Assembly: GCA_913060875.1 (NCBI GenBank)
Contig: CAJXSL010000001.1
Location: 640,464 to 704,463 of the forward strand
Length of the DNA: 64,000 nt
Reading direction: 5' to 3'
Source: an uncultured Desulfobacteraceae bacterium
Lineage (GTDB): Bacteria; Desulfobacterota; Desulfobacteria; Desulfobacterales; UBA5852
Positions 1-64,000 of the stretch are shown here, in pieces. The notes under the pieces are model-generated. The model did no database searches and was not told the DNA's origin. It saw only the letters and a program-made list of their open reading frames with translations. Made by a program: the position numbers and the translations under genes. Position 1 is the stretch's first letter; the number at the start of each line of letters is the position of its first letter.

Positions 1-114
1 CGTGAACCGACCCGATAAAGTGTCCTGATAAGGATAAGCATTGAGGCTGAGGCCCGTGGACCAGGCGGGCAACGTCCGGATGCGGGATGTGATGTTGCTC
101 GGCGGTGGAAGGCG

Positions 115-510
115 ATGGGAGAGAAAACGATCCTCATAGTGGACGACGAGATGGACATGCGCCTGTATCTGTCCACCTTGTTGGAGAGCCATGGTTATCG
201 TCCACTGACCCGGCGGGACGGCGAGGACGGCATGGCCAGCCTCCGTGCGGACCGCCCCGACCTGATCATCCTGGACATCATGATGCCGGGTGACGGCGGG
301 GTCAAGATGTACAGCCGGCTCAAGGGCGACAAGGCCTTCGCGAACATCCCGGTTATCATGCTTTCCGCAGTGGCGGAAGCTTCCTTTCGTCATTTCCTCA
401 CGATGCTCAATGCCCAGAAGCGTCATTCCGTGCCGGCGCCCACCGCCTATATGGAAAAACCCGTGGATCACGACCGGTTGATTCAGATCGTTCGGGCGAC
501 AATCGGATAA
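115..510 (+). CDS. Single-domain response regulator (CheY-like receiver)
   Basis: This 131-residue protein is a receiver domain and nothing else. The acidic pair D10-D11 (VDDE), the probable phospho-acceptor D54 (ILDIMMP), the switch serine in IMLSA and the lysine in YMEKP are all visible. There is no output domain, so it probably passes phosphate to or from a partner or acts by protein contact. It starts at an ATG after GGAAGGCG. It is the first gene of a plus-strand run that continues into three receiver/histidine-kinase proteins, which are its most likely partners. The region 1-114 upstream holds no gene I can support. Confidence 0.9.
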   Translation: MGEKTILIVDDEMDMRLYLSTLLESHGYRPLTRRDGEDGMASLRADRPDLIILDIMMPGDGGVKMYSRLKGDKAFANIPVIMLSAVAEASFRHFLTMLNAQKRHSVPAPTAYMEKPVDHDRLIQIVRATIG

Positions 511-691
511 TGCGCATCGGGCCCCGATTCTCGTGGCCAGACGAGACGCCTGCCGGAAGGGGCTTGCCGTCCAGACGATTTATCCTTTGCCCCGTCCGGG
601 GCCATTGTACGCTTTGCCTTTCACCGTTTCCAATGATGACGTCGATTCTGACGGCCGCGTGGGCGCCGTGCGATCCATCAGGAGCAAGATA

Positions 692-2671
692 ATGACCTTT
701 GATCATCGCATACTGGTAGTGGATGACGAAGCGGATCTGCGCGACATTCTGAAGATCTACCTGGAAGAACTGGGGTACACGGTCGAAACCGCGTCCAATG
801 GTCGGGAGGGGCTGGTGCGTTTTCGAGACTGGCGGCCGCCCATTGTCATGACGGATATCAAGATGCCGGGGATGGACGGCATCGATCTGCTGCAGCGCAT
901 CAAGGACGAAGACCCGGACACCGAAGTGGTCATGATTACGGGCCATGGCGATATGGATCTGGCTATCCAGAGTCTCAAGCTGGAAGCCACTGATTTTATC
1001 ACCAAACCGATTAACGATGACATCTTGGGTATCGCGCTGAAACGCGCCCGGGAGCGGATTGAAATGCGTCGCCAGATCCGGGCCTACACGGAAAACCTGG
1101 AAACCCTGGTGGCGGAGAAATCGGCCCAGATCGTCGAACTCGAAAGACTCACAGCGCTGGGGCAGGCGGTTGACTGCCTGTCAACCGCCTTTCTGGATAT
1201 TGCCGGTGACGTCAAATCCGGCATGGAATTTTTCAATGAAGTCCCCTGCTTTGTGGCCCTGCACAACCGCGAACGGAAGATTGTCTCTTGCAATCAGCTC
1301 TATCGTGAGCGTTTGGGGGACATGATTGGGAATGCCAGCGAAGTCATTTATCTTGGGCCGTTTGACGGTCCCGGCGACAGCCCGGTGGCCAAGACGTTTG
1401 CCCAGGGGGCGCCCCAGCGCAGTCGACAGGTATTGCGTTACGGGGATGGCCAGACTTACCCTGTGGTGGTGCATACGGCCCCGATCCGCAACAGTCACGA
1501 TGAGATCGAACTCGTGCTGGAGATCATTGCCGATATATCCGAGGTGACCCGGTTGCAGGCCGAGCTGCGCACGACCCAGCAGCGCTATCATCAGCTGTTC
1601 GAAGAGGTGCCCTGCTTTATCGTAGTTGTGGATCGCACTTATCATATCACGGCGGCCAACCGCCGGTTTCGGGATGAATTTGGAAATGATGCCGGGCCGA
1701 CATGCCACCGGGCCTTCAAACAACGCTTGAAACCCTGCACCGACTGTCCGGTGGCGAAAACCTTCCTGGACGGTCAGTCGCATCACAAGGAGATGGTGGT
1801 ACATTCCCAGACCGGCGAGCAACTCCATGTGCTGATCTGGACGGCGCCCATCGTCAACGCCGCCGGTGAAATTACCCAGGTGATGGAGATGGCCACGGAC
1901 ATCACCCAGATGCGGCAATTGCAGGACCGGCTCAGTTCCCTGGGGCTCATGATCAGTTCGGTGTCCCACGGTGTCAAAGGGGTGCTGACCGGCATGGACG
2001 CCGGTCTCTACCTGCTGAATTCAGGCCGGCAGAAAGATGACCGCGAGCAGATCGGCGAAGGCTACGATATCATGAAGCTCATGACCGAGCGGATCCGCAG
2101 TCTGGTTCTCGATGTCCTCTTTTATGCCAAAGAGCGGGCGCTGGCCATTGAAACCCTGGACGCCGAGAGCTTTTTCAATGAAGTGGCCTTTATCGTACAC
2201 CCGAAAGCCCGCAAGCATCAGATCGATTTGCAGTGTCGCTTTGAGGACGATCTGGGCCACTTCGATGCCGACCCGGTGGCACTGCGTTCCGCTCTCGTCA
2301 ATATTCTCGAGAATGCGGTGGAAGCCTGTGGCGAAGACGAAGCCGTCAAAGCCCATCGTATTGTTTTCAGTGCTCGTGGTGATGCGGCACGGCTGGCGCT
2401 GGAGATCTGGGACAATGGCGTCGGTATGAGCGAAGAGGTCCGTAAGAACCTTTTCAACATTTTTTTCTCGTCCAAAGGGCAGCAGGGGACCGGGCTGGGG
2501 CTTTTTATCGCCCGCAAGACCATTGATCAGCACGGCGGCACCATGTCGGTTGTCTCGGAACCGGGAAAGGGGGCCTGCTTCAGCATCGTCCTGCCCCGTT
2601 CATTTGCCATGCCCGACGACCCGGATGAGGCGGACCGCTTTCAATCGGGGGAGAGGTCCCGTGAGCAGTAA
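692..2671 (+). CDS. Receiver-PAS-PAS histidine kinase (cytoplasmic hybrid)
   Basis: A 659-residue soluble kinase. The N-terminal receiver (about 1-120) has D11-D12, phospho-acceptor D55 (MTDIKMPG) and the KP motif in TKPINDD. A helical linker and two PAS-like regions follow; the second carries a CTDCPVAKTF cysteine pair that could bind metal or sense redox. The phospho-accepting His is H426 (SVSHGVKG). The ATPase part shows an N-box (NILENAVEA), DNGVG and GTGLGLF. The ATG at 692 after AGGAG is preferred over upstream in-frame ATGs because it begins the receiver fold exactly. The 3' end overlaps the next kinase by 11 bases, which suggests translational coupling. No membrane segment is seen. 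Confidence 0.9.
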   Translation: MTFDHRILVVDDEADLRDILKIYLEELGYTVETASNGREGLVRFRDWRPPIVMTDIKMPGMDGIDLLQRIKDEDPDTEVVMITGHGDMDLAIQSLKLEATDFITKPINDDILGIALKRARERIEMRRQIRAYTENLETLVAEKSAQIVELERLTALGQAVDCLSTAFLDIAGDVKSGMEFFNEVPCFVALHNRERKIVSCNQLYRERLGDMIGNASEVIYLGPFDGPGDSPVAKTFAQGAPQRSRQVLRYGDGQTYPVVVHTAPIRNSHDEIELVLEIIADISEVTRLQAELRTTQQRYHQLFEEVPCFIVVVDRTYHITAANRRFRDEFGNDAGPTCHRAFKQRLKPCTDCPVAKTFLDGQSHHKEMVVHSQTGEQLHVLIWTAPIVNAAGEITQVMEMATDITQMRQLQDRLSSLGLMISSVSHGVKGVLTGMDAGLYLLNSGRQKDDREQIGEGYDIMKLMTERIRSLVLDVLFYAKERALAIETLDAESFFNEVAFIVHPKARKHQIDLQCRFEDDLGHFDADPVALRSALVNILENAVEACGEDEAVKAHRIVFSARGDAARLALEIWDNGVGMSEEVRKNLFNIFFSSKGQQGTGLGLFIARKTIDQHGGTMSVVSEPGKGACFSIVLPRSFAMPDDPDEADRFQSGERSREQ

Positions 2672-4958
2672 GCAGCCGGCAAGGACCAGTTTGATTACAT
2701 CCCTGATTCTGGCCGTGGGGATAACCCTTTTGGTGTGTATTGCCGCCTGGGCCTTTTTCAGCATCCGCTATCAGAAGCAGCGCATGATCGGCGAGATGGT
2801 CATGCAAACGGATCGTTTGAGCAACACCATCAAGCTGGGTACCCACTACGCTATGATGCTCAATTCCGGCAAAGATATCGATCGCATTATCCGCAATATC
2901 AGCCGGCAGAAGGAAATCGAATACATTCGCATTTATAACAAGGACGGCCTGGTGCGATTTTCCAACCGGGAGACGGAAATCGGTCGCCGTACCACCATCG
3001 ATTCCGAAGCCTGCCGGATATGCCATCAGGATGAGCCCCCGCGCACCGACTTGGCCATGGATGCAAGGGTTCGCCTGCTGCCCACCGACACCAAAGGGCA
3101 GCGCATGATGGGACTTATCAGTCCCATCATGAACGAACCGGGCTGCACGGGCAACTGTCACGTGCACGCGCCTGAAACGCAGGTTCTGGGCCTGCTGGAC
3201 GTGGTGGTTTCCCTCAATGAAACCGATGCTGAAATCAAGGTGGTGCAGAATGGCATTATCGGTCTGGCGGTCCTTATTTTCATGTTTACATCGGTGATGA
3301 TCGGCCTGTTTATCCTGCGTTTCGTCAATCAGCCCATCCGAAAATTGATTCGCGAAACCCGGCACATCGCCAGAGGGGACTACTCCCACTCACTCGATGC
3401 CGAAGAAAGCTATGAAATGAGTCAGCTGGCCGAAGCCATCACCGACATGGCTCAGCAGATCGAAAACAAGCAGGATGAACTCAACAAACAAAAAGACCGT
3501 TTCCGCCAGCTCTTTGAGCAGGTCCCCTGCGCTATTACCGTGCAGGACCGCAACTACCGACTGATTGAATACAACCAGGAGTTCGAGGATACCTTCGCGC
3601 CTAAACCCGGCGATTTTTGCTACTACGCTTACAAAGGGCGAACGGAAAAATGTGAAAACTGCCCGGTGGAGAAAACATTTCAGGACGGGGGCACGCACTA
3701 CAGCGAAGAGGACGGATTGACGAAAGCCGGCGAACCGGCCCACTGGATCGTGCGCACATCGCCCATCCGCAACGAGGCCGGCGAGATCGTGGCCGCCATG
3801 GAAATGTGCCTCGACATTACCCACAGTCGTCTTCTGGAAAACCAATTGGAAGAGGCCGAAAAGAAGTATTACGATATTTTCAACAATATCCCCAATCCGA
3901 TTTTTGTTCTGGACAAGAAAACCCTGGAGGTCCTGGACTGCAACCAGAGTGTCGAGAACGTTTACGGTTTGGAACCCAAAGAAATTCTGGGCGCTTCATT
4001 CATGACGTTGTTTGCGGAGGAGGACCGGGCCACCTACCAGGTCCAGATCCGCAACCGTCGTGTCATCAACCAGAGCCGTCAGTATCATAAGGACGGACGG
4101 ACCATCTACGTGACCATCCGGGTGTCGCCGTCCACCTACCGGAACCGGGACGTCCTGCTGGTTACCACCGGGGATATCACCAAGCGCCTGGAGGCCGAGC
4201 AGCAGTTGATTCAGGCCAGTAAAATGGCGACGCTGGGAGAGATGGCCTCCGGGGTGGCCCACGAGCTGAACCAGCCCCTGGCCGTTATCAAGACGGCCGG
4301 ATCCATCCTGATGAAGAAGATCAAAAAGACGTCGTTGGCCGAGGACGAAACCCTGCTGAGTGTTTCCGGCAAGATTGACACCAATGTCGACCGGGCATCC
4401 AACATCATCGAACACATGCGTCAGTTTGCCCGCAAATACGACACCCGCCTGGAAAAGACCCAGATCAACCAGGTGATCGCAAATGCCTTTGAAATGTTTG
4501 ACCAGCAGTTCAAGGTGCGCGGCATTGTCGCCGAATGGGACATGGATCCCCACCTGCCCGCCATCATGGCGGAGCCGAATCGCCTCGAGCAGGTGTTTGT
4601 CAACTTGTTTATCAACGCCCGGGATGCCATCGAGGAAAGAGGGGATTTGCAAGTTGACGGGAAAAACGCTAAGAATGTGCGTATCGTGACACGGCAGGAG
4701 GACGAAACCGTGGTCGTGGAGATCTGCGATTCGGGAAACGGCATCCCGCCTGCCATCGCAGCCAAAATTTTCGAGCCCTTTTTCACAACCAAGGAGGTCG
4801 GCAAAGGCACGGGGCTGGGCCTTTCCATCAGTTATGGCATCGTCAACGAAATCGGAGGGGAAATTTTTGCCAAACCCCGGGAGGGCGGCGGGGCCTGCTT
4901 CGTCATGCGTTTCCCTCTCAAAGCCAAACGAAATGAAACCTACCATTCTCCTGGTTGA
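2661..4958 (+). CDS. Membrane histidine kinase with two c-type-heme-like motifs
   Basis: A 765-residue sensor kinase starting at GTG after GGGGGAGAGG. A transmembrane helix lies near residues 10-30, then a periplasmic domain of about 165 residues, a second helix near 195-220 and a HAMP linker. The periplasmic part contains C118-R-I-C121-H122, a canonical CxxCH haem c motif, and C162-TGN-C166-H167, a CxxxCH variant. Two PAS regions follow; the first carries CENCPVEKTF, similar to the pair in the preceding kinase. The phospho-accepting His is H534 in AHELNQPLAV, and the ATPase domain has DSGNGIP and GTGLGLS. Redox or gas sensing in the periplasm is an inference from the haem motifs. Both ends overlap neighbouring genes. 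Confidence 0.9.
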   Translation: MSSKQPARTSLITSLILAVGITLLVCIAAWAFFSIRYQKQRMIGEMVMQTDRLSNTIKLGTHYAMMLNSGKDIDRIIRNISRQKEIEYIRIYNKDGLVRFSNRETEIGRRTTIDSEACRICHQDEPPRTDLAMDARVRLLPTDTKGQRMMGLISPIMNEPGCTGNCHVHAPETQVLGLLDVVVSLNETDAEIKVVQNGIIGLAVLIFMFTSVMIGLFILRFVNQPIRKLIRETRHIARGDYSHSLDAEESYEMSQLAEAITDMAQQIENKQDELNKQKDRFRQLFEQVPCAITVQDRNYRLIEYNQEFEDTFAPKPGDFCYYAYKGRTEKCENCPVEKTFQDGGTHYSEEDGLTKAGEPAHWIVRTSPIRNEAGEIVAAMEMCLDITHSRLLENQLEEAEKKYYDIFNNIPNPIFVLDKKTLEVLDCNQSVENVYGLEPKEILGASFMTLFAEEDRATYQVQIRNRRVINQSRQYHKDGRTIYVTIRVSPSTYRNRDVLLVTTGDITKRLEAEQQLIQASKMATLGEMASGVAHELNQPLAVIKTAGSILMKKIKKTSLAEDETLLSVSGKIDTNVDRASNIIEHMRQFARKYDTRLEKTQINQVIANAFEMFDQQFKVRGIVAEWDMDPHLPAIMAEPNRLEQVFVNLFINARDAIEERGDLQVDGKNAKNVRIVTRQEDETVVVEICDSGNGIPPAIAAKIFEPFFTTKEVGKGTGLGLSISYGIVNEIGGEIFAKPREGGGACFVMRFPLKAKRNETYHSPG

Positions 4959-6093
4959 CGACGAACCCGACATCCGCGAAGTCCTGGCCATCTACCTTGG
5001 CGAACTCGGTTATACCGTTCATACGGCGGAAAGCGGGGAAGCGGGCCTGCAAACCTTTCACCGTACGTTACCTGGCATTGTCCTCAGCGACATCAAAATG
5101 CCGGGCATGGACGGCATCGAACTCCTGCGGTGCATCAAAGCCCAAGCCCCGGACACGGAAGTCATTATGATCACCGGGCATGGCGACATGGCCCTGGCCA
5201 TCGACAGCCTGAAGCTGGAAGCCACGGACTTCATCACCAAACCCATCAACGATGACATGCTGGCGGTGGCCCTGAACCGGGCAGAAGAACGCATCGCCAT
5301 GCGGCGTCAGCTGAAATCCTACACCGAAAACCTGGAACACATCGCCCAGGAGAAAACCCGTCGCCTGCTGGAAGTCGAAAACCTGGCGGCCGTCGGCCGG
5401 GCGGCTTCCGAGCTGGCCCACACCATCAAGAACATCGCCGGGGCGCTCAAGGGCGGCATCTATGTCATGCAACGCGGCATCGAAGACGACAACCGCCCTT
5501 ACCTGATGCGCGGCTGGGGCATGGTCGAGGGCAATGTCGACAAGATCAAGAACCTGGCCATGGACCTGCTGGATTTCGGGAAAGCGGGCAACTTGAACTT
5601 GCGACCCGATTCGCCCCTGCGGGCGCTTGAGGAGGCTTTGGAACTGCTCCGCAACCGCGCCGATGAAATGGCGATTGCCATCAAGGTCAACACTGCCCGG
5701 GGCATTGCCCCCATGCCCATGGATTCGGAAAGCATTTACCGCTGTCTGGTGAACCTGATCCAGAATGCCATCGAAGCCTTCGAAGAGGAATCCGCCCGTG
5801 CGAACGGCCGGGAGATCGCCGTGGAGGTACTTCCGGGTCCGGACGATGGCGTGATCTACAGGGTCCGCGACAACGGTCCGGGCATGGACAACGATACCCA
5901 GCAGCATATCTTCAAAGGATTTTTCAGTACCAAGGGGACCCGGGGCACCGGGATCGGGCTGATGATGACCAAGCGGATTGTGGAACGTCACGGCGGTCGC
6001 ATTGATCTGGTCTCCAGCCGGGGCAACGGAACCTGTTTCACCCTCCAGCTGCCGGGGCATCCACCGGACCAAGGTCAGCAAGGGGCATCATGA
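4933..6093 (+). CDS. Receiver-histidine kinase fusion protein
   Basis: A 386-residue cytoplasmic protein with a receiver (D9-D10, phospho-acceptor D53 in LSDIKMPG, TKPINDD) joined by a helical linker to a kinase core with phospho-accepting H163 (AHTIKNIAG), an N-box (NLIQNAIEAF), DNGPGM and GTGIGLM. Its receiver is very similar to that of the kinase at 692-2671; both share ITGHGDM and the stretch SLKLEATDFITKP, so they look like paralogues. The start at 4933 overlaps the end of the upstream kinase by 26 bases, and its stop overlaps the ATG of the transporter permease (ATGA). This links the signalling genes physically to the ABC transporter. Confidence 0.9.
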   Translation: MKPTILLVDDEPDIREVLAIYLGELGYTVHTAESGEAGLQTFHRTLPGIVLSDIKMPGMDGIELLRCIKAQAPDTEVIMITGHGDMALAIDSLKLEATDFITKPINDDMLAVALNRAEERIAMRRQLKSYTENLEHIAQEKTRRLLEVENLAAVGRAASELAHTIKNIAGALKGGIYVMQRGIEDDNRPYLMRGWGMVEGNVDKIKNLAMDLLDFGKAGNLNLRPDSPLRALEEALELLRNRADEMAIAIKVNTARGIAPMPMDSESIYRCLVNLIQNAIEAFEEESARANGREIAVEVLPGPDDGVIYRVRDNGPGMDNDTQQHIFKGFFSTKGTRGTGIGLMMTKRIVERHGGRIDLVSSRGNGTCFTLQLPGHPPDQGQQGAS

Positions 6094-7118
6094 CGGCCTA
6101 TTTCATTCGCCGCACACTTCTGATCATACCGACCTTTATCGGGATTACCCTGCTGGTGTTCAGCATCACGCGGTTTGTGCCCGGCGGACCCATCGAACGG
6201 ATGATTGCCGAAGCCCAGCGGATGCAGGTGGAAGGCGGCGGCGGGGCCGGCGCCGGCGCGGGGGTTCAGCGGCAGCCCCTCTCCGACGAACAGATCGAAT
6301 TCCTGAAGCAGTATTACGGTTTCGACAAACCCCTGCTCAACAGTTACCTGGCCTGGCTGGGTAAAGTGATCCAGGGGGATCTCGGCATCTCGACCCGCTA
6401 CCAGGACCCGGTCTGGGAAATGATCCGGTCGCGAATCCCGATTTCCCTTTACTTCGGTTTGATCGCGATGGCCCTGACTTACGGGGTCTGTATCCCGCTG
6501 GGTATCGTCAAGGCCATCCGTCACAAGACGGCCTTTGACAATGTCTCCTCGATCATTGTTTTTATCGGCTATGCCATCCCCGGATGGGTGATCGGGATCT
6601 ATCTCCTGGTGTGGCTGGCGGGCTGGTGGGATGTCTTTCCGTTGGGCGACCTGGTGAGCGAAAACTTCGATGAATTGCCACTGCTGCAGAAACTTCTGGA
6701 TCTTGCCTGGCATTCGGTGCTCCCGGTGATCGCCTATATGATCGGGGCTTTCGCGGCCATGACGTTTCTGATGAAAAATACCCTGATGGACAATCTGGCC
6801 GCCGATTATGTGCGCACGGCCATTGCCAAAGGGTTGCCCTTTCGGCGGGCTGTCTTCGGACACGCCCTGCGCAACAGCCTGATTCCCATTGCGACCTCAT
6901 TCGGCAATAATATTTCCGTGATTTTAACCGGCTCCTTTTTGATCGAAAAGGTGTTCAACATCGACGGTATGGGGCTATTGGGCTACGAGTCCGTTTTGGA
7001 GCGTGATTATCCGGTGGTACTGGGCGTTTTGGTGATATCATCGCTTCTGTTCCTGATCGGCAATATTTTATCGGACTTGTGCGTGGCCGTGGTGGACCCG
7101 CGGGTCCAATTCGACTAG
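6090..7118 (+). CDS. Oligopeptide ABC transporter permease, YejB-like
   Basis: A 342-residue inner-membrane permease of the DppB/OppB/YejB family. It begins with an N-terminal helix (RRTLLIIPTFIGITLLVFSITRF) and has five further hydrophobic segments. The cytoplasmic coupling loop is visible as DYVRTAIAKGLPFRRAVFGH, and the family C-terminus VVDPRVQFD is intact. A short Gly/Ala-rich insert (GGGGAGAGAG) follows residue 50. The ATG overlaps the TGA of the preceding kinase, so translation of signalling and transport genes is coupled. With the second permease, the lipoprotein and the two ATPases downstream it makes a complete importer. The YejABEF assignment rests mainly on the binding protein. 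Confidence 0.9.
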   Translation: MTAYFIRRTLLIIPTFIGITLLVFSITRFVPGGPIERMIAEAQRMQVEGGGGAGAGAGVQRQPLSDEQIEFLKQYYGFDKPLLNSYLAWLGKVIQGDLGISTRYQDPVWEMIRSRIPISLYFGLIAMALTYGVCIPLGIVKAIRHKTAFDNVSSIIVFIGYAIPGWVIGIYLLVWLAGWWDVFPLGDLVSENFDELPLLQKLLDLAWHSVLPVIAYMIGAFAAMTFLMKNTLMDNLAADYVRTAIAKGLPFRRAVFGHALRNSLIPIATSFGNNISVILTGSFLIEKVFNIDGMGLLGYESVLERDYPVVLGVLVISSLLFLIGNILSDLCVAVVDPRVQFD

Positions 7119-7306
7119 AACAACGTCATCAGACGATATCGTCCGTTTCAGCGACGTTGCCGGTAACGGCAAGACGGGCAGCGTTGCCGGTATGTTGAGG
7201 CCGGAGATTTTAGCAGATGCCAAGCGGCAATACGCAGGTTTTCCTCATGAACAGGCGGGCGACCGGAACTGAAAACCCAGGGTATAAAAAACAAGTATAA
7301 GGCACG
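7119..7306 (+). promoter_or_regulatory. Intra-operon spacer with short repeats and a hairpin
   Basis: This 188-base gap is the only long one between the two permease genes. It contains two direct copies of CGTTGCCGGTA (near 7154 and 7182), the first forming a small hairpin (TTGCCG-GTAA-CGGCAA). No reading frame with a ribosome binding site is evident. It could hold an internal promoter, a processing site or an attenuator; the sequence does not decide which. Confidence 0.35.
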
Positions 7307-8356
7307 ATGCGATTCCGAATCAATCCACTGACCATCAAAAAATTCCGCCGGTTTCAATCCATCCGGCGCGGATATGTCTCCCTGTTCGTCATGGTGCTGA
7401 TGATCGTGCTTTCCCTGGGCGCCGAGCTACTGGTGAACAGCCGGGCGCTGGTGGTGCGCTACAACGGTGACGTCTACTGGCCCACCTATGGCCATCCGGT
7501 TCCGGGGACCACCTTCGGGCTGGACTACCAGCACGAGACCAACTACCGTCAACTGGCCCGCCAGTTCGAGGCCGAGGGAGGGGAAAACTGGGTCCTGATG
7601 CCCCCGGTGCCCTATAACCCTTATGAGAACGATTTCCGGGAGAATACCCTGCCGCCCTCGCCCCCCTCTTTTCGCGATCGACATTTTTGCGGGACGGATG
7701 CTTCCGGACGTGATGTGCTGGCACGTCTGGTTTACGGCTTCCGTCTGGCCATCTTTTTTTCGCTGGCGCTGATGGGGGCAACTTTTGCCACCGGTATCAG
7801 CATCGGCAGCGCCATGGGCTATTTCGGCGGGGCTTTCGATCTCACGTTTCAACGCCTGATTGAAATCTGGTCTTCGGTTCCCAACCTTTATGTCATCATC
7901 ATCATCGCCTCGGTGGTGATCCCCAACTTCTGGATCCTGTTGTTTATCCTGTGGGCCTTCGGCTGGATGGGCATGACCTGGACCATGCGGACCATTACCT
8001 ACAAGGAGCGGGCCCGGGACTACGTCCTGGCCGCCCGGGCCCTGGGGGCTTCCCATGTCCGTATTATTTTTCGGCATATTTTGCCCAATACGGTCAGCGT
8101 TATCGTGTCCTACGTGCCCTTCCAGGTGGCGGGCGGCATCGTGGCCCTGGCGGCGCTCGATTTTTTGGGCTTCGGCCTGCCGCCTCCGGAGCCCAGCTGG
8201 GGTGAGCTGCTCCAGCAGGGGTGGGCCAATTTGAGCGCCTGGTGGCTGTCCGGATCCGTGGTGAGCGCCATGGTGTTGACCCTGGTGCTGGTCACCTTTA
8301 TCGGCGAGGCGGTACGGGAGGCCTTGGACCCGAAAATGCACACCACTTACGAGTAA
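7307..8356 (+). CDS. Oligopeptide ABC transporter permease, YejE/DppC-like
   Basis: A 349-residue permease of the DppC/OppC/YejE family. After an N-terminal helix (YVSLFVMVLMIVLSLGAELLV) comes a roughly 100-residue periplasmic insert, then the family signature CGTDASGRDVLARL and five membrane segments. The coupling loop is DYVLAARALGASHVRIIFRH. The large extracytoplasmic insert after the first helix is typical of YejE-type members. It pairs with the upstream permease to form the membrane channel and lies 13 bases before the binding lipoprotein. Confidence 0.9.
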   Translation: MRFRINPLTIKKFRRFQSIRRGYVSLFVMVLMIVLSLGAELLVNSRALVVRYNGDVYWPTYGHPVPGTTFGLDYQHETNYRQLARQFEAEGGENWVLMPPVPYNPYENDFRENTLPPSPPSFRDRHFCGTDASGRDVLARLVYGFRLAIFFSLALMGATFATGISIGSAMGYFGGAFDLTFQRLIEIWSSVPNLYVIIIIASVVIPNFWILLFILWAFGWMGMTWTMRTITYKERARDYVLAARALGASHVRIIFRHILPNTVSVIVSYVPFQVAGGIVALAALDFLGFGLPPPEPSWGELLQQGWANLSAWWLSGSVVSAMVLTLVLVTFIGEAVREALDPKMHTTYE

Positions 8357-8369
8357 TGGATCCGAAACG

Positions 8370-10277
8370 GTGAATAGACCGAAACGTATGATCCTCAATT
8401 TGCCCGAAAGACATCTCAGCAGTTATGCTTTGGCCGCGTTATTGGTGTTGACCTTGACCCTGACAGGGTGCGGCAACGGGGTCGAGCGGGCCGACGACAT
8501 GGCGGCAGCGGCGGAACCCTGCGGGACGCTGCCGCCGTATCCCCGGGAACCATTGCCGGAGGGCATCGAATGGCTGACCAATGCCAGCGACCCCGTCTTT
8601 GCCTCACCGGAGGCCGTTAAAGGGGGGACCCTGCACGAGGCCCTGCTGTCTTTTCCTCTGACCTTCCGTGTGGTGGGGCCGGACTCCAACTCCAGTTTCC
8701 GCGGAGCCATTCTGGGCAACCAGCTCGGCCTGATCGGCATCCACCCCAATACCGAGAACATCATTCCCGAACTGGCCACCCATTGGGCTTTCGGCGCCGA
8801 CAAAAAAACCATGTATTTCAGACTCGATCCGGAAGCCCGCTGGTCCGACGGGCATCCGGTGACGGCCGAGGATTTCGTTTACACCCTGGAGTTCATGCGC
8901 TCCAAGCATATCGTGGCCCCCTGGTACAACGATTATTACACCCGGGAGATCGAGCGGGTCATTGTCTATGACGATCACACCTTTGCCATCGTCGGAACCA
9001 AGGCCCAACCGGACCTGCATCTCAAAATCACCATCGGACCGACCCCCCGGCATTACTACTGCCAACTCGATGAAGATTTTGTGCGGCGCTACAACTGGAA
9101 AATCGCTCCCAATACCGGCCCCTATCAAATAACGGAATTCAAAAAGGGGCGCTATATTCTGTTTGAACGCAAAGCGGATTGGTGGGCCCGCCATCGGCGG
9201 TATTTCAAAAACCGCTACAACGTGGACAAGGTCCGCTACACGGTGATCCGGGATTTCAACCTGCAGTGGGAGTATTTCAAGAAAGCCAAACTGGACAGTT
9301 TTGCCCTGACCATGCCCAAATTCTGGCATTTCAAGAGTCGCACGCCGGTGGTGGACAAGGGCTATGTCCACCGGATGTGGTTTTTCAATGATACCCCCCA
9401 GTCGGCCCAGGGCCTCTGGCTCAATCAGGATCGGGAGATTTTCAAGGATCCGCGCCTGCGGTTTGCCTTTGCCCATGCCATGAACATCCAGCGGGTGATC
9501 GAGACCGTTCTCTACAACGATTATTTGCGTCTGGAGAGCGGTTACGTCGGCTACGGTAAATATTCCAACAACGATATCCGCACCCGTCGTTTCGACCTGG
9601 CCCGCGTGGACCAGCTTATGGGGGCGGCCGGTTGGCAGCGGGGGGGCGATGGCATCTGGGCGCGTGACGGTCAGCGCTATTCAGTGGAAGTCTCCTATAG
9701 CCGCGAAGAGCACACCCCCCGGCTGGTGGTCCTCAAGGAGGAAGCCCTCAAAGCCGGTATCGAGTTGCGTCTGCAACGGCTCGACCCGGCGGCCCAATAC
9801 AAAAAAGTCATGGAAAAACGTCATGACGTGGGCTGGCTGGGCTGGAGCACCGGCATGCGGCCCCATTTCTGGGAATTCTGGCATTCGGTCAATGCCCACC
9901 GTCCCCAGACCAACAATATCACCAATACCGACGATCCGGATCTGGACCGCCTGATCGACTGCTACCGGGATTCCTTGGACGAGAATGAACGGGTGGTCCT
10001 GGCCCTGGAGATTCAGGCGCGGGTGCATGAAACGGGTGCTTTCGTGCCCACTTTCATGGTCCCTTATTTCCGGGAAGCCTACTGGCGCTGGTGGCGGTTT
10101 CCGGATCCACCGGCCACCCGCTCGTCGGGCAGCCTGTTCGATCCCTTCAGCGCATCGACGGGGGGACTGTTCTGGTTCGACCCGCAACGGTATGAAGAAA
10201 CCCGGGAAGCCATGCGCAGGGGCGACATCTTCAAGCCTGTCACCCGTAAGGAAGAGACCTATAAGATGGGATCGTGA
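8370..10277 (+). CDS. Extracellular solute-binding lipoprotein, YejA-like (SBP family 5)
   Basis: A 635-residue binding protein of the oligopeptide/nickel (SBP_bac_5) family. A signal sequence ends in the lipobox L-T-G-C34, so the mature protein should be lipid-anchored. The text EAVKGGTLHEA and the pattern WSDGHPVTAEDFVYTLEFM are family hallmarks; the former is typical of YejA-type proteins that bind longer peptides. A GTG start at 8370 is used here; an ATG at 8388 would leave the signal sequence intact and neither has a strong Shine-Dalgarno. It sits between the permeases and the ATPases. In YejA systems the ligands are peptides, including microcin C; the ligand here is unknown. Confidence 0.88.
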   Translation: MNRPKRMILNLPERHLSSYALAALLVLTLTLTGCGNGVERADDMAAAAEPCGTLPPYPREPLPEGIEWLTNASDPVFASPEAVKGGTLHEALLSFPLTFRVVGPDSNSSFRGAILGNQLGLIGIHPNTENIIPELATHWAFGADKKTMYFRLDPEARWSDGHPVTAEDFVYTLEFMRSKHIVAPWYNDYYTREIERVIVYDDHTFAIVGTKAQPDLHLKITIGPTPRHYYCQLDEDFVRRYNWKIAPNTGPYQITEFKKGRYILFERKADWWARHRRYFKNRYNVDKVRYTVIRDFNLQWEYFKKAKLDSFALTMPKFWHFKSRTPVVDKGYVHRMWFFNDTPQSAQGLWLNQDREIFKDPRLRFAFAHAMNIQRVIETVLYNDYLRLESGYVGYGKYSNNDIRTRRFDLARVDQLMGAAGWQRGGDGIWARDGQRYSVEVSYSREEHTPRLVVLKEEALKAGIELRLQRLDPAAQYKKVMEKRHDVGWLGWSTGMRPHFWEFWHSVNAHRPQTNNITNTDDPDLDRLIDCYRDSLDENERVVLALEIQARVHETGAFVPTFMVPYFREAYWRWWRFPDPPATRSSGSLFDPFSASTGGLFWFDPQRYEETREAMRRGDIFKPVTRKEETYKMGS

Positions 10278-10335
10278 AAATTGTTGCGAACGATACTTTG
10301 TCATCTGTTAAGATTTTCGGAAGCGAGCGGCACTA

Positions 10336-11361
10336 TTGAATGATGTGATTTTAAATGTAGAAAACCTAACCACCGCATTTGACACGGAAGAAGGACAGCT
10401 CCGAGCCGTGGACGATGTGAGTTTCTTCCTGCGGAAGGGGCGCAACCTCGGCATCGTGGGGGAGTCCGGCTGCGGCAAGAGCGTTACCGCCCTGTCCATC
10501 ATGCGCCTTCTGCCTAAACCGGCCGGTAATATTCTAAGCGGTAAAATTGACTTCAAGGGAACGGAAATTATCTCCCTGCCGGCCGGGGACATGCATGCTA
10601 TTCGCGGCAACCAGATCGCCATGATCTTCCAGGAGCCCATGACAGCCCTCAACCCGGTGCACACCATCGGACGACAGGTGGGTGAGATTTTTAGCCTGCA
10701 TTTTCCTGAGATGAACGACAGCGACATTCGCAAGGCCTCCCTGGAGATGCTCAAGAAGGTCGGGATTCCCGAGCCCCTCAAGCGGATGACCGAATACCCC
10801 CACCAGATTTCGGGCGGCATGCGGCAGCGGGTCATGATTGCCATGGCCCTGGCCTGCCGGCCCGACATCCTGATCGCCGATGAGCCCACCACCGCCCTGG
10901 ACGTGACCATTCAGGCCCAGATTCTGAACCTGATCCGGGATCTCCAGGCGGAAACCGGCATGTCGGTGATATTTATCACCCACGACCTGGGGGTAATTGC
11001 CGAACTCTGTGACGAGGTCGTGGTCATGTATGCCGGCCAGGTGGTGGAAACCGCTCCCATCCGGGAACTGTTTCACAATCCCCGTCACCCCTATACGCGC
11101 GGACTTTTGACATCGATACCGACCCTGGATTCGGCGCACAAGAAACCCCTGAAGGTTATCCACGGCGTGGTGCCGTCCCTGGATGATCTTCCGGCCGGTT
11201 GTCGGTTTGAAAATCGCTGCCCGCATGCCCGCGAAATCTGCTCGACCGCACCGCCGCCGCTCGTGGACATCAATCCGAACCATGCCGCCGGCTGTTATTT
11301 TGCCAAAGACCTCACGCCCTGGAAGCCGGTCAACACCGGTTCGGGGGACAACAATGGCTGA
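10336..11361 (+). CDS. Oligopeptide ABC transporter ATP-binding protein (OppD/DppD type)
   Basis: A 341-residue ATPase with Walker A GESGCGKS at residues 42-49, signature SGGMRQRV, Walker B ILIADEP and the OppD-type C-terminal extension with spaced cysteines (GCRFENRCPHAREIC), which in this family may bind an iron-sulfur cluster. The start is a TTG at 10336, placed after GGAAGCGAG; a GTG three codons later is possible. It overlaps the following ATPase by eight bases. In E. coli YejF a single protein holds both ATPase halves; here they are two genes. Confidence 0.88.
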   Translation: MNDVILNVENLTTAFDTEEGQLRAVDDVSFFLRKGRNLGIVGESGCGKSVTALSIMRLLPKPAGNILSGKIDFKGTEIISLPAGDMHAIRGNQIAMIFQEPMTALNPVHTIGRQVGEIFSLHFPEMNDSDIRKASLEMLKKVGIPEPLKRMTEYPHQISGGMRQRVMIAMALACRPDILIADEPTTALDVTIQAQILNLIRDLQAETGMSVIFITHDLGVIAELCDEVVVMYAGQVVETAPIRELFHNPRHPYTRGLLTSIPTLDSAHKKPLKVIHGVVPSLDDLPAGCRFENRCPHAREICSTAPPPLVDINPNHAAGCYFAKDLTPWKPVNTGSGDNNG

Positions 11362-12367
11362 GATGGACACCATGACCCAACCGCTGCTGACGGTCGAAGA
11401 TCTCAAAATGTATTTTCCGGTTTACGGCGGGGTGATGCGCCGACGGGTCGCCCAGGTGTATGCGGTGGACGGGGTCTCGTTTACCATTCCGGCCGGTCGG
11501 ACCCTGGGGCTGGTGGGCGAATCCGGCTGCGGCAAGACCACCGTGGGACGCACGATTCTGAGACTGTACCGGCCCACCAGCGGCCGGGTATCCTTCGACG
11601 GCCACAATATCATGACGCTGGACCGGGGCGCCCTGCAGGAACTCCGGCGCGACATGCAGATCATTTTCCAGGATCCTTTCGAATCGCTCAACGGCCGGCA
11701 TACGATACAGGAAATTCTGGAAGAGCCTTTCCGTATCCATGGCATCGGATCATCGGCGGATCGCCAGAAGCGGGTGCCGCAACTCCTCGAGCGGGTGGGG
11801 CTGTCCCGCAATACCCTGACGCGGTTTCCCCATGAATTCAGCGGCGGTCAACGCCAGCGCATCGGCATTGCCCGGGCCATTGCCCTGGAGCCGCGCCTGG
11901 TGGTCTGTGACGAGCCGGTTTCGGCCCTGGATGTTTCCATCCAATCCCAGATCATCAACCTTCTACTGGAACTGCAGCGGGGCATGGGGCTGAGCTACCT
12001 TTTCATCGCCCACGATCTGGCCGTGGTGAAACATATTTCCGATCGCATCGCGGTCATGTACCTGGGCCGTATCGTGGAGTATGCCGATGCGGCAACCCTC
12101 TATGCCTGCCCCCGGCATCCCTATACCCGGGCCCTGATTGCGGCCATACCGGTTCCGGACCCGGATGCCCGCAAAGACCAGCCCGTTCTGGCAGGCGACG
12201 TCCCCTCGCCCATGAATCCTCCCAGCGGCTGTCATTTCCGCACCCGCTGCCCCTATGCCGTCGAACGCTGTCGAAACGAAACCCCGGGCCTGCGCCCCGT
12301 GCCGAACGGACCGGACGAACAGCACCTGGCAGCGTGTCACCGGCTGGAAGAGATCGGGGCTTCCTGA
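11354..12367 (+). CDS. Oligopeptide ABC transporter ATP-binding protein (OppF/DppF type)
   Basis: A 337-residue ATPase with Walker A GESGCGKT at 55-62, signature FSGGQRQRIGIARA, Walker B LVVCDEP and the C-terminal cysteine-bearing segment GCHFRTRCPYAVERC. The ATG at 11354, inside the end of the preceding ATPase gene, is the natural start because the upstream in-frame extension is a shadow of that gene. It is the last gene of the transporter run. No T-rich terminator hairpin is clear directly downstream. Confidence 0.88.
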   Translation: MAEMDTMTQPLLTVEDLKMYFPVYGGVMRRRVAQVYAVDGVSFTIPAGRTLGLVGESGCGKTTVGRTILRLYRPTSGRVSFDGHNIMTLDRGALQELRRDMQIIFQDPFESLNGRHTIQEILEEPFRIHGIGSSADRQKRVPQLLERVGLSRNTLTRFPHEFSGGQRQRIGIARAIALEPRLVVCDEPVSALDVSIQSQIINLLLELQRGMGLSYLFIAHDLAVVKHISDRIAVMYLGRIVEYADAATLYACPRHPYTRALIAAIPVPDPDARKDQPVLAGDVPSPMNPPSGCHFRTRCPYAVERCRNETPGLRPVPNGPDEQHLAACHRLEEIGAS

Positions 12368-12440
12368 CGGTGCCTGGGATAGTGGGGGGGACACGTGTTT
12401 GGCGTTGCCCGCTGCTATCGGATCCGCAAAGGATTCCCCG

Positions 12441-12475
12441 GCGTTGGGAGCGTAAAACGTGTGCCCAACGTTGGG
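12441..12475. repeat. Palindrome upstream of the channel gene
   Basis: The perfect palindrome CCCAACGTTGGG (12464-12475) is preceded by a direct half copy GCGTTGGG at 12441-12448, giving three half-sites in 35 bases. It lies in the 195-base spacer between the transporter operon and the GluR0-like gene. It could be an operator or part of a hairpin that ends the operon; there is no T-run. Confidence 0.4.
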
Positions 12476-12562
12476 CGCGGCTTGCCGATGGCGTCGCCGT
12501 AATAGTCAGGAGCGTGGCTTGAATCAGCGTTCAATGCCCTAAGCGGATAAGGAAAATCAACC

Positions 12563-13678
12563 ATGCGTTTTAAACGAAATATTGCCGTCATTGGTTTTTT
12601 CGCTTTGGCGCTGCTTATTTCCGGAAGGACGTTGCCAGCCGCCGAGGCCATCTCCCCACCCAACGGGCGCTCATCCCAGGACAAACTTGCGGTTGCCGTC
12701 ATGCACCTTCCGCCCTTCCTCATGAAAGGGGAGGGCACGTCGTGGGAAGGGCTCAGCCTGGAACTCTGGCAAATCATCGCCCGTGAGATCGGCGTTGATT
12801 ACGCATTGAAGGAATACACATCGGTTGAGACCGTCCGGGATGACATCATCGCCGGCCGGGTCGATATCATCCCTGGATTGGCCGTCACCGAAGGGCATGA
12901 GCGCATCCTGGATTTCAGCCACCAGTATCTCCGTTCGGGATTGGCCATCGCGGTGCCGGCGACCGAAAGCACTCCCCGCCTGCTTCGTTTCACCCGGCAC
13001 CTGTTATCGCCTGACCTCCTGCTGGTCATGGGGGGGATGCTGCTGCTGTCGCTGTTGGCCGGTCTGGTGATATGGTTGGCGGAAGGACGCCGCAACCGTG
13101 ATTTTGGCGGCGGGCCGGTCAAGGGGACCGGGCATGGATTCTGGTGGGCGGTCGTCACCCTGACCACGGTAGGCTACGGCGACAAGGCACCTCAAACCAT
13201 TACCGGCCGTCTTGCGGCGATCACCTGGATGTTTGCTTCCATTTTCTTGATTGCCAGTTTTACGGGGGCTATCACGGCCACCATGACGGTCGGCTCGCTT
13301 GAGGGCAAGATACGTGGCCTCGCGGATTTGCCGGGTGTACGCGTGGGGGCTTTGTCCCGGTCGGTAGGGAAGTCCTTTCTGAATGCGAAGGGGATCAGCG
13401 TCCAACCCTTTGAAAATGTGCAGGAAGGATTGTCCGCCCTTGCCGAGGAGAAGCTCGATGCCTTTGTTCTCAATGAAGCCATACTGAAGTACATGGCCGA
13501 AAATGCCTACAAGGGCGATATCGTTGTCTTGCCGGAGACATTCGACCATTATTTCGTGGGAATGGCCATGCCGACCAACAGCATCTGGAAAGAAAACATC
13601 AACATTGCGCTTCTGGATGTCATCGGCCGCGATGAATGGGCCGAGACCGTGTCGCATTATTTGGGGGTGCGACCATGA
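12563..13678 (+). CDS. GluR0-like ligand-gated potassium channel
   Basis: A 371-residue protein with a signal peptide (1-27), then a periplasmic-binding-protein lobe (about 40-145, family 3 style, with SVETVRDDIIAGRVDI), a transmembrane helix (152-174), a pore loop with the potassium selectivity filter T-V-G-Y-G-D (202-207), a second helix (about 215-238) and the second half of the binding protein fold (about 243-371). This lobe-pore-lobe order is the plan of prokaryotic ionotropic glutamate receptors such as GluR0. The ligand is probably an amino acid, by family. It has its own spacing from the upstream transporter genes and a start after AAGCGGATAAGG. Confidence 0.9.
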   Translation: MRFKRNIAVIGFFALALLISGRTLPAAEAISPPNGRSSQDKLAVAVMHLPPFLMKGEGTSWEGLSLELWQIIAREIGVDYALKEYTSVETVRDDIIAGRVDIIPGLAVTEGHERILDFSHQYLRSGLAIAVPATESTPRLLRFTRHLLSPDLLLVMGGMLLLSLLAGLVIWLAEGRRNRDFGGGPVKGTGHGFWWAVVTLTTVGYGDKAPQTITGRLAAITWMFASIFLIASFTGAITATMTVGSLEGKIRGLADLPGVRVGALSRSVGKSFLNAKGISVQPFENVQEGLSALAEEKLDAFVLNEAILKYMAENAYKGDIVVLPETFDHYFVGMAMPTNSIWKENINIALLDVIGRDEWAETVSHYLGVRP

Positions 13679-14270
13679 GGGGGACTGGACCGTATGCCGC
13701 GGATTCAATCATCCCTAAAATGGATTGACGTTTATGGCGGCCCTTTGCCGCCGAATAGGGCTTGCGACGGTGCCCTTGCCGAGCAGGGGCTATAGGGCCG
13801 TAATGGACATTGATGAGCGTGGACCACGCCCGCAATGCTGACCCTTTAAACAATCCACGGTCAGGTTGCGCCACAGACGCTCTGCGAGACCCCCTCACTG
13901 CTTTATCCCACCGCAACACAGGGCCTGATAATTCCCGCCCCTTCAAAAGATGCAACCCGGTCGCGGAATTCGATTTCTTTGCTTTTCCATAAAGCGGAAT
14001 AGAGTGCATTGATATTCATGTTGGATCATGGCCTTCGGAATATTCTCACGGCGTACCAAACTAACTGAAAATGAATATGTTATCGTCTTTTTTTATTCCA
14101 GGCAGACGCCTGGTAGGGGAGTGAATAATTATTCATTCTGTTAAATATGCTTCCAATGCAACTCGAAATAGACTGCCAAGCGGTATGAAATCAGAAAATA
14201 TCAATTTAACATTTTGAATATATTAGCTATTTATTTTTTTTAGGTAAAAGCTAATAAATAATTTTTTATC
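13679..14270. other. Long intergenic region without a supported gene
   Basis: About 590 bases between the channel gene and the fad promoter. No frame with plausible codon use and a ribosome binding site is seen on either strand. The right part (from about 14040) becomes AT-rich. The perfect 14-base palindrome TGAATAATTATTCA at 14122-14135 is the only clear structured item and is listed separately. Confidence 0.5.
14122..14135. promoter_or_regulatory. AT-rich palindrome, possible FadR/TetR-type operator
   Basis: TGAATAATTATTCA is a perfect 14-base palindrome about 220 bases upstream of the fatty-acid oxidation genes. The half-site TGAAT-ATTCA matches the half-site in the second palindrome at 14303-14318, so both could bind one dimeric repressor. 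Family knowledge: TetR-type FadR proteins recognise AATGA-TCATT-like palindromes. The regulator is not encoded in the window. Confidence 0.4.
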
Positions 14271-14318
14271 TTGACAGATGGGAGCAAGATCGATACTTAC
14301 GAATGAATACCCATTCAT
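14271..14318 (+). promoter_or_regulatory. fad promoter with overlapping FadR-like palindrome
   Basis: TTGACA at 14271-14276 is followed after 17 bases by TACTTA (14294-14299), a possible sigma-70 pair with a weak -10 box. Immediately downstream is the inverted repeat ATGAAT-ACCC-ATTCAT (14303-14318), at the expected transcription start, where a bound repressor would block initiation. The half-sites resemble operators of TetR-family fatty-acid regulators (FadR of Bacillus, PsrA-like). Acyl-CoA-responsive control of the fad pair is an inference. Confidence 0.5.
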
Positions 14319-14352
14319 AATGTATTTCCTTAATACTTAAGGGGAGGTAAAC

Positions 14353-16758
14353 ATGGTGCGAAAGATTAGAAAGGCAGCGGTCATTGGTTCCGGTGTCATG
14401 GGTGGCGGTATTGCCGCGCTGCTGGCCAGTGCAGGAATCAAGACGCTGATGTTGGACATCGTTCCCTTCGATCTGACCGAAGAGGAAAAAAAGGATCCTG
14501 TTGCCCGTAACCGGATGGTCAAGGCGGGTTACGACAACTTGCTGACCATTCAGCCTGCTTTGCTGATGCAGAAAAAGGACATTGGCCTGATCAGCATCGG
14601 CAATCTCGAAGACGATTTCGATCAACTGGCCGACTGCGACTGGATCGTGGAAGTGGTGGTGGAAAACCTGAAAATCAAACAGGAACTTTTCGCCCGTATC
14701 GACAAGGTGCGCAAGCCTGGAACGGTTGTCTCTTCCAATACGTCGGGTATTCCGCTCAAGGCCATGTCGGAAGGGTTGAGCGAGGGGTTCCGCAAACATT
14801 TTCTGGGCACCCATTTCTTCAACCCGGTGCGCTACATGCACCTGTTGGAAATCATCCCCGGCGAGGAAACGGATAACGATATCCTGGACTTCATGGCGGA
14901 TTTTGGCGAACGCATTCTGGGCAAGGGGATCGTTTGGGCCAAAGATACCCCCAATTTCGTGGGCAACCGTATCGGGGTTCAGGGCATGGTTAAATCCATG
15001 CAGCTGATGGTGGAAGACGGGCTGAGCATTCAGGAAGTGGACGCGCTCTTCGGTCCGGCCATGGGACGGCCCAAAACGGCCATGTTCAAGACCTCCGACC
15101 TCGTGGGTCTCGATACCATGGGGCATGTTGCCCGTAACAGCTACGATTTGATCGCGGATGAAGAAGAGAAAAAGGACTTCGTGGTCCCGGATTTCGTGAC
15201 CCAGATGATCGAAAAGAAGCTCCTGGGCAAGAAAACCCAGGCCGGTTTCTACAAAACCGACCTGACGCCGGAATGGAAAAAAGTCCGCAAGGTCATCAAC
15301 CCCCAGACGCTGGAGTATGAAGACTGGCAGAAAGTCGATTTCCCCTGTCTGCAGGCGGCCAAGAAAGCCAAGAGCCTGCCTGAAAAGCTCAAAGCCATCG
15401 TCTACGGCGACGACAAGGGCGCTCGCTTTGCCTGGAAGGCCGTGGCCGACCAACTGATTTATTCCGCCAACCGGATCCCGGAAATTTCCGACACGGTGGT
15501 CGAAATCGACAATGCCATGAAGTGGGGCTACAACTTTGAAATGGGGCCCTTCGAGACTTGGGACGCCATCGGGGTCAAAGAATCCGTGGCCAAGATGGAA
15601 GCTGACGGCATGGCCGTACCGGCCAAAGTCAAAGACATGCTGGCCGCCGGTGTCGAGACCTTTTACAAGACCGAAGACGGCAAGCTTTCCTTCTACGATT
15701 TTGACACCAAGGCCTACAAGGAAGTTACTGTCAGCGAAAGCAATATTTCCCTGGCCGCCCTCAAAGGTTCCGGCAAACTGGTCAAAACCTGTGATTCCGC
15801 CTCTCTGGTGGATCTGGGCGACGGCGTGTTCTGCTGTGAATTCCACACCAAGATGAATGCCCTCAACGCCGAGATCATCCAGTTCATGGACGAGGCCATG
15901 GACTATGTGGATGAGAACGGTGTGGGTATGGTGATCGGCAACCAGGCCGGCGGCATGCCGGGTGCGTTTTCGGCTGGCGCCGATCTCAAACAGGTCGGCG
16001 AGGCTGTCAAGACCAACCGCCTGGACGAGGTGGAGGACATGATCAAGGCTCTCCACGCCGTTGTTCAGAAAGAAACCTTCTGCCCGTTCCCTGTCGTGGC
16101 AGCGCCTTTCGGTATGGCCCTGGGCGGGGGATGTGAGGTTTGTCTGGCGGCCGATCGCATCGTGGCCCATTCCGAACTCTACATGGGATTGGTGGAGATC
16201 GGGGTCGGTCTGCTTCCGGGCGGCGGCGGTTGCAAGAACCTCTGGAAAAAAGCGGTCAATTCCATTCCGCCGCATGTCAAGGATGCCGATCTGGCCAAGT
16301 TCTTCATCCCAACGTTCATGAACATCGCAACCGCCAAGGTTTCCATGTCCGCAGCCCAGGCGCGGGCCGCCGGATTCCTGGGACCCCAGGACCGCATCGT
16401 CTTCAACCGCGACCTGCTCATTGGCGAAGCCAAGAAAGAGGTCCTGCGCATGGCGGATGCCGGCTATGCGCCCCCGCCGAAGAAGAAATTGAAAGTCCTC
16501 GGTGCCGCGGCCGAAGGCATGGTGAACGGCGAACTGTTCAACATGCAGAGTGCCGGTTACGTCTCGGAATACGACGTTTTTCTGGCACGGCGGATCGCCA
16601 CGGTGGTGGGCGGCGGGGATGTCCGCACCAACAGTGCAATCGACGAAGAGGTCATTCTCAATCTCGAACGCGAGGCCTTCATCGATTTCCTGAAACAAGA
16701 AAAAACGCTGGCCCGCATCGAGCACATGCTGAAAACGGGCAAACCTTTGCGTAATTAA
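14353..16758 (+). CDS. fadN: 3-hydroxyacyl-CoA dehydrogenase / enoyl-CoA hydratase (FadN-type)
   Basis: An 801-residue bifunctional beta-oxidation enzyme. The dehydrogenase half comes first: a Rossmann NAD motif G-S-G-V-M-G at 12-17, then SSNTSGIPL and the GTHFFNPVRYMHLLE motif. The hydratase/isomerase half is C-terminal (about 490-680), with the oxyanion-hole patterns AFSAGADLKQ and FGMALGGGCE and the acidic segment YMGLVEIGVGLLPGGGG. This order is that of Bacillus FadN and opposite to E. coli FadB. It converts enoyl-CoA via hydroxyacyl-CoA to ketoacyl-CoA in the cytoplasm and hands on to the thiolase encoded 39 bases downstream. The Shine-Dalgarno is GGGGAGG. Confidence 0.92.
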   Translation: MVRKIRKAAVIGSGVMGGGIAALLASAGIKTLMLDIVPFDLTEEEKKDPVARNRMVKAGYDNLLTIQPALLMQKKDIGLISIGNLEDDFDQLADCDWIVEVVVENLKIKQELFARIDKVRKPGTVVSSNTSGIPLKAMSEGLSEGFRKHFLGTHFFNPVRYMHLLEIIPGEETDNDILDFMADFGERILGKGIVWAKDTPNFVGNRIGVQGMVKSMQLMVEDGLSIQEVDALFGPAMGRPKTAMFKTSDLVGLDTMGHVARNSYDLIADEEEKKDFVVPDFVTQMIEKKLLGKKTQAGFYKTDLTPEWKKVRKVINPQTLEYEDWQKVDFPCLQAAKKAKSLPEKLKAIVYGDDKGARFAWKAVADQLIYSANRIPEISDTVVEIDNAMKWGYNFEMGPFETWDAIGVKESVAKMEADGMAVPAKVKDMLAAGVETFYKTEDGKLSFYDFDTKAYKEVTVSESNISLAALKGSGKLVKTCDSASLVDLGDGVFCCEFHTKMNALNAEIIQFMDEAMDYVDENGVGMVIGNQAGGMPGAFSAGADLKQVGEAVKTNRLDEVEDMIKALHAVVQKETFCPFPVVAAPFGMALGGGCEVCLAADRIVAHSELYMGLVEIGVGLLPGGGGCKNLWKKAVNSIPPHVKDADLAKFFIPTFMNIATAKVSMSAAQARAAGFLGPQDRIVFNRDLLIGEAKKEVLRMADAGYAPPPKKKLKVLGAAAEGMVNGELFNMQSAGYVSEYDVFLARRIATVVGGGDVRTNSAIDEEVILNLEREAFIDFLKQEKTLARIEHMLKTGKPLRN

Positions 16759-16797
16759 TCCGGCAACCCGGACGTTTCATCCAAGGAGGAATCAATC

Positions 16798-17982
16798 ATG
16801 AGAGATGCCTATATCGTAACATCCGTGCGAACCCCCGGTTGCCGAAGGGGCAAAGGGGCGTTCAAAGATACACGACCCGAGGACCTGTTGTCCTTCATCC
16901 TGAAATCCGCGGTCGAAAAGACCGCCAATCTGGAATACGGCCAGGTGGACGACCTGATGATCGGCTGTTCTTTTCCCGAGGCGGAACAGGGATTGAACAT
17001 CGGTCGTATTGCCGGCCAGATCGCCGGTTTCCCGGTGACGGTCTCCGGGGCCACGGTCAACCGCTTCTGCTCCTCCGGCCTGGAAGCCATTGCCCTGGCC
17101 TCCCTGCGTGTCATGGCCGGCTGGTCCGACATCACCATCGGGGGCGGCGTGGAATCCATGACCTACGTTCCCATGGGGGGCAATATTCCGCGCCCTCACC
17201 CTGAATACACCCGCGAGCAGGCCGACCTGTATACCTCCATGGGGATCACGGCTGAGAATGTGGCCAACCGCTACGATGTCTCCCGCGAAGAGCAGGACGA
17301 ATTCGCCTACAATTCTCAGATGAAGGCGACCGAAGCCCAGACAAGTGGAGCCTATACCGAAATCGTACCGACGCCGGCGGCTAAATACGTCCTGACCGAC
17401 AAGGGAACCTATCAGAAAGAAACCTTTCTGCAGGATTTCGATGACGGTGTCCGTCCCACCACAACCAAAGAAGGCCTGGCCAAACTGCGGCCGGTATTTG
17501 CCGTAAACGGCTCCGTTACGGCCGGGAATTCCTCCCAGACCACCGACGGCGCGGCGGTGTCGGTCATCATGAGCGAGGATAAGGTCAAAGAACTCGGCGT
17601 GAAACCGGTGGCCAAGCTGAAATACTACACCACAGTGGGCTGCCGCCCTGATGAGATGGGTGTGGGACCGGCCTATGCCATTCCCAAGCTGCTGAAACTT
17701 GCCGGCATGGACAAAAATGACATCGGTCTTTTCGAGATCAACGAGGCCTTTGCGTCCCAGGCGATTTACTGCATTCGTCAGATCGGCCTGGAAAATGACA
17801 TGGACAAGATCAACGTCAACGGTGGCGCCATTGCTCTGGGCCACCCGCTGGGGTGCACCGGTGCCAAACTTTGCGCCACCCTGCTGCGCAACATGAAGGA
17901 TCGCGGCGTGAAGTACGGTGTGGAGTCCATGTGTATCGGGGGCGGTATGGGAGCCGCGGCCCTGTTCGAACTGTGCGACTAA
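16798..17982 (+). CDS. fadA: Acetyl-CoA acyltransferase (3-ketoacyl-CoA thiolase)
   Basis: A 394-residue thiolase of normal family length. The nucleophilic cysteine is C91 (NRFCSSGLEA); the catalytic H349 (ALGHPLGCTGA) and C379 (MCIGGGMGAA) are in place. It cleaves 3-ketoacyl-CoA with CoA to give acetyl-CoA and a shortened acyl-CoA. It follows the hydratase/dehydrogenase gene after a 39-base gap with AAGGAGG, so the two form an operon ended by two terminator hairpins. No acyl-CoA dehydrogenase or ligase gene is adjacent. Confidence 0.93.
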   Translation: MRDAYIVTSVRTPGCRRGKGAFKDTRPEDLLSFILKSAVEKTANLEYGQVDDLMIGCSFPEAEQGLNIGRIAGQIAGFPVTVSGATVNRFCSSGLEAIALASLRVMAGWSDITIGGGVESMTYVPMGGNIPRPHPEYTREQADLYTSMGITAENVANRYDVSREEQDEFAYNSQMKATEAQTSGAYTEIVPTPAAKYVLTDKGTYQKETFLQDFDDGVRPTTTKEGLAKLRPVFAVNGSVTAGNSSQTTDGAAVSVIMSEDKVKELGVKPVAKLKYYTTVGCRPDEMGVGPAYAIPKLLKLAGMDKNDIGLFEINEAFASQAIYCIRQIGLENDMDKINVNGGAIALGHPLGCTGAKLCATLLRNMKDRGVKYGVESMCIGGGMGAAALFELCD

Positions 17983-18014
17983 TGCCTGAAAGGGTGTTAA
18001 CCTAACCTTGTAAA

Positions 18015-18056
18015 CCCGTCGGGTTGTGCTGATCACGGCCCGACGGGCGGTTTTTG
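18015..18056 (+). terminator. Rho-independent terminator after the thiolase gene
   Basis: CCCGTCGGG (18015-18023) pairs perfectly with CCCGACGGG (18039-18047) and is followed by CGG and five T. It lies 33 bases after the thiolase stop codon. Confidence 0.8.
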
Positions 18057-18073
18057 ATGAAAACGACGATGAC

Positions 18074-18127
18074 CGGCGATGCACGCCAAGCCTTTGTGCT
18101 TGCGCCCTGCATCGCCGTTTTTTTTTA
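18074..18127 (+). terminator. Second terminator, possibly bidirectional
   Basis: CGGCGATGCA (18074-18083) pairs with TGCATCGCCG (18108-18117), followed by nine T. It backs up the preceding terminator and lies at the end of the convergent small gene on the minus strand. Confidence 0.8.
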
Positions 18128-18155
18128 GGGGTTATCAGGCTTCTTGATGTCTACG

Positions 18156-18344
18156 TCAGGAAGTCGATCCGTCGGTTGAATCAGCGGAATCGGCCGGAGG
18201 AGTCGGTCGCACGGTTTGATCGATGGTGCGGTAGATTGTCCGGAATGTTTCCGGGAACCCGGCCGGTGAGACACGCCCGGCCTCAATAAATTTGACAACC
18301 ACTTCCTTGGCGGTGCGCAGAATTTGTTCGTCGATGGAGGCCAT
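18156..18344 (-). CDS. Small conserved-looking protein of unknown function
   Basis: A 62-residue protein starting at an ATG with AAGGA eight bases upstream. It begins MASIDEQILRTAKEVVVKFIE, a predicted helix, and ends with an Asp/Ser/Thr-rich tail. No membrane segment or known motif is seen. It runs convergent to the fad operon and divergent from the lipoprotein gene at 18592. I do not recognise the family; the good ribosome site and its own intergenic placement support it as real. Confidence 0.6.
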   Translation of the reverse strand: MASIDEQILRTAKEVVVKFIEAGRVSPAGFPETFRTIYRTIDQTVRPTPPADSADSTDGSTS

Positions 18345-18591
18345 TCCGTTTATCCTTCCCCTGCGGAGCGTTGGTGAGCATAGGACCTAAACCACGAACC
18401 CCGTCTACCTGTCAAGGGCGATTCCTCTAAAGCGAAGTCCCTGCCCCATGCTTTACGGGCAAATCAAAAGAATTGAAATTTATCGGCAATCAGTATAGAA
18501 CTACCCCGAATTTCAATCGAGAATGCCATATGTATAGAATGCTGCGGGATGCGGCTCGGGAGGATCGACCGGCATCGGGGAACAGAGACTT

Positions 18592-20901
18592 ATGATCAAC
18601 CGTTTCGGCAAACGTTATGTGGCGTGGTTGGTGGCAATCGGATTGGTGCTGGCCACGTCGGGTTGTTTTTTCAACCTCAGTGACGAAAAGGATTTTAAAA
18701 GCTGGTATTTCGGGGATCCCGGCATGGCGGGCGCGCTTGGTGAGAAAAGCTGCGACAGTTATGCGGACCGGATCCATGGCGAGCGCCATCCGTATTACCT
18801 GCATTTCAGGACCATGGAAGTGTTCTATCAGCCCCAGGGGGGCACGCGCTACCCGGAACGCAGCACGGCGACCGAATTGGCTGGCGACGACGGACAACCG
18901 ATCAATGCCTGTGAAATGATCGCTGAGGGGCAGGAAACCTTTAATTTTAACGCGGTCGACGCCGGTTTGGTCGATGCCATCATTCCCTATCGCCGCGCCG
19001 CGGCCGAAGAGCCGGCCCGCGAGAACGAAACCGGATCTTACGCGGGCAGTGTGGCCTCGAATGCCGGTATTGCCGCTGTCATGAAGGCACCGGTTTATGT
19101 CGTGCATGACGTTCTGAAAACACTATACATTCCTGTCGCCGGCACCTATTTTTTATTCAAATCCGATGGGGATGAAGACGCGGAGATAATCACGGCTGCT
19201 GTGGGTCAGGAAGCGCATCGTCCGGTGTCCTCCGATCCGGAGTCACCAGAGGCTTTGGCCCCCGAACCTGCTGTGGAAAGCGACGCAACCGATAACATCA
19301 ACGATGAGTCAGCCTCGATGAAGAGCGACGATGCTGCCACTGTCGCGGATGAAGCTTTACCGCTACCTTCTGACACGGATACCAGCGCAGAATCAGGGGC
19401 GCTTCCGTCCCCGGAAATCGTTGAGGATGCCCAGACCGTCGTCGAACCATCAATTGCCACGGTTGAGGGGGCTCCGGCCAGCCCCTCAGTCGAATCTGTA
19501 AATGGGGAAGGCCAAGCGGATGCCGAACCCTATGGTTCCGGAGACGCTGGGGGGCGGGAGGAGGCGGCGCCATCGGATACGGAGCCCTCACCGCCTTCAC
19601 CGGAAATGGTGGCATCGGCAACGGCTACGGAGGAACCGCCTGTTAAAAAAGGTGAACCACAGGCTTCTGTCGACGAAGGAGAAGACGTCGCCGGGACAGC
19701 CGCTATTTCCGAGAGCAAAACGGCATCGCCCCACGCGGTCTCTGGGGCCGAGTCCCAGAAAATGCCCGACACCGGTACTGTGCCGGAAACCAGTGGCCCC
19801 TCAGAGGCCGCTCCTATTCAGGAGGAAGATCTGACGGATAGATCGGACGTTGCCGATGCCGATACCGCCCTAGAGGGCGATACGTCGGAACCGCTGCTCC
19901 AGGAGGATGTGGCTCCGATTGCGGCGGCAACTCCTGAAGACGGCGTGCCGACGTTGAAAGATGCCGTCGAATCCCCATCAGAAGGACGGACGGTCGGGGC
20001 GCCATCCGAATCTTTGGCCAGCGTCACGGAAAGCCGTGAGGTCCTCGCAGACGGGGCCGCTTCGCCGGTAGAGCTCGAAGAGGTCAAATTATCCAGACGC
20101 AAACTGAAAAATCAGGTGGCCTTTTTGGGATTTATCAGTCGGGCGGCAACGGTCAATCCGGAGCTCAAGGCGTTTTTCGAAGAACGATTGTGGCCGGCCT
20201 TCCTGGATGAGTGCAGCCCGCGCGTCCATTTGCTCCATAGGGGGGATGCGGGTTTTCCGGACACCCTGACCCAGCTGTCCCGCGATCAGTTCGGGCGGTT
20301 GAACAGCTTCGAGCTGACCACCCTGGCGCGCTTCAAGGGCATCAACGCAGTGGTGACCGGCACCGTGATCGATATCCGTCTTTCCAATCAGATTGAGGGG
20401 GTCCTTTGGTACAAATCACCCGAAGGAGCTCTGCGGGTGGCGATCCAGGTGGCGGTTTACGATGCCGAAACCGGCACCAAGCTGCTTGATAAAACGCTGG
20501 TGCACCAGGAGGAGGTGGCCGAATTGGCGCCCGGCAGTGACGGCCGGCTGCGTGAGGAAGATATGGTGACCGTGCAGATTGCGTTGGGTGCCATTGCCGC
20601 GGAGATAAGCGAGCTGGTTTGTGATGTTCTTGATGACCAGCCCTGGCGGGGTTATGTCACCGGTATCGACGGTGCCCGTATTACCCTGTCGGCCGGATCG
20701 AATTCAGGCCTTAAACCCGGTAATATCCTGACGGTCTATAACAGTCAGATTATTGAGGGCCTCAACAACCAGCAGTTTTTCCTGACGGGGGAGCGGGTGG
20801 GGCGCCTGCAGATCACCCACGTCTATTCCGATCGCTCCGAGGCGAATTTGATCGAAGGGTCCCGTCTGCAGGACTACAGCCTGGTCCTCCCGGAAAGATG
20901 A
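18592..20901 (+). CDS. Large lipoprotein with acidic linker and FlgT/TolB-like C-terminus
   Basis: A 769-residue predicted lipoprotein. The signal sequence ends at a T-S-G-C lipobox (C27), and the N-terminal domain (about 30-200) has no family I recognise. Residues about 205-500 are a low-complexity Asp/Glu/Ser/Pro/Ala linker with no predicted fold. The C-terminal part (about 500-769) resembles FlgT or TolB-N style proteins: a mixed alpha/beta domain (FKGINAVVTGTVIDIRLS) followed by a beta-rich end with GLKPGNILTVY and GERVGRLQITHV. This suggests an envelope protein spanning a distance by its linker. Function is not established. Confidence 0.75.
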   Translation: MINRFGKRYVAWLVAIGLVLATSGCFFNLSDEKDFKSWYFGDPGMAGALGEKSCDSYADRIHGERHPYYLHFRTMEVFYQPQGGTRYPERSTATELAGDDGQPINACEMIAEGQETFNFNAVDAGLVDAIIPYRRAAAEEPARENETGSYAGSVASNAGIAAVMKAPVYVVHDVLKTLYIPVAGTYFLFKSDGDEDAEIITAAVGQEAHRPVSSDPESPEALAPEPAVESDATDNINDESASMKSDDAATVADEALPLPSDTDTSAESGALPSPEIVEDAQTVVEPSIATVEGAPASPSVESVNGEGQADAEPYGSGDAGGREEAAPSDTEPSPPSPEMVASATATEEPPVKKGEPQASVDEGEDVAGTAAISESKTASPHAVSGAESQKMPDTGTVPETSGPSEAAPIQEEDLTDRSDVADADTALEGDTSEPLLQEDVAPIAAATPEDGVPTLKDAVESPSEGRTVGAPSESLASVTESREVLADGAASPVELEEVKLSRRKLKNQVAFLGFISRAATVNPELKAFFEERLWPAFLDECSPRVHLLHRGDAGFPDTLTQLSRDQFGRLNSFELTTLARFKGINAVVTGTVIDIRLSNQIEGVLWYKSPEGALRVAIQVAVYDAETGTKLLDKTLVHQEEVAELAPGSDGRLREEDMVTVQIALGAIAAEISELVCDVLDDQPWRGYVTGIDGARITLSAGSNSGLKPGNILTVYNSQIIEGLNNQQFFLTGERVGRLQITHVYSDRSEANLIEGSRLQDYSLVLPER

Positions 20902-20908
20902 GCCGATT

Positions 20909-21916
20909 TCACGCCCGCTCCGAAGATCTCCATTCTTCGGGAGAGAACGCTTTAGAATTCAGCATTTTTTCATAACCTTCGATGGCGGCCAGGGCTTCCG
21001 CCCGTGTGCTGACCTGGGTGATTGATTTACGGAATTGGCTGCTGCCGTATAGCCCTTTCACGAACCATCCCAGACGGCTGCGCATCATCCGACAGGCCTG
21101 GCGTTCCCCAATATATCTTACCGAGTCTCGGACATAACGTTTCATGACGTTGAAATGCTGTGCAAGGCTGGGGCTGGAAGGCTTCCGGCCGTCCAGAAGG
21201 GCCAGAATGGCGGAAAAAATGAACGGGTTGCCGATGGCTGCCCGCCCAACCATGACCCCGTCACATCCGGTTTGCGACAGCATACGCAGGGCGTCTTCCG
21301 CAGCGACAATATCGCCGTTGCCGATTACGGGAATCTTCAAAGCGCGCTTGACGGCACCGATCAGCGACCAGTCCGATTTTCCCCGAAATCCCTGGGCCGC
21401 GCTGCGCGGATGAATGGTCAGGGCGTCAATGCCGCAAGCCTCAGCCATATGGGCAATATCAAGGGCCTGCCGTCCGGAGGCATCCCAGCCGCTGCGTATT
21501 TTGATGGTCAACGGAACCGCGACAGCCTTCCGCACGGCTTTCAGCAGGGCTTCCGCTTTGTCCGGCGTACGCATCAAGGCGACGCCGGAGCCTGTTTTGA
21601 CGATTTTTTTAACGGCACAGCCGAAATTGATGTCGATGATGGCGGCACCGGCCCTTACAGCCTGCTGGGCGGCGCTGGCCGTTATATCCGGATCCGTGCC
21701 GAAAAGCTGAACCGAAAGCGGGTATTCTTCAGGAACGGTGTCCATCAGCTGCGCGGTTTTTTTCGATCCGTACACCAGTCCATTGGCGCTGACCATTTCC
21801 GAGCACACCAGGCCGCAGCCGGCTTCTTTGGCCAGCAGGCGCAGGGGGAGATTGGATATGCCGGCCAGTGGGGCGAATACGATATTGTTGGCCAGTTTTA
21901 CAGTTCCAATTTGCAT
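20909..21916 (-). CDS. dusB: tRNA-dihydrouridine synthase (DusB-like)
   Basis: A 335-residue flavoenzyme that reduces uridine to dihydrouridine in tRNA. It has the N-terminal APLAGISNLPLR motif, SEMVSANGL, the catalytic cysteine in INFGCAVKKIVKTGSG (the family shows N-GCP--K at this place) and the FMN phosphate-binding patterns IPVIGNGDI and DGVMVGRAAIGNPFIF. The ATG at 21916 starts the barrel directly and is preferred over 21973. It overlaps the upstream DUF1848 gene's end only if the longer start is used. Both are transcribed to the left. Confidence 0.9.
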   Translation of the reverse strand: MQIGTVKLANNIVFAPLAGISNLPLRLLAKEAGCGLVCSEMVSANGLVYGSKKTAQLMDTVPEEYPLSVQLFGTDPDITASAAQQAVRAGAAIIDINFGCAVKKIVKTGSGVALMRTPDKAEALLKAVRKAVAVPLTIKIRSGWDASGRQALDIAHMAEACGIDALTIHPRSAAQGFRGKSDWSLIGAVKRALKIPVIGNGDIVAAEDALRMLSQTGCDGVMVGRAAIGNPFIFSAILALLDGRKPSSPSLAQHFNVMKRYVRDSVRYIGERQACRMMRSRLGWFVKGLYGSSQFRKSITQVSTRAEALAAIEGYEKMLNSKAFSPEEWRSSERA

Positions 21917-21930
21917 AAAACCTGTTTTCC

Positions 21931-22854
21931 CTAAGCGTTTCTTTTGCCCGGTTCCCGGGGATTGGCATAACAAAACAAACAGTTGTGGTAGCAGGGCTGT
22001 TGCCGATACGAACCGATATCCGCAGCGATATTACAGGTGCAGCCGGCTTTACGGCGCTGGCCCGGGTCTTTTTGCAGTGTAAAATCATTGCCGTATAATC
22101 GAGCCAGGATATCACCGGGGATACAATCGCCGGCACCGATGCCGGCGTCCGTGGGAAGCTTGTCCAAAATGTCTTTTTCACAACAGGCCCCCAGGGCCAT
22201 ACCCCGCGGGTGTAAGTGAGCCGCCATTTGCATCAGGGTGTCGCATTTGAGGGCAATCGGCGGATCCACCAGATTCACCCCATGCGACGCCATACGGCGT
22301 TTAACCTTCCCATACAGGTCTACGAAACTGGTGACGCAACGACGGATGCCGGCGGCGGCCAGTGCCTCGGCGATGTCGTCCATGGCCTCGATATGATTTG
22401 GGCTGACGAGATTTTTACCCCGGCGGAAAAAACAGATGGGATCATAGCGCCAGACGATGGCGGTTGGATGGAAGCGTCGCGCCAGCTCTTTGGCCTGGCG
22501 AAGGCGTTCTGCCAGAGGTGGTACATGCGGTTCCAGTTCGGGGGACGGCGCATTGATGGTAAAATTGAAGAACAGGCGGTAACCCTTTTGAACCAGTTGA
22601 CGATCGTAATGCCCCTGCAGAAAGGGGCCGAAATTTTTTGACCAGAAAACAATGCTGTGAACTTCATGCGGGTGCGCCGGTACCCGGCGGCGATACTGGT
22701 TATAGGGGTTGATCACATCAAAAAAACCCTTTTGAATGCCCGCCATGAACCATTCCATGTAGAAGGCCGGAATGTCGGTGCGTCGGGAAGCGGACAGAAT
22801 TGTTTTCAAAGGTTTGGCTGGGGCCATATCGAATTCGGGGAAAAGTCCCATCAT
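21931..22854 (-). CDS. DUF1848 family protein, radical-SAM-like
   Basis: A 307-residue protein matching the DUF1848 pattern: ILSASRRTDIPAFY at the N-terminus, VHSIVFWSKNFGPF, and a C-terminal cysteine cluster (GCTCNIAADIGSY, then CYHNCLFCYANP). The CxxxCxxCYA cluster could hold an iron-sulfur centre, and the fold is thought to be related to spore photoproduct lyase and radical SAM enzymes. No substrate is known. It stands 15 bases before the dusB start in the same direction, so they may be cotranscribed, which hints at a nucleic-acid role. Confidence 0.8.
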   Translation of the reverse strand: MMGLFPEFDMAPAKPLKTILSASRRTDIPAFYMEWFMAGIQKGFFDVINPYNQYRRRVPAHPHEVHSIVFWSKNFGPFLQGHYDRQLVQKGYRLFFNFTINAPSPELEPHVPPLAERLRQAKELARRFHPTAIVWRYDPICFFRRGKNLVSPNHIEAMDDIAEALAAAGIRRCVTSFVDLYGKVKRRMASHGVNLVDPPIALKCDTLMQMAAHLHPRGMALGACCEKDILDKLPTDAGIGAGDCIPGDILARLYGNDFTLQKDPGQRRKAGCTCNIAADIGSYRQQPCYHNCLFCYANPREPGKRNA

Positions 22855-22959
22855 TTTGCACTAGAGCTGGCCGGATCAACCATTTCGCCCATTCCGGTAC
22901 CACTGTGGCTTCGGTGTTGACGCTTTGCAGGCATGGCGCCGCACGCTGAGATCCTGGCA

Positions 22960-23292
22960 TTACCGGTTTTTCTTCAAATCCTTCAGCGAGATGATTTTGC
23001 CGTTGTCCGATCGCTCCTTTGGCAGCGTAGCGGGTTCGTCCGACGGCGGCGCCTCTGCAACCGGGGAGATGACTTTTTCCAGGCGCATGCGCTGTCCGTT
23101 CATGGTGAACTCCTCGCCATCGATGTAGATGTCCCTCAGGATCCATGTCACCAACTGGGTCGGCACCTGGAGCATAAGCAGCTGGACATGGTACCAGTCG
23201 GGTTTGGCATCCGGCAGGATTTCTTCGATCCGTGCGAACAGAACCGGCTGGTCTTCGTGATAGATGAGTACAATATCGTTTTCAACGGCCAT
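22960..23292 (-). CDS. Conserved-looking hypothetical protein
   Basis: A 110-residue soluble protein starting MAVENDIVLIYHEDQPVLFARIEEI. The first 70 residues read as a small beta-rich domain with a conserved-looking DWYHVQLLMLQVP strand; the tail is charged and ends SLKDLKKNR. No catalytic motif or membrane segment is seen. Its codon use matches the backbone. I do not recognise the family beyond a general likeness to short proteins found in sulfate reducers. Confidence 0.65.
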   Translation of the reverse strand: MAVENDIVLIYHEDQPVLFARIEEILPDAKPDWYHVQLLMLQVPTQLVTWILRDIYIDGEEFTMNGQRMRLEKVISPVAEAPPSDEPATLPKERSDNGKIISLKDLKKNR

Positions 23293-23531
23293 GGAGATAC
23301 TGCCTTTCCGGTTTTGAGCGGTCGTATGGGTTAGCCCCGGCGATCAGGGCTCTTCTTGATAAAGAATTCCAGCGCATTGATCAAGTCTTCACATGCGGGC
23401 CAGTTGGTTTGCGTCGCTTTTTTTATATGATATATACGATGCGTAAAATTTTAAAGGGGCGGATCGCCGCCCCGCGTATGCCGCAACTGTGGCTCGGTTG
23501 TCACTTAAATTCCACAGGGAGAGTGCTCTTC

Positions 23532-25538
23532 ATGCTGATCAAGCGATGCCTTCGATTAACGACCGTCTGGTGGGTTATGGCAGGTTTAATAATGGGCGGG
23601 ATGCTCCCGATTCCAGGCTGGGCATCACCGGTAGACCGCCCTGTATTGCTGGTCAAGATTCACGATATCGATCAGTTGCTGCAGGATCTGGAATCCCTGA
23701 CGTCCTCTGGTGAGGGTACCGCCGTGACTTCACAGACCGGTATGATCAAGGGGATGCTCCAGGGGACCGATTGGATCGATCCGGCCCGATCCCTGGTGGC
23801 CGGCATGACATACGACGGACAAGCGACGGCGTGGCAGGTTTTCGTCCCTTTCCGCAGGCCCAATGCGAACTTCCAGGGGGCTTACGGTGCCATTGCCGGG
23901 GACAATTATTATGTTATGGGGTTCCCGCCCTCTCCGGAAACGACATTGTCCGCCGCGCAATGCGATTTTTTTGTTCAGGAAGCCAACCGGCCGCTGGAAG
24001 CCGCCATCACCGTGGAAGTGGCCGCACACGATATGCTGCGCCAAGCCGAGCCCCAAATCAAAGCTGCCCTTCAGGGCATGGCGGCCAATGCCGGAGCCGG
24101 AAACTCACAGGCACCGTTTACGCCCGAGGACATGCAGCGCACGGTTCATGATTTCATGAAGACGCTGGAGCAGGTTCAGACCCTGCGTGTGGGCCTGGAT
24201 GCGGATCCTGAAGCGCTGCAGTTGCTGTTGGATGTAAAGGGGCTGCCGGAATCCTATCTGGCCGGTTTGCTGACGGATCAAAAACGAGATGGCCGTCTTG
24301 CCGGCTACCAACCGAATTATCCCATGCAATTTCGTTCACGCGCTTACAACGTACCGGGTGTCCTGCAAATGCTGGGGGCCAGTTTCGGTCAGATGTACAG
24401 CAAAATGGGGTTCGATTTCGACGAACTGGCCGGGATTGCCAAGGGCGTGACCGGTGAAATGGCAGGCGGCATGGCCTTTGATCAGAATGGCATGACCTTC
24501 GAGATGATGTATGCCCTGCATGACGCGGTGAACGGCGAAGAATATCTGGCCAATGTTTACCTGCCCTGGTTCGAAAACTACAACCGCCGGATGGCGGCCC
24601 TTTGGGAGGGGCAGACCGGCCATCCCATAGACGCACTGTATGAGCGCACACCGGACAGCCGTGTGGCCGGGCATAAGGTGATCGGTGTTCGAACCCGTTT
24701 TCCTGCCATGCGCCCGGCCGGCAGCCAGATGCCGCTGAACGCCGGCCTTCAGGATTACCAGACCCGTATGACCGCGGTTAAAGGGCTGATCCTGGTTGCC
24801 TCCAGTGATGCCGCCATCGCCAGGATGATTGCCCAGGCGGAGGGCTTGCAGGCCACGCCGGCCCAAGGACCGTTGGCGACGTTTTCAATGGATTTGGGCG
24901 CCTACCTGCGTGGCATTCAGGCACTGATGCCGGATTCCGGGCCGGCGCTGAATATTCCAGCCGACATCGGGCACCTGACCGTGCAGGCCGATATGCAGGG
25001 CGGGGAACTGACCACCCGCACCCGCGTCAACGTGCGTGATGTGCAACAGGTGGCGGAACTCTTCACGCGTCTTTCGGCCGCCGGGACTGCTCCTCAAGGC
25101 GTGGCCCCCTCGGCCACAGCGGACGCAACGGCCGAAACGGTTGCTGTACCAGAGGAGACGACGGCGCCGGCTCCCGACGTCCGGGACACGCCGGCTTACT
25201 GGATGGACCGGGGTGGCCTCCTCTCTGCGTACGGCAACTACAAGGGAGCCGTGCGATGTTACCAAAAGGCGTTGGCGCTGGCCCCCGGCCTTTCTGAAGC
25301 GCATTTCCAAAAAGGCGTGGCCTATGGCGAGCTGGGCCGTTTTGATGCCGCCATCGACGCCATTTCCCGGGCCATCGAACGGATGCCCACGAACGGTGCC
25401 TATTTTTATGGGCGGGCCCGGGTATATCTTTTAGCCGGTGATGAAGAGCTGGCCATGAAGGATTTCATGGAGGCCGGCTTCCTGGGAAATGAAGATGCCC
25501 GCGCCTACCTGAAACGCGCCGGGGTGGACTGGGAATAG
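23532..25538 (+). CDS. Secreted protein with C-terminal TPR repeats
   Basis: A 668-residue protein with a signal peptide (1-34, ending GWAS). Residues 35-540 form a large domain I do not recognise; it contains a duplicated pattern about a membrane-protein-like beta fold and no enzyme motif. After a Thr/Ala/Pro-rich linker (about 545-580), the last 90 residues hold two to three tetratricopeptide repeats (YKGAVRCYQKALALAPG, FDAAIDAISRAIERMP). The ATG at 23532 after AGGGAGAG is chosen because it places the signal peptide at the N-terminus. A periplasmic scaffold role is possible. Confidence 0.7.
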   Translation: MLIKRCLRLTTVWWVMAGLIMGGMLPIPGWASPVDRPVLLVKIHDIDQLLQDLESLTSSGEGTAVTSQTGMIKGMLQGTDWIDPARSLVAGMTYDGQATAWQVFVPFRRPNANFQGAYGAIAGDNYYVMGFPPSPETTLSAAQCDFFVQEANRPLEAAITVEVAAHDMLRQAEPQIKAALQGMAANAGAGNSQAPFTPEDMQRTVHDFMKTLEQVQTLRVGLDADPEALQLLLDVKGLPESYLAGLLTDQKRDGRLAGYQPNYPMQFRSRAYNVPGVLQMLGASFGQMYSKMGFDFDELAGIAKGVTGEMAGGMAFDQNGMTFEMMYALHDAVNGEEYLANVYLPWFENYNRRMAALWEGQTGHPIDALYERTPDSRVAGHKVIGVRTRFPAMRPAGSQMPLNAGLQDYQTRMTAVKGLILVASSDAAIARMIAQAEGLQATPAQGPLATFSMDLGAYLRGIQALMPDSGPALNIPADIGHLTVQADMQGGELTTRTRVNVRDVQQVAELFTRLSAAGTAPQGVAPSATADATAETVAVPEETTAPAPDVRDTPAYWMDRGGLLSAYGNYKGAVRCYQKALALAPGLSEAHFQKGVAYGELGRFDAAIDAISRAIERMPTNGAYFYGRARVYLLAGDEELAMKDFMEAGFLGNEDARAYLKRAGVDWE

Positions 25539-25551
25539 GTCCCCCGACAAT

Positions 25552-25575
25552 GGTAAGGTGGCTTCCTGCCTTACC
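25552..25575. repeat. Hairpin between convergent genes
   Basis: GGTAAGG (25552-25558) pairs with CCTTACC (25569-25575) between the stop of the TPR protein and the convergent gene at 25666. There is no T-run, so termination is only possible. Confidence 0.35.
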
Positions 25576-25665
25576 GGCGCCTATAACGAAAGCGTTTGAG
25601 ACCGCTGGTTGGCGGGCGAAGGCTTGCATGCCTGCTGACGTGATCAGGTCCCCATGCCACTCAAC

Positions 25666-26577
25666 TTATTCAACCATACTTTCAACGGCCAGCCGCTGGA
25701 TAAAGTCCCGCGGCTGGCGTAACCACAACAATTGCCCCAGGGGGATCGGGTTGGGCGGCCGGATCGAAATGATGATGCGCCCGGGATCCTGGCAAAACAG
25801 CATCAGAGAGCGCCAGACCGCCTGAACTCCCGGGTTTTTTTCGGTGTCCAAACGCCGCTGCAGATCATCCCGCATGGCCGCGCGAATTTGCTCCGGCCGG
25901 CGCCCCTGTATATCGGCCTGATTCGTCAGAATGCGGTTGAATAGCCCCTGATCTTTGTAAAGACAACGTCCCCCGACCAGTTCAACGCCGGGCAGAACCA
26001 TCAGCCAGTTCAATGGGTTGTTCAAAGCCAGGGCGACCCCGTTCGCATTGACCTTGTCAAGCCGGAAGGCCAGTTGCACGTCGCCGAGGTCGGCGATTTG
26101 TGCGGACAGCCCCAGGGACCATGCCGCTGTACTTCCACTCTGGCGATGCCATCCTATTTGCACATTTCCCTGCAGCCTGTGGTTGACGACACCCTGCAGA
26201 TAGGGTCGCAGCGGCGTCGCCAACGGGTGGGAAGATGCAAGGCGAAAACCTTCCATCAGCACATCGAACTGACGGGGCAACGGTTTGCCCGGACGGAATC
26301 GGCGGATGTGAATCTGCTCGAACGGGACGGCGTCCCTCGGATCGTCAAAAAGAAGGGCTGCCCTGTGGATTCGGCATTCCAGTGAAAAATGCGACAGGAC
26401 GAGCCGATCGTAACGAAGGCCCGTGCATCCGGGAATGTTCCGGATGGATGCCTGCAGGTGACGGCTGACCGTTTGGTGAAGCGCCACGCGGAAGATTCCG
26501 TAAAGCAGGGCCGCGGCCATTACCGCGAGAAGGACGACGGCCAGACGTGAAAACCGTGGGGATCCGCAGGCGTGCAT
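25666..26577 (-). CDS. Membrane-anchored protein of unknown function
   Basis: A 303-residue protein with one N-terminal transmembrane helix (about residues 10-32, RLAVVLLAVMAAALLYGIF) and a long periplasmic part. The body reads as beta-rich (FSLECRIHRAALLF, GNVQIGWHR, VQLAFRLDKVNANGVALALNNPLNWL) with a helical C-terminus, which recalls AsmA/DUF945-type periplasmic proteins, but no signature proves it. It lies 42 bases downstream of the PEP-synthase-like gene in the same direction. Confidence 0.6.
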   Translation of the reverse strand: MHACGSPRFSRLAVVLLAVMAAALLYGIFRVALHQTVSRHLQASIRNIPGCTGLRYDRLVLSHFSLECRIHRAALLFDDPRDAVPFEQIHIRRFRPGKPLPRQFDVLMEGFRLASSHPLATPLRPYLQGVVNHRLQGNVQIGWHRQSGSTAAWSLGLSAQIADLGDVQLAFRLDKVNANGVALALNNPLNWLMVLPGVELVGGRCLYKDQGLFNRILTNQADIQGRRPEQIRAAMRDDLQRRLDTEKNPGVQAVWRSLMLFCQDPGRIIISIRPPNPIPLGQLLWLRQPRDFIQRLAVESMVE

Positions 26578-26619
26578 TGATCGTTGGCCCTTTCCTTAAG
26601 CGCTCACGGGGGAGCACTC

Positions 26620-29619
26620 TCAACCGTTGGGGACAGCTGGCGGTGTCGCCGGGTCCAGGATATAAGCCTCCGACGATTTGCCGTCCACATAGAGAACCAA
26701 TGGGCGGGGCAGGCGGATGTGACGCAGATAGGTCGTGCGGGTCAGGGGTGGGTGCGCTTCCAGCCAGTCCCACCGCAGAAACCCGTGCGTGTCATTCTGC
26801 AGCGTAAGGTAGCAGATGCCGGACGATGTCAGGTTTTGAAAAAAATGAGACCCCTGGGAGGGGTCGGCCTGCAAGTCCGGATGCGATGTTTCAATGATGG
26901 CGCCCACGCCCGAAATATCCTTCCAGGTGACCGGGATCCCCAGCCAGCGGTCGGCGGATCCCCATCGGCCGGGGCCGATCAATAGATAACGTTTCTCCTG
27001 CTGTAATAGTTCGCTGTTCAGTCGGCCGATTTCGGCGGCAATATCCACCGTACGGGCGGGGTCAAAGGCCTCCGGATCCACCAGAACGATGTCGGCCATA
27101 TCGCGGTAGTGGCCGTTGCCCAGCGCCATACGGGAATGGCAGATGGCCGCTTGTTTCTGGTCTTCGGGTATGGTGGTGCTGACCAACTGGTCGAACTGCG
27201 GCATGGGGCGGATCTGCAGCAGATGGAATTCGCCGATGCTGTCCGTATTGTCAGCCAGGCTGAGGCCGAATTCGATTTCGACCGGCCCCCCCATGCCGTC
27301 CTGGCAAACCCGGAGAAGGTCCGATAGGATTTCCGCCAGCGGAAACAGGCGGTGTTTGAGAATGGGGGCAAAGGTGAGAACCGGATAACCCTGGCGCGAC
27401 AGGGAGTCCCGAATGCGGTTTTCCTCGGGTAGGTAAGTGCTGCACATGGCGGCAATTGCCGGGTGGTTCCGGCAGTCGTCAATGTCTTTCTGCACGATGA
27501 CCGCGCGGATATCCGCATCCACCTGCTTACGAGCCGCCTGCATGTCGATGGCGTAGAAGAACCGTTGGGCATTTTTGAGAATATCGCCTACGGTGGAAAA
27601 CTGGGGCAGCAATTGGGGGTGGGCCGGGCAGAACCGCAAGGAACGCCGTTTGATCTCGTCCGACGCACTGAAACCAAGGCTGATCAGGGCAATACCTTCC
27701 TCGGCTTTCATGCGCGAAACCGGATAGAAGTTAAACGAACTGGCTTGTCCGGTAATCGCCGGATAGAACAGGCCCTGGTGTTCGGTACCGGTCAGCTTCT
27801 GGACCAGGATGGCCATTTTTTCCTGTTCGAGGCGGTGCCCCGTACTGCGGGCATAGGTGCGGGCGCGCTTCAGATAGGTCGAGGCGTATACGCATTTGAT
27901 GGCGCGCACTATCTGCCGGCGCCGAACGCCGTTGTCGGGGTGGCAGTTGGGCAGGATCAACGTGTTGTATAGGCCTGCGAAGGGCTGGTGCTGGGCATCC
28001 TCCAGGAGGCTCGATGACCTCACTGCCAGGGGATAGCGGGTTTGTTCGAGAAAGAGGCCGATGGCCGCCTCGATATTGTCGGGCAAATGGCTCCGGAGGA
28101 AGGTGTCGATCACATCCGCATCTTCCCGATCACAGGAGGCCATGTCCTGCAGGTTGTTTTGCTCAACGAAGGCATCGAAACCCTCGGTGGAAACCACCAT
28201 TGTTTTGGGGACATCGATGGCCACATGGGGGTAGCGTTCGTCGAGATGAACCAGGGTGCGGATCTGGCTGGCCATGAAAGCCAGCCCCCGGGCCTTGCCC
28301 CCCAGGGATCCCTTGCCGATTTTAACGAAATCGGCCTCCGGATCATAGGAATCGGGGGCAAAATCGGTCACCACCCCCCGCTGTCTTCCCCGCCGCCGTT
28401 CCTTGAGACAATCCACCAGGTATTGCTTCAGTTCTTCGGTATTGGAAAAATCCGATACCTTGACCGGGCGCAGACGATAAGCCATGAGGATTTCCGAACG
28501 GGCCATGAGCCAGCCGGAAAAATGGTTGCGCTTGGCATGGTAGAGAATCGACTCCTGGGGAATATCCGGCAGAATGGCTTCCAACTGCCGGAGGTTGGCG
28601 GCCCGTCCGACTTCGCGGCCATCCGGCAGGCGGAATACGAAATTGCCAAAGCCCAGATGCTCCTGAAAGAATCGCCTGATTTCCTCATGCAGGATAGGCG
28701 AGTTCTTGTTCAGAAAGACCGCCGGGATCGTTGAAGCCCGCTCCCGGTTGGACTCTTCCGAGCTGAAATTGAGCAGGGGGACATCCGGGGTTTCGCTTTT
28801 CATCAATTTCAGCAGGCTGTACCCGGCATCCGGGTCTAGCTGCCCCTTGCGCGGGAAACGGACATCCGAAAGGACCCCCAGGATATAGGGATGAAAGATG
28901 CGGTAGAGCTCCAGGGCTTTTTCATAGGAGCTGGCAATCAGAATTTTGGGCCGGGCCCGCATCCTGAAAAAACGGTGCTCCTCGTTGAGGGATTCTTCCA
29001 TGACCGCCTGGGTCTGCGATACGATTTCCTTGTAGAGCAGGGGCAGCAAAGATGAAATGTAGAGAGGGGAGTCTTCCACCATGATGACGACGCGCACCCG
29101 GGCGCGTTCGGTATCGTAGGCCACGTTCATGGCATCTTCGACACTTTTGATAATGGCCAGCAGCAGATCGGCGTTGCCGCTCCAAATGAACACCCGATCG
29201 ATACAATCCGCGTCAAAGCATTGGGCCGGCAGACGCATCCAATTGGGGTCGGGGGTCAGGAGAAAGACAGGAATCCGCCTGTGTTCGGTTTTTATACGGC
29301 GACCGAGTTCATGGGCTGGCAAATCGCCGATGCGCGGCATGGTGATCACCATGTCAAAGGGCTTGCGATCCAGCTCCTGAAGGGCTTCCCGGGCGGTCGA
29401 CACCCAGGTGAGGTGGGGCGGGCGAGACAGATTGAGGCCGCGATATTCCTGGATGATGCGCTGGGCCAGGCGCCCTTCTTCCTCCATGATGAACGCATCG
29501 TAGGGGCTGGACACCAATAGGATGTGGTTCACTTTGCGCGCCATCAATTCATGGAAGACTTTGAACGAGAGATCAAAAACTTCCTTTTGATGATGGGTGT
29601 TGAGCGGGGACGGTTGCAT
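26620..29619 (-). CDS. PEP-synthase-like protein with two receiver-like N-terminal domains
   Basis: A 999-residue protein. Two regions near the N-terminus read as receiver-like folds (ILLVSSPYDAFIMEEE...; VRVVIMVEDSPLYISSLLPLL...VLSDVRFPRKGQ), the first lacking a clear acidic pair. The middle and C-terminal parts match the ATP-grasp, PEP/pyruvate-binding module of PEP synthase and PPDK (GKGSLGGKARGLAFM, PLAVRSSSLLEDAQHQPFAG, then IEFG and LQIRPM). The phospho-histidine swivel domain is not visible, so catalysis as in PpsA is doubtful. An ATG at 29619 is used; the upstream in-frame extension overlaps the neighbour and has no family support. It could be a signalling-regulated phosphotransferase. 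Confidence 0.75.
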   Translation of the reverse strand: MQPSPLNTHHQKEVFDLSFKVFHELMARKVNHILLVSSPYDAFIMEEEGRLAQRIIQEYRGLNLSRPPHLTWVSTAREALQELDRKPFDMVITMPRIGDLPAHELGRRIKTEHRRIPVFLLTPDPNWMRLPAQCFDADCIDRVFIWSGNADLLLAIIKSVEDAMNVAYDTERARVRVVIMVEDSPLYISSLLPLLYKEIVSQTQAVMEESLNEEHRFFRMRARPKILIASSYEKALELYRIFHPYILGVLSDVRFPRKGQLDPDAGYSLLKLMKSETPDVPLLNFSSEESNRERASTIPAVFLNKNSPILHEEIRRFFQEHLGFGNFVFRLPDGREVGRAANLRQLEAILPDIPQESILYHAKRNHFSGWLMARSEILMAYRLRPVKVSDFSNTEELKQYLVDCLKERRRGRQRGVVTDFAPDSYDPEADFVKIGKGSLGGKARGLAFMASQIRTLVHLDERYPHVAIDVPKTMVVSTEGFDAFVEQNNLQDMASCDREDADVIDTFLRSHLPDNIEAAIGLFLEQTRYPLAVRSSSLLEDAQHQPFAGLYNTLILPNCHPDNGVRRRQIVRAIKCVYASTYLKRARTYARSTGHRLEQEKMAILVQKLTGTEHQGLFYPAITGQASSFNFYPVSRMKAEEGIALISLGFSASDEIKRRSLRFCPAHPQLLPQFSTVGDILKNAQRFFYAIDMQAARKQVDADIRAVIVQKDIDDCRNHPAIAAMCSTYLPEENRIRDSLSRQGYPVLTFAPILKHRLFPLAEILSDLLRVCQDGMGGPVEIEFGLSLADNTDSIGEFHLLQIRPMPQFDQLVSTTIPEDQKQAAICHSRMALGNGHYRDMADIVLVDPEAFDPARTVDIAAEIGRLNSELLQQEKRYLLIGPGRWGSADRWLGIPVTWKDISGVGAIIETSHPDLQADPSQGSHFFQNLTSSGICYLTLQNDTHGFLRWDWLEAHPPLTRTTYLRHIRLPRPLVLYVDGKSSEAYILDPATPPAVPNG

Positions 29620-29720
29620 AGGCGTCGATCCAATTGATGCTGTTTCGCCACGATTGCCGTTTGTATACCCGATTCGACCCGATCCCACAAGAGAACCGCC
29701 GGGGGAGGCTTCGCCTGCGG

Positions 29721-30683
29721 TCATTCGGCAGGGGGCCCTGTATCCAATTGCGTGTCGGTCGGTGGTGTAGGCGATGTGAAGTAGCAGCCCTGCCGGCTGT
29801 TGCGCTGCCGGAAAATCGCTTGAATCAAGTCAAGAGTAGCGCGCTTTTGCATGGCCCAGGCTGGGGCCACGAGCTCGTCCGGGTGGGGATCGCCCGTCAC
29901 ACGTTGGATAACGGTCTGGGGGGGCAGACGCTCGATAAAATCACACACCAACTCGGCGTAGGTCTGTTGCTCCAGACATGTGTACCGGCCTTGCCGGTAA
30001 AGGGCTTCCATCGGGGTCCCCCGCACCACATACAACAGATGGAGTTTAACCCCATCGATCTCGTGATCGGCCAGGAATCGTGCGGTGGTCAGCATGTCCT
30101 GACGGGTTTCGCCGGGCAGGCCCAGGATGACATGGGCACAGACCGGCAGGCCCCGCTGGCGGGTGCGCGTCAGGGCGTCGGTGAAACAGGCCACGTCGTG
30201 GCCGCGATTGATGCGGCGCAAGGTGCGGTCACAGGCGGATTGCAGGCCGTATTCCACCCAGACCAGACAACGGCGGGCATAACGCGCCAAGAGGTCCAGT
30301 TTGGCGTCGTCTATGCAGTCGGGCCGTGTGCCGATGGACAAACCGACCACATCCTCGACCGACAGGGCTTCATCATACAGGCGGCCCAAAGTTTCAACCG
30401 GGGCATAGGTGTTGCTGTAGGATTGGAAATAGGCGATAAACCGGCGGGCCTTGAACCGTTTTGCCACGGGGATCTTGCTCTGTTCAAGCTGCTCCCGTAT
30501 GGATAACCCCCTGGCAAACGCCCCGGTGCCGGAACCCGTGGCATTGCAGTAGATACATCCGGTCGTCGACAAGGTCCCATCCCGGTTGGGACAGCTCAGG
30601 CCGGCATCCACAGTCAGTTTGTGGACCCGATGGCCGAAACGTTCCCTGAAGTAGGTGTTGAGGTCACGATAGGGTTTTGCCAT
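29721..30683 (-). CDS. TIGR01212 family radical SAM protein (YhcC-like)
   Basis: A 320-residue radical SAM protein of the YhcC family. The cluster-binding cysteines are C31, C43 and C46 (SCPNRDGT...GCIYCN), spaced as in this family and not as the simple CxxxCxxC. GLSIGTRPDC, VWVEYGLQSA and HVILGLPGET are typical of the barrel. Its substrate is unknown; neighbouring mnmG, a tRNA-modification gene divergently placed, makes an RNA link plausible but this is context only. The C-terminus is Pro/Thr-rich. Confidence 0.88.
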   Translation of the reverse strand: MAKPYRDLNTYFRERFGHRVHKLTVDAGLSCPNRDGTLSTTGCIYCNATGSGTGAFARGLSIREQLEQSKIPVAKRFKARRFIAYFQSYSNTYAPVETLGRLYDEALSVEDVVGLSIGTRPDCIDDAKLDLLARYARRCLVWVEYGLQSACDRTLRRINRGHDVACFTDALTRTRQRGLPVCAHVILGLPGETRQDMLTTARFLADHEIDGVKLHLLYVVRGTPMEALYRQGRYTCLEQQTYAELVCDFIERLPPQTVIQRVTGDPHPDELVAPAWAMQKRATLDLIQAIFRQRNSRQGCYFTSPTPPTDTQLDTGPPAE

Positions 30684-30847
30684 TGTTGCCTGCCTGTTCT
30701 TGACCTTGCCGGTGGGGCGATACTATATCACGGTCATCATCCGGCCGCGCTGCTTTTATGCCCGGCCCGCAGAGCCGCCGGTATCGCTTCATAACCTGCG
30801 GGGCTGTGAAAATCAAAACCAAAACATCGGCAGGAATGGGATTACGC

Positions 30848-32716
30848 ATGACATCCTATTTTCGTACCTACGACATCATTGTTATCGGTGCCGGGCATGC
30901 CGGCTGTGAAGCCGCCCTGGCCGCGGCGCGCATGGGCTGCACCGTTCTCCTGGTGGTTATCGACCTGGACAAAGTGGCGGCCATGCCCTGCAGTCCGTCC
31001 ATCGGCGGCATGGCCAAAGGCCAGCTGGTCAAGGAAATCGACGCGCTTGGCGGCCAGATGGCCCGGATCACCGACCAGACGGCGATCCAATACCGCACCC
31101 TGAATACCAAAAAAGGCCCGGCAGTGCATTCGACGCGGACCCAGAACGACAAGGCCCGCTACCATACCGCCATGAAAAAAGTTCTGGAGAAGACTCCCCG
31201 CCTGGATCTCAAACAGGCTCTGATCGAGCGCCTGGTCGTGGAAGACGGCCGGATTGCAGGCGTTATCGACCACACGGGGTTCGGATATGGCTGCCGGGCG
31301 GTGATTGTGGCCACCGGAACGTTTCTCAGCGGGCTTGTTCACATTGGCGATCGGGCCATCAAGGCAGGGCGGGCCGGCGAATTCGCCAGTTACGCGCTGG
31401 CCGAAAATTTTCGTGAATTGGGCTTTGCCATGGGGCGCATGAAAACCGGCACGCCGCCGCGCCTCCACCGGGCGACCATTGACTTCTCACGTTTTGAATG
31501 CCAGGAACTCCAGCCGGATCCGAGGCCGTTTTCGTTTTTCACCGAGCGCATCCCATTGCCCCAACAATCCAGCTACATCGGCTATACGACGCTGCGGGCC
31601 CACGATGTAGTTCGCCGGAACCTGGGCCTTTCGGCGCTTTACAGCGGTGTCATCAAGGGGACGCCGGCCCGCTATTGCCCTTCTTTCGAAGACAAGATCG
31701 TTCGGTTTCCGGACAAGGACCGGCATCAGATCATTCTCGAACCCGAAGGCCTGGATACCGAGGAAATATACGCCAGCGGCCTGGGCAACAGTCTGCCGGT
31801 TGAGATCCAACTGGCATTCGTCCATTCGGTCGACGGCCTGGAAGAGGCTGAAATCATGCGGCCGGCCTATGCCATCGAATATGATTACGTCAACCCGGTA
31901 CAACTCCAGCCGACCCTGGAAACCAAACGGATCGCCGGATTATATCTGGCCGGGCAGATTAACGGTACGTCCGGTTACGAAGAAGCTGCCGGCCAGGGGT
32001 TGTGGGCCGGCATCAACGCTGCCTGCCGTCTTCAAGGACGCCCACCGTTTCTTTTAGATCGTTCCCAAGCCTATATGGCTGTCATGATCGATGACCTGGT
32101 GACACGCGGCACCCGGGAACCCTACCGCATGTTTACCTCGCGGGCCGAATATCGCCTGATTCTGCGAGAGGACAACGCGGATCTGCGATTGATGGAAATC
32201 GGTCACGAGCTGGGTTTGATCGGCGATGATACAGTGAAGGACCTGGTGGAGCGCCGCCAGGCGATTCAGGCGGAAACCCAGCGATTGAAAAAAACCGTGA
32301 TCAAGCCACATCCCGATGTCAACGCCTACCTTGAAAAACAGGGGACCCGCCCCCTGGCCAGCGGTGTGGCCATGGATCAACTGTTGAAGCGGGCTGAATT
32401 GACTTACGATGCCGTCGGCACTCTGGCCCCGCCACCCAAATCCCTCCGGTCGGCGGTCACCCGCCAGGTGGAGATCGAAGTCAAATACGAAGGCTATATC
32501 AAACGCCAGCTGCAAGAGGCTAAAAAACTCAAGGATATGGAGAAGGTGCGCATTCCCGACAATTTCGACTTTCGACAGGTGCATGGGTTGTCCAACGAAC
32601 TCAAAGAAAAACTTTCCACGATCCGGCCGGCAACTCTGGGTCAGGCCTCCCGGGTCCAGGGGATTACGCCGGCTGCCATGACCGCCCTGATGGTGACCCT
32701 GCGGGCTTTGTCTTGA
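30848..32716 (+). CDS. mnmG: tRNA uridine-5-carboxymethylaminomethyl modification enzyme MnmG (GidA)
   Basis: A 622-residue FAD enzyme, normal length for MnmG. The FAD motif G-A-G-H-A-G sits at residues 14-19, followed by [22 protein letters not shown] and the family signatures MKTGTPPRL and [10 protein letters not shown]. With MnmE (not in the window) it modifies wobble U34 of several tRNAs. The ATG at 30848 is chosen because it begins the FAD fold; one four codons upstream is possible. The C-terminal helical domain ends [15 protein letters not shown]. Confidence 0.95.
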
Positions 32717-32775
32717 AGGGGGCCGCCGTTGGCTCAGAGACCGGTCATCATGATGCCTCTCCATATCATATGGTG

Positions 32776-32804
32776 TTGACATGTGTTAAATATCGATTTA
32801 TTTT
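32776..32804 (+). promoter_or_regulatory. Candidate sigma-70 promoter of the dnaJ-like gene
   Basis: TTGACA (32776-32781) and TATTTT (32799-32804) are 17 bases apart in an AT-rich stretch after mnmG. The palindrome CCATAT-C-ATATGG lies just upstream at 32761-32773. The dnaJ-like start codon is 175 bases downstream, so a long leader would result. Confidence 0.5.
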
Positions 32805-32978
32805 AAAGACTTATAAGTTTGTATGGCGATAATATCAAATTTGCTTTTTTAAGTGCTCAGGCCTCAAGATGCCGGTTCGGTGTCGCCCCGATGGGGCGGA
32901 CCGGGGGCGGTGGGCCCGGATTCAAGGACAAATGAACACAAACTCTCCAAGTTACCAGTGGAGAGAGGAAGGATACAT

Positions 32979-33896
32979 ATGGCAGGTACGGATTACTACG
33001 CGGTTTTGGGTGTAACCAAAAGCGCTTCCGATGAAGAAATCAAGAAAGCCTATCGCCGCATGGCCATGAAATATCATCCTGATCATGCCAAAGGAGACCC
33101 GAAGGCGGAGGAGCAATTCAAGAAGATAAGTGAAGCCTATGCGGTTCTGAGCGACACGGATAAACGCCGTCAGTACGATCGCTTTGGTTCCGAAGGGTTT
33201 CGTCAGCAGTATTCACAGGAAGATATTTTCCGCAACTTTGATTTTGGCAACATTTTTCGCGAATTTGGTTTCGGCGGCGGTGGCTTCAAGACCGGTAAGC
33301 ACGGAGGGGTGCGGTTTTCTTTTGGCGGTGGAGAGTCTCCTTTTGATTTCGGCATGGGGGGGCACGCGGCGGCCCGGGGTTCCGACTTGGAGTATGAACT
33401 GGCGTTAACGTTGCAGGAGGTTGTCACCGGCACCAGCAAAACGCTGGATTTTCAGCATGAAGGACGGGCCGAGCGCCTGACGGTCAAGATTCCCAAGGGT
33501 ATGGTTACCGGTAAAAAGCTGCGTCTGGCCGGCAAAGGCGCCGCCAGTCCCATGGGTGGCCCTTCAGGGGATTTGTATATCCGTTCCAAAGTGAAACCGG
33601 ACAGCCGGTTTAAACCGGATGGTCACGATGTGCTCGTTTACCGGGATGTCAAGCTTACGGAAGCGGTGTTGGGGAGTACGCTGGAGATCCCGACGCTGGA
33701 AGGCAAGTCCGTGAACGTGAAGATTCCGCCCGGAACGCGGCACGGTACCCGGTTGCGCCTGGCCGGCCAGGGCCTTCCCCAGATGCGGGACGCTGGGCGG
33801 GGTGACCTGTTCGTCGTGATTCATGTGGTGCTGCCGAAGCAATTGTCGGAGGAGCAACAGCAGCTGTTTGAAAGATTGGCGGCAACAGGGCTGTAA
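32979..33896 (+). CDS. DnaJ-class co-chaperone without zinc finger (CbpA/DnaJ2-like)
   Basis: A 305-residue J-domain protein. The J domain (1-70) has the HPD triad at residues 33-35. A Gly/Phe-rich linker (about 75-145) leads straight to the substrate-binding C-terminal domains ([51 protein letters not shown]). The four CxxCxGxG zinc repeats of full DnaJ are absent, which puts it in the CbpA/DjlA-like class. It stimulates DnaK-type ATPases. The start at 32979 follows GAGGAAGGA. Confidence 0.9.
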
Positions 33897-33975
33897 CCAA
33901 TCAAATTCATTGACAACTCCGATATATTTTAATACCTTTAATGAAGTAAACCTTCAGTTTTTAAGCAAAAATACT

Positions 33976-34494
33976 ATGTCTGAATTTATTCCGGTACTGA
34001 CCAAAGAAGATATCGACGCCCAAGTCAGCCATGTCGCCCAGTCTATTTCCATTGATTACAAGGACCGCGAATTGATTCTAATTGGCATATTGAAAGGTGC
34101 GTTCATCTTTCTGTCCGATTTGATCCGCCAGCTATCCATACCCGTGAAAGTCGATTTCATGTGCGTCTCGAGCTATGGCGACAGTACCTCTTCTTCGGGC
34201 CGGATCAAACTGTCCAAAGACGTGGATATCGATATCAAGAACAAAGACGTCTTGATCGTTGAAGACATTGTCGATACCGGACGGACGCTGTCCCATCTGG
34301 TGGAACATTTCCATTCCGCCGGGGCGGCTTCCGTGCGTATTTGTACCCTGATTGACAAACGGGAAAGACGGGAAACCGATGTGACAGTGGATTACGCTTG
34401 CCACACGGTCGAGAAAGGGTTCCTCGTCGGTTACGGGCTCGATTATGCCGAGTTTTATCGAAACCTGCCGGAAGTCTATCACCTGAAATTATAA
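33976..34494 (+). CDS. hpt: Hypoxanthine phosphoribosyltransferase
   Basis: A 172-residue type I phosphoribosyltransferase of usual length. The PRPP-binding motif VLIVEDIVDTGRTL is intact, as is the C-terminal FLVGYGLDYAEFYRNLP pattern typical of Hpt. It salvages hypoxanthine or guanine with PRPP to IMP or GMP. It lies 79 bases after the dnaJ-like gene and 15 bases before the DUF3426 gene. The ATG at 33976 is the first that begins the family's N-terminus; the in-frame extension upstream lies inside the dnaJ-like gene. Confidence 0.92.
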   Translation: MSEFIPVLTKEDIDAQVSHVAQSISIDYKDRELILIGILKGAFIFLSDLIRQLSIPVKVDFMCVSSYGDSTSSSGRIKLSKDVDIDIKNKDVLIVEDIVDTGRTLSHLVEHFHSAGAASVRICTLIDKRERRETDVTVDYACHTVEKGFLVGYGLDYAEFYRNLPEVYHLKL

Positions 34495-34509
34495 CCTTTG
34501 GGGTGTGTC

Positions 34510-37275
34510 ATGATTCTTACCTGCCAGAAATGCAGTACCAGTTTTAAACTGGATGAAACGTTGCTGAAAGCAACCGGGTCAAAGGTTCGCTGCTCCCTGT
34601 GTCAGAATATTTGGGTAGCGTTCCCTCCCGAAAAGCCGTCTGACGTCATCGATGAGCCGGCTGAGGACGGAACGGGTCTTGGTGCGGCAGCTCTTGCAGC
34701 GACCGGAGCCGTTGTTGGCGCAGCGATGGCAGGATCAGCGCAAGAAACGACCGACGAAGCCGAGGCGCCGGTGGATAGGCCTCCGGAGCTGAAGTTTTTT
34801 GCCGACAGCGAACTTGAGGACGATCAAGGCGACGATGATGAGCTCGTGACCGATGAGATCAATCTCGACGAACTGGACCAGCTTTTGAGTGAGGAAAGCG
34901 ATTCGCCTGGGCGACCGCAACCCGACGAGGATTTTAAGACCGAAGAACTCAATCTGGCCGATCTCGAGAAAATGCTCGAGATAGAGGCGGATCCGGTTGA
35001 ACCGGATACGGCCGAAGCGCAGCCGGAGCCAGATGATCTCGACCTGGGAGAAGCCCTGGCAGATGTCCCGCAAGTGGAAAACATCGAGAAAGAAGACAGC
35101 GTCATCGAGGAATTGGACCTTGATCTGGAGGATATCGAAAACCTCCTGGAAGAGGATACCGGACTGGGCGATGAAATTGCCGCGGTGGAAGAGAGCACCG
35201 GCGGTATCGGCGAGCCTGCTGACGCGTTGGATCTTGATCTGGATGATGCGGGTGTCGATGATATCGAGTTGGATATGGCACCCGAACTGGAAGATTTGCT
35301 TGAGGACGATGGCGATGAGCCGATTGTCGACGAAACGGAGGATATCGAAGTGCCGGATGCGGCCGATTTCCTCGATGCCGCCGAGCGGCCGCCTGATACG
35401 GACACGGGTCTGGATCAGGAACTGGATCTTGAGCTGGCCCCTGGACTCGACGGCATTTTCGACGAAGGCGAAGACCAGGATGTCGTCATCGAGGAAACGG
35501 AAGAACTGGATTTTTCGGAGCTTGGCGCCGATCTGGCCCAAGCGGCAGAGGGGCCCGAGGGAGACGGCGCGCTGGACGCCGAACTTGAACTCGATTTAGA
35601 ACCCGAGACTGATCAGGCCTTGGATGGGAGCGCCCTCGAAGATGCTCCGCCGGCGTTGGATCTTTCTGATTTGACGGCCAGCCTTGACGGCGAAGACGCG
35701 GACGCGGTCAGTGGCGGTGAGGAAATCCCGGAGCCCGAACTGGAGCTGGATCTGGATGAAGGGGAGAGCGAGGGCGCCGAAGAACTCCTTCTCGAAATAG
35801 ACGATACCGATCAAGTCGGCGCGCCCGGCGCTATTGTCGAAGAAACGCGTGAACTGGATGTCGACGAGCTGGAAGCGTTGCTCGAAGGCGCGGACGAGGC
35901 ATCAGGAGCGGATGAGGACGCGACATCTGACAGCCTTGAGCTGGACATTGACCTCGATGACCTGGACGGCGGCGAAGATGAACTGGAGGACGCCACCCGC
36001 GAATTGGATCTGGATGATATCGAAAAAATCTTGGAGATGGATTCGGCCGACGGCGAAGCCGAACCGCCGGTGGGTGATGCATCCGAAGATCTGGATCTTG
36101 ACTTGGACATGGACAGTGTGGCGCAACCCGCACCCGATATCGAAGAGACGGGAGAAGAAACGACTGGCACGGGCGGTGAGCTGGATCTGTCCGATTTGGA
36201 AAAGATGCTCGATGTGGAGGACACGACTGATACACCAGACGTTCTCGAGGAAGATATGGAGGACCTGGATCTGGATTTCGATCTTCAGCCTTCAACCGAA
36301 GAAAGCGAAGACCTGGATCTTGAGTTCGACATGCTCGATGAGGAGCCAAAGGAAGCCTCCGCCCTTTTCGATACGTCAGAATCCGAGGATTTGGGTTTGG
36401 ACCTGAATCTCGGTGGACCGGAAGGGGCCGACGCCGGAGATCTGGAAGGTGATCTTGATTTTGAGATTATGGACGATGACCTGGCGGTTGAGGAAGTCGA
36501 TCTTGACCTTGCCGCCGAAGATATCGGTGCGGAAACATTGTCTGAACCGGTAAGGGGCGGTGCTGTCGGTCCGGCTGGAAAACCGGCGGAGAGGGATTTG
36601 ACGCAGGAACTCATGGATGAGATGGCGTCTGCCGATACACAGACAATGGCGGCGCCACCAGTTCAACCCAAGCCGATCAAGCCGTTGCCGCCGCCGAAGA
36701 AAGCTAAGAAGAAATCAAGCAAGAGTTTGGTGCTTTTATTCATTTTGGTTCTGCTCGGGGCGGCGGGCTATCTGCTGCCCAAATATACGGATATTAAAAT
36801 TCCGGGTATCAAGATGCCGGATCTTTCCGGGATCCCCTACATCGGAGAATTTTTCGGTAGTCAGACACCGGAAGCCATCGTTCCTGTGGAAGCCACCCTC
36901 CAAGGCGATTGGGTCCAGAATCAGCAGGCCGGACGGCTCTATGCCATCCAGGGACGTGTGAAAAATGAGTATGCCAGTGCGCGCAGCTATATTCGGGTAA
37001 CCGGCCGGGTTTATGCCAACGGCCGGCAATTCCAGCGAGCCGCCAAGGCCTATTGCGGCAATGTGTTGACCTCCGAGGAACTTGCGACACTGGCTCTGGC
37101 CGATATCCAAAAACGTCTGAGCAGCCGTAGCGGCGCCAACAACAGCAATGTCAACGTGGCTCCGGGCAAAGAAGTTCCCTTCCTGGTGGTTTTCGGTGAT
37201 CTTCCGCCCGATGTGGAACTGCAGGAGTTCGCGGTGGAGATTTCCGGATCCTTGCCGGTGGCCTCATCCAAATGA
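34510..37275 (+). CDS. DUF3426 zinc-ribbon membrane protein with very long acidic repeat region
   Basis: A 921-residue protein. The N-terminal MJ0042-type zinc ribbon has C5-C8 and C28-C31. Residues about 90-690 are strikingly acidic, built from repeated units resembling ELDLDDLEKML with Asp/Glu-Leu spacing. A basic stretch (KKAKKKSSK) precedes one transmembrane helix (about 740-758), and the C-terminal DUF3426 domain is extracytoplasmic. The start at 34510 is the ATG that begins the zinc ribbon. The repeats suggest a chain of short acidic helices serving as a tether or binding array. Most DUF3426 proteins are much shorter, so the acidic region is an expansion. The stop is 51 bases before the tRNA. 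Confidence 0.8.
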   Translation: MILTCQKCSTSFKLDETLLKATGSKVRCSLCQNIWVAFPPEKPSDVIDEPAEDGTGLGAAALAATGAVVGAAMAGSAQETTDEAEAPVDRPPELKFFADSELEDDQGDDDELVTDEINLDELDQLLSEESDSPGRPQPDEDFKTEELNLADLEKMLEIEADPVEPDTAEAQPEPDDLDLGEALADVPQVENIEKEDSVIEELDLDLEDIENLLEEDTGLGDEIAAVEESTGGIGEPADALDLDLDDAGVDDIELDMAPELEDLLEDDGDEPIVDETEDIEVPDAADFLDAAERPPDTDTGLDQELDLELAPGLDGIFDEGEDQDVVIEETEELDFSELGADLAQAAEGPEGDGALDAELELDLEPETDQALDGSALEDAPPALDLSDLTASLDGEDADAVSGGEEIPEPELELDLDEGESEGAEELLLEIDDTDQVGAPGAIVEETRELDVDELEALLEGADEASGADEDATSDSLELDIDLDDLDGGEDELEDATRELDLDDIEKILEMDSADGEAEPPVGDASEDLDLDLDMDSVAQPAPDIEETGEETTGTGGELDLSDLEKMLDVEDTTDTPDVLEEDMEDLDLDFDLQPSTEESEDLDLEFDMLDEEPKEASALFDTSESEDLGLDLNLGGPEGADAGDLEGDLDFEIMDDDLAVEEVDLDLAAEDIGAETLSEPVRGGAVGPAGKPAERDLTQELMDEMASADTQTMAAPPVQPKPIKPLPPPKKAKKKSSKSLVLLFILVLLGAAGYLLPKYTDIKIPGIKMPDLSGIPYIGEFFGSQTPEAIVPVEATLQGDWVQNQQAGRLYAIQGRVKNEYASARSYIRVTGRVYANGRQFQRAAKAYCGNVLTSEELATLALADIQKRLSSRSGANNSNVNVAPGKEVPFLVVFGDLPPDVELQEFAVEISGSLPVASSK

Positions 37276-37284
37276 TTTTTGGGC

Positions 37285-37313
37285 TTGACTTCGGATAAAG
37301 GACTTGTTATTAG
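37285..37313 (+). promoter_or_regulatory. Promoter of the tRNA gene
   Basis: TTGACT (37285-37290) and TATTAG (37308-37313) are separated by 17 bases. Transcription would begin near 37320, seven bases before the mature tRNA end. Confidence 0.6.
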
Positions 37314-37326
37314 CCTGCTTTTTCCT

Positions 37327-37403
37327 GGCGATGTAGCTCAGCTGGTCAGAGCATGCGGCTCATATCCGCAGTGTCCGGGGTTCAAGTCCCTGCATCGCCA
37401 CCA
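37327..37403 (+). tRNA. tRNA with anticodon CAT (tRNA-Met, elongator type)
   Basis: The acceptor stem GGCGATG pairs with CATCGCC (37393-37399), followed by A and an encoded CCA. The anticodon stem TGCGG/CCGCA encloses the loop CTCATAT with anticodon CAT at 37361-37363. The T-loop GTTCAAGTC is normal. CAT can mean Met or, after lysidine modification, Ile (AUA); the sequence alone suggests elongator Met. Its 3' end is the integration site of the adjoining element. Confidence 0.93.
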
Positions 37404-37404
37404 T
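37387..37404. repeat. attL: 18-bp tRNA 3' end attachment repeat
   Basis: TCCCTGCATCGCCACCAT covers the end of the T-arm, acceptor stem and CCA of the tRNA. An exact copy lies at 54104-54121. The two copies bound a 16.7-kb stretch whose first gene is a tyrosine integrase, the classic layout of a tRNA-integrated element. Confidence 0.85.
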
Positions 37405-37450
37405 TTATAAAATTTTATAGTAATTTCAATTAATTGCTATAAAAACAATA

Positions 37451-37503
37451 ATTTGGCCGACTTTCATGTACACATTCACTGTACACATGGAGGTCGGCCA
37501 AAT
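37451..37503 (+). promoter_or_regulatory. Perfect inverted repeat enclosing the integrase start region
   Basis: ATTTGGCCGAC (37451-37461) and GTCGGCCAAAT (37493-37503) are perfect 11-bp arms. The right arm ends inside the ATG at 37502, and the Shine-Dalgarno GGAGG lies in the loop just before it. Within the loop, two TGTACA hexamers flank CATTCAC. The repeat could be an operator, an integrase arm site or an RNA hairpin limiting translation. Confidence 0.65.
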
Positions 37504-39163
37504 GCGTTTTACAGGCCCAAGTTTCATCATCAGTACATCTTTCGGATACATCTTCCGATTGCGTGTCCCCACCGATCTACAAAATCAAATTGGGTTGACC
37601 GAAATCCGTCGATCACTTAAAACTCGAAGTCGGCGGAAGGCAAAGACATTAGCTCGATCTGTCGCTGGCCGTATTCAGACCCTCTATGAACTCTTACGGA
37701 ATGGAAACATGTCACTGACGCCGGATCAAATCAAATATTTAATCGATGGTTATATTTCAGAGGCTTTGCAGGAGTCGGAATCTGCAAGAGCGAAAGCCAC
37801 CCCCCTGACCCCCCAGGAACTTCTTGAATACAAGGCGGCAGCCTCTTGTGATCTCAAGGATGCTTGGAGCAACCTGACACATTTCAATCACGATGATGCT
37901 AAACCGATTTTGGAAGAACTGATCGCTCAGAATGGTCTCACTCTCGATACTGATGATGAAGCCCATTTATCGCGTGAAATTTTAAAAGCCCGTATTGATT
38001 TTCTGCGGTACGAATTAGCCCGCTTGGATGGCGATTATCGCCCGCCGGAAGGATTGTTTTACTCTGGTGCGAAAGAAATGGTCACAGAGGCGACCATTCG
38101 CGAAATTTTTCCCAAGGCGAACAAAGGCCCAGCATTGAAAACGATGTTGGCGGGCTATAAAGCTGAAATGCTAAAAGCCCGGCGATGGAGTGTGCGAACG
38201 GTCGATGAGTATGAGCGGGCCTATGACATGATGCTCCGGTTTTTCGGTGATCCTCCCGTGGACCAGATCACCCCCGCGCAATGCCGGGAGTACAAAGAGA
38301 CGATCACGGCCATGCCACCGAACTTTTTAACAATAAAAAAATTTGCCGACGTTGACCTCCATACCGTTCGGGATATGCGATTTCCGAAAACTATGTCAGC
38401 GTCGAGCTGCAACAAATATCTGACGTGTCTTTCGCAACTGTTTGATTGGGGGGTGCGCCAGGGGCATCTAACTGCGAACCCGGCCAAAGGGCTGCGATTA
38501 CCAAGAGCAAAGAAGCCACGCGAACAGCGGAAGGTGTTCGATAACGACGATTTGAAATCACTGTTTGGCTCCCCGGAATACCGAACCGGATCATTCCGTC
38601 ACGACTGGCAGCGTTGGCTGCCCTTGTTGGGTCTGTTTACCGGCTGCCGCTTGGAGGAATTGTGCCGGTCGCACTTATCCGACTATAGGGATGTCGATGG
38701 GCTCCCGTGCCTGGATATCAACGACGAGGGTGATAGACGCCTCAAAAACGAGAACAGCCCCAGGATAATCCCGTTGCACCCTTACTTGTTCGACGATCTG
38801 GGCTTTTGCAATTGGCTTGACAGGCTCCGAGCCGATGATCACACAGGGCGAATCTTCCCTGAGCTAAAAGAGATAAGGCATTGTTTTGGCCATTATCCTT
38901 CTCGCTGGTTTGGGAAATACAAGAAGGGTTGCGGCATAGCCGACGAAAAAAAAGCTTACCACTCTTTTAGGCATGTGTTTAGCGATCGGCTGAAACAGAA
39001 TGGTGTTAGCATCTTGATGATTGACGAATTGACCGGCAGGGCACCACAGGGGGAAACCGCATCCAGATACACCGAGCGATACAGCCCCAGGCATCTGCTC
39101 GACAAGGGGATAATGAAATTGGATTTCACCGCCGTCCTGGAAGCCGTCAAACCGTTCCGCTGA
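37502..39163 (+). CDS. Tyrosine-type site-specific integrase (element 1)
   Basis: A 553-residue tyrosine recombinase. The N-terminal SAM-like part begins with a short arm domain (SFIISTSFGYIFRLRVPTDL) of the DUF6538 type. Catalytic residues visible are R in TGCRLEEL, the H-x-x-R pair in HSFRHVF and the nucleophile Y in SRYTERY; the second active-site H is replaced in LTGRAP. It is the first gene inside attL and is oriented away from the tRNA. The ATG at 37502 follows GGAGG. A larger-than-usual central segment (about 120-230) precedes the core-binding domain. It should catalyse insertion and excision of the element. Confidence 0.9.
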   Translation: MRFTGPSFIISTSFGYIFRLRVPTDLQNQIGLTEIRRSLKTRSRRKAKTLARSVAGRIQTLYELLRNGNMSLTPDQIKYLIDGYISEALQESESARAKATPLTPQELLEYKAAASCDLKDAWSNLTHFNHDDAKPILEELIAQNGLTLDTDDEAHLSREILKARIDFLRYELARLDGDYRPPEGLFYSGAKEMVTEATIREIFPKANKGPALKTMLAGYKAEMLKARRWSVRTVDEYERAYDMMLRFFGDPPVDQITPAQCREYKETITAMPPNFLTIKKFADVDLHTVRDMRFPKTMSASSCNKYLTCLSQLFDWGVRQGHLTANPAKGLRLPRAKKPREQRKVFDNDDLKSLFGSPEYRTGSFRHDWQRWLPLLGLFTGCRLEELCRSHLSDYRDVDGLPCLDINDEGDRRLKNENSPRIIPLHPYLFDDLGFCNWLDRLRADDHTGRIFPELKEIRHCFGHYPSRWFGKYKKGCGIADEKKAYHSFRHVFSDRLKQNGVSILMIDELTGRAPQGETASRYTERYSPRHLLDKGIMKLDFTAVLEAVKPFR

Positions 39164-39208
39164 TCATTTCGGCCTGCGATTGTTTGGCAAGTATTTGATT
39201 TTACTCAG

Positions 39209-39229
39209 AGGTAGCGTTTCGCTACCTTT
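39209..39229 (+). terminator. Hairpin terminator after the integrase gene
   Basis: AGGTAGCG (39209-39216) pairs with CGCTACCT (39220-39227) around TTT, followed by a short T-run. It lies 46 bases after the integrase stop codon. Confidence 0.6.
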
Positions 39230-39254
39230 AGGTTTTACCGTGTTTGAAGCAGGG

Positions 39255-39289
39255 CACCTATAAAAGATACTACGTATCTTTTATAGGTG
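39255..39289. repeat. Long perfect palindrome, 16-bp arms
   Basis: CACCTATAAAAGATAC (39255-39270) and GTATCTTTTATAGGTG (39274-39289) are perfect arms around a three-base loop. It is AT-rich and lacks a T-run beyond its own arm. It could be a strong bidirectional terminator, a DNA cruciform or a recombinase or replication site. Confidence 0.6.
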
Positions 39290-39540
39290 GCCTCTAACTG
39301 TCACACAAAAACGCCCCCTCAGCATTCCACGGCACCCCATCCAACTGGCACATCGACCGGCGGGAAGTTTCACGGATCACGAAAAAAAGGCTTTTCAATG
39401 ACATGCTGAGGCGATATCATGAGTGCATGTCACTGACATGCTCAAAAGAACCTTCCAGGAGGCCATCAAGTGCCCAAAATTGCGATAAACGGCGCTTGGT
39501 GCGCATTTGATATGAATGTTCGTTAAAATCGAAAATACGT

Positions 39541-39570
39541 TTGACAGGAAGGCGTAAAAAATGATACAAT
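39541..39570 (+). promoter_or_regulatory. Strong sigma-70-type promoter
   Basis: TTGACA (39541-39546) and TACAAT (39565-39570) are separated by 18 bases. The predicted start near 39577 leads directly into nested hairpins with no coding region for about 500 bases. Confidence 0.65.
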
Positions 39571-39576
39571 GTTCAT

Positions 39577-39702
39577 AACAAGTCGCAAAATGAAAGAGCC
39601 CTGAACCGTCTCCATGCCGGGAGACAACCCAGGGCTCTAAACCATGTAACCCAAGAGGCGGGTCACAACCTGTACCCATCAAAATAGCCCGCCCCAACAT
39701 GG
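39577..39702 (+). ncRNA. Candidate structured RNA (or origin) with two nested hairpins
   Basis: Hairpin one: AGAGCCCTG (39595-39603) pairs with CAGGGCTCT (39630-39638); inside a symmetric AACC/AACC internal loop, GTCTCC (39608-39613) pairs with GGAGAC (39620-39625). Hairpin two: CCATGT (39642-39647) pairs with ACATGG (39697-39702) and encloses GGCGGG/CCCGCC (39657-39662, 39688-39693). No open frame with a ribosome site is seen. It could be a small RNA, an origin of replication for the HUH-like protein encoded downstream, or an untranslated leader. The 3' end is not determined. Confidence 0.45.
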
Positions 39703-40073
39703 CTGTCAAGCCACACATCAGGAACGCAGCACCCCCAAAGTAGGATTGCAGTACCGATGGGCCGCGCCCGTAGTTCCGCAGCTTTTGGCGTTGGAGAGCC
39801 CATGTCCCAAGATCAGAACCCTGGTCCGGGGCGATAGGCGCGTTCATCGAAAGTCAATTTTAACCGGTACACAAAGCGAGCCAGAGACGCGTCGCCAGCG
39901 ATCATCTGTGCCCACAGCATGGGGGCGAGCGACAGCGAGCGCAGAGTTAAGCGCAGCAAGCGTTAAGCAGCTATTCAGTTGATCTTAAAAAAAAGAATTT
40001 GGCACCGCAGGGAGCGCAGCGACCGCCACGGTGCCCGCCCCGAAGGGGCCAGTACACGCACCACGGAGAACGC
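39703..40073. other. Non-coding leader with further hairpins
   Basis: This stretch has no supported gene. It carries repeated GCGCAG/GAGCG-type motifs (39927-39970), a hairpin GGCACCG/CGGTGCC (40001-40007 and 40029-40035) and GCCCC-GAA-GGGGC (40037-40049) just before the HUH-like gene. The hairpin-rich GC-high composition fits a replication origin or structured leader. Confidence 0.4.
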
Positions 40074-40784
40074 ATGACCGAAGCCGAATTGATACGCGAG
40101 GAACGCCTTGCAAGAAACCGCCAGAAGATCCGAGATCTGTTCGGCTGGGACGGCATCGCTTTCGAATGGCACGTTAGCCTTTCCATCGCGCCCAAGAAAC
40201 TGCGTTCCCGCAAGCCAAAGCCCCCCGCATTCAAGCCCCGAACGGTCTTACGCAAAGCCGGGACCGCGCCAAAGCCGTTGATGATCCCAAAGCCAGCACC
40301 CCTGGAACCAAAGCCTTCCAGGGAACGCCGCCACAGCACCCGGCACTTGGTCCGCGCATTCCTGAAACGCCTCTCAAAAGAGTTCCACATCTCTTTCGCC
40401 GCTGCCGGGGTGCTGGTCTATCGCCACGGCAAAGCTGACCACGCACATCTGCTTTTGGTCAGCGACCCCCGAAAGCGAAAACGGTTCGATGACCTGGACA
40501 AGCGCAAAGTCCTTCGGAAGCTCTGGCCCCACGGTGACGGCAGGATCACGACCCGGCAGCAATGGCGCAGCATCAGTCAATATCCGACAGCGGGCAAGAA
40601 TTTCAACCTGGACGGTACTAAGCAGGAAGTTTCCGATCCGATCTACTATCGAAAACCATTGCTCGACGCACTCAGCGCCCCAAAATCAAAAACCACGTTC
40701 CGAACATCGTCCGGGGCCAATATCGTGCGAAATACGCGAACTCAGACGTTTTTAACCCTATCCGACAGGAGGTATGAATCATGA
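40074..40784 (+). CDS. Rep-like protein with HUH motif (candidate rolling-circle endonuclease)
   Basis: A 236-residue basic protein, starting at ATG after GGAGAA. It has FEWHVSLS near residue 30 (motif I-like), a Pro/Lys-rich insert (about 40-90), then AAAGVLVYRHGKADHAHLLLVSDP, where HAH is an H-hydrophobic-H pair in the right setting for an HUH endonuclease. KLWPHGDGRI follows, as in Rep proteins, and either QYPTAGKNF or IYYRKP offers the tyrosine. I infer nicking and strand transfer at the hairpin region upstream. Family assignment is from motif spacing only. It overlaps the next gene by four bases. Confidence 0.5.
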   Translation: MTEAELIREERLARNRQKIRDLFGWDGIAFEWHVSLSIAPKKLRSRKPKPPAFKPRTVLRKAGTAPKPLMIPKPAPLEPKPSRERRHSTRHLVRAFLKRLSKEFHISFAAAGVLVYRHGKADHAHLLLVSDPRKRKRFDDLDKRKVLRKLWPHGDGRITTRQQWRSISQYPTAGKNFNLDGTKQEVSDPIYYRKPLLDALSAPKSKTTFRTSSGANIVRNTRTQTFLTLSDRRYES

Positions 40785-41050
40785 AATATCCGAAAAAAGC
40801 ACCCTTCGCAGCACTCGAAGCCCAACTTCACAGACATGACATCGAAAAACAGACCGTAGCAATCTGGATGGGGATCAGCCCCTCACAGGTCAGCCAGATT
40901 CTAAGGGGGCACCGTGTCCCGAAACCGGTCCAGGCGTTCAACTTGCGCGTGCTCACCAGGTTCCTTGAAGCCAGGGGGATCACCGACCCGCCCAGACTGC
41001 CGCTTTATCAACCGACCCCGAAACGGAAATCTGAAGACCAGGAGGCGTAA
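40781..41050 (+). CDS. Small helix-turn-helix DNA-binding protein
   Basis: An 89-residue protein whose residues about 15-60 (DIEKQTVAIWMGISPSQVSQILRGHRVP) read as a Cro/XRE-like helix-turn-helix. The C-terminal end is Pro/Lys-rich. Its ATG overlaps the stop of the Rep-like gene (ATGA), so the two are translationally coupled, and it may regulate Rep expression or copy number. No dimerisation or enzyme domain is visible. Confidence 0.65.
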   Translation: MKYPKKAPFAALEAQLHRHDIEKQTVAIWMGISPSQVSQILRGHRVPKPVQAFNLRVLTRFLEARGITDPPRLPLYQPTPKRKSEDQEA

Positions 41051-41053
41051 TTT

Positions 41054-41440
41054 ATGGAAAACTACCAGCAGCACAAAACGATCAACTTTGAAATTCAGCC
41101 CGATGGAACCCCCATCAAAATCGTCGAAGTTCTGCAACTTTGGGACAAGCCGAAGCGCATTGACCCGGCTATGCTCCGAACCCCCGGCGATATCACCACG
41201 GTTTCCGGCGATGTAAAAGCCATCGCCGCCCAGGTCGCAACGGGCAATGTCCTTTTGGAACCGGTCGTCATTTTCCACGATGGCCGGCTTTATTGGCAGG
41301 CCAGCGACTTCGACCGGGAAGCGGTCATCGAACGCAGCGGCCGTCCGTTGGCATTTATGGTCGTTTGCTTCCACGGCGACGAATCTGACGCGCGTGAATT
41401 TGCGATCCTCAGTGGCCACGCCTTGGCCAGGGAGGTGTAA
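41054..41440 (+). CDS. Hypothetical protein of element 1
   Basis: A 128-residue soluble protein, three bases after the helix-turn-helix gene. It contains a repeated beta-rich pattern (VLLEPVVIFHDGRLYWQASDFDREAVI) and short charged loops. No catalytic motif, membrane segment or cysteine pair is visible. GC-rich codon use is like the neighbouring genes of this operon and unlike the AT-rich cargo. Function not recognised. Confidence 0.6.
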   Translation: MENYQQHKTINFEIQPDGTPIKIVEVLQLWDKPKRIDPAMLRTPGDITTVSGDVKAIAAQVATGNVLLEPVVIFHDGRLYWQASDFDREAVIERSGRPLAFMVVCFHGDESDAREFAILSGHALAREV

Positions 41441-41442
41441 GC

Positions 41443-41601
41443 ATGGAAGTCATCAGGGAACCCACCGGTAAAAAACTGGCAATATTGTCTATCGATGAGG
41501 CTCATCGTTTAAAATCAGCGACGGGGCTGGATTTGAAAGATGCCCGCCTCAAAGTGATCGAACAGAAACGACCACTGGAACACGGGAGGAAAAGACCATG
41601 A
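41443..41601 (+). CDS. Small hypothetical protein, 52 residues
   Basis: A 52-codon frame beginning MEVIREPTGKKLAILSIDEA with the ribosome site GGGAGG in the preceding gene's tail. Its stop codon overlaps the next ATG (ATGA at 41598). The protein is charged and helical in its second half. It lies in the coupled run 40074-41984, which supports it as real; the family is not recognised. Confidence 0.55.
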   Translation: MEVIREPTGKKLAILSIDEAHRLKSATGLDLKDARLKVIEQKRPLEHGRKRP

Positions 41602-41984
41602 CATCATATGACGAAGCACTTGCACGCTACATTGAAAACGGCCGATCCGCCGGCATAGGCCAGGCCCCTGAAAAACAACTCGACGCAGCATTCCGCCGGC
41701 AGCACAGCATACCGACACCCCGGCCGAAGGCACCGGCCAAACAACCCCCGGCTACCGACGATCTGCAAAAGGCCGTCAACACCCTGGATGATCTATCGAA
41801 GGGTAAGGTTGGCAAGCCGACCAAGCGACCGATTAAACCACGCCCGACGAAGCTGGAAGCCCACCGCCGCCGGATGCAGGCCATTGGCCGAAAGGGCAGG
41901 GCAGCATTTGCAGCGGCCATGGTTCGGGCAGGAAAGCCTTTGCGGGAGGTCCGCAGAATCGCCCAGGGCGAGCGATTGCCGTAG
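41598..41984 (+). CDS. Basic hypothetical protein of element 1
   Basis: A 128-residue, strongly basic protein (Lys, Arg and Pro rich from about 40 to 100) with a C-terminal helical segment AHRRRMQAIGRKGRAAFAAAMVRAGKPL. The composition suggests nucleic-acid binding but no fold is recognised. It closes the coupled run that began with the Rep-like gene. Confidence 0.55.
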   Translation: MTSYDEALARYIENGRSAGIGQAPEKQLDAAFRRQHSIPTPRPKAPAKQPPATDDLQKAVNTLDDLSKGKVGKPTKRPIKPRPTKLEAHRRRMQAIGRKGRAAFAAAMVRAGKPLREVRRIAQGERLP

Positions 41985-42101
41985 TGGGTCAGCTCCGGCC
42001 GTTTGTTGAGCGTGAAACGGCCGGGGCATCGCCCGCCGGTGGCTTGTTCCCCCTTGTCGCCGGCGGGCATTTTTCATCCATTCGAAAAGAGAGGTGTAAT
42101 T

Positions 42102-42647
42102 ATGCGAATGACGAAACGTTCACAAGCACGTGCGATATATTTGGCCCATTTCGGAGCCATCACATTTTCTGAGTTGGCGAAAACAGTTGGCTGTAACCGT
42201 TCGACCGTATCACGGTGGGCGCGTGCCGACGATTGGGATGCGGAAGTCGAGAAGATAAAAACGAATTCGGCATGTCGGCTGGCAGAACATTTTTCCGATG
42301 GCATTGCAAACCTGCTTGAAGCCGATCTGGGTCGGCTGGAAAAAATTGGGGAATTGATTGACAGCCGGCTCGAAGGGGCGAAAACCATGGCATCCTCAGA
42401 GATAAAGCAACTAATTGATGCTGTGGCGCAAAAAGTCCGGGCGTTGCGATTGCTGGCCGGTCAGTCGACATCAAATACAGCGGTGGCCGTCCGGGAGGAA
42501 CGGCCTGCCAACGATGTCCCACAGCCTAAATCCAATTTTGAAAAGCGTGTTGAGGATATCGCCCGCACCGGTGACCCGGAAGCCCAAAAGGCTTTGATGG
42601 CCATCGCAGAAAACTTCTCTAAACTCGATGCGCCTTTAGAGGGCTGA
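42102..42647 (+). CDS. Helix-turn-helix protein resembling phage small terminase subunits
   Basis: A 181-residue protein starting at ATG after GAGAGGTG. Residues 6-45 (ARAIYLAHFGAITFSELAKTVGCNRSTVSRWARADDWD) match the DNA-binding helix-turn-helix of small terminase or transposase-like proteins. The rest is mainly helical with possible coiled-coil. No large terminase gene follows, so packaging is not supported; a regulatory or partition role is possible. It lies 117 bases after the previous gene, which leaves room for its own promoter. Confidence 0.55.
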   Translation: MRMTKRSQARAIYLAHFGAITFSELAKTVGCNRSTVSRWARADDWDAEVEKIKTNSACRLAEHFSDGIANLLEADLGRLEKIGELIDSRLEGAKTMASSEIKQLIDAVAQKVRALRLLAGQSTSNTAVAVREERPANDVPQPKSNFEKRVEDIARTGDPEAQKALMAIAENFSKLDAPLEG

Positions 42648-42756
42648 CCGCTGCAACGTTGGCAATCATTCCCGCACCAGATGCAACACTGCCTGGAGGC
42701 TTTAAGATAGACGAGAAAAAGACGGGCAGGGTAGGATATCCGAGAAGATGATCGTG

Positions 42757-42790
42757 TGTCATCCCCGACCGCTTTCGGCTGGGGATGACA
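42757..42790. terminator. Inverted repeat between convergent genes
   Basis: TGTCATCCCC (42757-42766) and GGGGATGACA (42781-42790) are perfect 10-bp arms around a 14-base loop. Placed between genes converging from both sides, it probably terminates transcription in one or both directions, although the T-run is weak. Confidence 0.45.
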
Positions 42791-42823
42791 TTAACCTAAA
42801 ATTGTCCTGGAAGATTTTAATCT

Positions 42824-43390
42824 TTAAAATTCACAAAAAATTCTTTTAATAAATGGCTTTGAATACAAGATGTATGGCTTACGGTCACCCATGATATTTT
42901 CCGTGGTAATACGCCAATTATCTAAAAAATCTGAATGGTTATCAGGGTTTTTGTAGACCTTGTTTCTGAACTCATCGTTAAGCATTGGATTGTCATGAGT
43001 AAGAAGGGCATAAAGATTGGCGAAATTTCCCCTCCTTATCTCCCCATCGGGATTCCTTGTGTTGAATTCGAACGTTAGATAGTAAGCGCTCTGGTCTGGA
43101 TCGCGCGGAGTAGAACGAAATAATAACACTCGTTCCACATGCCCGAGACTTTCGGCCCAATCTTTTGCCCAAATTTGGAATTGGGTCAGATTAAACAATG
43201 GATACATATTTTCAGCATTTTTTGCCTTCCATTTTCGATTTGCATTAAAGATTTCAGCTACCACTACCAAAGCAATGCAACCGATAACCACATATAATAA
43301 TTTCCCCTTCGATATTAAAGAGCCCTCAAGTAGTAGGGCAACAAACATGCCTCCCAACATTCCTCGCGCCCATTCCATGACTTTTTCCAT
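42824..43390 (-). CDS. Small membrane protein, AT-rich cargo
   Basis: A 188-residue protein. Two hydrophobic segments near the N-terminus (GMLGGMFVALLLEG and LLYVVIGCIALVVVAEIF) anchor a cytoplasmic C-terminal domain of about 130 residues, which contains aromatic-rich strands and no known motif. The ATG at 43390 is chosen for AAGGA at seven bases. It opens the AT-rich cargo region, where codon use is unlike the host genes. Function not recognised. Confidence 0.6.
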   Translation of the reverse strand: MEKVMEWARGMLGGMFVALLLEGSLISKGKLLYVVIGCIALVVVAEIFNANRKWKAKNAENMYPLFNLTQFQIWAKDWAESLGHVERVLLFRSTPRDPDQSAYYLTFEFNTRNPDGEIRRGNFANLYALLTHDNPMLNDEFRNKVYKNPDNHSDFLDNWRITTENIMGDRKPYILYSKPFIKRIFCEF

Positions 43391-43915
43391 CACCATTTCC
43401 TTCGTTTTTAATACCGTTAATCATAGTTCATAAGAAAAATTTTGATTGATGTAGATGAACTTCGAACTTGATAGGGGGATATGGCTATTGAATGTTGATG
43501 AAAATGAGCATCATCTCAATATCAACAAAGCATTAATTGTCACCAAGTGCAAGTGCCGACTGGCAGAGACACAGAACGGGAGTTAATTTCCGTATCAGAT
43601 GTAAAACCAGGCAAGCTGGTTATATGACAAAATTTGGTCGGACACCTCGTTAACTTTCATACAAAAGATAACATCTTCATTCCATCATCATACAATTGCA
43701 AAATCAGGCTGTATTCAAAATGATAATTAAATGCCTAAAAAATCTTGACATAAATTTTTATCCATTTGATATTCAATAAATAATTGACCGATGTGCTTCT
43801 AATTTAGTTTCTTCCTCACTTAAAATTCTGCTTATTCGATTTCTGAACTCCGCCTCTTCTGACAAATATCTTATGTCATTAATAATTTTACATGAATTAA
43901 GCATGGGGGAGGTGC
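43391..43915. other. AT-rich intergenic region
   Basis: About 520 bases with no supported gene. It separates divergent genes at 43390 and 43916 and probably holds their promoters, but I see no pair of boxes good enough to name. Confidence 0.4.
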
Positions 43916-44917
43916 ATGATGGCTTTGAGCAAAGGTGTCGATGATATTTCTGTCCCTATAGGTCAGTGGTCGGAAAAACTTTATGATGTCTATAGTTCAA
44001 GGATGGAAAAACGGCAGCCAGAAGAGTTTTGGATGAATGTTCTTGCTCATTTAAGTGGAATTGGTGAGGCGATTCGTAAGACTCATTATGACGATTTGAT
44101 TTATCATGCTTCACATGCACTATCTTGGATGATTTGTTATGTCGGTAAATGTAATAGTAATGATGATCAATTTTTTCATATTACGAATAATTTGACGGAG
44201 CTTGTTGGTTTAAAATATCCCACTGAATGTGGGCACTGTGAAAAAAGACCTTGTCTATGTGATGCCATTGGCATGGATGAAGTGTCTGACAAAGCTGCAA
44301 AATATGGCAATCTTTATAACAAATGGACTTGGCATATTAAGGATAATGATTTTACGATTAATAAATGGATGGAAGTTTTTAAGGATATTTATGGGGGCCG
44401 CATCCATCTTCAAACAATGGATAGTCTTGGTTTTCATTTGTTGGAAGAAGGTGGGGAGGAAGCAAGGGCAATTCGACAGTTGGTTAGGTTTAGGGATGAA
44501 ATAGAATTGGGTAATGGTATAGAAGAAGGTTTCCTTTCTCGATTAGATAACATTGATTCATTGGTTACTGAATACAAACAGGCCAGTAAAAACATTATAA
44601 AAAAAGAAATTGATTACCCCGGTGGCAAAAAAAAAGAAGTAGTTGATGTTACAGTCAATACATCAGATCAGATTAAATATCGAATTGCTTTGTGTAAAAT
44701 GGATCTGGTAATTGAACTGGCAGATACTTTTTCTTGGTTTTGTGCAGTTGTTTTAAAGTTAAATATGATTCTTAACAATCACAATTTTTATAAGGGGATA
44801 AAATCAAATTATGACTTGGAACGAAGATTAAAAAAAGAATATAGTTTCAAAAATAAAGATGGTAATCTGAAATGTTCTTTCTGTAAAAAAAGTGATTGTA
44901 AATGTTGTTATATTTAA
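43916..44917 (+). CDS. MazG-like nucleotide pyrophosphohydrolase domain protein, cargo gene
   Basis: A 333-residue AT-rich gene with a strong ribosome site (GGGGGAGG). The text HLLEEGGEEARAI gives E178-x-x-E181, and VIELADTFSW gives E267-x-x-D270: the ExxE...ExxD pair that binds metal in MazG-type enzymes. An earlier helix pair (IGEAIRKTHYDDLIYHASHALSW) may be a second, diverged copy. Cysteine motifs lie at about 105-115 (CGHCEKRPCLC) and at the C-terminus (CSFCKKSDCKCC), likely zinc sites. MazG enzymes hydrolyse nucleoside triphosphates; the zinc tails and duplicated helices are unusual. Defence by nucleotide depletion is a guess from context. Confidence 0.55.
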   Translation: MMALSKGVDDISVPIGQWSEKLYDVYSSRMEKRQPEEFWMNVLAHLSGIGEAIRKTHYDDLIYHASHALSWMICYVGKCNSNDDQFFHITNNLTELVGLKYPTECGHCEKRPCLCDAIGMDEVSDKAAKYGNLYNKWTWHIKDNDFTINKWMEVFKDIYGGRIHLQTMDSLGFHLLEEGGEEARAIRQLVRFRDEIELGNGIEEGFLSRLDNIDSLVTEYKQASKNIIKKEIDYPGGKKKEVVDVTVNTSDQIKYRIALCKMDLVIELADTFSWFCAVVLKLNMILNNHNFYKGIKSNYDLERRLKKEYSFKNKDGNLKCSFCKKSDCKCCYI

Positions 44918-44940
44918 ATTTACAGAGGAAAAAACCTCTA

Positions 44941-45708
44941 TTAAGCATTTAATCTACATGAATCATTTTCTCCTGCTTTATCATTTAATGGCATAAACAA
45001 ATCTGACGAACATGGTTTAAAATTGTTTGGCCATTTTGTATATAATTTGCACAATAATTTTAATTGTAATGGTGCATCGGGGTTGTATTGAACTACAGAT
45101 GTATGTACGCTATCGGCACCGCAATATTTTAATAACAAATTGAAATCATTGGCGAAATATCTCGGGCAGTATCCAACCATGGAATATGGTTCATCTGTCC
45201 GCAATGTTAGGGCAACCGAATCTTTAGGATTCTGCAAATCAGCCATTAAAAATAGCTTGTCCCCTGGATTTAGTTCTTCAATTCGCTTTTTTGTTTGTTC
45301 TGGAAAATGACTTAATCCATGACTGAAAAATTTTACCAAATAGTAACCCTCTGGAGTTGGCTCTGGGCAAGGAAAAAGTTCAATGGAGTCCGTCCTTCGA
45401 ATACCTCCTGTTAATGATAGAATCATAAAGGGATTCACATCTTTTTCTTGGAGGTTGAGCCATTTAATAAACCTTTTATAATCTGGTCTGGAGCTCGATA
45501 ACAATCTGTTCGCAAATAATGGAAATAGATCTTCTGATTCATAAATATCATAAATATCTTTCATCCGTCCAAAAGGCATGAAACTATCAGATTGCGTAGC
45601 TCCTTTCGTATAATAAAACCTATAAATATTACCTTTTAATTCTAAGCAACCGATAGGGATCCATCTTCTATCAAATGGATCTTGCCAAGATAAAAATAAT
45701 TTTTTCAT
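44941..45708 (-). CDS. HIRAN-like partner protein of the HipA-like kinase
   Basis: A 255-residue protein. The C-terminal half has a HIRAN-like pattern (GDKLFLMADLQNPKDSVALTLRT, then MVGYCPRYFANDFNLLL), a beta-barrel fold often found with SNF2 and HipA-like genes. The N-terminal half (FDRRWIPIGCLELKGNIYRFYY) resembles the HipN-type entry of HipA proteins. Its ATG overlaps the stop of the kinase gene upstream (ATGA), which makes the two a unit. It may be an antitoxin-like or substrate-recruiting partner. The HIRAN assignment is by eye. Confidence 0.55.
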   Translation of the reverse strand: MKKLFLSWQDPFDRRWIPIGCLELKGNIYRFYYTKGATQSDSFMPFGRMKDIYDIYESEDLFPLFANRLLSSSRPDYKRFIKWLNLQEKDVNPFMILSLTGGIRRTDSIELFPCPEPTPEGYYLVKFFSHGLSHFPEQTKKRIEELNPGDKLFLMADLQNPKDSVALTLRTDEPYSMVGYCPRYFANDFNLLLKYCGADSVHTSVVQYNPDAPLQLKLLCKLYTKWPNNFKPCSSDLFMPLNDKAGENDSCRLNA

Positions 45709-46616
45709 TTCAAATCTTTCGCAGAATCAATAAGCCTTCTTTTATTTAAAAACAGGATCTTTTGGCCAAATTCAATGCCAATATCAGATAATTCTGTATT
45801 CGGTATATGTTCAAATGCTGACAGGATTTTCTCATCCGATATAGATTCAAGTTTTTCTATCCAATTTATAGCTGCCGATTTTGAATGCTTTGCTGCTTTA
45901 ATAAAAGCGTCTATAGTTGACAATCTTTTCACGACCGCTCCTGAAGAGAAAAAAGCCGATTTGGCACGTTCTACGTAAAATTGAAGATTTTGCCTTTGGT
46001 CATTGGTGGTTAATTTAAATTTTTTTACTTGATCTGATTCATTCCTACCTAAACTTGAGGCATGGTCATAAGTCGGTGCAAGATACGTTTGTTTCTCAGG
46101 TGTCCGGATTAATCCCCAGTTTTCATCGTGCCTATCCTGATTGGCTATCCATGCGTCAAACATTAAGTATGCTATAAAAACATCTAAGGCTGATTTTACG
46201 TTATTGAATGGATTAAATCCTAAAGGTGGTTTCGTAGAAACACTTTTCATTACAGCTAATACCATTCTCAATGGATGCTCTTTACGCTTATATAATTGTG
46301 TGCATTGTGCGTTTTTACTCTTTCGTATAAGCAGTTCATTCCCATGAACCAATCTGCACCCAATCGGGACAAAATTTTCGCTGATAACACCTTTTTGATT
46401 CCGCCAACTTGCCAGGTCATATATGGCATGTGGTATCCCTAAAATATCGCACAATCTACTGGAGACAACTTCAGCCCAATTCTCGCCGGTTCCAAGGCGC
46501 CCCTCTTTAAAAAGATAATCTTTGCCGTTTTCACCCCTGAACCAAAATTTAAATTTAGTCCCGAGTTGTTCAGGCAAGTCATAAGCATCGTCAGGTACAA
46601 TATAAAATTCTAACAT
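45705..46616 (-). CDS. HipA-like Ser/Thr kinase
   Basis: A 303-residue protein lacking the usual N-terminal domain of HipA but keeping the kinase core: FMFDAW-type helix followed by N159-Q160-D161-R162-H163 and N166, which gives the catalytic loop D-R-H-x-x-N, then YDHASS (D184) for metal binding. Family knowledge: HipA kinases phosphorylate glutamyl-tRNA synthetase or related proteins and arrest growth. It overlaps its HIRAN-like partner by four bases. The missing HipB-like DNA-binding gene argues against a classical toxin-antitoxin triplet. Confidence 0.7.
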   Translation of the reverse strand: MLEFYIVPDDAYDLPEQLGTKFKFWFRGENGKDYLFKEGRLGTGENWAEVVSSRLCDILGIPHAIYDLASWRNQKGVISENFVPIGCRLVHGNELLIRKSKNAQCTQLYKRKEHPLRMVLAVMKSVSTKPPLGFNPFNNVKSALDVFIAYLMFDAWIANQDRHDENWGLIRTPEKQTYLAPTYDHASSLGRNESDQVKKFKLTTNDQRQNLQFYVERAKSAFFSSGAVVKRLSTIDAFIKAAKHSKSAAINWIEKLESISDEKILSAFEHIPNTELSDIGIEFGQKILFLNKRRLIDSAKDLK

Positions 46617-46837
46617 TTCGAAAGGTTATTTCTGATTGAGTTAATTTACATCTATTATACTAAATGAACGTGACAGATCCGGTCACAGGTATGTCGCCTT
46701 TAGACTTTCAGCTTTGTGAATGCCTACCCCAACCTTGCCCACTTATGCAACCATCCATTTCAATCTGCTATTTTCCCTATTGGTTATAAATTCAAGAAAA
46801 TGATCGTTATTATGCTATTAAATATTTCATAAAAATG

Positions 46838-46858
46838 TTTGACTAACATACAGTCAAA
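46838..46858. repeat. Inverted repeat upstream of the serine recombinase
   Basis: TTTGACT (46838-46844) and AGTCAAA (46852-46858) flank a seven-base spacer 60 bases before the recombinase start. It could be an operator or a recombination crossover site. Confidence 0.4.
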
Positions 46859-46918
46859 TGATAGCGAATAAATATGTTTTTGACGTTTTCTTGAAATTTC
46901 TGACGAAAGGTCCCGAAT

Positions 46919-47608
46919 ATGGCACGGAAAAAACAGACCAAGCCCCCGGCGATGCAGCGTCAACCGATAATAAATGTTTCATACCTGAGGGTGAGTACCG
47001 TCGATCAAGATACCGAAAAGTTTAAGAACGATGTTTTGAAATTCGCCAATGATCGGGAATTCGGCACGGTTAAATTTGTTGAAGAATCGGTCAGCGGGAA
47101 AGTTTCATGGAAAAAGCGCAAGTTAAAAACGGTAATCGACGACCTGGGGCCAAGGTGCCGTTTGATAGTTCCAGAACTTTCGCGACTCGGCCGCAGCACG
47201 TTGGAAGTGTTAGAAGTCCTCCAAATCGCCAAGGCCAAAGGGATCGACGTCTTTGCGGTAAAAGAGAATCTTTCCTTGGACAGCTCTATTCAATCCAAAA
47301 TCATGACGACTTTGCTGGCCTTGTTTTCCGAGTTGGAAAGGGATTTCATCAGCCAGCGCACCAGGGAAGCTTTGAAGGCCAGGAAAGCCAAAGGTGTCCA
47401 ACTTGGGCGACCGAAGGGGCCAGGCAAAAGCAAGCTCGACCAGCACCGGGAGGAAATTATTGCCAGATTGACGCTTGGCGTCACAAAGAAACGAATTGCC
47501 GCCGATTATGGGGTGAGCCCTTCGACCCTGATAAATTGGCTTCGGAAAAATGAGATCGTCATTGAGCCCGCTGCAATCGCGGACCAAGGAAAGGAACCCC
47601 GGCAATGA
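46919..47608 (+). CDS. Serine recombinase (resolvase/invertase family)
   Basis: A 229-residue recombinase. The catalytic serine is S26 in YLRVSTVDQD; the arginines in LSRLGRS and the SELERDFISQRTREAL helix are typical. A C-terminal helix-turn-helix (TKKRIAADYGVSPSTLINWL) binds the site. It is of the short Hin/resolvase class and not a large integrase, so it may invert or resolve DNA within the element. Its GC-rich codon use is unlike the flanking AT-rich cargo. It overlaps the next gene by four bases. Confidence 0.88.
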   Translation: MARKKQTKPPAMQRQPIINVSYLRVSTVDQDTEKFKNDVLKFANDREFGTVKFVEESVSGKVSWKKRKLKTVIDDLGPRCRLIVPELSRLGRSTLEVLEVLQIAKAKGIDVFAVKENLSLDSSIQSKIMTTLLALFSELERDFISQRTREALKARKAKGVQLGRPKGPGKSKLDQHREEIIARLTLGVTKKRIAADYGVSPSTLINWLRKNEIVIEPAAIADQGKEPRQ

Positions 47609-47895
47609 AATCACCGCACCAAATCCGCCCCGCAGTGATCAGCGAACTTGAGCCCGATATGTTGGCAATGCTCCAATACCTCAGCGGTGCACAGCCAATC
47701 ATAGAGAATTGCGTCCATGCGGCCCCCGAACGCGGCGCGTTGTTCATCGCCAACGGCGGGCAGTACGTTTTCGCGTTGCTGACGGCGGACGATCTGACAG
47801 CAGCCGTTCACTATCTGAAGGCCGGTGAAATCACTGGAGCTGAGCTTGTGGCATGTCTCCAGTACGGCCCCCGGATGGCGTTGACGGTCGTTTGA
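47605..47895 (+). CDS. Hypothetical protein coupled to the recombinase
   Basis: A 96-residue protein whose ATG overlaps the recombinase stop (ATGA). It contains moderately hydrophobic segments (GALFIANGGQYVFALLTADDL) but no convincing membrane span or known motif. The coupling suggests it assists or controls the recombinase. It is followed by a perfect inverted repeat and a terminator. Confidence 0.6.
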   Translation: MKSPHQIRPAVISELEPDMLAMLQYLSGAQPIIENCVHAAPERGALFIANGGQYVFALLTADDLTAAVHYLKAGEITGAELVACLQYGPRMALTVV

Positions 47896-47905
47896 CAATT
47901 ACCAG

Positions 47906-47932
47906 GCAGACCTAAAGAATCTTTAGGTCTGC
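47906..47932. repeat. Perfect inverted repeat, 12-bp arms
   Basis: GCAGACCTAAAG (47906-47917) and CTTTAGGTCTGC (47921-47932) surround the loop AAT, eleven bases after the stop of the recombinase-coupled gene. It may be a site used by the recombinase or an RNA stem preceding the terminator. Confidence 0.5.
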
Positions 47933-47948
47933 AATAATCCACCAAAGG

Positions 47949-47976
47949 GCACCCTCATTAGGGGGTGCTTTTTTTT
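47949..47976 (+). terminator. Rho-independent terminator
   Basis: GCACCCTC (47949-47956) pairs with GGGGGTGC (47961-47968) with one wobble around ATTA, followed by eight T. It ends the recombinase transcript. Confidence 0.85.
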
Positions 47977-48159
47977 ATTTGGTAGCTCTTGCCTCTGCCA
48001 TAGCATAATGAAAACGTCATATGCAGAGACCAGGTCGAAAAGAATTAGGAGGGGGGGCTTGATGATCAGACCAGAGCCGACAAACGGCACTCCATACGGG
48101 GAAGGATAGGGGGCGTGGCGTCAGGAGTAGGTTTTCAGATTTTTGAGTCTGGGAATTAA

Positions 48160-48867
48160 TTAATCCTCTTTGCTTTTTATCCATTTTTTTATTTTAGATA
48201 AAACATCTTTGTCAATTTCGCTGCTATAGTCTTCAAGCCTGTTAACACGGTCAAGCATGTCACCAATCTTTTGCATATTTTTCTCCGCATCTTTAAGAGA
48301 ATCATCAACTACTTTTTCAAGCCTCTTATCGGCCCATTTGCTGCAAAAAGTTAATACCATACCAAGAAAAATTCCGGCAAACAAAATACCAAAAAAGCCA
48401 AACACTTCGTCCCAGTAAGTTTCACGAGTTTTAGCAATTCCACCTGAATATGATATTTCTTTTACAAATGATTGGTTCAATGATGAAGAAGTTTTTCCAG
48501 TTATGTCAACTTCGAAATAGATAAACAACCGCTGTTTAGGAACTATTCTTGGTATAGTGAAAGTAGAAGTTAGGTCACCAGATCCATATGTAAGATCCTT
48601 TATGCTTTTACTGGTTAAGTCGCTCTGAATATTGGTGATAGGATTGTTAAACTCCACAGCAATTGATACACCTTTAGCATCACTGTGGCCCAAATTGGTC
48701 AGAAACAACATTGTCACGGCCTTGGTGCCTGACGTATAGTAGCTGCCTGTCGAATATTTTAAAAAAGGACTATACCATTCTCTAATTCCAATGTGAGCCA
48801 TAATTGAGAGAATAGCAGCGCCAAAGGCTGCAACCAGAGTGACTGTCTGCCCTTTTGATAGTGCCAT
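48160..48867 (-). CDS. Membrane protein, AT-rich cargo
   Basis: A 235-residue protein with transmembrane helices near residues 8-27 and 150-172 and an extracytoplasmic beta-rich domain between them (VTMLFLTNLGHSDAKGVSIAVEFNNP). The C-terminus after the second helix is a cytoplasmic coiled coil (KRLEKVVDDSLKDAEKNMQKIGDMLDRVNRLE). Function not recognised. It is the downstream member of a minus-strand pair with a secreted protein 12 bases away. Confidence 0.6.
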   Translation of the reverse strand: MALSKGQTVTLVAAFGAAILSIMAHIGIREWYSPFLKYSTGSYYTSGTKAVTMLFLTNLGHSDAKGVSIAVEFNNPITNIQSDLTSKSIKDLTYGSGDLTSTFTIPRIVPKQRLFIYFEVDITGKTSSSLNQSFVKEISYSGGIAKTRETYWDEVFGFFGILFAGIFLGMVLTFCSKWADKRLEKVVDDSLKDAEKNMQKIGDMLDRVNRLEDYSSEIDKDVLSKIKKWIKSKED

Positions 48868-48879
48868 AACCGTTTTTCC

Positions 48880-49401
48880 CTATTTATCGAAAGATAGTGA
48901 ATTATATATCCCCCTGAATGTTTTCAAGTTTATCTCAAATTTACTGCCCGAATCTGTAAATGTAATTGTAAAGAGATTTTCATCTCTAACCCACTGTATT
49001 GTATAGTATCTTAACCGATTATTGCCTTCAATTTGTCTTTTTATATCGCTATCTTTAAGCTGATAAATACAATGTCGAAATTGCTCATTTTTGACGGTTT
49101 CGATATACTTTTCAAAAATGTGTACTTTGTCATAAAAAGGATAGAAAGTATCTTTTAAGGAAAACTGTTTTACCGAATGATAGCCTTGTGCATTTTGGAC
49201 ATTGATATTAATATTTTCACCCGACCCAAGTTTTGCAAATGAAACCAATGTCCATGTTTTTTTTGGTTTTGTTCTTGTCCAATCATTTGGCATTTCAATT
49301 GAAAACTTATATAAATCTGAATGAAAAAGTTTAGCATGTACTGTATCTGCAGCCGCAGAGCTGAATATTAGAACCAGAATCGCAACAATGGTTTTGTTCA
49401 T
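48880..49401 (-). CDS. Secreted protein, AT-rich cargo
   Basis: A 173-residue protein with a signal peptide ending near residue 23 (AADTVHAKLF). The mature part (LYKFSIEMPNDWTRTKPKKTWTLVSF, then RYYTIQWVRDENLFTITFTD) reads as a beta-sheet domain like PsbP or other lipid- or ligand-binding folds. No catalytic residues are evident. Placed 12 bases before the two-helix membrane protein at 48867, so they probably act together at the envelope. Confidence 0.6.
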   Translation of the reverse strand: MNKTIVAILVLIFSSAAADTVHAKLFHSDLYKFSIEMPNDWTRTKPKKTWTLVSFAKLGSGENININVQNAQGYHSVKQFSLKDTFYPFYDKVHIFEKYIETVKNEQFRHCIYQLKDSDIKRQIEGNNRLRYYTIQWVRDENLFTITFTDSGSKFEINLKTFRGIYNSLSFDK

Positions 49402-49430
49402 TTTGACCTCCTACACCGTCGTTAATTTTG

Positions 49431-49664
49431 TCACTTAAAAATTAAGGCCAGTATTGCCACGATTGCCGATGCAAGTGCAGCCCAAGCTGCCCACTTTGCG
49501 GCTTTTGCTGATTCCTTTGCTGCATTTGCCATTGGTTCAATACGTCTGCGTTCAAGCTCATGTCTGCCAGCAGCACCACGCTCAGTGGTCTCAGGATAGG
49601 CGGCATGTACAATAACGGTATGCAATGGCAAGGTCTTGTATGTATCCATTTCATCAGGAGTCAT
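49431..49664 (-). CDS. Small membrane-anchored protein
   Basis: A 77-residue protein starting at ATG after GAGGA. The last 22 residues (WAAWAALASAIVAILALIFK) form a C-terminal transmembrane helix, preceded by an Ala/Lys helix. Tail-anchored proteins of this size are common near phage and defence genes. It is the first of three minus-strand envelope genes in this block. Confidence 0.6.
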   Translation of the reverse strand: MTPDEMDTYKTLPLHTVIVHAAYPETTERGAAGRHELERRRIEPMANAAKESAKAAKWAAWAALASAIVAILALIFK

Positions 49665-49994
49665 GGGGAAGTCCTCATTGAAAGCATCAAAAATGAATGG
49701 ATATTACGGAGGGAACACTATGAGCCATAACCCATAAGCCTTGCATCGGCAAGCCAATTTTAGTACCCGATAAAGATTCCTAATTATAACACTATATGCG
49801 GAGGTAAACAGTTAAGCCGTCATGAAGCACCTCATTTAGCTCAGGGGGGAGGGGTTAAATATAAAAGCAGCATTTTTTTTAGATGCACTATATTAAAAAT
49901 TGATAAATATAAAATAAGGATTGAATCAGATAAAAAAATGTAATAAATATTCTTTATGTTTTTGTTCTTGTTGTGGTTATTGGTTTTGGTCTAA

Positions 49995-50066
49995 TGAAAA
50001 AGCCAAACCTGCCGTGAGACAGGGACGGAAAGCCACGGGTCTCAAATGAGAAAGCCGGGTTGCCAA
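49995..50066 (+). ncRNA. Candidate GEMM-I (cyclic dinucleotide) riboswitch aptamer
   Basis: The text AGCCAAACC, a CCTG...CAGG stem with a GTGA tetraloop, GGGACGGAAAGCC, ACGGGTCTC and GCCGGGTTGCC follow the conserved order of c-di-GMP-I (GEMM-I) aptamers as seen in Geobacter-type RNAs. The GNRA loop and its receptor arm (TCTC-AAAT-GAGA hairpin) are in the expected places. The base aligned with G20 of the Vibrio Vc2 RNA appears to be G, which favours c-di-GMP over 3',3'-cGAMP, but I did this by eye. It precedes the terminator at 50053-50096 and the gene at 50119. Confidence 0.8.
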
Positions 50067-50096
50067 ATGTTTAAGGCAATCCGGCTTTTTATTTTA
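50053..50096 (+). terminator. Terminator overlapping the riboswitch 3' strand
   Basis: AGCCGGGTTGCC (50053-50064) pairs with GGCAATCCGGCT (50075-50086), followed by T4-A-T4. The left arm is also the 3' strand of the aptamer, so ligand binding should prevent the terminator from forming and turn the downstream genes on. This is inference from the overlap. Confidence 0.8.
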
Positions 50097-50118
50097 TAAT
50101 AACTAAAGGAAAATCGAT

Positions 50119-50457
50119 ATGGGAAAAGCTGCAAAGTTTAAAGAAAACGCCATACCAAAAAAGATTGTTACGGATGAAGAGGTTGGAGGATCCGGTGGTA
50201 AGGTAAGGGGTGAGTGTGGTGAATTGTTAGTTGATCTTATTAGAATAAATTTGGATATACATAAGCAATCAAACGTCGGTGATTCTATATCGGTTTCAAA
50301 GGAAAGCGACGGATTGGCAGTGAGAACAATAAATGGAAATTTAGGGTATATAGCATTTCATTATGAAGATGAAGTTAAAAGATGTAAATACAAAAAAGGG
50401 TTAATTTTTTCATTGGAGAGAAAACCAATTTATGCTGTGGTTAATTTAATAAAATAA
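50119..50457 (+). CDS. Riboswitch-controlled small protein, HIRAN-like in part
   Basis: A 112-residue protein with ribosome site AAAGGA and an AT-rich codon use. The C-terminal 60 residues (GDSISVSKESDGLAVRTINGNLGYIAFHYEDEV) resemble a small beta-barrel such as HIRAN, but the match is weak. The N-terminus is basic and flexible. It is the first gene of the riboswitch-controlled unit and ends 12 bases before the next. Confidence 0.65.
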   Translation: MGKAAKFKENAIPKKIVTDEEVGGSGGKVRGECGELLVDLIRINLDIHKQSNVGDSISVSKESDGLAVRTINGNLGYIAFHYEDEVKRCKYKKGLIFSLERKPIYAVVNLIK

Positions 50458-50469
50458 TGCCTCTTTTAA

Positions 50470-51624
50470 ATGGTAAAATATATTGATCAAAGTTTATGGT
50501 CTGATGAATGCGTGACAAAATGTATTATTTATAATTTGTGTCACGGGTCTCCTTCTGCGCCTTGTAAATGTTTGAATCCTCATATTCAAAATCAACGGAA
50601 GTGTTCTGATTGCCAATATATATGCAGGGAAAGAATTATTGAAGATGAAGAAACTGGTTTGGTAATCGATTTCGCTTCATATGTTAGAGACGGCTTACCA
50701 TTAGAAAAATTAGAGATAAATCAAATCGATTTAGGGCAACCGCCCTTCCTTATCTCGACAAACACCAATAGGCTTCCTGTAGGTTCAAAAGTACCTTTGA
50801 ATTATGTAGGTATTGATATAAAAGAGATTTTTCATGGTCGTAATGGTTCTTCCGTTCTTGATCGTCCAATTTTTGAGACTGAAAAAGCATTAAGAAAATA
50901 TTTGCGTATCAATGATGCCCCTACAATTATGGCAATATTAAATGGGAAAGATGATATTTTGGAAAATTTTTGGGCGATGGGAAAGCTTAATCGATTAAAG
51001 CTGTATAAATTATTTGAAAAAGCTGGAATTAAATTTGCCACATGCCCTACCTTCTCAATAATAGATGAAACATTAGGTTTTCCTGCTTCACATAATGTAT
51101 GTATGTTATTAAGGCATAACAGGGTGGCCGATGAAATGCAGCAGGCAGAATTTAATGTTGTGCCAAATATCTATTGGAGAAATGAATCCGATATTCTGAA
51201 ATGGATTGATTGGATTTCACATCAAGATAAATTATATTACATCTCAAGAGATTTTTCACGGACAAAAAAGGGGGCTCCATTTAAAAAGCAATTTAGCGAT
51301 TTTATTAAAATAATTGAAGAAGCAAATAAAAAGCTTCATGTTTTTATTATAGGCGTCGGTTGTGTAAAGGCCGCAGCTGTTACAATGAATATTGAAAATG
51401 CTGGCTGTACTTGTTCCATTGTGACTCCAGATCCTGTTATGGAGGGTATCGGAAAAGGGGCGGAACTAAAATTAAATTCTAATGGTGATGTTTCTTTTAG
51501 TAAAAATTGGGACTTTAATAAAGACGAATTGGCGATGAAAAACATTCTCACATTGAATAATCATATTGATAAGTATTGCGCTAAAAATCGACAGGCTAAA
51601 TTCAAATCGAATAAAGCTGTATAG
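50470..51624 (+). CDS. Riboswitch-controlled cysteine-cluster protein
   Basis: A 384-residue protein. The N-terminal 45 residues hold eight cysteines (CVTKC, C-x6-CKC, CSDCQYIC), likely a zinc or iron-sulfur site. The middle part (NVVPNIYWRNESDILKWIDWI) resembles DUF4417-type proteins often seen in phages, and later text (LHVFIIGVGCVKAAAVTMNI) looks like an alpha/beta barrel strand. No catalytic motif can be named. Start ATG at 50470 is 12 bases after the previous stop; no strong Shine-Dalgarno is evident, so translation may depend on coupling. Its riboswitch control is the best clue to its role. Confidence 0.65.
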   Translation: MVKYIDQSLWSDECVTKCIIYNLCHGSPSAPCKCLNPHIQNQRKCSDCQYICRERIIEDEETGLVIDFASYVRDGLPLEKLEINQIDLGQPPFLISTNTNRLPVGSKVPLNYVGIDIKEIFHGRNGSSVLDRPIFETEKALRKYLRINDAPTIMAILNGKDDILENFWAMGKLNRLKLYKLFEKAGIKFATCPTFSIIDETLGFPASHNVCMLLRHNRVADEMQQAEFNVVPNIYWRNESDILKWIDWISHQDKLYYISRDFSRTKKGAPFKKQFSDFIKIIEEANKKLHVFIIGVGCVKAAAVTMNIENAGCTCSIVTPDPVMEGIGKGAELKLNSNGDVSFSKNWDFNKDELAMKNILTLNNHIDKYCAKNRQAKFKSNKAV

Positions 51625-51725
51625 TTTAACCAAAAGGCCTTTTCCTGATAATCCTCATCTCATCATTTGCTATTTTTATCCAATTGTTTGAAAGTCCCAT
51701 GTGTTTGTATTACCGCTGGGTCATA

Positions 51726-52061
51726 CTAACGCGCTCGCGAAATCGCTTTACGAATTAAGTCTGGATCCAGGCCTTGAACAACGTACTTAGCAAGCAATTC
51801 TTGATCTGTGATTTCAGGGTTAGCCTCAATATCAGCTTTTATCACGGCCGAACTTAGCGTCAGCGCAACCCGGTAATCAAGATCGGCTTCCTGCTCAGCC
51901 GTTAACGGCGGCCAATGCGAAACCCCGCGGAAGCCGGCTCGGATGGCATCAGGCCCGATGTTGAATTTTTTGATTTCTTCGGCTGTGTAAGCGGTGCGAT
52001 AGGGGTTGTCGGACAGTGCGACTTTATATAGATCTATGCGTTTTTTCAACTTTATTTGCAT
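51726..52061 (-). CDS. Hypothetical protein coupled to the lipoprotein gene
   Basis: A 111-residue soluble helical protein. It begins MQIKLKKRIDLYKVALSDNPY and contains PLTAEQEADLDYRVALTLSSAVI. No motif is recognised. Its start overlaps the end of the upstream MORN-type lipoprotein gene by 10 bases, so they probably form a pair. Its GC content is higher than the lipoprotein's, which suggests a different origin. Confidence 0.55.
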   Translation of the reverse strand: MQIKLKKRIDLYKVALSDNPYRTAYTAEEIKKFNIGPDAIRAGFRGVSHWPPLTAEQEADLDYRVALTLSSAVIKADIEANPEITDQELLAKYVVQGLDPDLIRKAISRAR

Positions 52062-53026
52062 GTATCCTTATATAGTTCTAAATTATGGATGCGTTGTCCT
52101 TCAACATCATAATACTCCCATTCACCGATCGGTTCGTCTTGATCGAAATAACCTATTGTCCTAATTTTTCCTGATTCATAGTAATATACCCATCGGCCCT
52201 GTTTTTTACCCTTGTATTTATAACCTTTAACAAGAATAGTTCCCCTTATGCTATACCTTACATAGGGGGACAGCTTCTTGGGTCGTGTTTTTGAGTATGC
52301 TTCTTCTAAAGCATAGAATTTCGTTATCTTCCCTTCACTAAGGGACATTGCGCATAAACCAGTTTCTGGATCATCCGGATTTTCTACATGATATTTAAGA
52401 ATCCATCCTGGTGGAGTTGGCACATTGGAATCACCCATTCTATAGGCTCCATGAGGAGCTTTGTGGATTTCGAAATCCTTCGTAATTTTATCAAATTTTT
52501 CTGCTCTAACGGATTTCGTTTTGGTATCGAATACTAACAAATAAATTGGTTCTAATTCTGTTAGAGGGATGAAAAAATCTTTCGGATCTATCTTTTCAAT
52601 TTTGTTTTTCTCGTTTAAAAATTTACGAAAAAATACGACGGTTTCTTCTAATTTTATAGATTTTGTTTTGGTATCATAAAACAGAAGGTAAGAAGAAGGC
52701 TTTTTCACCTGAGTCAGAGAATAAAAAAAAGGATTCGATAAAATAATTTGAAAAACATCTAAACGGGACTTTTGTAATAATGTCAGCGGATTTACTGCTT
52801 TTGCTGAATTAGACTCGGGATCGTATATTAGCAGATAGGATGAGGGTGGGGCTTTTTCACTTGTATCGGGTTTTTCTGGAATTATAACATTTATGTACCT
52901 TGGTCCATTATCATCATGAAAAATAAGGGATGGGCCTTTTAACTCTCTTTCTATTAAATTTTCATTTATTGCAAAACAGCTAACCAAAAAGAAAGCAAAA
53001 AAAATGAATGGTATCTTATGATACAA
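52052..53026 (-). CDS. Lipoprotein with MORN-like C-terminus
   Basis: A 324-residue protein from a TTG start after AGGAG (nine bases). The signal sequence ends in a lipobox (LVSC17). The body repeats three times a motif such as YLLIYDPESNSAKA, SYLLFYDTKTKSIKL and YLLVFDTKTKSVRA, each about 60 residues apart. The C-terminus (GRWVYYYESGKIRTIGYFDQDEPIGEWEYYD) is MORN-like, a repeat used in antitoxin-like and membrane-associated proteins. It sits between two minus-strand membrane genes in the cargo region. Confidence 0.65.
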   Translation of the reverse strand: MYHKIPFIFFAFFLVSCFAINENLIERELKGPSLIFHDDNGPRYINVIIPEKPDTSEKAPPSSYLLIYDPESNSAKAVNPLTLLQKSRLDVFQIILSNPFFYSLTQVKKPSSYLLFYDTKTKSIKLEETVVFFRKFLNEKNKIEKIDPKDFFIPLTELEPIYLLVFDTKTKSVRAEKFDKITKDFEIHKAPHGAYRMGDSNVPTPPGWILKYHVENPDDPETGLCAMSLSEGKITKFYALEEAYSKTRPKKLSPYVRYSIRGTILVKGYKYKGKKQGRWVYYYESGKIRTIGYFDQDEPIGEWEYYDVEGQRIHNLELYKDTCK

Positions 53027-53039
53027 TCAGAAAATTCTC

Positions 53040-53570
53040 CTATGGAATACTTAACACTGTTTCATACTGCCATGCAGTATTTGTTTCGCTTGGGTGTAAA
53101 ACCTTCGTATTTATTAGCACTACCCTCACCGAATCGTGAAACTCAAATTCATAATAAATGTTTGCTATTTCACGGGGCCTCAGGAAATCTTTTGATTCTA
53201 TAGAACATTGATGTAGTATAGGCCACAGGATGTTTTCCTCATCTTCATTTTGAAGTGACCACCCTGCTTTTACTTTTGAATTGGCATCTTCTGTGAGTGG
53301 CAAGATCTTTTTGATTGTTATCAAAAGTTTTTTGATATTAATATCTACATTGCCAATATTTTCAATATCTATTGTTAGATGTCCCCAATATTTATTTTCG
53401 TCTAACTTAATGACGGCTAATTTATGCGTAAGATTTGCGCGCTCTATATTTTCACCGCGGGTCATAAACCATATGCCACCACAAATGATAGCTATGCTTG
53501 TTAGAACTGCACGGATTAGTTCCATCCATTTTTTTACGGAATCTGTATTCCATTGAAAATTATTTTTCAT
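53040..53570 (-). CDS. Membrane-anchored protein, AT-rich cargo
   Basis: A 176-residue protein with one transmembrane helix (about 18-36, AVLTSIAIICGGIWFM) and an extracytoplasmic beta-rich domain (YWGHLTIDIENIGNVDINIKKLLITI...). It resembles small immunoglobulin-like domains found beside phage genes, but no family is certain. It is the first gene of a minus-strand run with the MORN lipoprotein 13 bases downstream. Confidence 0.6.
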   Translation of the reverse strand: MKNNFQWNTDSVKKWMELIRAVLTSIAIICGGIWFMTRGENIERANLTHKLAVIKLDENKYWGHLTIDIENIGNVDINIKKLLITIKKILPLTEDANSKVKAGWSLQNEDEENILWPILHQCSIESKDFLRPREIANIYYEFEFHDSVRVVLINTKVLHPSETNTAWQYETVLSIP

Positions 53571-54070
53571 GTTTTCTCATGAAACTTCATATAGAGTATT
53601 ATAGATTGATTCGCCTCATCATTTAATGTCTTATCACCAAAGCAAATATGTTTGATGAGAAATTCAACATGCTTCTGTATAGTTCAGTGAGTAAAATCTC
53701 TGTAGTGCTTTTTGATTTAGGTTGAGTATTTGTATAATGGATGCTCTTACAAAACAGAAAAATGGATATAAGTCAAGTAAAACAGTATGTTAAATTATAT
53801 TGAATTTAAATTTTTGCTTGGTGGTAAACAATGTTTTAGTTAACAATTTTTAGAAATAAGTACTCAAGAACCATGAATATTTATAGGAAAAAATAATTCG
53901 GAAGATTAATCGGCAGTCAGCGGTTTACTGTATCTGTTCTAATACGTTTTACCTTGAAAATTTTGTACAAGTCTACTACACAAATTAGCTATACATATCT
54001 TCGCCACCGATGAAAAATATGAAAGTCGGCCTGAGGGAATTAGCCTATCATTACAAATAGTTGCAGAGGA
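53571..54070. other. AT-rich right end of element 1
   Basis: About 500 bases with no supported gene. Small inverted repeat AATAGT/ACTATT flanks position 54065. It is the likely arm-site region of the right end of element 1, next to the internal att copy. Confidence 0.4.
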
Positions 54071-55303
54071 CTATTTTGTTTCGATGGATTTCGATAGAGC
54101 GAATCCCTGCATCGCCACCATCGATAAGAATTGGCCGTAATCCTCAGGGGTTACGGCCTCTTTGTTTTCGGAGGGTGCGGATGGGGTGGTTTTGGGCGCA
54201 TCATCGAGGGTGTTCACCGCGCCCTTATCATCGGATGGAATGAGGTGCCCGTAGACATCCACAGTGATCTGGATGGAGCTATGCCCCATGGCATCCTTGA
54301 TGTAGGTTAGGGAGTGGCCGTCAGCGATAAGCAGCGAAGCGAACGTATGACGAATGCAATGAAGCTTCCTATAGTCCAATTCCGATTTAGTGAGTAAACG
54401 CTTCCAGACGTTCCTGGCGCTGTTCTGAGAGGTATAATCTCCCTTGGTATGGAAGATGATCGGTTCAACCTCGTTTGTCCCCGCCTTGAGTGCCTCTTCC
54501 TTGCGTTTCCGGTATAGCTCCCGCAAAGTGCTGTAGAGCTGGTTGGACATTTCAACGTTTCGGGCCTTCCCGGTTTTGGTGGACGTAAGCTTGCCATTCC
54601 GAAATGATTCTTGAATGACGATGTAACTGCGGTTCCAATTCACATTTTCCCACTTGAGCGCCAGAATCTCACCCAACCGCATTCCGGTTCGAAAGGCTGT
54701 CAGGAATAGAGGATAATAGTCGGGTCTGAGCTTCTGGCATGTCTGAAGGATCAACCCGACCTCATCCTTGGAAAAGACCACGATGGGCTTCTTGTGAAGC
54801 TTTCGTTGCATCCCCATCCGTTTCATGATGCCAGCACAGGGGTTATAGGTGATCAGTTCATAATCAATCGCGAATTCACAAACCCCACTGACCACGTTTC
54901 GAGCGGTTTCGACCGTACTGCGGGATAAGCCTTTGCTGTGGATCTGTCGGAAGGCTTTGAGAATGTCAGAACGCTTTAGTTCATCAATAGGAATGTTCCC
55001 CAATGGTTTTTTCAGATACATGCGCAACATGCTGCTGTAACGATTGTAGGTGGTGGAGCGCTTGGACGGTTTGACGTGCATAGCAAGCCACTGTTTAGCC
55101 AATTCATCAAAGGTGGGTGGGGCCTCTTTTTCGTTCATGACGTTCTGATCACCCAAAATTAGCCGCGCCTTAATCTTTCGGGCAATTTCATTGGCAAGCT
55201 TCTTGTCCTTGCCTACCTTCTTGGATTTGCGCCATCCTTGATGATTAATGAATATCCACCAATCACCAGAACCTTTCGGTTTCTCCCTGACCCTAACGCC
55301 CAT
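54071..55303 (-). CDS. Tyrosine-type integrase of element 2
   Basis: A 410-residue tyrosine recombinase of the phage type with a SAM-like N-terminal domain and catalytic core. Visible catalytic residues are R in FRTGMRLGEI, H and R in HCIRHTFASL, H in DAMGHSS and Y in VDVYGHL. The ATG at 55303 has GGGGAGG at six bases and overlaps the end of the upstream gene by 11 bases. The last 16 codons (MVAMQGFALSKSIETK) run across the att core and beyond, so part of the C-terminus is encoded by flanking DNA. It should integrate element 2 at the tRNA end. Confidence 0.92.
   Translation of the reverse strand: MGVRVREKPKGSGDWWIFINHQGWRKSKKVGKDKKLANEIARKIKARLILGDQNVMNEKEAPPTFDELAKQWLAMHVKPSKRSTTYNRYSSMLRMYLKKPLGNIPIDELKRSDILKAFRQIHSKGLSRSTVETARNVVSGVCEFAIDYELITYNPCAGIMKRMGMQRKLHKKPIVVFSKDEVGLILQTCQKLRPDYYPLFLTAFRTGMRLGEILALKWENVNWNRSYIVIQESFRNGKLTSTKTGKARNVEMSNQLYSTLRELYRKRKEEALKAGTNEVEPIIFHTKGDYTSQNSARNVWKRLLTKSELDYRKLHCIRHTFASLLIADGHSLTYIKDAMGHSSIQITVDVYGHLIPSDDKGAVNTLDDAPKTTPSAPSENKEAVTPEDYGQFLSMVAMQGFALSKSIETK
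54104..54121. repeat. Internal att copy, right end of element 1 and left end of element 2
   Basis: TCCCTGCATCGCCACCAT is an exact copy of the tRNA 3' end at 37387-37404. It lies inside the 3' end of the integrase gene of element 2. It marks the junction of two tandem elements. Confidence 0.85.
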
Positions 55304-55559
55304 TTTCATCCTCCCCGTTGAGGTTTCGCCGTGGCCGGTTTGCTTGGAACTTTTCGTCAATCCGCTTCCATGATTCGACTGCGGCATAAAGGGTGTCAAT
55401 TGCCGCGCTTGTGGTGGGACCGGCAGGGTGGGGGATTTCGGTGGTCAGTCTTAAGGCGTTCATGGCCGTTTCCACTGGCGCACGAACGACCAAAGTGACT
55501 TCATCCAAATAATCGATAAATGTGGGGTCGTTTATTTCCCCGTTCGAGACAGTGTGCAT
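55293..55559 (-). CDS. Small hypothetical protein upstream of the integrase
   Basis: An 88-residue acidic protein starting MHTVSNGEINDPTFIDYLDE with ribosome site AAAGGGGG. No motif is recognised. Its stop overlaps the integrase start by 11 bases, so the two are coupled and it may act as a directionality or accessory factor. A perfect 11-bp inverted repeat lies just upstream of its start. Confidence 0.6.
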   Translation of the reverse strand: MHTVSNGEINDPTFIDYLDEVTLVVRAPVETAMNALRLTTEIPHPAGPTTSAAIDTLYAAVESWKRIDEKFQANRPRRNLNGEDENGR

Positions 55560-55580
55560 GTTGCCCCCTTTCATAAAGAA

Positions 55581-55647
55581 ACCCGAAGGCTTTCCCCTGG
55601 TCCACATGATCCAGCCCATAGCGTCACCGCTACAGGAGCCTTCGGGT
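55581..55647. repeat. Inverted repeat in the leader of the integrase operon
   Basis: ACCCGAAGGCT (55581-55591) and AGCCTTCGGGT (55637-55647) are perfect arms 45 bases apart, on the upstream side of the small gene that starts at 55559 (minus strand). In the transcript they could form a long-loop hairpin; as DNA they could be two operator half-sites. Confidence 0.55.
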
Positions 55648-55784
55648 ATTATGCTTAAGAATCGCATGTGGTTGTGGGGTGATTATAGTGTTGTAATTAT
55701 GTGGTTATGAACTTAATATAGTCCATAAATAGGGTGTGTCAACAAAATCTTGCAAATATGGTCTTATTTGATTATAGGCAGAAT

Positions 55785-55943
55785 ATGCCTACCGAAAAGC
55801 CCATAATTACCGTTGCCGTAGACCCTGAGTTACTAGAGCGGATCAATGATTTTCGTTTTGATAACCGGATCGAGACGAAATCCGAAGCCATTCGGATCTT
55901 GATTGAGAAGGGTCTGAAGGACAGCGAAAAGAAGCGGAAATGA
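55785..55943 (+). CDS. Ribbon-helix-helix DNA-binding protein (CopG/Arc type)
   Basis: A 52-residue protein. The N-terminal strand ITVAVDPELL is followed by two helices (ERINDFRFD and TKSEAIRILIEKGL), the ribbon-helix-helix plan of Arc/CopG/MetJ repressors. It is divergent from the integrase operon, whose start region lies 226 bases away, so it is a candidate regulator of it. The ATG at 55785 is chosen because the fold begins there; the Shine-Dalgarno is weak. An upstream ATG at 55758 is possible. Confidence 0.8.
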   Translation: MPTEKPIITVAVDPELLERINDFRFDNRIETKSEAIRILIEKGLKDSEKKRK

Positions 55944-56109
55944 TACCGTTTGACAGGGTATTGCGCTTTATCCCATTTTTCGATATGTAATTACCATCCA
56001 GCCTGTTGAGGACTCCCGCGACAGACTCGGCTTTAAGTCGGCTCCACCAACACAAGCTTCAAAAGCCTTCAACATATCATTCCTGAATCCGCCGGTTTGA
56101 TGGTGAACC

Positions 56110-56460
56110 ATGGATTACTCGGATTTCGTAAAAAATTATAACGAACGCAAACTTATAGTCCATGTGGATCATTCACAGGTGTTCGAAGTGATGAGGACAC
56201 ATTACATGCCTCGTGGAGTGAAAATATCCCATACCATATGGTGCTGGATAACCTTTCTAAGTGTGCCACTGGGATTGTTTTGTATGTTTTACTATGCGTG
56301 GTGGGTAGGGTTGTTGATGCTTTTTTTCCTAACGCCGGCGTTATGGCAAGGCGGGGTTAAAAAAACAGCTTGCCAAAATGTCATAATGGAAGCCCTTGAT
56401 AATCAGGAGTTCTATGGAAAAGCGGTTGATAGGGGGTTGCTGATTATAAGGAAAAAATAG
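56110..56460 (+). CDS. Small membrane protein with two helices
   Basis: A 116-residue protein with adjoining hydrophobic helices (about 38-80: WCWITFLSVPLGLFCMFYY and WWVGLLMLFFLTPALW) and charged flanks. The C-terminus (VIMEALDNQEFYGKAVDRGLLIIRKK) is cytoplasmic by charge. No family is recognised. It is followed after nine bases by a 44-residue coiled-coil frame. Confidence 0.6.
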   Translation: MDYSDFVKNYNERKLIVHVDHSQVFEVMRTHYMPRGVKISHTIWCWITFLSVPLGLFCMFYYAWWVGLLMLFFLTPALWQGGVKKTACQNVIMEALDNQEFYGKAVDRGLLIIRKK

Positions 56461-56469
56461 AGGCCTTGA

Positions 56470-56604
56470 ATGACACAGCAAGAACAAGAGCTATCCAAAC
56501 TCAAAAACGAATTGAGGAAGTTGAAGGAGGTTCGAAAGATTCTGCAACGGGAACTCCTGAAGAGGACGCTACGTGTTGTTGACGGCGGAAGGGGGCAAGC
56601 ATGA
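56470..56604 (+). CDS. Small coiled-coil protein, 44 residues
   Basis: A short frame beginning MTQQEQELSKLKNELRKLKE and continuing as one amphipathic helix, ending GGRGQA. The stop overlaps the ATG of the next gene (ATGA), and the frame lies nine bases after the previous stop. The coupled arrangement supports it as a real small gene. A helix of this type could dimerise or bind a membrane. Confidence 0.5.
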   Translation: MTQQEQELSKLKNELRKLKEVRKILQRELLKRTLRVVDGGRGQA

Positions 56605-57011
56605 AAAAAGCCATGCTATGTATTTGGGCCATGTTTGCGGTTCTATTGCCAATGGCATCCCTTGCGGAAGACTGTTGGGTTGTATCAAATATTCAAGGAT
56701 ACTCAGCATATGCAGATCAAGGCTATAGGTTCCAGAAAGACGGTATCCAAAACAATATATTGATTTGTTTTACCTCGGACGGTGGCACTGTGACTGGCAC
56801 TGATATGAGATTCGTGAAATTTGGTAAATCCACCTTAGTTGGCTATGGGGGGAATGATAAAGGGAACGAAACGCTTGAAGTTTATCAACTTGACCGGCAG
56901 AAAAGAAAACTTCTGTATACTAAATGCAGGATCGGAACAAAGACCGTTATGCCAATTTTATCCGATGTTGTTTGTTCCTACGTGGGAGATGCCACTAAGT
57001 TTGATAAATGA
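56601..57011 (+). CDS. Secreted protein
   Basis: A 136-residue protein with a signal peptide (cleavage near residue 22, SLAEDC) and a small mature domain with four cysteines, which could form two disulfides. Text such as NILICFTSDGGTVTGTDMRFVKFG suggests beta structure. Function is not recognised. It is translationally coupled to the 44-residue frame upstream and precedes the P63C gene. Confidence 0.6.
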   Translation: MKKAMLCIWAMFAVLLPMASLAEDCWVVSNIQGYSAYADQGYRFQKDGIQNNILICFTSDGGTVTGTDMRFVKFGKSTLVGYGGNDKGNETLEVYQLDRQKRKLLYTKCRIGTKTVMPILSDVVCSYVGDATKFDK

Positions 57012-57124
57012 TCCGATGAAATATCACTTTTGTGTAACATAGGGAATCTAACATCGCTACTGTAGAGTACCACGGCAATAGTAAATTCCAGGCGTTCCAC
57101 ACTCAAAAGAGCAGTGAGGTGCTA

Positions 57125-58030
57125 ATGACAAAAACACCCAAAGTAATCTACGGATCACCAGACAGCCCGCTTAAAATCGGCGGGAAAGAAATTCAATGCT
57201 ACGTTCTCGATGATGAGACAAGGGTGTTAACCCAAGCAAGTTTCTTAGAGGCTTTGGGAAGACACCGGAAAGCAAATGTACGCAAAAAAGGGGGAGAAGA
57301 GCGACTACCCGCAATTCTACAAGGAAAGGCCATTAACCCATTTATATCACAAGAACTTATTGAGAAGAGCGTTCCTGTTAAATTCAAAACAGACCGAGGC
57401 GCCACCGCCAGCGGCTACAGGGCAGAAACGCTACCAATGGTTTGTGAAGTCTATTTAAAAGCAAGAGACGCAAACGCCCTGCCCGCAAACCAAAAACACG
57501 TTGCAATCCAAGCTGAAATACTTATCAGAGCACTTGCTCATGTTGGTATTATCGCCCTGGTGGACGAAGCCACGGGCTACCAAGAAGTCAGAGCGCGAAG
57601 AGCACTTGAAGAAATCCTCGACAAGTTTATTTCAACAGAACTCCGCAAGTGGGCAAAAACATTCCCAGATGAGTTTTACGAAGAAATGTTTAGGCTTCGC
57701 GGATGGCAATATGTACCGTGGTCTGTAGCTCGCCCAAGTGTGGTTGGAAAATATACAAACGATCTCGTTTATGAACGCCTTGCCCCTGGTGTACTTGAAG
57801 AGCTAAAACGCATAACACCAAAAGACAACAAGGGACGACACAAACACCGGCTCTTCCAGCGCTTAACAGAGGACATTGGACACCCACGCCTTAGAGAACA
57901 CCTTTCCGCAGTTATAGCCCTCATGAAAGCAAGTAATAAGTGGGACCAGTTTTACCGAGGACTTCAAAGGGCTTTGCCCAAATATGGCGAACAAATGCGC
58001 CTTGACCATGGCGTCAACGAACCGGATTAA
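57125..58030 (+). CDS. P63C-domain phage-type protein
   Basis: A 301-residue protein whose central segment (LDKFISTELRKWAKTFPDEFYEEMFRLRGW) is the P63C signature found in phage and mobile-element proteins, often with an N-terminal KilA-N-like or Bro-like region. Here the N-terminus (QCYVLDDETRVLTQASFLEALGRHRKANVRKKGGE) may be such a domain. It is likely DNA-binding or regulatory. The ATG at 57125 with GAGG is preferred over the GTG at 57119. It ends at a strong terminator. Confidence 0.75.
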   Translation: MTKTPKVIYGSPDSPLKIGGKEIQCYVLDDETRVLTQASFLEALGRHRKANVRKKGGEERLPAILQGKAINPFISQELIEKSVPVKFKTDRGATASGYRAETLPMVCEVYLKARDANALPANQKHVAIQAEILIRALAHVGIIALVDEATGYQEVRARRALEEILDKFISTELRKWAKTFPDEFYEEMFRLRGWQYVPWSVARPSVVGKYTNDLVYERLAPGVLEELKRITPKDNKGRHKHRLFQRLTEDIGHPRLREHLSAVIALMKASNKWDQFYRGLQRALPKYGEQMRLDHGVNEPD

Positions 58031-58058
58031 CGGCTTCAACAATTTTTCAAAGAGCATA

Positions 58059-58088
58059 GGCTCGGCCTTGATAGGTCGGGCCTTTTGT
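58059..58088 (+). terminator. Rho-independent terminator after the P63C gene
   Basis: GGCTCGGCCT (58059-58068) pairs with AGGTCGGGCC (58073-58082) with two wobble pairs around TGAT, then TTTT. Confidence 0.75.
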
Positions 58089-58131
58089 GTTAGCGCTCAA
58101 AAGTGCCACCGGACAGATTTTGGAGGTCGCC

Positions 58132-58203
58132 ATGATAGAGCTTCAATACCTTGTTGTCTGGGCAGTATTGATGGGCTTTATGGTCCTGTACAAAGTCCTA
58201 TAG
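58132..58203 (+). CDS. Tiny membrane peptide, 23 residues
   Basis: A 23-codon frame encoding one hydrophobic helix (LQYLVVWAVLMGFMVLYKVL) with a good ribosome site (TGGAGG, five bases). Such peptides occur as phage small membrane proteins. No further support is possible from sequence alone. Confidence 0.4.
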   Translation: MIELQYLVVWAVLMGFMVLYKVL

Positions 58204-58421
58204 CCGCAGGGCAACGGTTTGGAGCCTCACGATCTGTACCGTAGCGCCCAAGCTGTATAAGGGAAACGCGGATGCCTCACCCTGAATTGGCCCTGCAAAC
58301 GTTAACGCTTTTCTATTGCAGTGAAACCCTCACCGTCCGGTGGCACATAAAACCGCCTTGCCCATAGTGGGCATATACAAAACATTTTTCTGGGTCGTGG
58401 ATTGATCAACAACTATGCGCG

Positions 58422-58580
58422 TCAATCCCCCTGCTTCATTTCCTCAATGCGCTGCCTGAGATAGATCGCTGTGTTGAACAAATTCTGATATTCTTCGTCG
58501 GTCCACCGCTCATTGCCCTTCAGATATTCTTCCTGAACAATCTTTAATGCGCCCTCATACTCTTTGATCGTCGCTTTCAT
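58422..58580 (-). CDS. Small helical hypothetical protein
   Basis: A 52-residue protein starting MKATIKEYEGALKIVQEEYL with AAGGAG at eight bases. It is helical and charged throughout. Function not recognised. A run of twelve G (58626-58637) lies 46 bases upstream of its start. Confidence 0.55.
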   Translation of the reverse strand: MKATIKEYEGALKIVQEEYLKGNERWTDEEYQNLFNTAIYLRQRIEEMKQGD

Positions 58581-58625
58581 GCTCCTGCTCCTTGGTGGCA
58601 ATGGGTCCCTTTCTGGATATACCAA

Positions 58626-58637
58626 GGGGGGGGGGGG
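58626..58637. repeat. Twelve-G homopolymer tract
   Basis: A run of 12 G on the plus strand (C on the minus strand), between two minus-strand genes. It could change length by slippage and alter expression, or be an assembly artefact. Confidence 0.6.
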
Positions 58638-58703
58638 ACCGGATTCGAGTGTGGCGTGTATCGTATGGTTCCACCCCTGGATTAAAAAAAATTAAAATCT
58701 TGC

Positions 58704-59138
58704 CTATTCTCCATCAATGCCAAGTTCTGATTCTAACGTCTTTCGCTCTCGCACTAATTCTTCTATAGATTGTTCAATCTCATTGTACGAAACGTTAACT
58801 GTCGATTGGCCTTCCAGAAGCCTGCGTTCGGTGAAACACTTGTCCATAATAAAACCTGTCTCTCTTGGTTTGGTTTTGCCCTCATCCAGTAGCTCTGATA
58901 ACCTTGCTCGTGCTTTGGCACCCAAAATTGTAAGCTCAGCATGTTCTTTCTCGATGATTTCTCTTACCATCCTGTGTACCTCACGATCATTCCTATACTC
59001 TTCAGCGTCTGTATATTTCTTGACGGTGTGGTTACTTCGGTTCATCAATTTCGATATGGCAAAAGGGGTGTAACCAAGTTCTGATAATACCATCATTCGC
59101 GCCACCTCGGTTTTCGTTGGTTTTGTGCCTTTACCCAT
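58704..59138 (-). CDS. Helix-turn-helix protein, small-terminase-like
   Basis: A 144-residue protein. Residues about 10-40 (EVARMMVLSELGYTPFAISKLMNRSNHTVKKY) form a helix-turn-helix; the rest is charged helix with a coiled-coil tail (EIEQSIEELVRERKTLESELG). The layout resembles small terminase subunits, but no large subunit lies in the window. The gene lies in a minus-strand set of short genes. It may alternatively regulate element 2. Confidence 0.55.
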   Translation of the reverse strand: MGKGTKPTKTEVARMMVLSELGYTPFAISKLMNRSNHTVKKYTDAEEYRNDREVHRMVREIIEKEHAELTILGAKARARLSELLDEGKTKPRETGFIMDKCFTERRLLEGQSTVNVSYNEIEQSIEELVRERKTLESELGIDGE

Positions 59139-59353
59139 TGTTTGCTTAACTCCCTAAGAGGTAAAATATTGAAAAAGCTCCACTATATGCCGTAAATAAA
59201 AATAATTTCATTAATTGCCCCTGCTCATACTTATAAGTTGGTCGATGACGCTTCCCAAGGCGTCTAAATCCACCTTGCCTGAATTAACTATTCAACCCGG
59301 TTATCAGGCCACCGACCTTTCAGCACGGCTATCGGGACCGCCTTCGCCGTTTA

Positions 59354-60472
59354 TTAATATCTACTCTCGCCCGGCGAATCGTCGCTTGAATCATTGGGGC
59401 CATCAAAATCCCCACCCGTAGGCCCGTCACCGCTACCACCGCCGGTTGAGCCGCCGAATACATCCCCAAACGTGCTATCCCAAGCATCCGACCAATCTTT
59501 AAACATCGGATCGATATTGCTGGTAACCCTGTCGATATGTTCCTGCGCTGATGGCGTGTGCAACATGGCCTGTGCGTTTGATGGGTCTTGTTCCACCATC
59601 CTATCCCAAAAAGACCTTTCCTCTTGGGTTAGGGCGAACTGCGGATCAATAGATTTGAAAGTATCCAAAACAGGTTCAGGTATTTCAGGTGTATCCCAGA
59701 ACTGTAATGTTTCTTCCTTCAGTGGCGTTTCTTCCAATAGTGCCTGAAGTCCTTGGAACCCCATTCCAATCCCGGTCATTTCGTCATGCTGGTCCAACAT
59801 GCTATTTGTCGCCATGTACTGGCCCATTTCCTCCGGCTGGAATACCTCTGTCGGGTCTTCAACATCGAATTCATAACCCCAATCGTCGGCATGTGCCTTG
59901 CCGATTTTTTCATTGCCTACACGGGCGTAAGCCTCAAGTTTCTCGCGGGGAACGTCAGACAAAACCTCATCATACAAGTCCGTCAAACTATCCTTGGCAA
60001 CACCGGTCGTAAAGCCGGTATCGGCCATGCTAAGCAAACTGATAGGCCCAGGAACCACCCCCCGCCCGACAACCTGAAACGCCTGGCTTGGGTCAGCCCC
60101 CATAACACTTGCAACCATTCCCTTGACGACACCGGAGACAAGACGGTCTTTCATCATGCCGGTCGCGGTGTCTGTCGAATAATCGTCTAAAAACGATCTT
60201 AACTCAGTGTCGGGGGTGTAAGCAGGCATACTTGGGGCAACAGGATCAGCATTGTTACCAGATACGCCTGCCGCAATGGCTGATAGTGTAGACGGCGCTT
60301 CCAGTGGTTGTCGTGTTGGTGTACTCTGGGTAGGGGGTGGCTTTCGGTGATCAATTAAGTCTGAAACGGACGGCATAGCTGATCGTGTAAACGAGGACAC
60401 CGGTTGTTCGTATCGAGACACCTTGCCGAGTGCCTCTGATTGTGGGTTGTAAACATTCCGTGTGCTAATCAT
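59354..60472 (-). CDS. Phage-like acidic protein of unknown function
   Basis: A 372-residue soluble protein. It starts MISTRNVYNPQSEALGKVSRYEQP, has an Ala/Gly-rich amphipathic section (VVKGMVASVMGADPSQAFQVVGRGVVPG) in the middle and ends with an acidic Gly/Ser/Asp tail. The composition, including the membrane-active-looking middle, recalls phage internal or scaffold proteins. No homologous family is recognised. It occupies the longest coding stretch in the right half of element 2. Confidence 0.5.
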   Translation of the reverse strand: MISTRNVYNPQSEALGKVSRYEQPVSSFTRSAMPSVSDLIDHRKPPPTQSTPTRQPLEAPSTLSAIAAGVSGNNADPVAPSMPAYTPDTELRSFLDDYSTDTATGMMKDRLVSGVVKGMVASVMGADPSQAFQVVGRGVVPGPISLLSMADTGFTTGVAKDSLTDLYDEVLSDVPREKLEAYARVGNEKIGKAHADDWGYEFDVEDPTEVFQPEEMGQYMATNSMLDQHDEMTGIGMGFQGLQALLEETPLKEETLQFWDTPEIPEPVLDTFKSIDPQFALTQEERSFWDRMVEQDPSNAQAMLHTPSAQEHIDRVTSNIDPMFKDWSDAWDSTFGDVFGGSTGGGSGDGPTGGDFDGPNDSSDDSPGESRY

Positions 60473-60579
60473 TAATTCATATTTCCTTTCGGATATCCGT
60501 TAGTTTATCGCCTCTGTGGCGGATTCCTGTTGTAAAGTGGCCTGTGCCATACTGACTTAGAAAAGAGCTTTCCGATTGG

Positions 60580-60864
60580 GTGGCGAAGATGTTTGAGGTG
60601 CGGATCAAGCCGACGACGATTGAGAAACGGGCCGAACGGCTTCGCAGTAAAAACCCGACAAATGTCGTGAAAAAACCACAGGTATCTGAAACCACACCGG
60701 ATATTATCAAAAACCGAAAACCCCAAGGTGGTGGGGCAAGGCCAAACGCAGGGCGCAAGCCAAAAGCAACGCCTGCTTCAACCGACTTCGATTCGATGGA
60801 TGCCCCCCACCCCAAACCAAAGCATGCTTTCTGGATCGAACCGCAAAGGGGGGGTAGGCATTGA
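60580..60864 (+). CDS. Basic protein with GGARPNAGRKPK motif
   Basis: A 94-residue basic protein on the plus strand, opposite to the surrounding genes. It contains GGGARPNAGRKPK, a short motif common near the N-terminus of phage small-terminase and other mobile-element DNA-binding proteins. A minus-strand frame at 60477-60902 covers it, but its aromatic, repeat-free text looks like a shadow. The start at 60580 has GGCGAAG upstream. Confidence is moderate because the codon pattern is the only other evidence. Confidence 0.5.
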   Translation: MAKMFEVRIKPTTIEKRAERLRSKNPTNVVKKPQVSETTPDIIKNRKPQGGGARPNAGRKPKATPASTDFDSMDAPHPKPKHAFWIEPQRGGRH

Positions 60865-61369
60865 TATACGGTTTGCATTGTCGCGAAAGTTATCGCCCCC
60901 ACAAAGAACCGCCTAAAAACAGTTCAAATTTTTACTATCATTACCGGACGAGATAGCGGACGATATTCATTAATATGCCATTGTGGCTATTTGTTGTTAT
61001 GACTGAGTTTAGAAGGTTATTTCTCCGGCAATTTTGGTCGAAATAGTTGACCGTAAAACCCCATAAAAGAGAGGGCTGTTAGAACTACGGGCTAATTGAC
61101 CATAGCCACATAAGGCATTAATGCGGGTTATGCAGCCGCCCTTTGGCAGCAACTTGTGAAATGTCCACCGGGAGGCTCCCTCCCGTGCCTGTTGCCCTCT
61201 GAATGTCCGACTATGGACCTGTGCTGATCTTTCCTGAAATGGCCCCTCTGTGGCCTCCTGCGCTCTTAGGACTGCATTTCTGTCGGCCTGTGCCGATAAC
61301 TATGAACCCTATGGTTCAATCTTGGCGTTTTTGTCGCCGCACTCTTTTTTATCGTGTCCGAAAACTTGG
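60865..61369. other. Intergenic region of element 2
   Basis: About 500 bases with no supported gene. It contains the hairpin CGGGAGG-CTC-CCTCCCG near 61170 and an ATAGCCACA-type motif near 61094, also found as CATAGCC at 62468, 62526 and 62940. The motif may be a shared operator of the minus-strand genes. Confidence 0.35.
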
Positions 61370-61585
61370 TTATTCATTGTGATAATAGTTTATGGGCTTT
61401 GCATTCCATATCTCTGCCTCACCGCCCAACCAGCATTGCTTGCAGATGCAAATGCCATAATCAGGCCGCGTGTATAGATGTTTGCTTTCGAATTTTCTTT
61501 TGCACTTGCGGCATTTGTAATGATTTTCCTCAAGGCATTTAGATCGTCGTTCTTCTGCGATTTTTAATCTGGCTGGCCAATCCAT
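61370..61585 (-). CDS. Small zinc-ribbon-like protein
   Basis: A 71-residue protein with two cysteine pairs (KCRKCKRKF and CICKQCW) that could bind zinc. The start is uncertain: ATG at 61585 begins MDWPARLKI; upstream ATGs exist at 61636 and 61645, close to the repeat at 61651. It lies downstream of the winged-helix gene in the same direction. Small zinc proteins of this kind are common in phages. Confidence 0.45.
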   Translation of the reverse strand: MDWPARLKIAEERRSKCLEENHYKCRKCKRKFESKHLYTRPDYGICICKQCWLGGEAEIWNAKPINYYHNE

Positions 61586-61650
61586 CGAAATAGATATTTC
61601 CCTCTCTTTGATAAGTGCTTTCTGACACCCTTGCATGGTATACATGTTAA

Positions 61651-61825
61651 TACGCGCGTTGACGTGACCCACCCCCTATTTGTTGCGAATCGCCGGAAAT
61701 GACCGCCATATAGGGAAAAGGTGGCAATTTGGGTACTCAGGGGGTGTCCCACGTTGACGCGCGTGTATCATTGGGGGGTGTCCCACGTTGACGCGCGTGT
61801 AGGTGTCTCACGTTGACGCGCGCGA
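61651..61825. repeat. Iteron-like repeat cluster
   Basis: Copies of a unit with core CACGTTGACGCGCG occur at 61741-61767, 61775-61801 and 61802-61825; the first two are identical over 27 bases. A fourth, degenerate copy lies in inverted orientation around 61651-61678. Together they flank a 60-base AT-richer gap. Such arrays are typical of replication (iteron) or partition (parS-like) sites. They overlap the 3' end of the winged-helix gene. Confidence 0.7.
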
Positions 61826-62315
61826 GTTTTATTTTTTGCTTCTCATTTGTAGCCCCTATACGCTGCCCCTGAAATCCCCTGTGGACATCCTTCTGCCGGG
61901 TCCGTATGGCAGGATCTCCTATTCGCCATTTTTTGAAATCATCCCTAAGTGCGTAGACCGCGCAATCATGATGACAAAGCCCACCAGGGCTGATAACTTC
62001 AATAAACCCTTTCCATAGAAGTTCAGTGAATGATCGACTGGCGCGCCCTTGGCTAATGCCACGGTTCTCCAACTCCTTGTATGTAAGGGTAAATCGATTG
62101 TCATCTACACGGTCATAGGAGGGCTTGCCGCCTTTTCGTCTGGCCTGTGTGAATTGACGCTTACCAAGAAATAACATCAGGACTTGCGCGGAACTTGTGC
62201 TGACGGTATCCGCTGAACCCTTCTGACCTAGTGAGATGAATGCTGGGCTTAAAAAAATCGAAGCCTCTACGAATGTTCCCATGCCGTATCCATTACCGTT
62301 TTTCTTTTTTCCCAT
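61737..62315 (-). CDS. Winged-helix replication-type protein with iteron-encoded tail
   Basis: A 192-residue protein. The core (about 15-130: SPAFISLGQKGSADTVSTSS, FTLTYKELENRGISQGRASRSFTELLWKGFIEVI) matches a winged-helix pattern found beside replication genes of mobile elements. Residues 164-192 are encoded by the iteron-like repeats and read ARVNVRHLHARQRG then NDTRASTWDTP. This makes the gene both protein-coding and site-bearing. A role as replication initiator or regulator is inferred. The start ATG follows GAGGCGGA. Confidence 0.6.
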   Translation of the reverse strand: MGKKKNGNGYGMGTFVEASIFLSPAFISLGQKGSADTVSTSSAQVLMLFLGKRQFTQARRKGGKPSYDRVDDNRFTLTYKELENRGISQGRASRSFTELLWKGFIEVISPGGLCHHDCAVYALRDDFKKWRIGDPAIRTRQKDVHRGFQGQRIGATNEKQKIKLARVNVRHLHARQRGTPPNDTRASTWDTP

Positions 62316-62539
62316 TCAGTTCCGCCTCTAAAAATATTGGCCGGTGACACCCCGAGGCGGTGGGGGTCATCTTGTCCACGAAACGCCACTTTCGCGCCGA
62401 CCAAAGTTAATGTTTTATAAATTTCCACCACCGTTTTTAACAAACCGCCCTAATGTGCCCTGTCATAGCCGTTTTTACCGCACATAGACCCAACTTCGGG
62501 GCCTGAAAAGTCATCCGCATACCACCATAGCCACCCCGG

Positions 62540-62914
62540 CTAGTTCGCCTCTGCGGTTGCCCCTATATGGCCCGAAACGGCCTCAGAATCGGAAATCGTT
62601 CTCTTATCAGCGCTGGTATTCCTGAAACAATGCAACGGACAGTCTTCGGTAGGGCAAAGGGACACCTCGCGGGGATTGTCCAGGCAACACCATCGGCAAT
62701 AATCCCTGATGGCCTTGTCACGCGCCTTCGGGTCTTGATGCCCCTTGCCCATTCGATAGGGGTAAAGGGCACACTCCGTTATTGGACAGTTCCGCACCTC
62801 TGCATTGTTCCATGCACTACAGTTCAGACATTTTTCTCTGATGGCCCGCCGCCGGTTCAACTGTTTGACAACGTAACCGCCGTCTTTTGTTTGGATCTTT
62901 GCGAAAGTTTTCAT
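62540..62914 (-). CDS. Cysteine-rich protein with tandem zinc-type repeats
   Basis: A 124-residue protein. Two tandem copies of a Cys pattern are seen: KCLNCSAWNNAEVRNCPITEC and CRWCCLDNPREVSLCPTEDC, each ending in a P/L-Y/C-R type tail. This suggests two zinc-binding modules from a duplication. The start ATG at 62914 follows the stop of the upstream gene by ten bases in the overlap region. No catalytic role is evident. Confidence 0.6.
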   Translation of the reverse strand: MKTFAKIQTKDGGYVVKQLNRRRAIREKCLNCSAWNNAEVRNCPITECALYPYRMGKGHQDPKARDKAIRDYCRWCCLDNPREVSLCPTEDCPLHCFRNTSADKRTISDSEAVSGHIGATAEAN

Positions 62915-62924
62915 CTTCCATCCG

Positions 62925-63173
62925 TCAATGTTTATCGGCCATAGCCGCATCAAATTCGTTCATAATAAGGCCGGTTAACCGTTCAGCTTCGTCCTGTTGC
63001 GTCATGGAAAACTGCTCTAAAAAGCCGTCTATCCATTCACGCTTAACCAGAATCTTGCCTGTTCCGTTGACCCTTGAGTGCCGCAATCCCATCTTTAACC
63101 AATCGCGAATTGTCCGTTCCCCAGAAGAACAATATGTTTTTAACCCATTGATATCATACCATTCATGGATCAT
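62925..63173 (-). CDS. Excisionase-like helix-turn-helix protein
   Basis: An 82-residue protein starting MIHEWYDINGLKTYCSSGER. The pattern YDINGLKTYCSSGERTIRDWLKMGLRHSRV is a MerR/excisionase-like winged helix (small, phage-type). It overlaps the preceding gene's stop (TGATG), so translation is coupled. It could direct excision of element 2 or regulate its genes. Confidence 0.65.
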   Translation of the reverse strand: MIHEWYDINGLKTYCSSGERTIRDWLKMGLRHSRVNGTGKILVKREWIDGFLEQFSMTQQDEAERLTGLIMNEFDAAMADKH

Positions 63174-63403
63174 CAGTTGTTCACCACCTCCTTTTTGAGA
63201 TTGCGAATCAAATCCTGAATCTTCCATTCAACCTCCGGCGTCATCCTGTGAGAGCCGCCTAGTAATCCGAGCGTATATGGATAACTAAACCCAAGGTATT
63301 GGGCGACGGCACCGAATGAGACGCCCATCTCCTTCAATTCCGCCTTGTACTTTGTGGGCTTGGGTCGATACTGCATGACGAACGATGTTGCTTGAGCCTG
63401 CAT
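63173..63403 (-). CDS. Small Cro/C1-type helix-turn-helix protein
   Basis: A 76-residue protein starting after GGAGG. Residues 20-50 (KYKAELKEMGVSFGAVAQYLGFSYPYTLGLLGG) form a helix-turn-helix reminiscent of XRE-family repressors. It is coupled to the following excisionase-like gene. It may be a Cro-like regulator of the minus-strand operon. Confidence 0.65.
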   Translation of the reverse strand: MQAQATSFVMQYRPKPTKYKAELKEMGVSFGAVAQYLGFSYPYTLGLLGGSHRMTPEVEWKIQDLIRNLKKEVVNN

Positions 63404-63448
63404 AAGTCCTCCATGAGTGTATGATGTTGATGGTTATCTATTGGGAGA

Positions 63449-63811
63449 TCAAAAAAACTCTCCCCTCTCACTAAACTTCTGAATATTCCTATTTTTCTCA
63501 GAATTTACGGCCGCTCTTATAACTTCGCCGATAATTGGCCTGTATTTATTCACAATTTTTGACACGCAAGATTGCGATATGCTTAGTTTCTTTGCTACAT
63601 CAACTTGCCTGTGACGTCTCATGAAGTAGAGTTCTAAAATTTGTTCGTCGCGTGGAGGTGGAATATTCCGAATGAGTGGACGACAAATTCTATTGTCGTC
63701 ATACGATACGAACATATTCTCCCTGTCTTGCTGGGATAACCCTTCATCATTATCCTTCAGTAATTCAAAATTCGGACACTTCTCATCATCATCGTAACCT
63801 GGACACTCCAA
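63449..63811 (-). CDS. Sigma-70-region-4-like helix-turn-helix protein
   Basis: A 120-residue protein from a TTG start at 63811 (uncertain; the frame is open to an upstream stop). A cysteine pair lies in ECPGYDDDEKC. Residues about 55-95 (DEQILELYFMRRHRQVDVAKKLSISQSCVSKIVNKYRPII) match a sigma-70 region 4 or phage ArpU-like helix-turn-helix. It may be a transcriptional regulator of late or early phage-type genes. It opens the minus-strand block at the window's right edge. Confidence 0.55.
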   Translation of the reverse strand: MECPGYDDDEKCPNFELLKDNDEGLSQQDRENMFVSYDDNRICRPLIRNIPPPRDEQILELYFMRRHRQVDVAKKLSISQSCVSKIVNKYRPIIGEVIRAAVNSEKNRNIQKFSERGEFF

Positions 63812-64000
63812 GTACTTTTCACATTCAGTTCAAAGCATATCTTCTCCCATTAATATCGAGCGGTTGCGGTGGCGCACTCCACCTGTTCTGAATGAGACGC
63901 AATGATCCTGTTTCCAGATGCAGTGCTGGATTGACGGTAACGCTGATTTATTTTGCGAAGGAGAAGACTTGGGCGGGAAATTTTTTCTTGACAGGTGCCT

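Follow-up and report, generated by a model that had tools for sequence, protein, structure and literature searches.

A 16.7-kb element integrated at a tRNA-Met gene probably places a two-gene, putatively defence-associated operon under a class-I c-di-GMP riboswitch that would act as an ON switch of transcription. The sequence of the window, i.e., the whole 64-kb stretch of DNA that was analysed (G000:C1:640464-704463 of a 5.88-Mb genome), lends good support to the riboswitch, to the ON-type layout of its leader and to its location on a mobile element. The leader and the two genes behind it are arranged as follows:

49993..50068, + strand: GEMM-I (class-I c-di-GMP) riboswitch aptamer, recognised by RF03167 and RF01051 matches and by its contact bases
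50050..50098, + strand: intrinsic terminator hairpin (50050-50089) with U-rich tail, the left arm being the aptamer 3' strand including the C92 equivalent
50119..50457, + strand: P0001, first operon gene, 112 aa, homologous to the product of a 117-aa Salinibacter neighbour gene
50470..51624, + strand: P0002, 384 aa, DUF4417-like with an N-terminal cysteine cluster, according to tblastn relatives and alignment

The aptamer is the sole riboswitch that cmscan detected within the window. It matches RF03167 with 73.8 bits (E 1.3e-15, gathering score 59), and the check with the Rfam covariance model RF01051 that had been proposed in the initial annotation returned 67.9 bits against a gathering score of 35, confirming the GEMM-I call. 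Standard pairs are formed at 19 of the 21 consensus base pairs that have letters on both sides. The Rfam alignment places G50002, A50029 and C50063 at the positions G20, A47 and C92, respectively, which contact the ligand in Vc2 (PMC4744006). At 21:46, a C:G pair takes the place of G:C, a covariation that is shared by most GEMM-I RNAs of the order. While RF03167 is the top-scoring model, its consensus carries a G at the A47 position (model position 37), where the aptamer has an A; a G at this position would define the c-di-GMP-I-GGC variant according to our own reading of the RF03167 name, and the name was therefore not taken to indicate an altered ligand specificity. Likewise, the A at position 20 that characterises cGAMP-type aptamers is replaced by the G at 50002. 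Since G20, A47 and C92 are all present, c-di-GMP rather than cGAMP is expected as the ligand, in agreement with the specificity that had been suggested by eye. The predicted ligand is thus probably the ordinary c-di-GMP messenger, and nothing connects the riboswitch with a nucleotide of defence signalling.

The left arm of the terminator stem (50050-50089, GAAAGCCGGGTTGCC / GGCAATCCGGCTTTT, followed by TATTTTATA; -24.7 kcal/mol) is formed by the final 18 nt of the aptamer, among them C50063, which upholds the shared 3' strand, and with it the predicted ON logic, of the initial annotation. In folds of the growing transcript, the aptamer (P2/P3) is the best structure up to approximately 84 nt and a mixed fold keeping P3 persists to 90 nt, whereas the terminator takes over from 92 nt, with the flip occurring between 90 and 92 nt. 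For the leader, the free fold has an energy of -35.8 kcal/mol compared to -22.6 kcal/mol when the aptamer is forced; because the terminator fold is approximately 13 kcal/mol more stable, switching must be kinetic. The leader is compact, with AAAGGA immediately 5' of the P0001 ATG. Without ligand, the aptamer 3' strand bearing C92 would pair downstream and form the terminator 20-30 nt 5' of the P0001 start codon, while binding of c-di-GMP would keep this strand in P3 and the ligand pocket and allow RNA polymerase to read through into P0001-P0002. The same type of platform, with a terminator made from the aptamer 3' strand including the C92 equivalent, is found in the experimentally studied ON riboswitch of pilM in Geobacter metallireducens, where the terminator sequesters C75, the C92 equivalent (PMC9262584). 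However, the pilM riboswitch responds to cGAMP, whereas the RNA described here has a G at position 20, with c-di-GMP as the expected ligand, and precedes other genes. Compared to c-di-GMP-I riboswitches in general (GEMM-I, RF01051 / RF03167, clan CL00126), it is alike in sequence, fold, G20/A47/C92 and terminator platform, but what it would control is the cargo of an integrated element rather than a host envelope, motility or cytochrome gene.

The location of the operon inside an integrated element, as initially annotated, is confirmed by the tRNA-Met 3' end (TCCCTGCATCGCCACCA), which recurs at 54104 and, just past the window, at 67208, where the third attachment copy comprises 17 nt (L061:3208). 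These repeats delimit element A (37387-54121, 16.7 kb), which holds the riboswitch operon, and a tandem element B (54104 to about 67225). With an attachment core at both ends and an integrase beside one of them, the arrangement is that of a tRNA-integrated mobile element:

37327..37400, + strand: tRNA-Met (CAT), its 3' end being the left attachment core
37387..37404, + strand: left attachment core, TCCCTGCATCGCCACCAT, repeat of the tRNA-Met 3' end
37466..39163, + strand: element A integrase beside the tRNA, with DUF6538 and phage integrase domain matches
44941..45708, - strand: HIRAN-domain protein of element A, PADLOC candidate PDC-M03B
45705..46616, - strand: HipA-like kinase of element A, PADLOC candidate PDC-M03A
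46919..47608, + strand: serine resolvase of element A
54071..55399, - strand: integrase at the left end of element B, its 3' end spanning the attachment core
54104..54121, + strand: middle attachment core at the junction of the two elements (right end of A, left end of B)

The HIRAN/HipA-like pair of element A corresponds to the candidate defence system PDC-M03 of PADLOC. Element B carries a GEMM-I RNA of its own (L061:1891-1989, positions 65891-65989 of the extended window; 65.6 bits) with an overlapping terminator, behind which a PEP-CTERM gene is encoded (L061:2019-3001). A GEMM-I RNA (59.4 bits) is also present on a contig of a viral collection (L072, IMG/VR contig 3300005254_000003), and the second gene downstream of it resembles the PEP-CTERM gene of element B. 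At 61740-61826, element B furthermore contains three similar direct repeats of 28 nt each (GGGGGTGTCCCACGTTGACGCGCGTGTA).

The suggestion that mobile cargo listening to c-di-GMP would be new in kind does not hold: besides the GEMM-I RNA of the neighbouring element B, the class-I c-di-GMP riboswitches Cdi1_4 and Cdi1_5 are located in C. difficile prophages at a toxin-antitoxin locus, where high c-di-GMP lowers the antitoxin transcript (PMC3649979, PMC7699646, PMC11477304). These share with the present case that a class-I c-di-GMP riboswitch on a mobile element is linked to a conflict or maintenance locus. However, Cdi1_4 and Cdi1_5 are OFF switches on an antisense antitoxin RNA, whereas a predicted ON switch precedes two protein genes here. 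New features appear to be that the switch is predicted to be of the ON type, that its target is protein-coding and that this target is a defence-linked module. In a literature search that covered mainly non-subscription sources, no paper was found in which Wadjet, restriction-modification or a DUF4417 module is connected with a c-di-GMP riboswitch.

The leader has close counterparts in the host. The genome contains 19 GEMM-I matches as well as 21 GGDEF matches over the cut-off, and in 9 of the 19 GEMM-I loci, including the copy of element A, terminator and aptamer have 14-22 nt in common; in most of the remaining loci the terminator lies farther downstream. Owing to this shared overlapping-terminator architecture, the element A leader appears to belong with the ON-type leaders of the host; most of the nine precede PEP-CTERM genes. 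The element A leader may have descended from these ON-type leaders, and the element would then switch its two-protein module on in sessile, high-c-di-GMP cells.

The nature of that module was approached through its relatives. The ORFs of 112 and 384 aa match the two-gene unit of the initial annotation, but its description as unrecognised genes is not wholly accurate, since the P0001 and P0002 types form a conserved pair in other genomes. Direct searches of Pfam, PHROGs, NCBIfam and PADLOC with both proteins gave nothing useful, and a profile search of solved structures gave no match. P0001, P0002 and P0003 had no match among phage records; P0002, P0003 and the alignment A1 had no relatives in the genome contigs and viral contigs; and no close relatives of P0002 were found in the 389 class genomes or 395 phylum genomes sampled. 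Single-sequence AlphaFold models of P0001 and P0002 were unusable (pLDDT 34-36), and a HIRAN-like fold of P0001, which was considered on account of its motif, found no support. The closest relative of P0002 is encoded on the Salinibacter ruber plasmid pSR56 (31% over 91%, E 2e-45), followed by plasmid proteins annotated as DUF4417 (E about 1e-5). The term DUF4417-like thus stands through these relatives, while P0002 itself has no match to Pfam DUF4417 (PF14386) at E up to 1; PF14386 matches 3 of the 6 aligned members, and the relationship of P0002 to DUF4417 is by tblastn only. In the alignment, C18, C24, C32, C34, C48 and C52 of P0002 are invariant across five DUF4417-like proteins.

In Salinibacter, a 117-aa gene is located directly upstream of the DUF4417-like gene, and its product aligns to P0001 with a score of 71 that was reached by none of 2000 shuffles; BLASTP by itself missed this link, which the shuffle test revealed. 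Plasmids of Aminobacter, Sinorhizobium and Rhizobium likewise encode a 115-116-aa protein followed by a DUF4417 protein, the similarity of these small proteins to P0001 being marginal (profile score reached by 9 of 3000 shuffles). Judged by sequence comparison, the small gene and the cysteine-cluster DUF4417-like gene are therefore a conserved pair in Salinibacter, with a more remote link to the rhizobial genes, and the gene order and the six invariant cysteines are common to the modules of all four genera. The rhizobial modules differ by STAS-like and GHKL-type genes and by a known defence system downstream: the pair precedes KwaA-KwaB (Kiwa) on the Sinorhizobium plasmid, Gabija (GajA-GajB, the gene after GajA being UvrD-like) on the Rhizobium plasmid, and HmaC/DUF499 genes on the Aminobacter plasmid. 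A further gene, of GHKL type in Aminobacter, is situated between the DUF4417 gene and the defence genes. The conserved rhizobial block (L160, L161/L162, L066) consists of a STAS-like or unnamed gene, the small protein, DUF4417 and the further gene.

The Salinibacter and rhizobial modules also differ from the element A operon in that they are without a detectable riboswitch. A search for repeated riboswitch linkage among homologues had been proposed initially, and it revealed no GEMM-I upstream of the homologous module at any of the four loci (Salinibacter and three rhizobial), which makes the linkage of riboswitch and module a single case. The initial hint at phage defence has gained circumstantial support from gene neighbourhoods, which make a defence connection of the cargo plausible, whereas the part that concerned the signal has not, as the predicted ligand is ordinary c-di-GMP instead of a defence nucleotide. 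Because relatives of the cargo genes adjoin known anti-phage systems, we propose that the mobile element may tie defence-linked genes to c-di-GMP, the biofilm and lifestyle signal of its host. How bacteria and mobile elements time the expression of costly defence genes is largely an open question, and a c-di-GMP ON riboswitch before a defence-linked module, if true, would represent a direct and testable wire from a lifestyle signal to immunity. It also points to a conserved, uncharacterised gene pair beside the Kiwa, Gabija and HmaC/DUF499 genes.

Two further GEMM-I RNAs were found upstream of defence operons. In the same genome, an intact copy (G000:C17; L073:13459-13533, - strand; 65.6 bits) is separated by 390 nt from a downstream helicase/type I restriction-modification operon, which opens with an SF1 helicase gene and continues with two HsdM genes, an AAA gene, HsdS and HsdR. 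In a congener (G003:C50; L155:5022-5096, + strand), a weaker and partly degenerate copy (RF01051, 48.0 bits) is followed after approximately 325 nt by a complete Wadjet operon (JetABCD). These 2 clear cases among 40 in five genomes of the genus are too few to claim an enrichment of defence operons behind GEMM-I, and since the terminators of the type I restriction-modification and Wadjet leaders are differently placed, ON logic was no longer assumed for every defence-linked case. A wider reading, in which the genus and its mobile elements place defence or defence-linked modules (element A, helicase/type I restriction-modification, Wadjet) under class-I c-di-GMP riboswitches, with immunity tuned to sessile life and the pair of small protein and cysteine-DUF4417 protein as an undescribed defence component, is tentative and, in our view, rather unlikely. 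Elsewhere on G000:C17 (L074:7869-13957), the Zorya genes ZorA-D are situated just upstream of another GEMM-I RNA, which itself precedes a rhomboid-like gene.

Three other explanations of the element A operon were weighed. P0001-P0002 could serve the maintenance or replication of the element and not defence, which we regard as somewhat unlikely, although DUF4417 domains frequently occur on plasmids and beside ParB-like proteins: DUF4417 genes adjoin ParB-like genes on actinobacterial plasmids, and ParB-CTPase-DUF4417 fusions were reported to be enriched in prophages (PMC12704722). Against a role in maintenance speaks that genes for a cysteine-cluster DUF4417 protein and its small upstream partner closely precede three distinct defence systems that are already known. 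It is less probable still that the leader is a captured host leader of the PEP-CTERM type, which recombined before unrelated cargo and has no special meaning, perhaps with leaky read-through. Such a capture would agree with the nine leaders of the same architecture in the genome, with the one that element B carries on a PEP-CTERM gene, and with the absence of GEMM-I from homologous modules elsewhere. However, the aptamer is intact, has all three contact bases and is followed by a strong terminator directly before the ribosome site, whereas decay should have cost one such feature, as it partly did in the Wadjet-linked aptamer of G003.

The switch might also sense another cyclic dinucleotide, e.g., 3',3'-cGAMP arising from phage attack, which would turn the operon into a direct infection alarm. 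cGAMP-selective GEMM-I RNAs share the clade and the fold, and by pattern match the cGAMP-type A at position 20 occurs in relatives within the order (L093, L099, L109, L125, L142 and L153). Yet this is highly improbable, given the G20 of the aptamer, the many GGDEF proteins of the genome and the lack of any CBASS-type gene beside the operon, as seen in its neighbourhood; among the 19 aptamers of the genome, no A20 variant was confirmed, with the degenerate copy L025 not placed. A c-di-GMP-responsive ON switch before a defence-associated operon remains our preferred reading.

A survey of 80 further GEMM-I loci in relatives showed that M23 peptidases, PEP-CTERM proteins and CHASE2 kinases are among the families most often encoded downstream. 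Where PADLOC matched genes behind GEMM-I RNAs to PD-T4-6 and C3a189, these hits were not counted as defence and were taken as generic kinase similarity, because Pfam finds Pkinase and CHASE2 domains in three members. Finally, consecutive arrays of GEMM-I RNAs were observed in several relatives (G014:C109:691-1207, G044:C102:7437-7793, G022:C75 and C79, and G025:C1:232182-232509).
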